Source of the DNA: a virus
Direction: 5' to 3' (one strand)
Length of the DNA stretch: 33,593 nucleotides
Virus record (IMG/VR): IMGVR_UViG_3300010883_022729
Location: 1-33,593 of that record
Below are positions 1 to 33,593 of this stretch, in pieces (position 1 is the first letter of the stretch; every line of letters starts with the position of its first letter). The notes below the pieces were generated by a model. That model saw nothing but the letters and a program-made list of their open reading frames with translations. It was not told where the DNA came from and made no database searches. The position numbers and the translations under genes are program-made.

Positions 1-554
1 CTATAATATTCACCTCGCCTGATATATTCTACCGGATCTAATATTCCTGGATAATCATTGAAGGCGTTGAATTTACTGTCAATACCATCTGATATCACGT
101 TAAAGTAGTAAGAACATAACTGTCCAAACGTTGTTTCTTCATATGAATTAATGACATTTCCAAATTCATCAATAATGTCAGGTGAATTAATTGTCATGTG
201 AGGTAACATTGAGCATGCTGTTTGATTTAAAGTTTTAACATTATGCCCTTGCTTAAAATCTGATATTCCGTGTGTAGAAACCGAATCGCCTAAAATAGTT
301 ACACTTCCTATCCTCTTTACGCCTACTGAATCATCCTCAATAATTGTCTTAACTTCAATTTGTTTTCTCACTACTGTGACTTGACCAATTCTAAGTGTTG
401 CAGCCGTCTCTACAGAAGTATTTTTCGTAATATCAACTTTTGTCAAAGTACTAGAAGCAAGGCCTTCTACTCTTTCAGCAAAGAACCGGTTGTCATGCCT
501 TCGCAAGCTATTATCAATTTTAGCTTTAACTATATCTACTGTAACTGATGCCAT
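1..554 (-). CDS. Unrecognised protein, probably tail or baseplate structural (3' part cut by window edge)
   Basis: An open frame runs from an ATG at 554 to the left edge without a stop, giving about 184 residues starting MASVTVDIVKAKIDN. AAGAG lies just upstream of the start as a ribosome binding site. The protein is soluble-looking, with a charged N-terminal helix (roughly residues 5-30), a beta-rich middle (VTILGDSVSTHG near 85-95), and no signal peptide or membrane segment. I do not recognise a family. It follows the large LamG protein by 9 bases and sits at the end of a baseplate gene run, so a structural role in the tail or its fibres is inferred from position only. The C-terminus is missing from this window. 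Confidence 0.7.
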   Translation of the reverse strand, partial: MASVTVDIVKAKIDNSLRRHDNRFFAERVEGLASSTLTKVDITKNTSVETAATLRIGQVTVVRKQIEVKTIIEDDSVGVKRIGSVTILGDSVSTHGISDFKQGHNVKTLNQTACSMLPHMTINSPDIIDEFGNVINSYEETTFGQLCSYYFNVISDGIDSKFNAFNDYPGILDPVEYIRRGEYY

Positions 555-563
555 ATTTTTCTC

Positions 564-3500
564 TTAAAATTTACAAATTTTACTTGTTAATTGTGACAGA
601 AGAATTATACCTCTGCTCGGATCTCGCGGTAATGATTTAAGATATATCTCATCATAAGTATACTTAAATTTATTTCTTTCCAAAACATGGGATTCATATA
701 CAAAATTGATACCCATAAATGTTGTTGTCCGTGGTATTAAAGAATAAACTAATTCTGAATATGAACTGTCTATCCATTTAAAAATACTTCTATAACGACC
801 CAGATCTAGATCTTCTATTACATTATTAAAGTATACTCTCCTAAACGCCCTGATATCTGTATATTCTTCAGAGAATAATGAGTTTGGTTGTCCCAAAGCA
901 TTCTCAACAGGCTGAAAATCTGGAAATATTGTCATGATATTTTCATTCAAACCTTTCATAACAGACATGTCAATTGAAAATCTAGTATCATCAGTAACCT
1001 CCTCGAGTAAAGGAGTTTCATAGATAGGTGATATTAACGCATACTCATTGGATTTTAAAAGTTCTGCATTCTGTATTGATCTAATTCTAATCTTATCTTT
1101 AGCGCTGTTTAGATCGAAATTTTCAGAAAGTATTTCGTATATATGATAATTCGGCGTCATGATAGCTTTTGAATTATCAAAATTTTCACCATCAAAATGT
1201 AAGTTATTTTGAGTAAAATCAAATAATCTTATGCTGCCATCAGCTTTTGAGCTAGTTGTTGCTTGTTTTCCATACGTTTGCAATCTTAATCTTTCAAAAC
1301 TTCCCAACTCTTTTGTAGAAAAGTTGTAATTAATTGACGGGTTGTTTGATCCGACTGAATTAGGATTTTTTGCATATCCCAAGAACTCATTTTCATTTTT
1401 AAAACTAGACCAAAAATTTAAGTATGATACTTCTCCTGAGAAAATAGTAGAACTAGGCTTGTTTGAGCTATTACCGTTTATAAACTTGCTTGGCCCCTCT
1501 AAACTCTGTGATCCAATTGTGATGAAAGATCCTGATACATTATATAAAGAAGACCAATTAGAAAAAACTGAATCGCTTTTCTTTGTGATAAAAGAAGATG
1601 TATAATGATATGATTGTTGTTTTCCGTCTGTATACTTAGCTGCTCTTAAAAAGTACTCGTCACTGTATGAGTTTTTAGAATTTATGCCATCATGCCTAGC
1701 GAGATTAATTGCCCATATATCGCCATCTATGATATTTATATTTTTTAGTTCTATAGTGTTAATTGTATTGTCAGATACTCCATCACTAATGTACGCAGTA
1801 AGTGATGTACTGTCAGCAACTAAGTTAACTACTGTACTTTCTTTACTTACGCTTGTAGACGATCCAGTAATGTTTAGCCTTAGAAGGCTTTGTGTTGCAG
1901 TATGATTAATACTCTTGTCAAATGTATAATAGCCTTGTAATGTGAAAGAAGAAGTAGTGTAAAGCCCATCGGAGCTATCATTACTTACACCATCTGAATA
2001 AGTGCCTTTTAACTCGGGAAAACCTTTTTCTATTCTAGAACTAGATAGATAGCCAGACTTTACAAACGGTGTTGAAGTGCCTCGACCTTGATGATCCAAG
2101 CTTACACTATTTAAGTTAGATAAACTTCCTGAAAAATTTAAAAAATTAATTACATCTTTTTTTGTTTCTTTTGATGTTTCTAAATTTTTTATTTTAGAAC
2201 CACCATATTCTCGGAAATTAAATATATTTTCAGCTTCAATGCCGGATGATCGAAATATAGATCTAATTGCATCTAGACTGCCTTTTGTTTGCTTAATATT
2301 TGAAATGTCAGAAAGAATTCTTCGCCAGATCAAGCTTTGAAGTTCATGAAGACTCCGGACAGCTAGTTCTGGATTGTTTTTCATATCATACCCATTAAAC
2401 AATTGATCTAGATTTGCATTTGAAAAAAGTCTAGGCAATGAAATTCCCAAATGATTACCCAGTCTTTCTAAAAACTTATTTGAAACAGTTTCGTATTCAT
2501 TGTACTCTACAAAATTAATTTTCGAAAAATGATCTATGTATATTTTTATTTCATCAAATATCTTTCCCCAACTTAACAGTAATTTAATTAAAAGTTGAAC
2601 CGACGATGGCGTATTTTTATTTGATTGTATTGATGTTTTTTCAGCAAAAGTTGTATCTAGATTTCCTAAAGTTTTCTGAAAGTTGTCTTGTTCATTTCCC
2701 AATTCTAAATAATGTGGTGGTATTAATTTTGTAATTAAATTGGGATTGACATCATCATAACTAGCTGCGTCTATTAGCATTGATGCATTAAGCGTTGACA
2801 CTTCACTATAACCCGGGAAAAGAACAGGTGAATCTTTTAATTTTTCCATTCTTACAGGTTGAATTGCATGACTACCTGTATTTCTTGTATAAGTAGATAA
2901 ATAATTTTTAATTGTTGCATTTAGACTGTTGCCTGAAGCGTCAAGAATAATATTGTTTCCTGAATATTCTCCATACGGCTCATTAAACTTATAGTACATT
3001 GCGAGATCATCTTGACCAGAAACAGAACGATATGCATATTTTTTAATTTCTTTTTTTGAAATAGCTCTGTGAAATAAACGTAGTTCGTCTAACGAACCTG
3101 TTAAAGTTTGTTGAATATTAAAAATTGATTTATCGTCTCTAACACTAGAACCACGACCCAGGAGCATACTACCTGATGGTGCTAAGTTTTCAATATAAAC
3201 TTTATTACTAGAAGTAACGTATCGATGATCAACTATGCTATCTGACATTAGCATTATAGAACTAAATTGATTGCAAACTTGATATTCTGCTGTCACATGA
3301 ACAAATTCTCCTTTTGGTAGAATTGCAGAACTTTTTATTGATCTAGAACCTGAGTTAATTAAAAAATCAATTTGACATGTGTCAGTACTATTTGATTCAC
3401 TCAGATATATTCCAAAGTTATATGCTAACGATTGAAATTTTTGAAGTACTGCTTGATTATCATTTTCTTGTTTTGGGAAGTTAATAAAAAACTGCAAATT

Positions 3501-4046
3501 TACTGGATTGATACCTGGGTTTATTTTACCCGTCCCTTTTTTGTTCCTTGATAATGTACTATACTCTACGCCTGAGTACTCCTGTATATCTGCGTATGTT
3601 CCGTTTGTTTGCTGTTCTCCTGTCTGAGTTCCTGAAAAGATTAAGTATCCTACATTTTTAGGATAATTATCGTAAACATGCTTTTCGTATCCCGTAAGCC
3701 TGTCTTCAAACGATTCAATTTCTTTATTAGTGCCATCATAAGGAAACTCATTTAGTATTAAATCAAAAGATTCGTTGACCTTTGCTACTGCTGAGTGGAA
3801 AAATGTATGATTTATGAACTGACTATAGTCTGTATTGATCTCTTGAGTTGAAACTACTCCTGTTTTATCACCATATCGATATGAAGATGTACTTTCAATA
3901 TTTGTATTTTTAGAACTTTTAAAAGATATATTTTTATCTACAGTCTTATTTAAGTAAGAAGAAGCAGGGCGACTAGCCATTCTTGGCTTTGGTTTAAATA
4001 GTTTGGATGGTTGTCTTTGATTTGACAATGTTTTTCTTTTCGACAT
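564..4046 (-). CDS. Large baseplate/fibre protein with two LamG-like (lectin-fold) domains
   Basis: This 1160-residue protein starts with a basic, Ser/Lys-rich tail. Residues about 190-330 look like a LamG/concanavalin-type jelly roll ending in the typical strand GSLDELRLFHRAISKKEI. A helical segment follows at about 490-650 (LLLSWGKIFDEIKIY, then SDISNIKQTKGSLDAIRSIF), of a type found in baseplate proteins of T4-like phages. A second LamG-like region spans about 720-940, and a conserved-looking C-terminal piece (RSIFKWIDSSYSELVYSLIP) follows. The ATG at 4046 has AAAGG upstream and lies 10 bases after the previous stop. Position after gp6 and the DNRLRE protein suggests a baseplate-attached protein that contacts host surface glycans. 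Domain limits are judged by eye; the lectin fold is fairly sure and the exact role is not. Confidence 0.75.
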   Translation of the reverse strand: MSKRKTLSNQRQPSKLFKPKPRMASRPASSYLNKTVDKNISFKSSKNTNIESTSSYRYGDKTGVVSTQEINTDYSQFINHTFFHSAVAKVNESFDLILNEFPYDGTNKEIESFEDRLTGYEKHVYDNYPKNVGYLIFSGTQTGEQQTNGTYADIQEYSGVEYSTLSRNKKGTGKINPGINPVNLQFFINFPKQENDNQAVLQKFQSLAYNFGIYLSESNSTDTCQIDFLINSGSRSIKSSAILPKGEFVHVTAEYQVCNQFSSIMLMSDSIVDHRYVTSSNKVYIENLAPSGSMLLGRGSSVRDDKSIFNIQQTLTGSLDELRLFHRAISKKEIKKYAYRSVSGQDDLAMYYKFNEPYGEYSGNNIILDASGNSLNATIKNYLSTYTRNTGSHAIQPVRMEKLKDSPVLFPGYSEVSTLNASMLIDAASYDDVNPNLITKLIPPHYLELGNEQDNFQKTLGNLDTTFAEKTSIQSNKNTPSSVQLLIKLLLSWGKIFDEIKIYIDHFSKINFVEYNEYETVSNKFLERLGNHLGISLPRLFSNANLDQLFNGYDMKNNPELAVRSLHELQSLIWRRILSDISNIKQTKGSLDAIRSIFRSSGIEAENIFNFREYGGSKIKNLETSKETKKDVINFLNFSGSLSNLNSVSLDHQGRGTSTPFVKSGYLSSSRIEKGFPELKGTYSDGVSNDSSDGLYTTSSFTLQGYYTFDKSINHTATQSLLRLNITGSSTSVSKESTVVNLVADSTSLTAYISDGVSDNTINTIELKNINIIDGDIWAINLARHDGINSKNSYSDEYFLRAAKYTDGKQQSYHYTSSFITKKSDSVFSNWSSLYNVSGSFITIGSQSLEGPSKFINGNSSNKPSSTIFSGEVSYLNFWSSFKNENEFLGYAKNPNSVGSNNPSINYNFSTKELGSFERLRLQTYGKQATTSSKADGSIRLFDFTQNNLHFDGENFDNSKAIMTPNYHIYEILSENFDLNSAKDKIRIRSIQNAELLKSNEYALISPIYETPLLEEVTDDTRFSIDMSVMKGLNENIMTIFPDFQPVENALGQPNSLFSEEYTDIRAFRRVYFNNVIEDLDLGRYRSIFKWIDSSYSELVYSLIPRTTTFMGINFVYESHVLERNKFKYTYDEIYLKSLPRDPSRGIILLSQLTSKICKF

Positions 4047-4056
4047 ATTGCAACCT

Positions 4057-5571
4057 TTATTGTACTATAAATTTAGATGCAGCATCTGTAATATATGTGT
4101 TAATGTTCCCTTGCTTTACTAGGTATTCAAAAGAATAAGATCTACCTCGTGGTAGATTTGACATGTAAAAGTCATAATACATTCCTGCTGAGTCTGTTGA
4201 TAGTCTCGTTGAATTCGTGGTCGTATCAAATGGAATTATAATTCTTCCTGTGGCTGAATCTTTAACGGAATAGTGAACGTTTTCAAATATTTCACTCGGT
4301 TTGTCTATCGGTCCTTTTGTAAAAACAACTTCTCTGTCTGCGTTTTCAATAAACAAACGAATTCTAATAAAATCATTTTCTTTATATCTGTCGTTTAAAT
4401 TTAAAGTTGTTGCTAAAAGTCTGCGCTCTTTATATAACAAACTAGTTCTATTATTTTTTTTCACATTTAGCGAAGAAGAAAGATATGTAATTGTTTCATC
4501 AGCTGAAGACCATATTGCATCGAATTCTAATTCATTATTTGAATTAAGTGCAGCCTTGATATCTGTATCATAACTTGACAATGCAAAAGAAGCAGAATAA
4601 AGACCGGTAATTCTATTTTCACTCCTGACAGCTTGTGATACACTAAAGTTCTTAGAAAGTGATCCTGATCTTATTTTTAAAATCATCACATTGGTTGCAG
4701 CTAAGTCTGTATCATCTGGTTTTTTAATATTGCTAGGCTCAGATCTAGAAAAGTTATTCAAGTACAACGATCCTGAATAATCAAAAACAAAATTGCCATG
4801 ATTGTCTATGATACTATCATCATAGAATACTGACAGTTTTGGACGCAAAGCAGAGTTTGCTGTATTTCTAGAAGCGAATCTTTTAACAAAATAAGAATTT
4901 GTGTCTGTTTCATAGGATCCTGAAAGTGCTACGACAAAGCCGTTATTTGTTATCAGGCTTTTTACTGAAGCTGATACGAAACTAGTTATATCAATGTTTA
5001 GATCTTCTTCTCCTGATGTGAAAAATTGCTCATAACATAACGGGATTGGTGTTAATTGACCGTCTATAGCTCCACTTGTGATTATATCAATATCTGCTTC
5101 GCCTAAGCTTCCAGACTTACTTGCTCCGGGTAACGACCAAGTTGTTAATATACCATCCTTATATGACGATGTCAACCAATTAGCTGAACCTAAGTCTTTA
5201 AATTCTGATATATCAAAACCAGTTCCTTCATCAAAATCTTTTGCCAGTGGGAAAACAATAACATTGAAATTTGTTGGGGTAGTCTGACCACCATATACAT
5301 CATGTAATATTAATTTTGATCTAAAACTATCGTCACCTACGTTTATTGATCCTTCGTCATGCATTGTCTTTATAGCAGACATATCAAACTTCAAAAGTAG
5401 TCTAGAGTTTTCAATTGGTTTGTCGTAACCGGTTAAAGTAGATTCATTATATAACTTAAATATATCTAGAGTACCTGCTTGGCCAACATTTGCATCAGTC
5501 GCTCTGAATCTATTGTTTATTATTTTATTGGTTATATAGCCGTCTTTACTAGCTGATAGAATTCTTTGCAT
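4057..5571 (-). CDS. DNRLRE-like beta-sandwich protein, probable tail adhesin or baseplate component
   Basis: This is a 504-residue protein. The first half follows the pattern of DNRLRE/CBM96-type domains: an early SRLLLKFDMS strand (about residues 58-67), then LNIDITSFVSASVKSL, GFVVALSGSYETDTNS and ALRPKLSVFYDD near residue 255. Such domains are carbohydrate-binding beta sandwiches in surface proteins. The second half is beta-rich and Ser/Asn-rich with no family I know. There is no signal peptide or membrane segment. Its ATG shares one base with the gp6 stop (TAATG), which points to translational coupling and to a role in the same baseplate assembly. It could equally be a structural connector that uses the fold without binding sugar. 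Confidence 0.65.
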   Translation of the reverse strand: MQRILSASKDGYITNKIINNRFRATDANVGQAGTLDIFKLYNESTLTGYDKPIENSRLLLKFDMSAIKTMHDEGSINVGDDSFRSKLILHDVYGGQTTPTNFNVIVFPLAKDFDEGTGFDISEFKDLGSANWLTSSYKDGILTTWSLPGASKSGSLGEADIDIITSGAIDGQLTPIPLCYEQFFTSGEEDLNIDITSFVSASVKSLITNNGFVVALSGSYETDTNSYFVKRFASRNTANSALRPKLSVFYDDSIIDNHGNFVFDYSGSLYLNNFSRSEPSNIKKPDDTDLAATNVMILKIRSGSLSKNFSVSQAVRSENRITGLYSASFALSSYDTDIKAALNSNNELEFDAIWSSADETITYLSSSLNVKKNNRTSLLYKERRLLATTLNLNDRYKENDFIRIRLFIENADREVVFTKGPIDKPSEIFENVHYSVKDSATGRIIIPFDTTTNSTRLSTDSAGMYYDFYMSNLPRGRSYSFEYLVKQGNINTYITDAASKFIVQ

Positions 5572-7418
5572 TAGTTGATCCTTCCAATTATGTCATCATT
5601 TGGATGTCTAAATTCAAACATTCCGCCTCGAGGAGGAAAAAGCATACCCCTGTCTAGATTTCTTGCAGGACTATAAGTTTCAATTGAATATTGCCTATTT
5701 TCAAATGTACTTGATCTATTTAGAAATCTTATACTCCCTACAGATAACACGCCTCTTGTGTTTAAAATGATATTTTCTATATCACCTATCATGATAGGCT
5801 GATCAATTTGTATATTTTCAATCTTAAAATAACTCTTAAGGCTAGCATTAATTGACTGTATTACAATTTCAGGGTTTGATGACATGTCAATGTTAACCGA
5901 ATACTTTAATGCAAGATTAATTACCTGTACATCTAATACATCTACAGCGTCTGATATCAGTCTATACTGGCTTAAGTATACACCTAAATTTTCTTTCAAA
6001 ACGTCTGGAGAAATAATTAATTTTCCTGTACTGTCGCGCGAGACAATATGAAGTTGAGCTGATAATGGATTTGATGGGTTATCTCTAACTGAAACCCTAA
6101 AAACTCTTCCGAAGTTAGAAGGCATACTATAAACTCTTGCAATCAAATCCTCTCTAGTTACTACTCTACTTTGTGATGTTTTTGCAAAAATTGCTGTACT
6201 TCTCAATTCATCTAGCGTGGGTTCGTTTTCACCACCTGATGCCGGCATTCTATTAGTAACAGACATTGTACTTCTTATTTCAGATACTTGCGAAGAAGGT
6301 ACAGCTGAATTAAATTTTGTGATTAATGTTCTTATAGTCTGAATTCCGCCTGCAGGTACGTTGTTATCTAGACCACCACCGTGCCTATAAGTTATTGTAA
6401 GTGTAGTATTTCTAGGACTCATACCAAGCGTATTTGTGTCCAACAAACTATTTGGATCGATTGATATTTTTGTAAATGTCTTTCTATCACCAAACAGTTT
6501 TATTGCATGATCTGATGGATCTGGTATGATATCTTCATCATACTTATCTTCATTTCCGGCTCCGAATCTAAGTGTTGTTGCACCCGTTGACCTTGATCTA
6601 AATTTTATAAATCTTTTTGGGGCAGGTATGACCCTAATTCTTTGTTGAACTAGCTCGGAATCCTGTCGAGTATTTTCCATTCTTTCATATATTGTATCCT
6701 GTGTTAGCGATTCTACTTCATAATAATTATCTTCAGAAGAATCAATGACTGTTACTATTTCTGTGACATCTGTCTTTTCGAGATTTATTAATCTAAAGGG
6801 AGTGTACACATCAGGAATAGATATCGTTTCAATAAATGTTTTAGCACTAGTACATCTACCCGTCACTGTCATTGTCATTTCAGTAACATTATTATTGCTA
6901 TCTGTAGCTAATATTTCAATGTCTGCTGTATAATCACCCAATTCATTTTTCTTTGAAAAGTCTATCGGGTCTAGAAGTGTGAATTCAACACCACTCTGGC
7001 TTACAAATAATGTCTCGCTTAGTATTATTGGTATATAAAGTGGATCTGGCATAAAATCACCACCTGACAATATTGCAGGAACTTTAATTCTTACAAGAAC
7101 TTCGACAACAGAGGGTGATGGCCCAGATATCTCAATCCCTGTCTGTCTTATGTGTGCTTCAATATTTGATTCTTCAACAGCAGTCTCAATTGACAATTCA
7201 TTAAACTGATGATCCATGTAAAATGACATGCTGTCGCCTACGTAAGCAGCAACATCAAGAAGCATCCCGGCCAAAGAACCTTCAGTAAAATCAACAATCT
7301 TATCACCGTAGTGTTGTCTAGAAAATGATTCTAGCTGACTTCTAAAAGATTGAAAGTCTTTTTGAAGATATGATACATCTTTATGCTTTTTAACTTCTTT
7401 TTTAATATTCCTTGCCAT
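5571..7418 (-). CDS. Baseplate wedge subunit, gp6-type (baseplate J-like)
   Basis: The 615-residue product has the layout of T4 gp6/baseplate J proteins. The N-terminus reads YLQKDFQSFRSQLESFSRQHYGD followed by FTEGSLAGMLLDVAAYVGDS, the segment that positions the wedge helix. The C-terminal half has the J-like region: VVTREDLIARVYSMPS, then GRVFRVSVRDNP, and the repeated beta-alpha unit ending IENIILNTRGVLSVG. In T4, gp6 dimers form the inner ring of the baseplate and drive the change from hexagon to star. The length is close to T4 gp6 (about 660). The start ATG has AGAGG upstream. It lies 20 bases after the gp25 gene, the order expected in a wedge operon. Confidence 0.9.
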   Translation of the reverse strand: MARNIKKEVKKHKDVSYLQKDFQSFRSQLESFSRQHYGDKIVDFTEGSLAGMLLDVAAYVGDSMSFYMDHQFNELSIETAVEESNIEAHIRQTGIEISGPSPSVVEVLVRIKVPAILSGGDFMPDPLYIPIILSETLFVSQSGVEFTLLDPIDFSKKNELGDYTADIEILATDSNNNVTEMTMTVTGRCTSAKTFIETISIPDVYTPFRLINLEKTDVTEIVTVIDSSEDNYYEVESLTQDTIYERMENTRQDSELVQQRIRVIPAPKRFIKFRSRSTGATTLRFGAGNEDKYDEDIIPDPSDHAIKLFGDRKTFTKISIDPNSLLDTNTLGMSPRNTTLTITYRHGGGLDNNVPAGGIQTIRTLITKFNSAVPSSQVSEIRSTMSVTNRMPASGGENEPTLDELRSTAIFAKTSQSRVVTREDLIARVYSMPSNFGRVFRVSVRDNPSNPLSAQLHIVSRDSTGKLIISPDVLKENLGVYLSQYRLISDAVDVLDVQVINLALKYSVNIDMSSNPEIVIQSINASLKSYFKIENIQIDQPIMIGDIENIILNTRGVLSVGSIRFLNRSSTFENRQYSIETYSPARNLDRGMLFPPRGGMFEFRHPNDDIIGRIN

Positions 7419-7438
7419 CTATGCCTCTTTTAATTTTC

Positions 7439-7975
7439 CTACCCAGCAATAGTAAGTTCTACCTCTATTGCTTGATCTGTTGTTTGCAATCTAGATATGT
7501 CGTACTTGACAAACACAATAATTCCAAATAGTCCTGAAGAATTGGGTGGTTGACCTTGTGTTGTCGATTTTATATCTTTTGTATTTGCATCCATACCTAA
7601 TATTCTTATATCTATGTTTTTAATTTCAATGATCGGTAGATATTTATTTGCTGTTACAGTTATGCGACGTATTACTTCTGATTCAATAGATTCTAAGCTT
7701 GAAGCATCGTATAAGAGCGATTTTAAATTTGCGCCTAGGCCTGCGTTGCACAATCTTTCACCAAAATTAGTAAGCAAAAGATTTCTAAAGTTATCCTTTA
7801 TTTGAGCTGCAGCATTAAAATGCATTTTATAAAAATTTTCGCCTGCTTTACCTGCTGAAAATTCAAGTGGCGTCTTAATACCAATTGGCGGGTTTACAGT
7901 AGAAACGATCTCAGTTAACTCTCTAGCAGTTACCAATCTTCCCGAACTCTTAAAACTAAATCGCTTTCTTGCCAT
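7439..7975 (-). CDS. Baseplate wedge subunit, gp25-type (GPW/gp25 fold)
   Basis: This 178-residue protein has the gp25 family pattern. There is a GIKTPLEFS segment near residue 33, helix AQIKDNFRNLLLTNFGER (about 56-73) with the family's 'LLxTxxGER' signature, NLKSLLYD near 84, and a C-terminal strand VKYDISRLQTTDQ. In T4 and in related contractile systems (TssE), gp25 joins the wedge to the sheath and helps start sheath polymerisation. The protein is longer than T4 gp25 (132 residues), with about 17 extra N-terminal residues and an insertion before the last strands. The ATG has AAGGA seven bases upstream. A promoter-like pair sits in the 80-base gap before it. Confidence 0.88.
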   Translation of the reverse strand: MARKRFSFKSSGRLVTARELTEIVSTVNPPIGIKTPLEFSAGKAGENFYKMHFNAAAQIKDNFRNLLLTNFGERLCNAGLGANLKSLLYDASSLESIESEVIRRITVTANKYLPIIEIKNIDIRILGMDANTKDIKSTTQGQPPNSSGLFGIIVFVKYDISRLQTTDQAIEVELTIAG

Positions 7976-8000
7976 GACAATCCTTGTAATACATTAGATA

Positions 8001-8029
8001 TATATACTTTTATTTAAATTTATTGTCAT
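8001..8029 (-). promoter_or_regulatory. Possible sigma70-like promoter before the gp25-gp6-fibre genes
   Basis: On the minus strand, ATGACA (8024-8029) is followed after 17 bases by TATATA (8001-8006). The -35 box matches TTGACA at five of six bases; the -10 box is weaker (four of six). Transcription would begin near 7994 and give a leader of about 18 bases carrying the AAGGA site of the gp25 gene. It lies in one of the few real gaps in the window. The same gap also holds ATAAATT strings that loosely resemble T4 late promoters, so which polymerase form uses it is open. Confidence 0.4.
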
Positions 8030-8055
8030 GTTAATTTATTCTAATTTTATGCAAC

Positions 8056-9813
8056 TCAATCTTTATCATTTGCTTCACCAAATATTTTAGTTGATTTAAT
8101 CAAAACATCAACAACTTCCTGTGCTTCTGTTACAAAATTTGATATATTGATATTGTCGCCTAGCGTCTCTGCAGGGATAGATAATGTATATGCGGGTATT
8201 GTTTGTAGGATTTCGCCTTCTTTGTCCTCTATTTCTTGTTCTGGGATCGATACTGTCATACCTGCTGATGCTCCATTGTCTCTTGCTTCTCTTGCTTGTA
8301 CAAGCGGCTGGTATATTGCTGCAACTGGTGGAAAACTCTGTAGCACTGACATTAATAAATTAATTATTTGGTTAAAAAAAGCTACGTCACCAGAAACTTT
8401 CTTAAGAAACGGTGCTAATTCGCTATACAAAACATAGGGCTCGTTAACCGTGTTGACATCAACATCATTGTCACTACTAACTGCAAATTCTATTTTATCT
8501 CTTGCCTGGAGCCTCGAAACTCCATTGTTTCTTAAAGATAAAAATTGTTGGCCATCATTAATAGACGACTTAATGACTACGTTACCTCCTGAGTCCATAT
8601 TAAGAAAAGACTGTCCTATCCTATTAGACAATCTTAAAGAGTTGTCTGCTATTATTCTATTATGATCAGCGTATGTTGCAAGACTCGAACCGCCCAGAGT
8701 ATCTAAAATATCAAAAGAAGAACCAAATGTTTCATCAATCGCACAATTATTACTTAAATAAAGTCGTGCTCCGCAATTTGTTGCGTTTACGTCCGTTGCT
8801 AGTGTTGTATCAAATGTTGAATTTTGATCTAAAAGATTTCCAAGTTTATCTATTTCAAAACTTTCAAAGTCTGAATATTTTTCGCCCCTAACGCCCTTGG
8901 TTATCTTTACACTCCCATTACTTCCATCAAGACCACTGGTGTTTTTTAATTGTTCTAGTTCTTCTTTTTTTCTACCTACACACAAGTCTATTGCTGGTGA
9001 AAGTGGATATCTTCCGTTGAGTCTAGGTTCTGTTTGCTGCCCAGTAAAAGCTTGTTTATTTAAAGTGCTAGGTTGAAACTTTTCTGTTGTCAGATGTAAC
9101 ATAGCATTATTTGAGCCTTGTAATAATGAATCTCCACATTTTCTTCTAACAGGCGGCACTGGTTCAGCTGTAAATTCTTGTCTATATGCAAATGAGTCAT
9201 TTAAAATAACATTATTATTTATTCCAAAAGGTAAGTTTATCGCTACGGGATTATCAAAAGATGTATATGCCGATTTGTCCAGATCATCGATTTGATTAAA
9301 TAAACTTCCGGGCTGATTGCTCACATTTGCATTATTTTCATTTAATTTTGATTCTATTAGTCTAAATCTTTCTGCATGTGTGTAATTTGGATCATCTGTT
9401 TGTTTTATTCCTGTTTTTCTAGATAACCAGTAGTAAGTAATTCTACCAAAGAACTCATCTTTTAGTAACCAAACATGTTCGCCGGGCTTAATTGGAAGTG
9501 ATAAATGAGGGAAGAACGGGTAACATATTACAGGAGGCTTACCTTTAAGTGCTTCTGAATCATCAATAATATAAGCGATTAAAGAATTTTTAGTCATTAT
9601 TTCGTAGTCTTCTTTATTAACTACGTTTATAAGCTTACCTTTTCTAGCATTTATATAAACATCAGGTTCACCAATAAAGTCTCTTACTATTCCTGTTAGA
9701 TAACCATACCCAGTACCTGAGCCTGCCATACTTTTTGTACCAGTATACGCATTTGTAGGATCTGCGTCTCTAATACTCTTTCTAAAAGTTGTTCCTTGAA
9801 AAAATCCACTCAT
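8056..9813 (-). CDS. Putative baseplate hub/spike protein (gp5-like OB-fold region, no lysozyme)
   Basis: The product has 585 residues. Its first third (about 30-140) looks like the OB-fold start of gp5/VgrG-type hub proteins: YLTGIVRDFIGEPDVYINARKG, then CYPFFPHLSLPIKPGEHVWL, the 'PGE.V' turn common to these domains, then a strand reading GRITYYWLSRKTG. The middle is low-complexity and Asn/Asp-rich. The last 180 residues hold beta segments and a helix (FFNQIINLLMSVLQSFPP). I see no T4-type lysozyme domain and no regular VxGxxxx needle repeats, so it is not a full gp5. Its start overlaps the upstream stop (TAATG). Its place beside the wedge genes supports a hub or spike role; another baseplate role is possible. 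Confidence 0.6.
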   Translation of the reverse strand: MSGFFQGTTFRKSIRDADPTNAYTGTKSMAGSGTGYGYLTGIVRDFIGEPDVYINARKGKLINVVNKEDYEIMTKNSLIAYIIDDSEALKGKPPVICYPFFPHLSLPIKPGEHVWLLKDEFFGRITYYWLSRKTGIKQTDDPNYTHAERFRLIESKLNENNANVSNQPGSLFNQIDDLDKSAYTSFDNPVAINLPFGINNNVILNDSFAYRQEFTAEPVPPVRRKCGDSLLQGSNNAMLHLTTEKFQPSTLNKQAFTGQQTEPRLNGRYPLSPAIDLCVGRKKEELEQLKNTSGLDGSNGSVKITKGVRGEKYSDFESFEIDKLGNLLDQNSTFDTTLATDVNATNCGARLYLSNNCAIDETFGSSFDILDTLGGSSLATYADHNRIIADNSLRLSNRIGQSFLNMDSGGNVVIKSSINDGQQFLSLRNNGVSRLQARDKIEFAVSSDNDVDVNTVNEPYVLYSELAPFLKKVSGDVAFFNQIINLLMSVLQSFPPVAAIYQPLVQAREARDNGASAGMTVSIPEQEIEDKEGEILQTIPAYTLSIPAETLGDNINISNFVTEAQEVVDVLIKSTKIFGEANDKD

Positions 9814-10190
9814 TAATTATCCGATATCTTATTGTAAATATCATCGTCAGATATTGTACCAGCAATTTCTTGCTCTTTTGATATTAATTCTGCTAATTTG
9901 AGTATTTGATCATTTGACTTACTCATTCTTTCAAGATACTTTGTCATTAGTGTTCCAAACTGGAGATGTATTGCGTGACTTCCGTGACTTTGCAAAACAA
10001 GATCTGTCAAAAGCAATCCTGCTGTTTCTCTATCGTCCACAGCATTTTGATAAGATTCTTTCCATAAGAGCTTTTTTTTGTCTTCTGTACTCTCTAAAGT
10101 ATCTAGCAGATCAGCGAATTCTTTAATTTTTTCTTCTTTCTTCTTGCTAGATCTTTTTAAAACGTCTTTTGCTTTTGTCATTGTCGTCAT
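9813..10190 (-). CDS. Small helical protein, possibly a small terminase subunit (gp16-like)
   Basis: This 125-residue, strongly helical protein has a lysine-rich N-terminus (KAKDVLKRSSKKKEEKIKEF) and a central helix FGTLMTKYLERMSKSNDQIL. The stretch around residues 82-105 resembles by eye the central coiled coil of T4 gp16 ([20 protein letters not shown] in T4), the small terminase that recognises DNA for packaging. Length fits the family loosely (T4 gp16 is 164). It starts ATGACG with the sigma gene's stop inside the overlap (ATGA), and AAAGG lies upstream. No large terminase is in the window, so context does not confirm the idea. A different small structural or transcription-coactivator protein remains possible. 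Confidence 0.4.
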   Translation of the reverse strand: MTTMTKAKDVLKRSSKKKEEKIKEFADLLDTLESTEDKKKLLWKESYQNAVDDRETAGLLLTDLVLQSHGSHAIHLQFGTLMTKYLERMSKSNDQILKLAELISKEQEIAGTISDDDIYNKISDN

Positions 10191-10963
10191 CCTTTAAAGA
10201 GTACATATTCATCATTATTCTTTGCCAACTCCCTATATTGCTTTCTAATTCCTGACATTGCAACTGAAAGTTGCTTGGGATTTAATCCGGATATCTCTCT
10301 CAAGTATACAAAAACAGCGCGCTTGTTTAAAAAGTCTAAATCATCAATACTCTTAAAAAGTGTTATAATTGCTGTTATACAGAGCTTTTCATTTGCGTTC
10401 GTAATCTTGTCTTTGAGTTTTTCGTTAACTATATGTATTGTTGCAATTTCTTCTTTTAGAATAAAGCTGTCTTCCGGAGAAGGCGATATCTGATGTGTTT
10501 CTATGTAAGTCTTGTCTCTAAAGCTTAAAGTTTCGTCATTGATGCTTACATGCCTATTTCTGTTTTTAACTCTTTTCTTACTCTGTATTATTAAGAAATT
10601 TTTTGCGCAAACATTAAAGTATGAAAAAGCTTTTGACCCCTTTGCAGGATCAAATTTTTCCAGTATCTCAAATAAAAAACTGACACAATCGTTTTTAAGC
10701 TGGATAAAATGTTCCTGACTATATGAGAAGCCATGAATAAAAATTAAATTTTCTGCTAGCTTTTCAAACGAAGGTTTTATGTCTGTTGTGTATATTTCAT
10801 TCTTTTCTTTTCTAGTCTCTGAATCTTGATATCTTACAACAGCATTGTGTGCATCTTTTCCAAAATATGGTCTTTTTTTAACTTTTACTGGCTTTGATGA
10901 TGCTGTATCTTTGTTATTTTTCGTCAAGTTTTGTATCTTGACTGTCTTCTTCTTTAATTTCAC
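10187..10963 (-). CDS. Late-transcription sigma factor, gp55-type
   Basis: This 258-residue protein has a sigma70 region-2-like core at residues 92-125: NDCVSFLFEILEKFDPAKGS, then KAFSYFNVCAKNFLI. This is the helix that binds the polymerase clamp and recognises the promoter. In T4, gp55 is a cut-down sigma that directs host RNA polymerase to TATAAATA late promoters. The N-terminus is a basic Lys-rich tail, and the C-terminal part (NPKQLSVAMSGIRKQYREL) looks like a helix-turn-helix. The start is GTG at 10963 with AGGG upstream, inside the preceding gene (50-base overlap); no internal ATG would keep the core. It sits in an operon read from a sigma70-like promoter at 13722-13750, as expected for a factor made before the late phase. 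Confidence 0.85.
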   Translation of the reverse strand: MKLKKKTVKIQNLTKNNKDTASSKPVKVKKRPYFGKDAHNAVVRYQDSETRKEKNEIYTTDIKPSFEKLAENLIFIHGFSYSQEHFIQLKNDCVSFLFEILEKFDPAKGSKAFSYFNVCAKNFLIIQSKKRVKNRNRHVSINDETLSFRDKTYIETHQISPSPEDSFILKEEIATIHIVNEKLKDKITNANEKLCITAIITLFKSIDDLDFLNKRAVFVYLREISGLNPKQLSVAMSGIRKQYRELAKNNDEYVLFKG

Positions 10964-11255
10964 CTTTGATCCCTGTATCAGAAGTCAATGTATTAGCAAT
11001 CTTTAAAACAGCAAAATGACATTGTTTAATATCGTTAACAACTTGTCTTACTTCTATAGAATCAAAAAAGACAGGCTTTTGAAGAACTTCATTCATTTTA
11101 CCATAATGGTAATTTAATAAATCCAAACTTTTTTCAACCGATTCTTCAATATTCAAAATAATAATTGAGAATTTATAAAGTTTCATTGACGCTAGTACTA
11201 AAAGCAGCAATAAAAAAACGATGGTAACAATATAGATATATTCTGTTAAAAACAC
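10914..11255 (-). CDS. Small single-pass membrane protein of unknown function
   Basis: The 113-residue product begins with a hydrophobic segment (residues 5-27, YIYIVTIVFLLLLLVLASMK) that should span the membrane. A helical, charged domain (about 30-90) and an acidic tail (KEEDSQDTKLDEK) follow. No lipobox or cleavage site is evident, so it is probably anchored with the bulk in the cytoplasm. The GTG start overlaps the upstream stop (TAGTG) and has GGAAG nearby; the 3' end overlaps the sigma gene by 50 bases. It is the only clear membrane protein in the window. No family is recognised; phage lysis spanins or inner-membrane anchors have similar layouts, but nothing specific supports that here. 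Confidence 0.7.
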   Translation of the reverse strand: MFLTEYIYIVTIVFLLLLLVLASMKLYKFSIIILNIEESVEKSLDLLNYHYGKMNEVLQKPVFFDSIEVRQVVNDIKQCHFAVLKIANTLTSDTGIKGEIKEEDSQDTKLDEK

Positions 11256-12424
11256 TACAGTACTTCCGCAAATAATTTATTATACTTTTTAATAATTGCA
11301 TTTTTTGAAAAATTTTCTTTCATATGATCAGAAATTTTCAAAGCATTATTTTTATGGTATCCATAATTATAATACACTTCATCTAACTTTGTAAAATAAG
11401 ATTCTCTTGATGGCTCTGCCCATCTCGTATCTTTTACAAATATTCTATCATCTATTTTAGCTTTTGGAATGTCTATCATATTGTAGTCTACGGGTAAGAA
11501 TGGTTGCCCTTTTAAAAACTCTAGGTGTCCTGAATAGTTTGTTGCTATAATGGGCAATCCTGCTGCTGCTGCCTCAACAAGCGGTAGTCCATAGCCTTCT
11601 GCCCTAGTTAAAGATACATAGCAACTTATATTTTTATTCTTATACAATGCTGCTAGTTCTTCTTTTGTCATATTACCATGCAGTAAATAAATCTTAGGAT
11701 AACTAGAATCACCTCTTGCATTCTTTACTAGCTGACTGAAGAATTCTTTTGTTTGATTTCTATCACGTGAAGATGTTTTTCCCATGCATGTTTTAACAAC
11801 TATGCCTATTTCTTTATTGTCTTTGAATTTTGTGCATATATTCGAAATTGTATTTGCTAGATTTTTTCTATCTTGAGCGGGATCTAGATGTGTCAGCATC
11901 CCTATTGTTAGAAAATTAAACGGTGTACTTAACTTAAGATCAATATCCTCAATAGAATCCAAGTCTATTGTATCGTGATACCATTCAGGTACTACATCTA
12001 TTTTTTTAAGTAGTATTCCCGATCGTTTTAATACGTTCTTAGTAAATGTAGAAGGTACAACTATGCTGTCCATCTTATTACAAGCTTCAATCCACTTGGG
12101 ATTACATTTGTCAGATTCAACTGCTGCTGTTATACCTACATTAAATTTACCTAATTCTGAATTCCACTCATCTGGTAGTTGGACTTGAAAAGTAGCGTCA
12201 TAGGGTGGAGCGACCTTTTTTGATCTTTTCATCACTTCACCTATCAAACCCATCTCTTTTGTATCATCAACGATCCATGAACAGTTTCCCCAGTTTAAAC
12301 ATTCCACATCGATTTCAAAGTTTCGTATTTTACTCTCTGAAAGTAGCCAGCTAAAAATCTGTCTGGAGTGCACTCCGTATCCGCTACTTGTCAATATCGG
12401 TGCTCTTAATAAAACTTTTTTCAC
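11255..12424 (-). CDS. Glycosyltransferase, GT-B fold, GT4 family
   Basis: This 389-residue protein has the two Rossmann-like halves of GT4 enzymes. The N-terminus KVLLRAPILTSSGYGVHSRQ carries the small-residue loop that faces the acceptor. The C-terminal donor site shows SLTRAEGYGLPLVEAAAAG followed by LPIIATNYSGHLEFL, the E-x7-E signature that holds the nucleotide sugar. Length is normal. The GTG start has AAAGGGAC upstream, 12 bases after the preceding GT4 gene. The pair belongs to the transcript that also carries the sigma factor and hub gene, so it is separate from the main sugar island. That suggests a sugar added to a virion or late product. Donor and acceptor cannot be read from sequence. 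Confidence 0.85.
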   Translation of the reverse strand: MKKVLLRAPILTSSGYGVHSRQIFSWLLSESKIRNFEIDVECLNWGNCSWIVDDTKEMGLIGEVMKRSKKVAPPYDATFQVQLPDEWNSELGKFNVGITAAVESDKCNPKWIEACNKMDSIVVPSTFTKNVLKRSGILLKKIDVVPEWYHDTIDLDSIEDIDLKLSTPFNFLTIGMLTHLDPAQDRKNLANTISNICTKFKDNKEIGIVVKTCMGKTSSRDRNQTKEFFSQLVKNARGDSSYPKIYLLHGNMTKEELAALYKNKNISCYVSLTRAEGYGLPLVEAAAAGLPIIATNYSGHLEFLKGQPFLPVDYNMIDIPKAKIDDRIFVKDTRWAEPSRESYFTKLDEVYYNYGYHKNNALKISDHMKENFSKNAIIKKYNKLFAEVL

Positions 12425-12436
12425 TTATTTGTCCCT

Positions 12437-13702
12437 TTAGTATTCAAAAATTTGCCACGAAGCTTTATCTTTATCTTCTTTAAATTTAACGATTGATCTA
12501 AGCATTGACTCATCCCATAAATCAACAGTTTTTTGTAGTGAAAATTCTGATCTAGCATAATTTAGAACTTTTTTTCTTAACTTTGTGTATTCTACCGGTC
12601 TTCTTTTCCAAGTCTTATAAAGTTTCATGATACCTTGAGAAGTATTCTTATTTGTAACATAATCTTCATAGATGTACGGAACTGTCTGACTTCCTACCAA
12701 TGACTGTAGATCTATTTCTAACGCGACACCGTTCTCTTTTCCAGTTTTGTGATTAACTACCTGTCTAGTTAATCCTCCTGTCTTTGCTGCAATTATCGGT
12801 GTTCCTGTCATCATGGCTTCAAGAGTCGACAAACCAAATCCTTCTGCAAACGATATGTTAATGCAAAAGTCAGTTATATTGTATAATATATTCATTTTTT
12901 CAAATTCCAATCGTTCCCTAGAAAAGAATACATTGTCCTGTATGCCCAACTCTGATGCTGTTGCAAACAAATTAGGTCCTTCTTGATCTGTAGGCTCTGT
13001 ATGCATTATCAAAGTTGCTTTTCTATGTCCTTCACTTCTCTCCAATCTATCTAAGAATAATTTCCAAGAAGCTAATACATCATTAGGTCTCTTTCTTTTT
13101 GCATTTCTATTTACCCATATACCTACAAAATGATCAGATCTTTCTGGGCCTAAAAGATTTAGCTTGTGTTTTTCTTTGTTTTCTTTAGGTAACGGGAAAA
13201 ACAATTCTTCTGGTAATGCATGTGGAATAAAATTTGTTTTTTCCGGATAATGATCTTTTAACATTGTATAAGTCATGTGTGAATGACAATTAATTGTGTC
13301 AGTACCCTCATAGTAAAATTCATTGAACTTTGGAAACGGATAATTATCCCAAACATGCCACCAAACAATTGGGCAAACTTGATGAACTTCATCTTCCATG
13401 TCAAAAAGCCATGTAAAAAATCTAGGGTCTGTAAATATAAACAAGATATCAGGTCTTTCAGTAGCTAAAGTAATTCTTAGCAATTCAGGATTACCAAAGC
13501 CATCGATGGGCTTGATAATAAAATCTTCGTTTACTACAACAGTTCTATAATCAGCATGCTTCATTGCTGCGCCAAACTGTCTAAAAGTCCATCTATTCTT
13601 TTTTAAAAGACCCTCAATTAAATGTCGTGTTTGTGTACCTACGCCGCTAGTTGACAAAGCGTGGTCTGACAGAACTAAAACTTTTAATTTTTTATTACTC
13701 AT
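12437..13702 (-). CDS. Glycosyltransferase, GT-B fold, GT4 family
   Basis: The product has 421 residues from the ATG at 13702, which I prefer to an in-frame ATG at 13717: GGAAG sits eight bases before 13702, and the promoter boxes at 13722-13750 would place the transcript start near 13715, after the upstream ATG. The N-terminus LKVLVLSDHALSTSGVGTQT and the donor-site motif SFAEGFGLSTLEAMMTG, followed by TPIIAAKTGG, are typical of GT4. A KRKRPNDVLASWKLF segment marks the start of the second domain. It is the first gene of the operon running into the second GT4, the membrane protein and the sigma factor. Confidence 0.85.
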   Translation of the reverse strand: MSNKKLKVLVLSDHALSTSGVGTQTRHLIEGLLKKNRWTFRQFGAAMKHADYRTVVVNEDFIIKPIDGFGNPELLRITLATERPDILFIFTDPRFFTWLFDMEDEVHQVCPIVWWHVWDNYPFPKFNEFYYEGTDTINCHSHMTYTMLKDHYPEKTNFIPHALPEELFFPLPKENKEKHKLNLLGPERSDHFVGIWVNRNAKRKRPNDVLASWKLFLDRLERSEGHRKATLIMHTEPTDQEGPNLFATASELGIQDNVFFSRERLEFEKMNILYNITDFCINISFAEGFGLSTLEAMMTGTPIIAAKTGGLTRQVVNHKTGKENGVALEIDLQSLVGSQTVPYIYEDYVTNKNTSQGIMKLYKTWKRRPVEYTKLRKKVLNYARSEFSLQKTVDLWDESMLRSIVKFKEDKDKASWQIFEY

Positions 13703-13721
13703 AAGTTCATCTTCCATAATG

Positions 13722-13750
13722 ATTATATACTAATAATATACTTCTGTCAT
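13722..13750 (-). promoter_or_regulatory. Sigma70-like promoter for the GT4-GT4-sigma-hub operon
   Basis: Minus-strand ATGACA (13745-13750) and TATAAT (13722-13727) are separated by exactly 17 bases. Together they match the sigma70 consensus at 11 of 12 positions. The start point would fall near 13715, giving a leader of about a dozen bases that carries GGAAG before the ATG at 13702. It lies in the 120-base gap after the nuclease gene. A second, weaker pair (TTGTTT 13758-13763, TATATT 13735-13740, also 17 apart) overlaps it. Unmodified host polymerase should be able to read this operon, which includes the phage's own late sigma factor. Confidence 0.6.
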
Positions 13751-13822
13751 TAAAAGTAAACAATAAGTTAACTTAAAATTAGATGTTAAACTGTATATTA
13801 TAGTTGTCATATAATCAAAAAA

Positions 13823-14671
13823 TTATTTGCAATGTTCTGTTCCCTCATACGGACAAAATGTACAGCTATGTCTATTCTTAAGAAACATTCCCTTTCTAAC
13901 AGACTTGATCATGTTTCTCATAAGCTTAATTCCTTTTGCATATGTTTTTGGGCCAACTGAAACATTTACGATATCACAAACTTTTCCTGGCTTTGCACCT
14001 CTTTTTAAAAGTATAAATGCACATCTTACGTCTTTCAAGTCAATGTTGTGCTTTTTTGCCCAAAAGTGTTTGTATAATATAAGCTGTGCTGTCATACCTA
14101 GGTCTTGCTTTTTATCCCTTCGCCAACCATAAGCACCTGCAGTTTTCCAGTCGACAATCCAGTACTCAAAACCTTTACCTTTCTTTTTAGGTACCTTAAA
14201 TACAGCATCAATAAAACCTTTGAATGAAAGATCCTTGTCCAAATTTTCTATTTCTTCATACAATTGTTCTTCAGCCTTAAAACACTCCCAACCTGGAAAT
14301 GTTGTGTCTAAAAATGTTGAAACTTCATCCCACATATTATTTGCCCACCTTTCCCATTCTTCAACAGGTTGATGTTTATACCACCCAGGTTGCTTAGAAT
14401 ACCAATCTGGATTCTCAAAACCGGCCTTCTGCCAACTTTCTTTCATGACACTTAGTATTCCATCACGATCAACCTTGCCTGTTGATATCAGTGTCTCACA
14501 GCCTTCGTGTACAGCTGTTCCAAAGTGAAGATAAGGTGAGTCATTAAACATATCAATTTTATCAATATATACCAATTTATGTCTATAACTACATTCTTTC
14601 CATTGTTTCACTTCAGAAAATGATATGTGTTTCTTACCAGTAGGAAACAGAATTTCGCTTTCATTACTCAT
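13823..14671 (-). CDS. PD-(D/E)XK nuclease of the RecB/Cas4 type with a probable Fe-S cluster
   Basis: The 282-residue protein has the RecB-nuclease order: an N-terminal ISFSEVKQWKECSYRHKL helix, H55 in FGTAVHEG, D155 in KGFIDAVF, and D174-x-K176 in YWIVDWKTAG, followed by the QxxxY-like helix TAQLILYKHF. Cys27 together with Cys270, Cys273 and Cys281 at the very end (CTFCPYEGTEHC) reproduces the one-plus-three cysteine layout that holds a 4Fe-4S cluster in Cas4 and AddB. Such enzymes cut or trim DNA ends; in phages they are linked to recombination or host-DNA degradation. RBS GGTGA precedes the ATG. A 105-base gap follows it, so it probably ends a transcript. No CRISPR genes are nearby. Confidence 0.85.
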   Translation of the reverse strand: MSNESEILFPTGKKHISFSEVKQWKECSYRHKLVYIDKIDMFNDSPYLHFGTAVHEGCETLISTGKVDRDGILSVMKESWQKAGFENPDWYSKQPGWYKHQPVEEWERWANNMWDEVSTFLDTTFPGWECFKAEEQLYEEIENLDKDLSFKGFIDAVFKVPKKKGKGFEYWIVDWKTAGAYGWRRDKKQDLGMTAQLILYKHFWAKKHNIDLKDVRCAFILLKRGAKPGKVCDIVNVSVGPKTYAKGIKLMRNMIKSVRKGMFLKNRHSCTFCPYEGTEHCK

Positions 14672-14723
14672 TTTTTCACCGTTTTGTTTGATTTAATTTA
14701 ATCTTATACAAAACTATATAAGT

Positions 14724-15020
14724 TTACACAGAAGGATCATATAAAGTATAAATTGCTGTTATTTCTTCACCAGGATTGATGTCACAAATTGTTATTAAAA
14801 ATAAACAATTTTCTTGTTCATGAATCCTTGAATTTGGTTTTATATCGTGATTAAAAAAACCGCCGAGTGGTGTTCTAAGATAGTTGTCTTCAAAAAGATT
14901 ATTAAACACGTGAGTCAAACCAAGATTTGTATTAGCCTTGATAAATTCTGTTGCAAACAAGCCAAGTCCGTTTATTTCTGAATTCTTAATTGTTAAGTAA
15001 GTTGGTAGAGGTTTGTACAT
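14724..15020 (-). CDS. Minimal SET-domain protein (putative protein lysine methyltransferase)
   Basis: This 98-residue protein is essentially only the SET core. NGLGLFAT (residues 17-24) matches the first cofactor strand, NHDIKPN (57-63) is the NHxxxPN motif that binds S-adenosylmethionine, and GEEITAIYTLYD (84-95) is the closing motif with the usual tyrosine. The stretch between the two halves is short, so the SET-I insert that sets substrate choice is nearly absent. Such small SET proteins occur in bacteria and large phages and may methylate lysines on host or phage proteins. AAGGATT precedes the ATG. It sits 6 bases after the nucleotidyltransferase gene. Target unknown. Confidence 0.75.
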   Translation of the reverse strand: MYKPLPTYLTIKNSEINGLGLFATEFIKANTNLGLTHVFNNLFEDNYLRTPLGGFFNHDIKPNSRIHEQENCLFLITICDINPGEEITAIYTLYDPSV

Positions 15021-15026
15021 AAAAAA

Positions 15027-15458
15027 TTAATCCTTGTTTTGAGCTAACATTTGCTTTGTTATTTTATTTTTTAAATCTGTCAGTGAGTAAGGGTGGTTTC
15101 TTTCATGATAATAAATTTCTTTTGCACAGTCTTTGCCTGTAAAATCAATATTCATGTAATCACTTCCAACTACTCGAACATTGTAATCTATTTTTTTTAT
15201 GATAGCAAGTAATTCTTTTTCAGTATTGTAGTGAATAACTTCGTCTACATATCTTATTGATTTTAAAATATACTCTCTTTCGCCTGCTGTCTGGACGGGT
15301 TTACACTTTTCGGGCCTTTCAATTGTAGGATCGCTCTGTAGTGCAATTATAAGATAATTACATGCATTATTTTTTGCATCTTCAAACATCTCAATATAAC
15401 CTGGGTGGATTATATCAAAACTTCCTGCAATTAAACCTCGTTTAGTGTTAGTACTCAT
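15027..15458 (-). CDS. Small nucleotidyltransferase (cytidylyltransferase-like) with altered HxGH motif
   Basis: The 143-residue protein starts at ATG 15458 (GAGGAAA upstream; a longer TTG start at 15473 is less likely). It has the nucleotidyltransferase fold: GLIAGSFDIIHPGYIEMF (8-25), EREYILKSIRYVDEVI in the middle, RVVGSDYMNIDFTGKD, and a C-terminal HERNHPYSLTDLK that replaces the usual RTEGISTT site. Family members activate glycerol-phosphate, ethanolamine-phosphate or sugar-phosphates with CTP or ATP. The HxGH motif reads HPGY here, so the second histidine, normally in contact with the triphosphate, is missing. It overlaps the epimerase gene by 11 bases. Substrate unknown; reduced or altered activity is possible. 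Confidence 0.75.
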   Translation of the reverse strand: MSTNTKRGLIAGSFDIIHPGYIEMFEDAKNNACNYLIIALQSDPTIERPEKCKPVQTAGEREYILKSIRYVDEVIHYNTEKELLAIIKKIDYNVRVVGSDYMNIDFTGKDCAKEIYYHERNHPYSLTDLKNKITKQMLAQNKD

Positions 15459-16350
15459 TAATCTTTTCCTCAAGCTTATATTTTGGATTCCAGCCTAAAT
15501 CTTTTGTAGTTTCGCTTATATCTGCTAGTGTTTCTTTTACTTCAGCTTTGCGTGAAGGAATTACAACTCTTTTGCCTCCGATCATGTCTGCAATTTCATA
15601 CATTGAATAGTTTCTTCCTGTTCCGACATTATAAATCTTATGTGGTATTTCCAATGTAGAAGAATTCATTGCGCATATATTTGCATTAACTACATCATCA
15701 ATGTAGGTAAAGTCTCTTCTTTGCGTTCCAGGTGAAACTATTGTCATTACTTTGTTATTTGCACTTTGACGCTTAAACAAACCGATAACTGGCGCATACT
15801 CACCTTTAAGCGGTTCTCGAGGACCGTAAACATTAAAGTATCGTAGTACTATGCTTGGCAAGCTATATAGCTGATTATAAAGATCACAAATTCTTTCGCC
15901 CATCCATTTTGACATTGAGTATGGGTTTAGACAATCTGTTGGCATATTAGGGTTAAACGGTATTAGATTCTGCTTACCGTAGAGCGATGAAGTACCAGAA
16001 TATATTAATCTTTTAATGCTATTCAACCTCGCCCATTCTAGAACCCTCTGTGTACCTATTACATTTACCTCAAAACATTGATTGGGTGCACCAATGGTTG
16101 GTTGAATTCTGCTTCTTGCAGCAAGGTGGAAAACATAGTCAGCATCATAAAAGATATCGTTGCAATCATCTTTTGATATGTCTTTTTTAAAATAAAAAAC
16201 TTTTGAATTAAATTCTTGATTATAATAAAATCTTTCATTTTCAGGTGCTGAAAGATCATCGATGACTCTTACTTGATGACCTAATTCTACCAATCTATCT
16301 ACGATATGTGAGCCTATAAACCCACATCCGCCTGTTACTATTGATATCAT
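15448..16350 (-). CDS. NAD-dependent nucleotide-sugar epimerase/dehydratase (extended SDR)
   Basis: The product has 300 residues. TGGCGFIGSH (6-15) is the NAD-binding glycine loop, VFHLAARSRIQ carries the cofactor-side alanines, and Y144-SMS-K148 is the catalytic pair with the nearby SGTSSLYG serine/threonine. LRYFNVYGPRE and RRDFTYIDDVV are typical of UDP-hexose or UDP-N-acetylhexosamine 4-epimerases. It probably inverts C4 of a nucleotide sugar, or acts as a dehydratase. Length is slightly short (usual 310-340). The start has GAAAGCGAG upstream and follows a 75-base gap after the dehydrogenase gene. HldD-type heptose epimerase activity cannot be excluded but its sequence pattern is not seen. 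Confidence 0.85.
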   Translation of the reverse strand: MISIVTGGCGFIGSHIVDRLVELGHQVRVIDDLSAPENERFYYNQEFNSKVFYFKKDISKDDCNDIFYDADYVFHLAARSRIQPTIGAPNQCFEVNVIGTQRVLEWARLNSIKRLIYSGTSSLYGKQNLIPFNPNMPTDCLNPYSMSKWMGERICDLYNQLYSLPSIVLRYFNVYGPREPLKGEYAPVIGLFKRQSANNKVMTIVSPGTQRRDFTYIDDVVNANICAMNSSTLEIPHKIYNVGTGRNYSMYEIADMIGGKRVVIPSRKAEVKETLADISETTKDLGWNPKYKLEEKINEY

Positions 16351-16425
16351 TTAATTCTCGCTTTCAACTGTAATATTGAATTGTTTTTAATATTTTCAAA
16401 ATTATCATAGTCTTTAAATAATAAA

Positions 16426-17292
16426 TTATTTCTTAATTTTTGATTTTTTAGTCAACGCCCCTGGAATATCATACCAGTCTAAATCTTTTCTTACTTGTTT
16501 GTTTTTCTCCCAAGCCCCTTTCATAACGTTAGGTGAAATACCCAATTCTTCTGCTTTTTTAATCATTGCATTTAAGTCTTTAGGAAAACACTTTCCGCCA
16601 AAACCAAAATCACCATCATGGCCGGGGACATCAATGTGAGAATTACCAATACGCCCATCAGTTATAAAACCTTCTACTGCTTCGTCCCAATTGCCACCAA
16701 TTGCCTCACAAATCTGATGCATCTCATTCATAAACGAAACCTTAGTAGCAAAGAAACAGTTTGCCATATACTTGATCAACTGTGCTGTACCGAAGTCTGT
16801 TTTAATTATCTTTGTGTAAGGGAAGCGAATCCTATACAAATCTTCAACTTTTTTCAAAGATATTTCATCATTACCACCCAAGACAATCCGGGAAGTATTA
16901 ATAAAATCTAGTCTTGCTTTTCGCTCAGTTAGAAACTCAGGATTAAAAACGAAATTAATTTCTGGATATTTTGCAGACAATTGCTCAGTTGTTCCTGGCA
17001 CAACAGTAGATTTGATCACCAACACTTGATTTTTACGCCTATGTGTGAGAGGACAGTTGTTCATTATTTCATCAACAACACCTTCAACGATTGAAAGATC
17101 ACATTCTCCCGACTCAAACATCGGTGTTGGAACACAAATAAATACAACGTCTGAGTTTAAAATTAATTCATTTAAATTGTGCGTAGATCGTTTTGGGTCT
17201 TTGTCATAAATCATTATGTCATCAGTATGCAGTATAAAACCGTGCATAATTGCTGAACCTACAAAGCCATTACCTATAATGCCTATATTCAT
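16426..17292 (-). CDS. UDP-glucose/GDP-mannose-type 6-dehydrogenase, short form lacking the C-terminal domain
   Basis: The 288-residue protein has the N-terminal NAD domain (GNGFVG, 7-12), CVPTPM at 53-58, FNPEFL near 116-121, the central-helix lysine K174 with N178 (LIKYMAN), and FGGKCFPKD with nucleophile Cys235. These are the residues for twofold oxidation of a UDP-sugar to a uronic acid. Full enzymes are about 390-450 residues and end with a UDP-binding Rossmann domain. Here the chain stops about 50 residues after Cys235, in a basic tail, with no sign of a downstream continuation. The ATG has AAGGA upstream. It lies between the SIS isomerase and the epimerase genes. Confidence 0.85.
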   Translation of the reverse strand: MNIGIIGNGFVGSAIMHGFILHTDDIMIYDKDPKRSTHNLNELILNSDVVFICVPTPMFESGECDLSIVEGVVDEIMNNCPLTHRRKNQVLVIKSTVVPGTTEQLSAKYPEINFVFNPEFLTERKARLDFINTSRIVLGGNDEISLKKVEDLYRIRFPYTKIIKTDFGTAQLIKYMANCFFATKVSFMNEMHQICEAIGGNWDEAVEGFITDGRIGNSHIDVPGHDGDFGFGGKCFPKDLNAMIKKAEELGISPNVMKGAWEKNKQVRKDLDWYDIPGALTKKSKIKK

Positions 17293-17312
17293 TCTAACTA
17301 TCCTTTTTTAAA

Positions 17313-17903
17313 TTACTCTGGGCTTAAGCGTCTTAGATAAGAGTCACCCATTCTTTCTTTTTCTTTAGTTATCGACGGACAATGGCTTCCGGCTCTGTGA
17401 ATTAAATCGTAAAACATCATCATGCACATTACTTCTACTGTATGGAAATATTCACATTTAAAAAACATTTCATCTATTTCTTGTTTTAATATTTGTGATT
17501 TTTGACCGCTAACCATGAAAGTATTAAGTTTTCTTTCATCAGACCAATGTAATGCGCTAATTATATTAGAAGAATTACCAGAACAAGAAAGACCAATTAC
17601 TAGACATTCCTCAGGATTTTCAACATATGTCATTGTTTCAAGCCAACGAACAAAAACTTGATCGAAGCCGTGATCATTTGAATTGGATGTTATAAAGCCT
17701 ACACTATCAAATGAATATACCACTTTGTTCTTAATTAGTCTAGACATGTCTGTTGCCATATGTCCTGCAACAAAATGAAGACCACCATTACCAATTACAA
17801 ATATTTTTTTTGCCTTATTGATTTTATTAACTAGTAACTCATACTCATGTGAGGTAAAAGCTTTTCTACATTTCTCTTCTATACTTTCAAAGTCTATTAT
17901 CAT
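17313..17903 (-). CDS. SIS-domain sugar-phosphate isomerase, GmhA-like
   Basis: This 196-residue SIS protein has VIGNGGLHFVAGHMATDMSR (36-55) in place of the GNGGS...HFAEEL region of phosphoheptose isomerase, and GLSCSGNSSNI (104-114) as the second phosphate loop. GmhA converts sedoheptulose 7-phosphate to D-glycero-D-manno-heptose 7-phosphate, which would feed the heptose kinase and nucleotidyltransferase encoded at 29216-30347. By eye, H48 matches the first GmhA metal/catalytic histidine, the next acid is Asp52 rather than Glu, and the C-terminal Gln/His pair seems to be replaced (HTVEVMCMMMFYD). So it is a diverged isomerase and the substrate is uncertain. AGGAAA precedes the ATG; the gene follows a 77-base gap. 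Confidence 0.75.
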   Translation of the reverse strand: MIIDFESIEEKCRKAFTSHEYELLVNKINKAKKIFVIGNGGLHFVAGHMATDMSRLIKNKVVYSFDSVGFITSNSNDHGFDQVFVRWLETMTYVENPEECLVIGLSCSGNSSNIISALHWSDERKLNTFMVSGQKSQILKQEIDEMFFKCEYFHTVEVMCMMMFYDLIHRAGSHCPSITKEKERMGDSYLRRLSPE

Positions 17904-17963
17904 TTTATATTTCCTATTTTATGATAACTACGCTAATTATTTTAACATGTTTTCACAGGGTTT

Positions 17964-17971
17964 AATTTATA
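17964..17971 (-). promoter_or_regulatory. Possible T4-type late promoter element (TATAAATT)
   Basis: The minus strand reads TATAAATT in the 77-base gap between the cyclase and SIS genes, one base from the T4 late consensus TATAAATA that gp55-type sigma factors recognise. It would give a leader of about 55 bases before the ATG at 17903. A TTGACA lies immediately upstream, but no -10 box is at the right distance. The region is very AT-rich, so a chance match is quite possible. Confidence 0.25.
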
Positions 17972-17980
17972 CATTGTCAA

Positions 17981-19006
17981 TTATTGTGAAAATATTTTAG
18001 CAAATATTAACTTTAGTTCTATTATACTTAAATTCTTTTTAATTGTATTACCTTTTATGTTACTTAATATACAATTAATCGTTTCTGAATCTGTATTTTT
18101 TTTATCTTTTTTTAGTATCTGAATAAATCGATCTTCGTTATACACATTTTTAAATATTTCAACATATCTTTTATTCTTTTTTAGAAATGAATTAATTACA
18201 GCTTCTATTTCTTTTGAATTATTCTCAAATAATGACTTGGTTATTTTGTTTGCAATATCAATACCTATCCCAACTGCGATTCCATGAGGTACCTCAAATC
18301 TAGTTATTGCTTCTATTGCATGGCCAAATGTATGACCATAGTTCATAATATTTCGTAACCCCTTGTCAAACTCATCAATCTCTATTATTTCTTTTTTTAT
18401 CTGCAATGCTAGCTTAATCAAGCTAGTTGGTACTTTATTATTATTAATACAGTCAATGAGAACATTGTAATCTATTCGATGTTTTGAATCTAAAAAAGCA
18501 ACTTTGATTATCTCACCAAGTCCTGATTGAATTTCTTCTTCTTTTAGTGTAGCTAGAAAATTAGTATTTATTTTTATTATTTTTGGAGGGTTAAAATTAC
18601 CAATTATATTTTTAAAATTGCATAAGTTTATAGACGTTTTTCCACCAATACAGCTGTCACATTGTGATAACAAAGTAGTTGGATAAAATACCCAATCTAT
18701 ACCTCTGTATAGAATACTAGATATAAAACCAGCTATATCTTGTGTTACACCACCACCAATTGCACATAAAGTATTTCCTCGCTTAATGCCGGCATTTATA
18801 AGTTTTTCAATATAATAAGCACACTTCAAGTATGACTTATTTTTTTCATTAGCAATAATACAAACTATTCTTTTTTCGTCTATGTGCTTAAAAGATTCAT
18901 AGTAAAGCTTATAAACAGCTTGATCGATTAAATAATAATCGAAATTTAAATCTAAAGCATCAGAAAACTTTACTTGATAATCTCTAATTGATGATTTTAT
19001 TTTCAT
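17981..19006 (-). CDS. 3-dehydroquinate-synthase-family sugar-phosphate cyclase
   Basis: This 341-residue protein has the full cyclase pattern: GGGVTQDIAGF (84-94) binds NAD, YPTTLLSQCDSCIGGKT (108-124) and NIIGNFNPP follow, and the metal ligands are Glu165 (GLGEIIK), His225 (NYGHTFGHAIE) and His241 (VPHGIAVGIG). Family members turn DAHP into dehydroquinate, or cyclise sedoheptulose 7-phosphate (valiolone synthases), or glucose 6-phosphate (deoxy-scyllo-inosose synthase). Position between an aminotransferase (23-base overlap) and a SIS enzyme that may share sedoheptulose 7-phosphate argues against a housekeeping shikimate role and for a cyclitol or unusual sugar. The active site looks intact. 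Which ketose phosphate it uses cannot be decided by eye. Confidence 0.85.
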   Translation of the reverse strand: MKIKSSIRDYQVKFSDALDLNFDYYLIDQAVYKLYYESFKHIDEKRIVCIIANEKNKSYLKCAYYIEKLINAGIKRGNTLCAIGGGVTQDIAGFISSILYRGIDWVFYPTTLLSQCDSCIGGKTSINLCNFKNIIGNFNPPKIIKINTNFLATLKEEEIQSGLGEIIKVAFLDSKHRIDYNVLIDCINNNKVPTSLIKLALQIKKEIIEIDEFDKGLRNIMNYGHTFGHAIEAITRFEVPHGIAVGIGIDIANKITKSLFENNSKEIEAVINSFLKKNKRYVEIFKNVYNEDRFIQILKKDKKNTDSETINCILSNIKGNTIKKNLSIIELKLIFAKIFSQ

Positions 19007-20138
19007 TATTTGTTATCTCAATGAAGTTGTTTATAACTGAAATTATATAATCAATTTCTTTCTTTTTTAAACCATTGTACATCGGTAAGCATACATTATG
19101 ATCTTTCATATAGTAAGAATTGTCCAGCACATCGCCTGTTATGCATCCCATTCGCTTGCTTATATCCTGCTTATCACAAGTATAAGAATATGCTGGTGGC
19201 GGGAGCTCTATTCCCATTTTTGATGTGAATAATGTCAAATCATTTCGAACTTTTAAGTTTTTAGTTAATAGAAAATATTTATAGTAACCTGAATTCGTAT
19301 TTTTGGGAATAACAAACTGTCGTATATCATCACTGAATATTATACGTTTATCGTAGTTATTTGCAATCAATGTCCTTTCGTTTATTATCATGTCAGCATT
19401 TTTTGTATGTAACAAAGCAAGTACTGCTGTTATCTCTGACATCTTTGAATTGTTACCTATTTCAAAAGATTCGTAATTGTTTATAGTCCTATCCAAGCCT
19501 ATTGATCTTATTTTTTTGATTTTATTAGCTAGTTCATTAGAAGCTGTTGTTATAACACCACCCTCTCCTGACGTCAATACTTTTGAGTGGTGGAAAGAAA
19601 AACACGCGGCATGACCAAAGTTACCTGCATATAAGTTTTTGTATTTTGCGCCATGCGCACATGCTGCATCTTCTATTAAAAACAAACTATTCTTATCACA
19701 ATATGCTCTAATATCTTCAATTTCATTTGTAATGATACCACCTACATGAACAATCATAATTGCTTTTGTATTTGGTTGTATTGCTTTTTTTATACTTTCA
19801 AGAGTTAAAGATAATGTTGTCTTTGATATATCTGCATATACTGGTGTTGCCATACAATTATATATCGACATAACAGAAGCTATAAATGTGTATGATGGAA
19901 CAATCACGCTGCAGTCTTTTACATCAATTGCTCTAAGTATGCATTCTAATCCTGCTGTACAACTACTGACTGCAATAGAATTTTTAGAATTGTTAAACTC
20001 ACACCAAAGATTTTCAAATTTACTAACATTTGGACCGCCATCAGTTAAATACCCTAACTTTAATGACTTTTCAATTTCATCTTTTACAAAGCGGATGTCG
20101 TTTTTGCTATATACTAGCTTATATTTTTTAATTTTCAT
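18984..20138 (-). CDS. DegT/DnrJ/EryC1-type PLP sugar aminotransferase
   Basis: The product has 384 residues from ATG 20138, chosen because GGATT lies upstream and the longer start at 20189 would run 47 bases into the previous gene. It has the fold-type I layout: VIVPSYTFIASVMSIYN (78-94), IEDAACAHGAKY (155-166) with Asp157 for the PLP nitrogen, and SFHHSKVLTSGEGG (181-194) with Lys186 as the Schiff-base lysine. These enzymes place an amino group on a keto sugar or ketocyclitol using glutamate or glutamine. Its partners are the upstream CMP-sugar synthetase-like gene and the downstream cyclase, with which it overlaps. Intact and of normal length. Confidence 0.9.
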   Translation of the reverse strand: MKIKKYKLVYSKNDIRFVKDEIEKSLKLGYLTDGGPNVSKFENLWCEFNNSKNSIAVSSCTAGLECILRAIDVKDCSVIVPSYTFIASVMSIYNCMATPVYADISKTTLSLTLESIKKAIQPNTKAIMIVHVGGIITNEIEDIRAYCDKNSLFLIEDAACAHGAKYKNLYAGNFGHAACFSFHHSKVLTSGEGGVITTASNELANKIKKIRSIGLDRTINNYESFEIGNNSKMSEITAVLALLHTKNADMIINERTLIANNYDKRIIFSDDIRQFVIPKNTNSGYYKYFLLTKNLKVRNDLTLFTSKMGIELPPPAYSYTCDKQDISKRMGCITGDVLDNSYYMKDHNVCLPMYNGLKKKEIDYIISVINNFIEITNNENKIIN

Positions 20139-20142
20139 AAAA

Positions 20143-20793
20143 TTATAATCCAATGTTAGCAACAATAGACTGTGCATATAAAAAATCACTATTATTATCG
20201 ATATCTACGCATTCTAGCTCCGGGACACTAAATGTAATAAAGTCTTTTGTAATTCTAGAACTTTCATTTTTAAATGCGCCACAGTTAAATACATAAAATC
20301 CTGCTTCTCTCATTAGTGGGTTCATATATTGAGTACCTACTAACTTATCTTTGAAATGATTGACCGGTTTGTCGTTAATCCAGAATCTATCATAAACCGG
20401 GTATAACCCAAAGCAAGATGTTTTACCCTTACTATTGTTTAAAATGTCAAAAGATTTTAAAATTGTGTCTTTTTTTAAAAAAGGAGTTGTAACAAAAAAC
20501 TGTCCAATGATATCATCATCATCACAGATAAGCTTATCTAGTGCATGATTAATCAAATCATTTCCTGAAGTTTCTGGTGAGTTTAGCATTACGGGTCTTT
20601 CAATTGTATTAAATCCATTCTTTGCAGCTATTTCTAGTATTTTTTCATCTGAGCTATCTATAAAAACTTCAATATTGCATTGTTTGACTGTATTAAAAAT
20701 ATACTGAAACAACGGCTTTTCGCCTAACATCATTGTGTTCTTGCCGGGTAGCCTTTGATTGTTTGTTTTTATAGGTATAATGATTTTATTCAT
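20143..20793 (-). CDS. CMP-sugar synthetase-like nucleotidyltransferase (NeuA/KdsB type)
   Basis: This 216-residue protein opens with IPIKTNNQRLPGKN (6-19), the CTP-binding loop of acylneuraminate and Kdo cytidylyltransferases, followed by LGEKPLFQYIFN, FIDSSDEKIL and QFFVTTPFLKKDTI. The usual IPARxxSxRLPxKN has Thr-Asn-Asn in place of Gly-Ser-Lys, still with the Arg and Lys. Such enzymes make CMP-activated nonulosonic acids or 3-deoxy-octulosonic acids; some relatives use other NTPs. ATGA overlaps the stop of the upstream gene, and the aminotransferase follows within 5 bases, so the two are coupled. Substrate not determined. Confidence 0.8.
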   Translation of the reverse strand: MNKIIIPIKTNNQRLPGKNTMMLGEKPLFQYIFNTVKQCNIEVFIDSSDEKILEIAAKNGFNTIERPVMLNSPETSGNDLINHALDKLICDDDDIIGQFFVTTPFLKKDTILKSFDILNNSKGKTSCFGLYPVYDRFWINDKPVNHFKDKLVGTQYMNPLMREAGFYVFNCGAFKNESSRITKDFITFSVPELECVDIDNNSDFLYAQSIVANIGL

Positions 20794-21839
20794 AGCGAGT
20801 CTGTATAGTTTAAAATTTTCTTAGAAGTGTTTATCTTGTCATTATAAACAAAATCGTTTGATTTTTCAATTTTATTTTTCAATAATTCCCAACCATCTTC
20901 TCTTTCCATGTCGATAATATTTTCAGAGTAATCTTTTGCAAAATAATTATCTATTTTATGCTTTCTTACACCATTAGTTGTAAGTATGATACAGTTTGTA
21001 TTCATATGCATAATATCGAAAAATGCAAAACTATCATTTATTACTATGCAACAGTCTGAAACATATGCATGTTCACATAGACTTGACGGAAATCTCAAGT
21101 CTTTTTCTATTATTACATCAGGTTTGTTCTTCATCAATGATAGTGGACTGCACCAGTTTTCTACTGGATAACCTTTTTCTCTTTTTTTCCAAATTATTTC
21201 AAAATCATTATCATGTAAAAACTGGACTAGTTTATCACAAAATTTAGCAATAGCACGTGATGATGAAATATTTTTTTTGTCCATCCTTAAATAAGTTTCA
21301 GGTATAAAACATTTCTTTTTTTTACCTTTTGTCTTTGTAGCATACTTTAAGTGATCTAGTCTTACATTGCCCAAATAAGCATTTGGATAGCTATGATAAC
21401 CATATTTTATGTCTTCTTTCTGTTTTAATATAGAAACAGTGGGTGTTACTTTTGGATTAGTTAAATGTTTAACCTCGTCCCACCAAGCAAAATGTATAAC
21501 TTTTACAGTGCTTTCAATAAAAGGAAACCAAGTTGGGTATTTTGGTTTAATTTCTTGAATAAAGATTGTTGACGGATTATTGTTATCATAGTCTTTTAAA
21601 TATAAATCATTATCTTCTTTTTTATAAAAATCAATATTAGGAATCATGCAATTTAACTCTTTGCATTTGTTTATAAAAAAGTTTATTATTTCTTCTTTTG
21701 TATAGTGATACAATTGGCGCTTTTTGTAGAAACAGTCAAAAAAACAAACCCAGCATTTTCTATTTTGCTTTAAAGCTTCGAATAAAACAGGCAACATATC
21801 TTGAAAATTTGCTGTGCCAAATATGTAAAAACCTGTCAT
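20790..21839 (-). CDS. Putative GT-B-type glycosyl- or glycerophosphotransferase
   Basis: The product has 349 residues. The N-terminus reads GFYIFGTANFQDMLPVLFEA, a Rossmann-like start with a following helix. The second half ends in SSLCEHAYVSDCCIVINDSF followed by AFFDIMHMNTNCIIL, which resembles the nucleotide-binding half of CDP-glycerol glycerophosphotransferases and related GT-B enzymes (a '..aD..I.D.S...e....' pattern). No signal peptide or membrane segment. AAAGGG precedes the ATG, after a 73-base gap. It overlaps the CMP-transferase gene by 4 bases. That coupling makes it a candidate to use the CMP-activated product. The family call is weak. Confidence 0.55.
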   Translation of the reverse strand: MTGFYIFGTANFQDMLPVLFEALKQNRKCWVCFFDCFYKKRQLYHYTKEEIINFFINKCKELNCMIPNIDFYKKEDNDLYLKDYDNNNPSTIFIQEIKPKYPTWFPFIESTVKVIHFAWWDEVKHLTNPKVTPTVSILKQKEDIKYGYHSYPNAYLGNVRLDHLKYATKTKGKKKKCFIPETYLRMDKKNISSSRAIAKFCDKLVQFLHDNDFEIIWKKREKGYPVENWCSPLSLMKNKPDVIIEKDLRFPSSLCEHAYVSDCCIVINDSFAFFDIMHMNTNCIILTTNGVRKHKIDNYFAKDYSENIIDMEREDGWELLKNKIEKSNDFVYNDKINTSKKILNYTDSL

Positions 21840-21912
21840 TTTATTTATCCCTTTATACTAATAAAGTATGGTGTAGCTTATAATACTTTTGATAATAGCT
21901 TTTATTATTTTG

Positions 21913-22575
21913 TTATTTATCATTCACTATTAACTCTATAACTCCCATTAAAGATTCTACATTGTTAATTTGTTTTTTACACTTAATATTTAAACACTGC
22001 GTTAAGTAATCATGATAAAATAAATTTAAATCTCTTCTTGCTGTTTCTAAAGGTTTCCATTTTGCATTTAAATCAAACTTTTCAAACCATTGTGTTTTGC
22101 CATCAAAAACAAAGCTAAAACTACCATAGCTTTCTAAATCAATTAAGTTTAGTTTACCTTTGTATAGTATGACATTTGAAGATGCAAAATCTAAATAAAG
22201 ACCTTTACTAGCTATAGACTTTTCCAATAGTGACAAAAAAAATTCTTTTCTGTGTTGACGTGTTGTATTTTCAACTACTGTCGACCAATCTCTGTGATTG
22301 TTGTTTTTACATAAACTTTTACCTTCATTCATGATATAGCCTCTTTGTCCGGTATCATCATGAATTAACGATACAAAAGATTCTGTATTGCTTTTATCAT
22401 AAAACTCTTTGTCAAATCCAGCTTTTGTAATATCACCTTGCGACCAATTAGAAACCCATAATTTATAAAACTTTCCATCGTAATAAAAAACAGATCTTTC
22501 TCTTTTTTTCTTTACAACTGTTGATTTAGAAATTATGTGATTAATATCTTTCAAGTGGACTGTTTTATATTTCAT
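21913..22575 (-). CDS. Kinase-fold protein (LPS-kinase or aminoglycoside-phosphotransferase-like)
   Basis: The product has 220 residues from ATG 22575 (GTGAG just upstream; a GTG at 22587 is also in frame). FYKLW near residue 38 could supply the ATP-holding lysine. GLYLDFASSNVIL (125-137) matches the catalytic loop HxDxxxxN with Asp129 and Asn134, though the His position is Tyr, and LIDLESY (144-150) gives Asp146 in place of the DFG aspartate. The spacing is right for small kinases such as WaaP/RfaP-type LPS kinases. Surrounded by glycosyltransferases, it probably phosphorylates a sugar or lipid-linked glycan. A protein target is possible. Shorter than most kinases. Confidence 0.6.
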   Translation of the reverse strand: MKYKTVHLKDINHIISKSTVVKKKRERSVFYYDGKFYKLWVSNWSQGDITKAGFDKEFYDKSNTESFVSLIHDDTGQRGYIMNEGKSLCKNNNHRDWSTVVENTTRQHRKEFFLSLLEKSIASKGLYLDFASSNVILYKGKLNLIDLESYGSFSFVFDGKTQWFEKFDLNAKWKPLETARRDLNLFYHDYLTQCLNIKCKKQINNVESLMGVIELIVNDK

Positions 22576-22589
22576 TGTCAAACTCACTT

Positions 22590-23501
22590 TTATCTATCTA
22601 AGATGTTTTGATAAACATTTAAGTAACTATAAATACATTGTTCCCAAGAAACTATGTTTGAATTATTATTTTTAAAAGATTTACTAAGTAATATTTTTTC
22701 TAATTGAGCCCAGTTGTCAAAAACATGTTCATCACCCACTAATCCAACACTCGCGCCCCCTTTTGAAATTGCGTATGTAGGAATATTGCAAGATAAGCTT
22801 TCTAAGATGTGGTTTGGACAATTTTCATACTCGCTAGCGCTAACATAAACATTGTATTTTGAGAGCTCCATACCTATTGCTATTCCATGCAAAGGTTTGA
22901 CCACCCTGGTATTCTTAAAAGTCCCTCTTTCTCTACCGATATAAGTAAAAGTGTAATCATCGTTATCTTTAACAAAGTTGTCAATTTTTTCATATACATC
23001 AAAACCCTTGCCCTTGTTGTTTGACCAATGATGGGTAACAATATTAATCTTTTTATTTTTAATTTTCGTTCTGGGCTGAAATATTTCTTTGTCAACTCCA
23101 TTAAATATTACGAAGTTATTTTTGCAATGCCATCCTTCGTTTATGAAAAAATTTTTCGTCCAGTCACTTACAAAAACTGTTGCATCTGAATATCTACTAA
23201 ACGCTTTGTATGCATCTACCCTCCAAGCTGCTGAATCGTACCGTCCTAGATCCATATCATTTACCCTATGTATTAATTTAACGTTAGGGTTTATTTTTTG
23301 TTTATACTCAATTGCGACATTAGCGTCTATTCCTAATTGATCGCCGTGCAAATCTTGTAAATGGATTATATCAATGTCTTTTTCTATTTTATTTGTTATT
23401 GTATGACCATTTTTTATAGCAAAATTTTTCATTGCTTTAATAAACTTATTTCCGCCGCCCCACGGTCCGTCAACTATTTTTCTATTTATCAATATTTTCA
23501 T
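22590..23501 (-). CDS. Glycosyltransferase, GT4-like
   Basis: The 303-residue protein has an N-terminal Rossmann start with a glycine loop, INRKIVDGPWGGGNKFIKAM, a middle helix FVSDWTKNFFINEGWH, a domain-two start NIVTHHWSNNKGKGFDVYEK, and the donor motif SASEYENCPNHILESLSC, the E-x7-E pair of GT4 enzymes. It is shorter than a typical GT4 (360-400) but complete in both halves. AAGGA precedes the ATG. It lies 1 base after the GT-A-like gene and just before the kinase-fold gene. The N-terminal GGGN loop also occurs in the frameshifted gene at 27561-28564, so the two may be relatives. Confidence 0.85.
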   Translation of the reverse strand: MKILINRKIVDGPWGGGNKFIKAMKNFAIKNGHTITNKIEKDIDIIHLQDLHGDQLGIDANVAIEYKQKINPNVKLIHRVNDMDLGRYDSAAWRVDAYKAFSRYSDATVFVSDWTKNFFINEGWHCKNNFVIFNGVDKEIFQPRTKIKNKKINIVTHHWSNNKGKGFDVYEKIDNFVKDNDDYTFTYIGRERGTFKNTRVVKPLHGIAIGMELSKYNVYVSASEYENCPNHILESLSCNIPTYAISKGGASVGLVGDEHVFDNWAQLEKILLSKSFKNNNSNIVSWEQCIYSYLNVYQNILDR

Positions 23502-23502
23502 T

Positions 23503-24270
23503 TTATTCCTTGTACTGCTTATTAAGCATTTGATAAACTTTGTGATACTTTTGATAATATGATTCTAGTGTATCTTTGTCATAATTAATATTTGAAAAGT
23601 TTTTATCGAGAAAGGAAAAGTCTTTATGATCCATGCTTTCTTTTTTTCCTTCTCCTTGTTTCATTAATTTCATAGCGTGATCTATTGATTGCTTATATTC
23701 AGATAAAGTATTTAAATGATCTAAGCTGTAATATCCCAAGTGACCCCTAGAATGTCTATTTAAAAAAGAATTACAAACTTTGCTAGGGTACTGTTCATAT
23801 TCGTGCAAATTCGTCAGTATTTTATATGTTTTTTCCTTTATCAAATCTTGCTTAACTAATGTATTAATGAAAAAGTTTTCAGGTTTTTGTACATTAGGCA
23901 TTAAATCATTATCTTTATTTAATATTTCAAAAACTTTTCTAGAAAAAATATGAGGTGTTGCACCTCTAAATCTATTCATGAAATATTCATGACCGTCGCC
24001 TTCAACACAATCTACTTTTTCAATATAGTATTGCTCTAAAACATCTAATAGACCTGAAAAAACTAGTCTATCAGCGTCTGATCTTATAAATGTTTTAAAT
24101 TTACTATCAACAGCTAGTTTTGCGCAATATTTAAATTTTTCTGCAAAACCTGTATTATCATCTAATGTTATTATGTTTTTAAACCCAAGCTTTTTAAAAC
24201 AATACTCACTCAGCAAGATTGTTCTTTCGCCTGAGGCAAAATTAAAAACTAAAATTTCTTCAAAATTCAT
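23503..24270 (-). CDS. Putative GT-A-fold glycosyltransferase
   Basis: The product has 255 residues. The chain begins EEILVFNFASGERTILLSEY, then KNIITLDDN, and has FIRSDADRLVFSG at about residues 61-73: an acidic DAD following a helix, the position of the metal-binding DxD motif in GT-A enzymes. RFRGATPHIFSRKVFE follows, typical of the acceptor-side strand. The C-terminus is helical and lysine-rich. No membrane segment. GAGAAG lies before the ATG, and it abuts the WbqC-family gene directly (stop and start adjacent). Its neighbours on both sides act on sugars, which supports the call. Family number not assigned. Confidence 0.6.
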   Translation of the reverse strand: MNFEEILVFNFASGERTILLSEYCFKKLGFKNIITLDDNTGFAEKFKYCAKLAVDSKFKTFIRSDADRLVFSGLLDVLEQYYIEKVDCVEGDGHEYFMNRFRGATPHIFSRKVFEILNKDNDLMPNVQKPENFFINTLVKQDLIKEKTYKILTNLHEYEQYPSKVCNSFLNRHSRGHLGYYSLDHLNTLSEYKQSIDHAMKLMKQGEGKKESMDHKDFSFLDKNFSNINYDKDTLESYYQKYHKVYQMLNKQYKE

Positions 24271-24867
24271 TTAGTACTTCTCGCTCAAATATTCCAATAT
24301 TGGTTTTTTAATCATATCTGATTCTTTTTGATAAACAATATTTATATTTTCTTCTTTAAATTTACTTTCATCTAAGTATTTTTTTCCGCCTATACCAGAA
24401 AGATATTGATTACATCCTTCAACTTTAGAACATATATCTATCAATCTATTGTCACCTTTAAGAAAAGTTTTTTCATCTATCATAAATGATGTTTCTATAT
24501 TTAAAAAATTTTTTATTTTTTTGATAATCTTTATGTTTGTATTGCACAAGCTTGCTGAAAAACAGTTATCAAATTCACTAAGTAGATCGTGACTTATTTT
24601 TTCGTTTCTCTTTAAATTTGTTTTTATTTTTTTCCAATTTTCAATTGGGTTGATGTAACATTTTTCATTTATTGGGATTAAGCCTCTTTTTGAACTCATT
24701 GTATACCATTTTTTATTAATATCAAATCTATTTTGGTATCCATTTTTTTCAAATTGACAATGAGTTAAAAAAACAAAAACATTAGCAGCTTCAATTTTTT
24801 GAAAAAACGGATACCATGGGAAAAACGTAGGCTGATGTATTGTCACTATACTATTTTTTTGATTCAA
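24271..24867 (-). CDS. WbqC-family protein
   Basis: The product has 198 residues from TTG 24867, preceded by GGAG at the right distance; a longer ATG start at 24936 would overlap the deacetylase gene by 53 bases. The family signature is clear: VTIHQPTFFPWYPFFQKI, then FVFLTHCQFEKNGYQNRF, and the later YLSGIGGKKYLDES. WbqC-like proteins occur in O-antigen and other surface-glycan gene sets. Their chemistry is not well established; proposals involve attaching or transferring amino or acyl groups on sugars. Here it follows the PIG-L deacetylase, which would expose an amine, so a role in re-decorating that amine is a reasonable guess. Confidence 0.75.
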   Translation of the reverse strand: MNQKNSIVTIHQPTFFPWYPFFQKIEAANVFVFLTHCQFEKNGYQNRFDINKKWYTMSSKRGLIPINEKCYINPIENWKKIKTNLKRNEKISHDLLSEFDNCFSASLCNTNIKIIKKIKNFLNIETSFMIDEKTFLKGDNRLIDICSKVEGCNQYLSGIGGKKYLDESKFKEENINIVYQKESDMIKKPILEYLSEKY

Positions 24868-24883
24868 TATTATGCTCCAGTAT

Positions 24884-25552
24884 TTATAAGTTTGGTATTT
24901 TACCAATTGAAAAGTATCCATTGTCAATATTTGCAATTACCTTGCAAACTTCAAAACATTCAGCGTACTTTACGCCAATTTGATTGCCTCTAAATCGTGA
25001 TAAAGAATATACTGCTTCAATGTCAGACTCACTTAAGAATTTATAAGACTTTATACTTTTGATTTTATCTTCTATTGTTTCTGTAATATCAACGTATACA
25101 TGACTTTTAAAACTATCAGGTGATATCCCACCTAGTGTTAATTGTTCATACATTAAAACTGAAATATTGTTTTTTCTTGCCGCGGCAAATGTAGCTTCTG
25201 CTACTGCTTTATGATCTTGATGTGTATCATGATCCCAATGAGTAAAAATAACGTCTGGTTGATATTCTACTATTATATCATCAATTAATTTGACTAATTT
25301 TCTATCAAATTTAAACTCATACGGGTTCATATCTAAAACTTCTATCTCACAATTCAATCTTTTAGCAGCTTCTTCTTGATAAGATAATCTTCTTTTTTTT
25401 GCCCCTTGCATTATTTTGCCGTCTCTTGATTCTTGTGGTATTATGCATACTAAAAGTTTGACGTCATTACCTGAATTTGTAAACTTTGAAATACTACCAC
25501 CCATTGATACTTCAGGATCGTCTGCATGTGCACCTATTACTAATAATTTCAT
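24884..25552 (-). CDS. PIG-L/LmbE-type N-acetyl-sugar deacetylase
   Basis: This 222-residue protein has AHADDPEVSMGGS (8-20), the zinc/catalytic motif of the family (usually AHPDDE), and HWDHDTHQDHKAVAEAT (105-121) with His111, Asp113 and His114 giving the second metal half. Family members remove acetyl groups from GlcNAc in GlcNAc-inositol, GlcNAc-malate or antibiotic precursors. The Pro of AHPDD is Ala and a Pro is inserted before Glu14, but the His9-x-Asp11-Asp12 core is kept. AAGGAAA precedes the ATG. In this island the likely substrate is an N-acetylated nucleotide sugar or glycan. Length is normal. Confidence 0.88.
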   Translation of the reverse strand: MKLLVIGAHADDPEVSMGGSISKFTNSGNDVKLLVCIIPQESRDGKIMQGAKKRRLSYQEEAAKRLNCEIEVLDMNPYEFKFDRKLVKLIDDIIVEYQPDVIFTHWDHDTHQDHKAVAEATFAAARKNNISVLMYEQLTLGGISPDSFKSHVYVDITETIEDKIKSIKSYKFLSESDIEAVYSLSRFRGNQIGVKYAECFEVCKVIANIDNGYFSIGKIPNL

Positions 25553-25572
25553 TATTTATTTCCTTAAGATTA

Positions 25573-26487
25573 TTAAATGCTTGCAAATTGCAATAAAGGT
25601 TTGTATATTTTTTCTATTTTTGATACATGAAAGTTTCTTGATAATTGAAATGATTGTTCACCTAGATCTTTGTATAACTCAATATTATTTTTCAATATGT
25701 TTATTTTATCAAACATTGATTGTTTTGAATTGCACAAACACCAAAGCAAATCGTGATAATCGTATCTTACTATTTCTTCTACATAAGCATCGTAGTGAGT
25801 AAAAAGTGTAGGTATGCCAAAAGAAAAGAAGTTCATTAGCTTTGTTGCTGGTTTTGTTGAAGTTATTGTGCCTCCGAATCTTTGTTTTTCGTGTGTATAG
25901 TGTATACAGCCTAGATCTAAAGGCATTGTCATATCTGCATTATTGCCTAATCGTGGGGTTGGCATTCCTGAAAACCAAGACATATTATTTTCATTACAGT
26001 ACTGATAAAAATCATTGGTATCAGTAAATGTTGATGGTGTGCCCACATATCCTATTTTTTTTATTTCATTGCCTAGTTGTCGTCTATACTGCAATTCATA
26101 ATCTTTACATGTATTTGTTATAACATGCGGTATTCTAAAAAACAAACCTTTAAAACTAGATATATTTTTCATATGTTGAATATGAACATTTGATCCGGCA
26201 ATAATTGTATCAATGTTTTCTTGATGTTCTAGCCAGTGTTTCTTAGAGTCAACTACATCAAAAACAACTCTTCCTCCACGTTCTTTTATTTTTTTAGATA
26301 AACATAACATGTCGTACTTTACAAAAACAACAGTTTTTTCTTCATTGATATCAGCTACATTTAAGTCTCTATCGAGAACTAAAGATACTTTATATCCTTT
26401 CTTATGAAGAACTTTTGAAATAAATGTACCCCTCATGAAAGCAGAACCGCTGTCAGCGTTTGTGATAACAAAAATCAATTCTTTCAT
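25573..26487 (-). CDS. Putative GT-B-type glycosyltransferase
   Basis: The product has 304 residues. FVITNADSGSAFMRGTFISK opens a Rossmann half with a small-residue loop, and GYKVSLVLDRD follows. The second half starts with IKKIGYVGTPSTFTDTNDFY and has a donor-site-like region, ATKLMNFFSFGIPTLFTHYD followed by AYVEEIV, similar to the 'K..ey.a.G.Pvi' segment of GT-B enzymes. The classical E-x7-E is not clear. The ATG has a strong AAGGAG. A short tandem 9-base repeat sits in the 40-base leader. It lies between the radical SAM gene and the deacetylase gene. Confidence 0.6.
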   Translation of the reverse strand: MKELIFVITNADSGSAFMRGTFISKVLHKKGYKVSLVLDRDLNVADINEEKTVVFVKYDMLCLSKKIKERGGRVVFDVVDSKKHWLEHQENIDTIIAGSNVHIQHMKNISSFKGLFFRIPHVITNTCKDYELQYRRQLGNEIKKIGYVGTPSTFTDTNDFYQYCNENNMSWFSGMPTPRLGNNADMTMPLDLGCIHYTHEKQRFGGTITSTKPATKLMNFFSFGIPTLFTHYDAYVEEIVRYDYHDLLWCLCNSKQSMFDKINILKNNIELYKDLGEQSFQLSRNFHVSKIEKIYKPLLQFASI

Positions 26488-26499
26488 TTTACTCCTTAG

Positions 26500-26517
26500 T
26501 GCGTTTCCTGCGTTTCA
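26500..26517 (-). repeat. Tandem 9-base repeat in the leader of the glycosyltransferase gene at 25573-26487
   Basis: On the minus strand TGAAACGCA is followed directly by GGAAACGCA (8 of 9 identical), just upstream of the AAGGAG site. It may be an operator or only a local duplication; nothing else in the window repeats it that I noticed. Confidence 0.4.
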
Positions 26518-26527
26518 TAAAACAATA

Positions 26528-27583
26528 TTATAAAAAATCATTATGATTTACATTTTTAATTTTATCTAAAAATTCATTTAAGTTATCTCCGACACATAAG
26601 TGTGGACATTTTTTAACGTCTAAATCTTTTAAAGCTTTTCTTCTTTTTTCGCCGTGCCAGATATTAAAAAAACTTTCATTCTTAATGTTGCCAATTAATC
26701 CTTCTTGCTTACCTGTAAGCGAGCAGCAAATGTAAACATCGCCAATAGCAGTTATTGTTGTTGCTTTAAATGATTGTGCATGACATGAGTTATAACTTCT
26801 ACACGTGCCCTTACCTGATAGAATTTTTTCATATTTACCTTCGTCTATTACAACTTTAAAGTCTTTATCTTCGTAAGATTTTGCATTTTCAAAAAGCTTG
26901 TTTAGTTCTTCAGTATCTACACTTTTATAGTCATAAAGAAAGCCGAAACTAGGTCTTAGCTGCGCATAATCAACTCCTGACTGTTTACATACTTCTATAA
27001 ACTTGTGCAAATTTCTATCCATTTCTGGATACTGATTTGTTATATAGCCGGCGCCTATAGTTGTATTTAAGTGATGATGTTTTTTAATATCTGACAACAT
27101 TTTTAAATTTTTTATTGTTAAATCAAAATTTGCAGTTTTACCATGTGTCTTCTTATGAGTATCTGTGTCGTATGCGTCAAGTGAAACCCTTATCCACTCA
27201 AACATAGGAAGTAATTCTGCCATTGGCCATTTATGAAATCTTGATCCATTGCAAATCAATCCTATTTTAAAACCTTTTTGATGAGTAAGTCTTATAATCT
27301 TATCAAACTGCTTGTGTGTTGTCGGTTCTCCGCCACCCGTGTAGTTAATTCCTTTAACACCGCATGCGACTAATGCATCTAGTAAGTGATCAAATAATTC
27401 GAATTTCAAACTATTGTTATCATTAAAGATCAGTTCATAATCAATACACCCGGGACAATCATGATTGCATACGTTTGTCAAATCAATCTTTACTGTTACC
27501 GGTCCATTAGTGTCACCACGCTTATACCACTCTAAATATTTTTCTGGATGATTTAACACTTTATTTGAATTTAGAAAACTCAT
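26528..27583 (-). CDS. Radical SAM enzyme with C-terminal SPASM/twitch-type cysteine domain
   Basis: The product has 351 residues. Cys39, Cys43 and Cys46 (VCNHDCPGC) form the CxxxCxxC site for the 4Fe-4S cluster that cleaves S-adenosylmethionine. GGGEPT (83-88) is the SAM-amine loop. The C-terminus carries Cys261, 267, 286, 287, 326 and 330, the layout of a SPASM or twitch domain holding auxiliary Fe-S clusters. SPASM enzymes include peptide-maturases, sulfatase activators and sugar/cyclitol dehydrogenases such as BtrN. Among glycan genes, oxidation, epimerisation or deoxygenation of a sugar is the likeliest role. There is no short precursor peptide beside it. TTAAGGA precedes the ATG; it overlaps the upstream gene by 23 bases. 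Confidence 0.85.
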   Translation of the reverse strand: MSFLNSNKVLNHPEKYLEWYKRGDTNGPVTVKIDLTNVCNHDCPGCIDYELIFNDNNSLKFELFDHLLDALVACGVKGINYTGGGEPTTHKQFDKIIRLTHQKGFKIGLICNGSRFHKWPMAELLPMFEWIRVSLDAYDTDTHKKTHGKTANFDLTIKNLKMLSDIKKHHHLNTTIGAGYITNQYPEMDRNLHKFIEVCKQSGVDYAQLRPSFGFLYDYKSVDTEELNKLFENAKSYEDKDFKVVIDEGKYEKILSGKGTCRSYNSCHAQSFKATTITAIGDVYICCSLTGKQEGLIGNIKNESFFNIWHGEKRRKALKDLDVKKCPHLCVGDNLNEFLDKIKNVNHNDFL

Positions 27584-28564
27584 ATATTTCGTCCTTAAAG
27601 TATTTAACGATTACTTTTGGAGTCCAAAAATCGTTAAAGTATTCTTTGCTTTTATTTTGATGAAAATTTAAATTATTTATAATATTGGTAATTGATTGTT
27701 CCCAGTTGTTATTGTTGAAATCAACTTCAGGTAAGTGTTGTTTCCAAGTTAATCCATTGTCATAAGAGTTTTTTCTTAAAACGATGCAGTTACCTAAATA
27801 AGATTGATCTACTATTCTAGAAGTATATTCTCCAATTCCTGGCGGATTGATTATAATCTTACATTGAAACGATGCTTTAATATAATCAATGTATGAAGTG
27901 CCTAGGTGAAGCACTGTAAATTTTTTGCTTTTTAAAGTATCAATAATATTCTTTCTTGATTCATTTGGATAATGACCGGTATCGTTACTCTTGCCGGGTA
28001 AATTAAAGTTTTTATGATCAGACCAAGATATTGTGTTGTCGTGTTCGCTAGGCTTGGGATAATTATAAGCTTTTTCAGAAAAGAATATACCAATATCATA
28101 TTCTTTTTCTTGGTCACCGTACTCCTTTAAAATCTGTGCTCTTTTTCCGTAAACATGTTTATAGAAGTTATCATTAAATGACCATTTGAAAAATGGTATT
28201 ACTTTTCCATTATTTTCTTCTGCCATGATGGTTATTTTTTTTGACCATTTTTTTGAGTATGCAGATTTAAAAAACAAAAATGGCTTACCTTTTGAATCAA
28301 TGATTACTCTTTTGATTCTGCCACAATATTCATATATCTTTAAATCTTCATTGACGCCATCAGATGTATCTATGTATATATTTATTTTTTGGCCATAAAA
28401 ACATGCAGTTTTTTTTATGATCGATTGATTACTGTATGTACTGATTAATCCAGAATTTAAAAGTTCTTCATGAATAAAGCTTAATCTTTTTATATCGTAG
28501 AATGCGCTAAACAACTATTACCTCCGCCAGATTTAAGTATATCTTTTATAAATATTTTTTTCAA
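27561..28564 (-). CDS. Probable GT-B glycosyltransferase with an apparent 1-base frameshift near its N-terminus
   Basis: A main frame of 317 residues runs from 28514 but has stops right before its TTG. Another frame starts at TTG 28562-28564, behind a good GGGAG site, and reads MKKIFIKDILKSGGGNSC before a stop soon after. Joining the two at TGTTTAGC (28507-28514), as if one T were missing, gives a continuous N-terminus ...SGGGNSC-FSAFYDIKRL, a Rossmann strand and glycine loop like that of the GT4 at 22590-23501. The C-terminal half contains KFTVLHLGTSYIDYIKASFQ and PPGIGEYTSRIVDQSYLGNC, compatible with a glycosyl-receptor domain. Whether the break is real, a sequencing error, or recoded is open. 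Functional family assigned with moderate confidence. Confidence 0.6.
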
Positions 28565-28565
28565 C

Positions 28566-28931
28566 TTAGTCTCCCTTTTCTATTCTAATGCTGTCACTGT
28601 CAAAATGCGTTGTTGAAAATTCAAACAACTCTGTGTCTTCCAACGCTTCCATTCTATGTCTCAACCCTCTATAAACATGAAAATTATCACCTTTTGTCAA
28701 TATTACTTCATTTGCTAACCTGATATCATCATTGTCTGAATAATAGACCTTTACTTTTCCGGACTGTATATAAAAAACTTCATCTTTCAGCTTGTGATAA
28801 TGCCAAGAGCATTTCTTACCCTTTACAAAATATAAAAGTTTTCCGCAATAATCTTCACAATTGACTATCCATTTTTCAAAACCCCAACCCTTTGGTACAA
28901 ATTTAATTTCTTGTGTTGAAAAAGTCTTCAT
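28566..28931 (-). CDS. Cupin-fold protein, mannose-6-phosphate-isomerase-like
   Basis: The product has 121 residues from ATG 28931 (AGGAAT upstream; a GTG one codon earlier is less likely). A single double-stranded beta helix is visible: GWGFEKWIVNCEDYCGKLLY (15-34), SWHYHKLKDEVFYIQSGKV (42-60) with His44, His46 and Glu51 as metal ligands, and RGLRHRMEAL (88-97) with His92. It resembles the C-terminal cupin of type II mannose-6-phosphate isomerase/GDP-mannose pyrophosphorylase. Stand-alone forms are common in phages and may isomerise or epimerise a sugar or only bind it. It overlaps the HAD gene by 29 bases, so it is part of the heptose block. Confidence 0.75.
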   Translation of the reverse strand: MKTFSTQEIKFVPKGWGFEKWIVNCEDYCGKLLYFVKGKKCSWHYHKLKDEVFYIQSGKVKVYYSDNDDIRLANEVILTKGDNFHVYRGLRHRMEALEDTELFEFSTTHFDSDSIRIEKGD

Positions 28932-29235
28932 CACTTATTCCTTTGTCATCAATGTATATGTCCCCAGATGGTTTGCCTAGATATAATTCATGATATTTTA
29001 TACCCCACAATGATAATTGTTCAATAGTGAAATTATAAAATTCATCATATGCTCGACGATGATCGTTGTTATGTCTTCCCATACCTCTTGCTGTACAAAT
29101 TATAATCTTATTGCCTGTATTGAATAACTTGTTTACCTTATCTATTCTTGCTAATTTTGGCTTTGAATTGTTGTAATTACCATCTTTTGTTAGTGTGCAC
29201 AGTGTACCGTCCAAATCAAATACGTAAGTTTTCAT
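28903..29235 (-). CDS. Small HAD-superfamily phosphatase
   Basis: This 110-residue HAD protein has DLDGT (7-11) with the nucleophile and acid/base aspartates, IICTARGM (45-52) with Thr48 as motif II, Lys88 (GKPS) as motif III, and IDDKG (95-99) as motif IV. There is no cap domain; such short forms are seen in capsule-biosynthesis phosphatases. It overlaps the heptose-kinase gene by 20 bases and the cupin gene by 29. In the ADP-heptose pathway a phosphatase (GmhB) must remove the C7 phosphate between kinase and nucleotidyltransferase, and this gene is in the right place. It lacks the length and zinc-binding loop of GmhB, so that role is inference. Confidence 0.8.
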   Translation of the reverse strand: MKTYVFDLDGTLCTLTKDGNYNNSKPKLARIDKVNKLFNTGNKIIICTARGMGRHNNDHRRAYDEFYNFTIEQLSLWGIKYHELYLGKPSGDIYIDDKGISDEDFFNTRN

Positions 29236-30001
29236 ATTCTTCCCGCTTAACTGTGTAACAACCTAGTTTCGTAACGCTTAAAGCAGCGCATGCATTTGCT
29301 GTTTTGATCGATCGATCCATGTCTTTAGTTTCCAACCAACGAGATACAAGTGTTGCTAAGAATACATCTCCAGCGCCGCAAACATCATGTACTTCTACTC
29401 TTTTTGCTGGATATAGCCTGCCTTGATACTCACAACCTTTTGAGCCTAACGTAGTAATTATATCATTTGTTTGCTTCAAAAATAATGCTTCATTTCTTTC
29501 ACTTTCATTTAGCTTAATTGTTGTATTTTCAAAGCTATCCAGGTTTTTCTTTTTTGTATCAGCAAATATCTTAGCATTAGTAAATTTATTACAGATATTA
29601 ATAATTAATTGATCTGTAATAAACCCCTTATTGTAGTCAGACAAAACAATAACATCATAATCATTATCAGGAATATCTTCAAACCTCAAGCTTTCAAATG
29701 AATTTTCTATATCATATCGCATTAATTGATAATTAGTCTTTCTATCAATAAATCTAATTTTTTTAATATCTGATATACTATTTTGACATGTCACTATTTT
29801 AGATTTAGAGAGTAGTGAAATTAAATTATTGTATACATTTCCAGACATTCCATGTTTTGATACCTTACTTGTTTTTTTAAGGATAGGCACAGGTGCTTCT
29901 GGACTGATTCTATTTACTTCACCGAATACATACACATCTTGACATAATTCACCTATTAGCAATATTTTGTATTGTTTTTGTTGTTGAATAGCCCTTAACA
30001 T
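29216..30001 (-). CDS. Heptose-7-phosphate kinase, HldA-type (HldE N-terminal domain as separate gene)
   Basis: This 261-residue PfkB-family kinase carries the HldE-specific segment VNRISPEAPVPILK (about 29-42), then VLSDYNKG near residue 123 and the catalytic DVCGAGD with Asp212 as base. HldA/HldE domain I phosphorylates D-glycero-D-manno-heptose 7-phosphate at C1. The kinase half of E. coli HldE is about 318 residues, so this one is about 55 shorter, mainly in the lid region (GGAAN is GMSGN here). Its ATG overlaps the nucleotidyltransferase gene by 53 bases; no later start keeps the first strand (KILLIGE). GAGGTAAG lies upstream, rather far off. Confidence 0.85.
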   Translation of the reverse strand: MLRAIQQQKQYKILLIGELCQDVYVFGEVNRISPEAPVPILKKTSKVSKHGMSGNVYNNLISLLSKSKIVTCQNSISDIKKIRFIDRKTNYQLMRYDIENSFESLRFEDIPDNDYDVIVLSDYNKGFITDQLIINICNKFTNAKIFADTKKKNLDSFENTTIKLNESERNEALFLKQTNDIITTLGSKGCEYQGRLYPAKRVEVHDVCGAGDVFLATLVSRWLETKDMDRSIKTANACAALSVTKLGCYTVKREEYENLRI

Positions 30002-30347
30002 AATTAAATATTCTTACCTCACTGATATCTTTTCCGACAACATCTTCAGGTTTATAATCACCACCCTTTACTATAATGTCAGGTTTTAATTCTTTTATAA
30101 GATTATACGGAGTATCTTCATCAAATACAATTACTTTGCTAACAAATATTAAGCTTTCTAAAAGTAGCTTTCTATCCTCCTGATTATTTATAGGTCGCTG
30201 TGCTCCTTTTAATCGCTTAATACTCTTATCACTATTCATACCCACAATAACACTTTCACCTAAAGTATGACAATATCTTAATAACTCTATATGCCCTCGA
30301 TGTACAATATCAAAACATCCGTTTGTGAAGATTACTTTTCCAAACAT
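29949..30347 (-). CDS. Heptose-1-phosphate nucleotidyltransferase, HldC-type (HldE C-terminal domain as separate gene)
   Basis: This 132-residue protein matches the C-terminal half of HldE along its whole length: IFTNGCFDIVHRGHIELL (6-23) with the HRGH triphosphate site, MNSDKSIKRLKG, DEDTPYNLI, IVKGGDYKPEDVVGKD and the C-terminal YSTTKTI. It transfers AMP from ATP to heptose 1-phosphate to give ADP-heptose. In most bacteria this is fused behind the kinase. Here it is a separate gene placed before it, reversing the order, with a 53-base overlap. It overlaps the GT9-like gene upstream by 16 bases. All catalytic motifs appear intact. Confidence 0.9.
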   Translation of the reverse strand: MFGKVIFTNGCFDIVHRGHIELLRYCHTLGESVIVGMNSDKSIKRLKGAQRPINNQEDRKLLLESLIFVSKVIVFDEDTPYNLIKELKPDIIVKGGDYKPEDVVGKDISEVRIFNYVKGYSTTKTIQNIANR

Positions 30348-31213
30348 AGTTCTTTTTTTATTATCGTTACAATATCTTTCCAGTTATGCAATTGTGCGTC
30401 TTTAAAACATTCATCACATTTTATCTTTAAACCACAAGGACCATGTGATGAAATATCAACATTAATGTTTTGAGGGTATGCTACCATTTTCGCGGATTGA
30501 TAACCGGTTATGATAACTACACTTTTTGTATCAAATGATGTTGCAGCATGTACCAATCCGCCTTCAGAACTCAAAAATAATTTTGAGTAGCCTATCATTG
30601 CTGCTGTATTTGCAAAAGATGTTTTACCTGTCCAGTCAATAACACCGTCTAAAACTCTCGAACCTTCAATGCCAACTTGAACAAAGCGTATATTATCTTT
30701 AAGTTCGTTTACTATGTTTTGCCACTTTTCAAATGGATATGATCGGTTTTGTGTGTAGTTTGTTTTTGAATGTGGTTCTATTGTTATGAATGGCGGCGGA
30801 TCTTCATTTTTTGATAAGTTAAAGCATTCTGCCAGTTTAGTCTCAAACCAAAATTCTGATGATTTTGGTTTAATCTTACACTTTAATTCTGGGTTTTGTA
30901 TTCCGTACAACTCGCAAATTTGTTCAATAATGTGTTTGTCTGTTCTATGAAATGCTTTTTCGTGAGTATCTTTGATGCAATAATTTGCATTTGGGTTGTT
31001 AAGTACAAGAGGTAATATTTGCCAATTATTTTTTGCAGCATTCTTATAACTCATACAAAAATCATCATTGCTTTCAAACATTTCTTTGTTTTTTTCTATA
31101 AACTTGAAAAAGTCACCATTTTTTTCAACAGGCATTAACCTTATATTCTCACCATATTTTTTTCTTATTTCTCTTGCAACTGCTGTCCAAGTTAAATAGC
31201 CGCCTAATCCCAT
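30332..31213 (-). CDS. Heptosyltransferase-like glycosyltransferase (GT9-type)
   Basis: The product has 293 residues from ATG 31213 (GAGG at ideal distance; an ATG two codons earlier is the alternative). GLGGYLTWTAVAREIRKKYG is the short first loop and helix of GT9 enzymes. The second half opens FITIEPHSKTNYTQNRSYPF followed by KWQNIV, the nucleotide-diphosphate region of WaaC/WaaF-type transferases, and SSEGGLVHAATSFDTKSVVI matches their 'DSG..H.A.A...' donor site with Ser-Glu-Gly-Gly in place of Asp-Ser-Gly. GT9 members mostly transfer heptose from ADP-heptose to LPS core. Directly upstream of the ADP-heptose genes (16-base overlap), it is the natural user of that product. Confidence 0.8.
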   Translation of the reverse strand: MGLGGYLTWTAVAREIRKKYGENIRLMPVEKNGDFFKFIEKNKEMFESNDDFCMSYKNAAKNNWQILPLVLNNPNANYCIKDTHEKAFHRTDKHIIEQICELYGIQNPELKCKIKPKSSEFWFETKLAECFNLSKNEDPPPFITIEPHSKTNYTQNRSYPFEKWQNIVNELKDNIRFVQVGIEGSRVLDGVIDWTGKTSFANTAAMIGYSKLFLSSEGGLVHAATSFDTKSVVIITGYQSAKMVAYPQNINVDISSHGPCGLKIKCDECFKDAQLHNWKDIVTIIKKELCLEK

Positions 31214-32127
31214 TTGCATACCTCATTCATTATTTGATAGTATCTTTCAACACAATCTTTAAAGCTATTGTTACTTTTTCTGTTTAATTCTTCTGATATA
31301 GAAAAGTCCATTTGCGGTGGGTTGTATAAATCGCATGGTTTATAATCCCATTCTTTTTCTAAAACAATTATACCTTTTTTAACTATTTCTTTAGTACCCC
31401 CGGTGGAAGAGCAAATAATCTTACAACCAGAAGCTTGTGCATCAACAACAACATTTGGACAATGATCTAGATACGATAAATGAACAAATGTGCTACTTTT
31501 CTTATAAAGTGAAAGAAGACTCATGTAATCTAAGTCTCCCATTAAAAAAATACGATTATCAATTCTTAATATTTCTTTAGCTTCATCCATATGAAGCCCA
31601 CCCGCTATTGCGAGTACTGCATCTTTAGGCGCAAAATCTAAAAAATATCTAATATTATCTTTTAATCTTTTATGAGGTCGCCAATTAGAAGCACAAGACC
31701 AAACTTCTGTATCTTTGCCAAATTTTCTATCCCAAAAATGAGAATTTGCTGAGCTTATAAGCTTTATATCAGCAGCATTATGAATTATATGACTATTATT
31801 GTGTTGACCAAACCATGTTTCTGTTAACTTTTTATTAAACTTTGATTGAAATATAACAGCATCTGCATTTTCATATGAATATCTAATCGGAGCATTTTGT
31901 TGTTTATAATTCTGATCAGAATTAAACCAGATACCATCTAGTCTAAGTACCATAGGTTTAATCTTATGATATTGTTGTTGTATCAAACAGAATTCAACGT
32001 CAGCTTCTTTTTGATCTGCTTCAATCGATATCAAATCTTTTTCTAGTAATGAATTAAAAAGTGTTCTTGTAAATTTATTCGGTCCACTATTTGAGCTTGA
32101 ATCAAAACTATGTGTAAAAACTTTCAC
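31204..32127 (-). CDS. Glycosyltransferase, GT4 family
   Basis: The 307-residue protein has an N-terminal SSSNSGPNKFTRTLFNSLLE loop and helix, PMVLRLDGIWFNSD, FQSKFNKKLTETWFG, a domain-two start VWSCASNWRPHKRLKDNI, and the donor site SYLDHCPNVVVDAQASGCK followed by IICSSTGGTKEIV. The usual E-x7-E reads Asp-x7-Asp (DHCPNVVVD) here. It is compact compared with typical GT4s but complete. The GTG start overlaps the previous stop (GTGA). It shares the short Gly/Pro-Asn-Lys-Phe N-terminal loop with the enzyme at 22590-23501, so the two may be paralogues with different donors. Confidence 0.85.
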   Translation of the reverse strand: MKVFTHSFDSSSNSGPNKFTRTLFNSLLEKDLISIEADQKEADVEFCLIQQQYHKIKPMVLRLDGIWFNSDQNYKQQNAPIRYSYENADAVIFQSKFNKKLTETWFGQHNNSHIIHNAADIKLISSANSHFWDRKFGKDTEVWSCASNWRPHKRLKDNIRYFLDFAPKDAVLAIAGGLHMDEAKEILRIDNRIFLMGDLDYMSLLSLYKKSSTFVHLSYLDHCPNVVVDAQASGCKIICSSTGGTKEIVKKGIIVLEKEWDYKPCDLYNPPQMDFSISEELNRKSNNSFKDCVERYYQIMNEVCKWD

Positions 32128-32834
32128 TCAACTAGTCCTCTTGCTCTAACTAGTCTAACTGTATCCATTTGAGCTTTTTCGCTTAGCAATCTTACAGGTA
32201 TGCTTTTTGAATTTATTCTATACAAATAACAAATTTCATTAATAAACTTTCTTTCATTACTTATCTCTAATAATGGTAAATAAAGTGCTTGATCGTAGCC
32301 GCGTTTAAACCAGTTCCCATCAAGATCTTTAAAATTTCTATCATCAATTTCCAAAAGTTTGGATGATCGCCATGTTTTAAGATGTGAACTACACCAAGAA
32401 AATTGATATGGATTTACACCTTTTGGTAGTTCTCTAGATATATTCATTCCGTTAATATCCCAAGAGTGTGCAGTCCAAGCTGTATCTATTTCTTGTGCCT
32501 TATAAGTATTTAGTAAAATTTCTACTGTATTTTCATTGCACAGTGAGTCATCTGCATCTATATTTGCTATAATTACGTCAGGATCATCTTGATATTCTCT
32601 AGCTGTATCAACAACATTTTTTAATGCCCATTTTTTTTGAGTATTTCTTCTAATTTGAAAATGATCGTTATCACTGGTCAGACGACATGCGATATTATAA
32701 CTTTCATCTGTTGACATGTCATCAATAATAATATGTTCCCAATTATTATTTGTTTGCTCTTTCATTGATTCTATTAAATCAGGAAGGTGATACGATGCAT
32801 TATACATCGGACTAATAAAAACTACTTTTTTCAT
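32124..32834 (-). CDS. Glycosyltransferase, GT2 family
   Basis: This 236-residue GT-A enzyme begins KVVFISPMYNASYHLPDLIE (3-22), followed by WEHIIIDDMSTDES (32-45) and IIANIDADDSLCNENTV with the metal-binding DADD, all standard GT2 elements. The C-terminal part (KTWRSSKLLEIDDRNFKDLD, then YDQALYLPLLEIS) holds the ED/QD-type acceptor region. Length is normal for a soluble single-domain GT2 and there is no membrane segment. GGAG precedes the ATG, which overlaps the preceding stop (TAATG). It is followed by the GT4 with a GTGA overlap, so the three transferases at this end are one translational unit. Confidence 0.9.
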   Translation of the reverse strand: MKKVVFISPMYNASYHLPDLIESMKEQTNNNWEHIIIDDMSTDESYNIACRLTSDNDHFQIRRNTQKKWALKNVVDTAREYQDDPDVIIANIDADDSLCNENTVEILLNTYKAQEIDTAWTAHSWDINGMNISRELPKGVNPYQFSWCSSHLKTWRSSKLLEIDDRNFKDLDGNWFKRGYDQALYLPLLEISNERKFINEICYLYRINSKSIPVRLLSEKAQMDTVRLVRARGLVE

Positions 32835-33593
32835 TATAATTCTCCTCTACTTTGTAACCAATTTTTCATTACTGTTGGGTGTTCTTTGTCTATAGTTAAC
32901 CACGGAGTTGGGCTGTTAAAGTTAAGTTTGCTATGAAAAATCCACCCACCTAACTCATTATCCATTTTAACTGCGAGATTTTCAATTTCTTTATCAGATA
33001 CTTCAGACCATTTTTTATCAAAAAACATATTATTTTCTGGTATATCTGATGTTTCTTTGTTAAACAAACTAGTCCAGTGTTTACTCCAGTAATTTTTATA
33101 TGTGTATATCTTTCGCTTGATATCAAACCAAGAATAGTGATGAACAGTAGGCAACTCTTTTATTACTGAATTAACAAAACTTTCGTAATTTTTTAGATTT
33201 TCTGATCTAAATTCCATATTTGTCATTAATTCCTGCCTAAAATTTTCATGATCAGGTGTATAAAAATTCATATGAGGGATTGCTTGGTAGTTATCAGTAT
33301 GAACATAATCACAACCGTCAGAACCTAAAGAGAAAACATTACCTTGCTCATCATAACTTCTATGCTGTGCTGGAATATCATGTGTTATATGTGTATCATT
33401 TCTAGAAAGCCTCCATTTCCATGGATTAACGTCGACGCGGACTTTGCTTTGTTTGCCCCAGTAGTCGACAATAGGTAAACAAACAATTTTAACAGATTTA
33501 GGTATAGTCCTAGCTAATTTCTTTACTTTATGATAATCATCTTCATGTATAATTTCATCTACATCTTGTTGCCAACACCATTCTTTTGTGCAC
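32834..33593 (-). CDS. Putative GT-A glycosyltransferase, C-terminal part (5' end beyond window)
   Basis: The frame is open from the right edge (first full codon at 33592) to a TAA at 32834, about 252 residues; an internal ATG at 33271 would give only 145 and cut off the informative part. The edge sequence reads EWCWQQDVDEIIHEDDYHKV: a 'W.lq.DaDE.i' DxD motif as in GT2-like enzymes that act on core or O-chain sugars. The rest (RVDVNPWKWRLSRNDTHITH, then WFDIKRKIYTYKNYWSKHW near the end) resembles the C-terminal part of such transferases with long aromatic helices. The N-terminal nucleotide-binding strand lies outside the window. Confidence 0.7.
   Translation of the reverse strand, partial: CTKEWCWQQDVDEIIHEDDYHKVKKLARTIPKSVKIVCLPIVDYWGKQSKVRVDVNPWKWRLSRNDTHITHDIPAQHRSYDEQGNVFSLGSDGCDYVHTDNYQAIPHMNFYTPDHENFRQELMTNMEFRSENLKNYESFVNSVIKELPTVHHYSWFDIKRKIYTYKNYWSKHWTSLFNKETSDIPENNMFFDKKWSEVSDKEIENLAVKMDNELGGWIFHSKLNFNSPTPWLTIDKEHPTVMKNWLQSRGEL

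What the first reader, a model, noticed from the sequence alone, without database searches (positions are those of the whole stretch)
17313..20793. Phage operon joining a sugar-phosphate cyclase, an aminotransferase, a CMP-transferase and a SIS isomerase
Seen: a cyclase of the dehydroquinate synthase family with all three metal ligands, overlapping a DegT aminotransferase gene, itself 5 bases from a NeuA/KdsB-like gene, and followed by a GmhA-like gene. Known: valiolone-type cyclases and GmhA both use sedoheptulose 7-phosphate; DegT enzymes aminate keto-cyclitols; and in Shewanella an iron-ADH/DegT/KdsB trio makes CMP-8-amino-Kdo. Inferred: the phage makes a nucleotide-activated amino-cyclitol or an amino-keto sugar. 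I know of no described phage pathway of this kind.
Basis: partly seen in the sequence, partly recalled or inferred. Interest (0 to 1): 0.78.

Follow-up and report, generated by a model that had tools for sequence, protein, structure and literature searches.

The report
Phage cassette for an amino surface sugar
A group of uncultivated phages carries a small, repeatedly reshuffled gene cassette that pairs a ring-forming relative of a shikimate-pathway enzyme with a sugar aminotransferase, a CMP-sugar-type activating enzyme and an isomerase-like protein, so these viruses probably make their own unusual aminated (possibly carbocyclic) surface sugar.

Summary
The four genes are real and intact in a phage contig. 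The cyclase is not a true AroB: it belongs to a sister clade (NCBIfam TIGR04425, 'AroB-related putative cyclizing phospholyase') of surface-glycan clusters, and most bacteria with such a copy also hold a separate AroB. It is not valiolone-type either: all DHQ-synthase pocket residues are kept (one E-to-D), including the four that differ in valiolone or deoxy-inosose synthases. The SIS protein lacks two GmhA catalytic residues (E65D, H180Y), so the sedoheptulose-7-phosphate inference is not supported. The order CMP-transferase/DegT/cyclase/SIS occurs in seven viral contigs, twice with one inserted gene. It has been kept although cyclase and SIS were exchanged (L123: NeuA and DegT ~50% identical to the window's; cyclase 83% and SIS 69% to another cassette type). 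In 59 of 70 related loci an SDR gene sits directly before the cyclase; in exactly these seven DegT sits there instead. Best reading: a phage glycan cassette in which the cyclase makes a keto-carbocycle, DegT aminates it, and the product is CMP-activated. Substrate, product and the CMP step remain inferred.

The parts
20790..21839 (-). Putative GT-B glycosyltransferase, first gene of the run; overlaps the CMP-transferase start by 4 bases; candidate user of the CMP-activated product
   Evidence: No Pfam match. AlphaFold model pLDDT 82.5; best Foldseek hit by E-value is the Kdo transferase WaaA 2xci (1.7e-6, TM ~0.48), followed by UDP-sugar 2-epimerases and GT-B enzymes. Conserved next to the cassette in L002, L004, L005.
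20143..20793 (-). CMP-transferase of the NeuA/KdsB/PseF fold (216 aa)
   Evidence: CTP_transf_3 55 bits; PseF/KdsB models far below cut-off; D197-I-D199 motif invariant in its lineage. In the viral collection all 6 relatives lie in this same cassette.
18984..20138 (-). DegT/DnrJ/EryC1/StrS-type PLP aminotransferase; conserved start ATG at 20138 (GTG at 20189 is spurious)
   Evidence: PF01041 267 bits; start and K203 (numbered from the GTG start) conserved in all homologues. Occupies the place directly before the cyclase where relatives carry an SDR.
17981..19006 (-). Sugar-phosphate cyclase of the TIGR04425 (AroB-related) clade
   Evidence: TIGR04425 366.7 bits against aroB 256 bits; outside AroB in the tree; DHQS pocket residues kept; model closest to DHQ synthases.
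17313..17903 (-). SIS-domain protein, distant from GmhA, with the GmhA residues E65 and H180 replaced (D, Y)
   Evidence: 62-69% identical relatives in many viral cassettes.

Best explanation
This is a phage-borne glycan-precursor cassette. Shown: the cyclase is a TIGR04425-type paralogue of AroB with the complete metal, NAD and phosphate machinery of DHQ synthase, and it is kept with a DegT aminotransferase, a NeuA/KdsB-type CMP-transferase and a SIS protein in seven viral contigs, through exchange of its parts. Inferred: the cyclase eliminates phosphate from a 7-phospho-2-ulose or 2-ulosonate (DAHP-like rather than sedoheptulose 7-phosphate) and closes a carbocycle bearing one ketone. In most relatives the SDR encoded directly before the cyclase acts on that ketone; here DegT transaminates it instead. 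The aminated product is then activated with CTP and transferred by the GT-B protein of 20790-21839, or another transferase of the phage, onto a phage or host surface glycan. Step by step: dedicated cyclase about 0.9; keto-carbocycle made for a glycan about 0.6; amination of that same molecule by DegT about 0.5; CMP activation of that same molecule about 0.35.
For: Separate clade from AroB; 11 of 14 bacterial genomes with a TIGR04425 copy hold a second gene above the aroB cut-off, one more just below it. Catalytic and pocket residues are complete in 51 of 51 aligned members except E260D and, in 13, K197H. The order NeuA-DegT-Cyc-SIS is in seven contigs. It is kept despite module exchange: L123 has NeuA/DegT 51/49% identical to the window's, but cyclase 83% and SIS 69% identical to L139, a different cassette type. 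SDR lies directly upstream of the cyclase in 59 of 70 loci, DegT in exactly the seven of this type; no SDR of that kind and no class-III aminotransferase is in these loci. Several sister cassettes carry a class-III aminotransferase plus a NeuA-cupin protein, so amination recurs with an unrelated PLP enzyme; GT29- and CST-I-type sialyltransferase-like genes lie beside them.
Against: No member of TIGR04425 has a known substrate that I could find. Cassettes of the TPP/kinase type use a related cyclase with no CMP-transferase or SIS, so the cyclase alone does not predict the final product. In L123 the exchange falls exactly between NeuA-DegT and Cyc-SIS, which would also fit two separate pathways side by side. 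CMP on a carbocycle cannot leave as from a normal CMP-sugar, so a carbocyclic CMP donor would need unusual transfer chemistry (chemical reasoning).
Confidence: 0.5

Rival explanations
1. Two tiled pathways: NeuA-DegT finish one CMP-activated amino sugar, and cyclase-SIS make a different precursor. They share only the operon, as is common in glycan cassettes.
For: In L123 the two halves come from different lineages. Cyclases of the TPP/kinase and HpcH types work without a CMP-transferase. UDP-sugar genes (UGDH, epimerase) sit in the same run.
Against: All 6 viral relatives of this CMP-transferase found in the collection lie in the cassette with the cyclase. DegT and the cyclase-linked SDR exclude each other at the same position.
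Confidence: 0.25
2. An extra 3-dehydroquinate synthase: the phage copy feeds the host shikimate pathway, or makes dehydroquinate as the amination substrate.
For: Fifteen pocket positions match DHQ synthase except E260D; the model is closest to DHQ synthases.
Against: 256 bits against the aroB cut-off of 305; outside the AroB clade; no other shikimate gene among those annotated in the window; most genomes with such copies already have AroB; K197H occurs in 13 of 51 relatives. The variant in which dehydroquinate is aminated is not excluded.
Confidence: 0.1
3. One reading: a valiolone-type cyclase on sedoheptulose 7-phosphate, with a GmhA-type isomerase acting on the same sugar.
For: Chemistry would give an aminocyclitol with a DegT enzyme; the DegT enzymes that act on 2-deoxy-scyllo-inosose are relatives, though not the closest.
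Against: K250, N268 and H275 are as in DHQ synthase, whereas EEVS/DDGS have M, D or A, and P. DOIS differs at R264 and N268. The SIS protein lacks E65 and H180.
Confidence: 0.08
4. An 8-amino-Kdo-like pathway: the cyclase homologue acts only as an oxidase on an ulosonate, DegT aminates, and the KdsB-like enzyme activates.
For: KdnA (5k8b) is among the better DegT structure matches. L003 and L122 add a gene that looks like KdsA and a second CMP-transferase. The GT-B model has WaaA as best hit.
Against: KdnB is an iron-containing ADH (PMC5125639); this protein matches only DHQ_synthase models and keeps the phosphate-binding residues that an ADH would not need.
Confidence: 0.07

Closest known systems
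TIGR04425, AroB-related putative sugar phosphate phospholyase (cyclizing)
   Same: Full-length match, same clade, same glycan-cluster setting; the family name already predicts a cyclizing phospholyase.
   Different: Scores 366.7 against a cut-off of 400. In bacterial members an SDR normally sits next to the cyclase; here DegT takes that place. Function of the family untested as far as I could find.
2-deoxystreptamine entry pathway (DOI synthase BtrC plus DegT aminotransferase BtrS)
   Same: A DHQ-synthase-fold cyclase paired with a DegT aminotransferase, as in keto-cyclitol amination.
   Different: Pocket positions R264 and N268 are DHQS-like, not G/E; about 20 other aminotransferase structures match the DegT protein better than BtrS does; CMP-transferase and SIS have no counterpart there.
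Shewanella 8-amino-Kdo genes (KdnA, KdnB, KdsB)
   Same: Set of oxidoreductase-fold protein, DegT aminotransferase and CMP-transferase.
   Different: KdnB is an iron-ADH; here a DHQS-type cyclase with a phosphate site, plus a SIS protein.
Pseudaminic/legionaminic and Kdo CMP-activation (PseF, NeuA, KdsB)
   Same: Same cytidylyltransferase fold with the D-x-D motif.
   Different: 72 bits against a PseF cut-off of 206; no PseB/PseC/PseI-type set in the window genes scanned.

Membership tests
TIGR04425 (AroB-related phospholyase) | Score above curated cut-off (400 bits) | tested here: not met
   366.7 bits, E 1e-109. Relatives L171-L174 and others do pass.
TIGR04425 (AroB-related phospholyase) | Same clade as members above cut-off, outside AroB | tested here: inconclusive
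   Groups with relatives L037 and others away from AroB (SH-aLRT 95); L037's copy passes the cut-off (L182). Three Actinomycetota/Rhizobium cyclases also fall at its base, and the tree is a quick search without bootstrap.
3-dehydroquinate synthase (AroB) | NCBIfam aroB score above 305 bits | tested here: not met
   256.2 bits.
3-dehydroquinate synthase (AroB) | Active-site residues of A. nidulans DHQS | tested here: met
   14 of 15 positions identical, E260 is D; D also occurs in 16 of 59 AroB sequences.
3-dehydroquinate synthase (AroB) | Makes dehydroquinate from DAHP | not testable with these tools
   Needs enzymology.
EEVS/DDGS (valiolone or gadusol type cyclases) | M at 250, D or A at 268, P at 275 (DHQS numbering) | tested here: not met
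   K, N, H.
2-deoxy-scyllo-inosose synthase | G at 264 and E at 268 (as in BtrC) | tested here: not met
   R and N.
KdnB / iron-containing ADH | PF00465 or PF13685 match | tested here: not met
   Only PF01761 and PF24621.
GmhA (sedoheptulose-7-phosphate isomerase) | NCBIfam gmhA score above 209 bits | tested here: not met
   65.6 bits.
GmhA (sedoheptulose-7-phosphate isomerase) | Catalytic E65 and H180 (E. coli numbering; their role from general knowledge) | tested here: not met
   D and Y, also in all other cassette SIS proteins of groups i and ii with that region, except the L012 fusion (D, C).
DegT aminotransferases | PF01041 match and PLP lysine | tested here: met
   267 bits; K203 in SFHHSKVLTSGEGG, invariant.
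NeuA/KdsB cytidylyltransferases | PF02348 match and C-terminal D-x-D | tested here: met
   55.3 bits; DID invariant. No equivalog cut-off is passed.

The most novel reading that the evidence does not exclude
The phages make a CMP-activated amino-carbocycle, i.e. a virus-encoded carbasugar or amino-quinate-like building block of a surface glycan. The cyclase keeps the DHQ-synthase pocket because its substrate carries a DAHP-like carboxylate, and the CMP-transferase reads the product as a carba-analogue of an ulosonic acid.
Probability: 0.25. Interest if true: 0.82.

Novelty: new variant of a known kind. Interest (0 to 1): 0.56.

Why it matters
TIGR04425 cyclases sit in surface-glycan clusters of many bacterial phyla with no product known to me. 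The phage cassettes are compact natural shuffles of the same pathway: which gene replaces which (DegT or SDR before the cyclase, class-III aminotransferase or DegT, cyclase-SIS modules exchanged) says what the cyclase must be making, so a four-enzyme reconstitution could assign the whole family. If the product is carbocyclic, viruses would be building carbasugars, possibly to disguise or decorate themselves or their host.

Tried and rejected
Scan of viral contigs with the whole cyclase gave nothing because poorly conserved peptides were chosen; the conserved block worked. INPHARED and PLSDB hold no close relative, only AroB-like proteins at about 30% identity, and no relative of this CMP-transferase in INPHARED. 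Literature searches for TIGR04425, for the gene set, and for phage dehydroquinate synthases gave nothing relevant; the primary papers on valiolone synthase pockets are not held, so pocket comparison was made from PDB sequence alignments. EEVS, DDGS and DOIS rows in the tree are partial (about 180 residues) and long-branched, so their placement was not used; the residue test was. Foldseek of the cyclase does not separate DHQS from DOIS or ValA (all TM about 0.8).
Full report
OBSERVATION. The window is a viral record of 33,593 bases with T4-type baseplate genes at 5571-7975 and a long run of glycan genes, all on the minus strand. The four genes of the finding are intact. Two details change. First, the DegT gene starts at the ATG at 20138, not at the GTG at 20189: every homologue starts there, which leaves 4 bases after the CMP-transferase gene. 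Second, the gene at 20790-21839 overlaps the CMP-transferase start by 4 bases and is kept next to it in L002, L004 and L005; its predicted model is a GT-B fold whose best hit by E-value is the Kdo transferase WaaA, at a weak TM-score of about 0.48.

THE CYCLASE IS NEITHER AROB NOR VALIOLONE-TYPE BY THE TESTS AVAILABLE. NCBIfam places it in TIGR04425 (366.7 bits; cut-off 400) rather than aroB (256; cut-off 305). Thirty-two viral and eighteen bacterial relatives were found; a model built from the viral set separates them from AroB with a gap (at least 329 bits against at most 294). In a tree of 85 proteins they fall together away from AroB (SH-aLRT 95), with three Actinomycetota/Rhizobium cyclases, two of them from related clusters, at the base (quick search, no bootstrap). 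Of 14 bacterial genomes with such a copy, 11 hold a separate gene above the aroB cut-off and one more just below; the last two show only a fragment or nothing, in assemblies that may be incomplete.

POCKET. I read residues at A. nidulans DHQS numbering from PDB-chain alignments and a joint alignment. R130, D146, K152, N162, E194, K197, K250, D257, E258, R264, N268, H271, H275 and H287 are all present in the window protein; E260 is D. The valiolone synthase ValA has M250, D268, P275; the gadusol-type enzyme has M250, D264, A268, P275; deoxy-scyllo-inosose synthase has G264 and E268. Across the family the pattern is not uniform: K197 is H in 13 of 51 members, and E260 is D in nearly all cassettes with a CMP-transferase or SIS gene but E in the TPP/kinase cassettes (exceptions include L010, L027 and L155 with E, and the TPP/HpcH group L013, L016, L020, L022 with D). 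This hints at more than one substrate.

THE SIS PROTEIN is a distant GmhA relative (65.6 bits, cut-off 209). Against E. coli GmhA (fetched), E65 is D and H180 is Y; bacterial relatives in these clusters keep the histidine. From general knowledge these residues are catalytic or metal-binding in GmhA. Changed residues do not show inactivity, but the reading 'GmhA on sedoheptulose 7-phosphate' is not supported.

CASSETTE ARCHITECTURE. I tabulated 70 cyclase loci. Types: (i) NeuA-DegT-Cyc-SIS in seven viral contigs: window, L002, L003, L004, L005, L122, L123, with a gene resembling radical SAM enzymes between Cyc and SIS in L004 and L005; (ii) viral SIS, SDR-Cyc and usually a NeuA-cupin fusion, several with a class-III aminotransferase and with GT29- or CST-I-like sialyltransferase genes nearby; (iii) bacterial and a few viral Gfo/Idh, 2-hydroxyacid dehydrogenase, SIS, SDR-Cyc; (iv) TPP enzyme, SDR-Cyc, and an FGGY-type or related kinase, viral with NeuB-like and in Lachnospiraceae and others; (v) HpcH aldolase, SDR-Cyc, TPP. 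SDR lies directly upstream of the cyclase in 59 of 70 loci; DegT lies there in exactly the seven type-i contigs; a profile search found no such SDR and no class-III aminotransferase in the type-i loci. In random draws, TIGR04425 passes its cut-off in 4 of 398 Pseudomonadota and 8 of 296 Bacteroidota genomes, and the gene beside it is again an SDR.

MODULE EXCHANGE WITH ORDER KEPT. L123 has NeuA and DegT 51 and 49% identical to the window's (28-29 and 26-28% to cassette ii members L009 and L139), but its cyclase is 83% identical to that of L139 (42% to the window) and its SIS 69% (38% to the window). In the tree the type-i cyclases fall in three places (window with L002-L005; L122; L123). The same gene order with parts from different lineages argues that the genes are selected together. 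All six viral relatives of this CMP-transferase found in the collection sit in the cassette. The exchange falling between NeuA-DegT and Cyc-SIS also leaves room for two tiled pathways, which I keep as the main rival.

MECHANISM. Established chemistry of the family: NAD oxidation, phosphate elimination, re-reduction, ring opening and aldol closure give a carbocycle with one ketone. Where most relatives encode an SDR directly before the cyclase, these phages encode a DegT transaminase, so the simplest reading is that the ketone is aminated here. CMP activation by the NeuA/KdsB-type enzyme and transfer by a sialyl- or Kdo-transferase-like GT follow by inference. A difficulty is that CMP on a true carbocycle is not a normal glycosyl donor; either transfer is unusual, or the CMP-sugar is a different molecule. 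I therefore give the whole chain 0.5 and the strict carbasugar version 0.25.

KNOWN OR NEW. The protein families are known; the cyclase family is named only as a putative enzyme. I found no paper describing such a phage cassette, in a library without most subscription journals. Novelty: new variant of a known kind.

Noticed in passing
window 16426-17292 (-): The UDP-glucose/GDP-mannose dehydrogenase-like protein is only 288 aa: NAD-binding and central domains, no C-terminal UDP-binding domain; the same short form (about 280 aa) is in L002, L004, L005.
   Followed up: partly
L012:13467-15530: A GDP-mannose dehydratase-like gene in a viral contig appears to be interrupted in frame by an intein-like stretch (about 300 aa starting CFDSNTPIT and ending VLAN).
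   Followed up: no
L012:10510-11742: SIS domain fused behind a domain of about 200 aa that looks (by eye only) like a GT29-type sialyltransferase; Pfam recognises only the SIS part.
   Followed up: no
L010:2102-2887, L128, L131, L139: GT29 sialyltransferase-like genes (27 bits, above Pfam cut-off, for the L010 gene) next to NeuA-cupin fusions in phages.
   Followed up: partly
L014-L033 and L047-L052: A second phage and bacterial cassette type: TPP enzyme of the acetolactate-synthase family, SDR, TIGR04425-type cyclase, FGGY-type or related kinase, in phages also a NeuB-like gene; product unknown.
   Followed up: partly
L048:6332-7960: HMGL-like aldolase gene with a C-terminal extension resembling the MptE/CST-I-like fold (by eye) beside the cyclase cluster in Lachnospiraceae.
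   Followed up: no
window 24271-30001 (-): Further unusual sugar genes: WbqC-like, PIG-L deacetylase, radical SAM protein, cysteine-dioxygenase-like cupin (also in L129, L155) and a protein matching only the C-terminal part of PfkB kinases.
   Followed up: no
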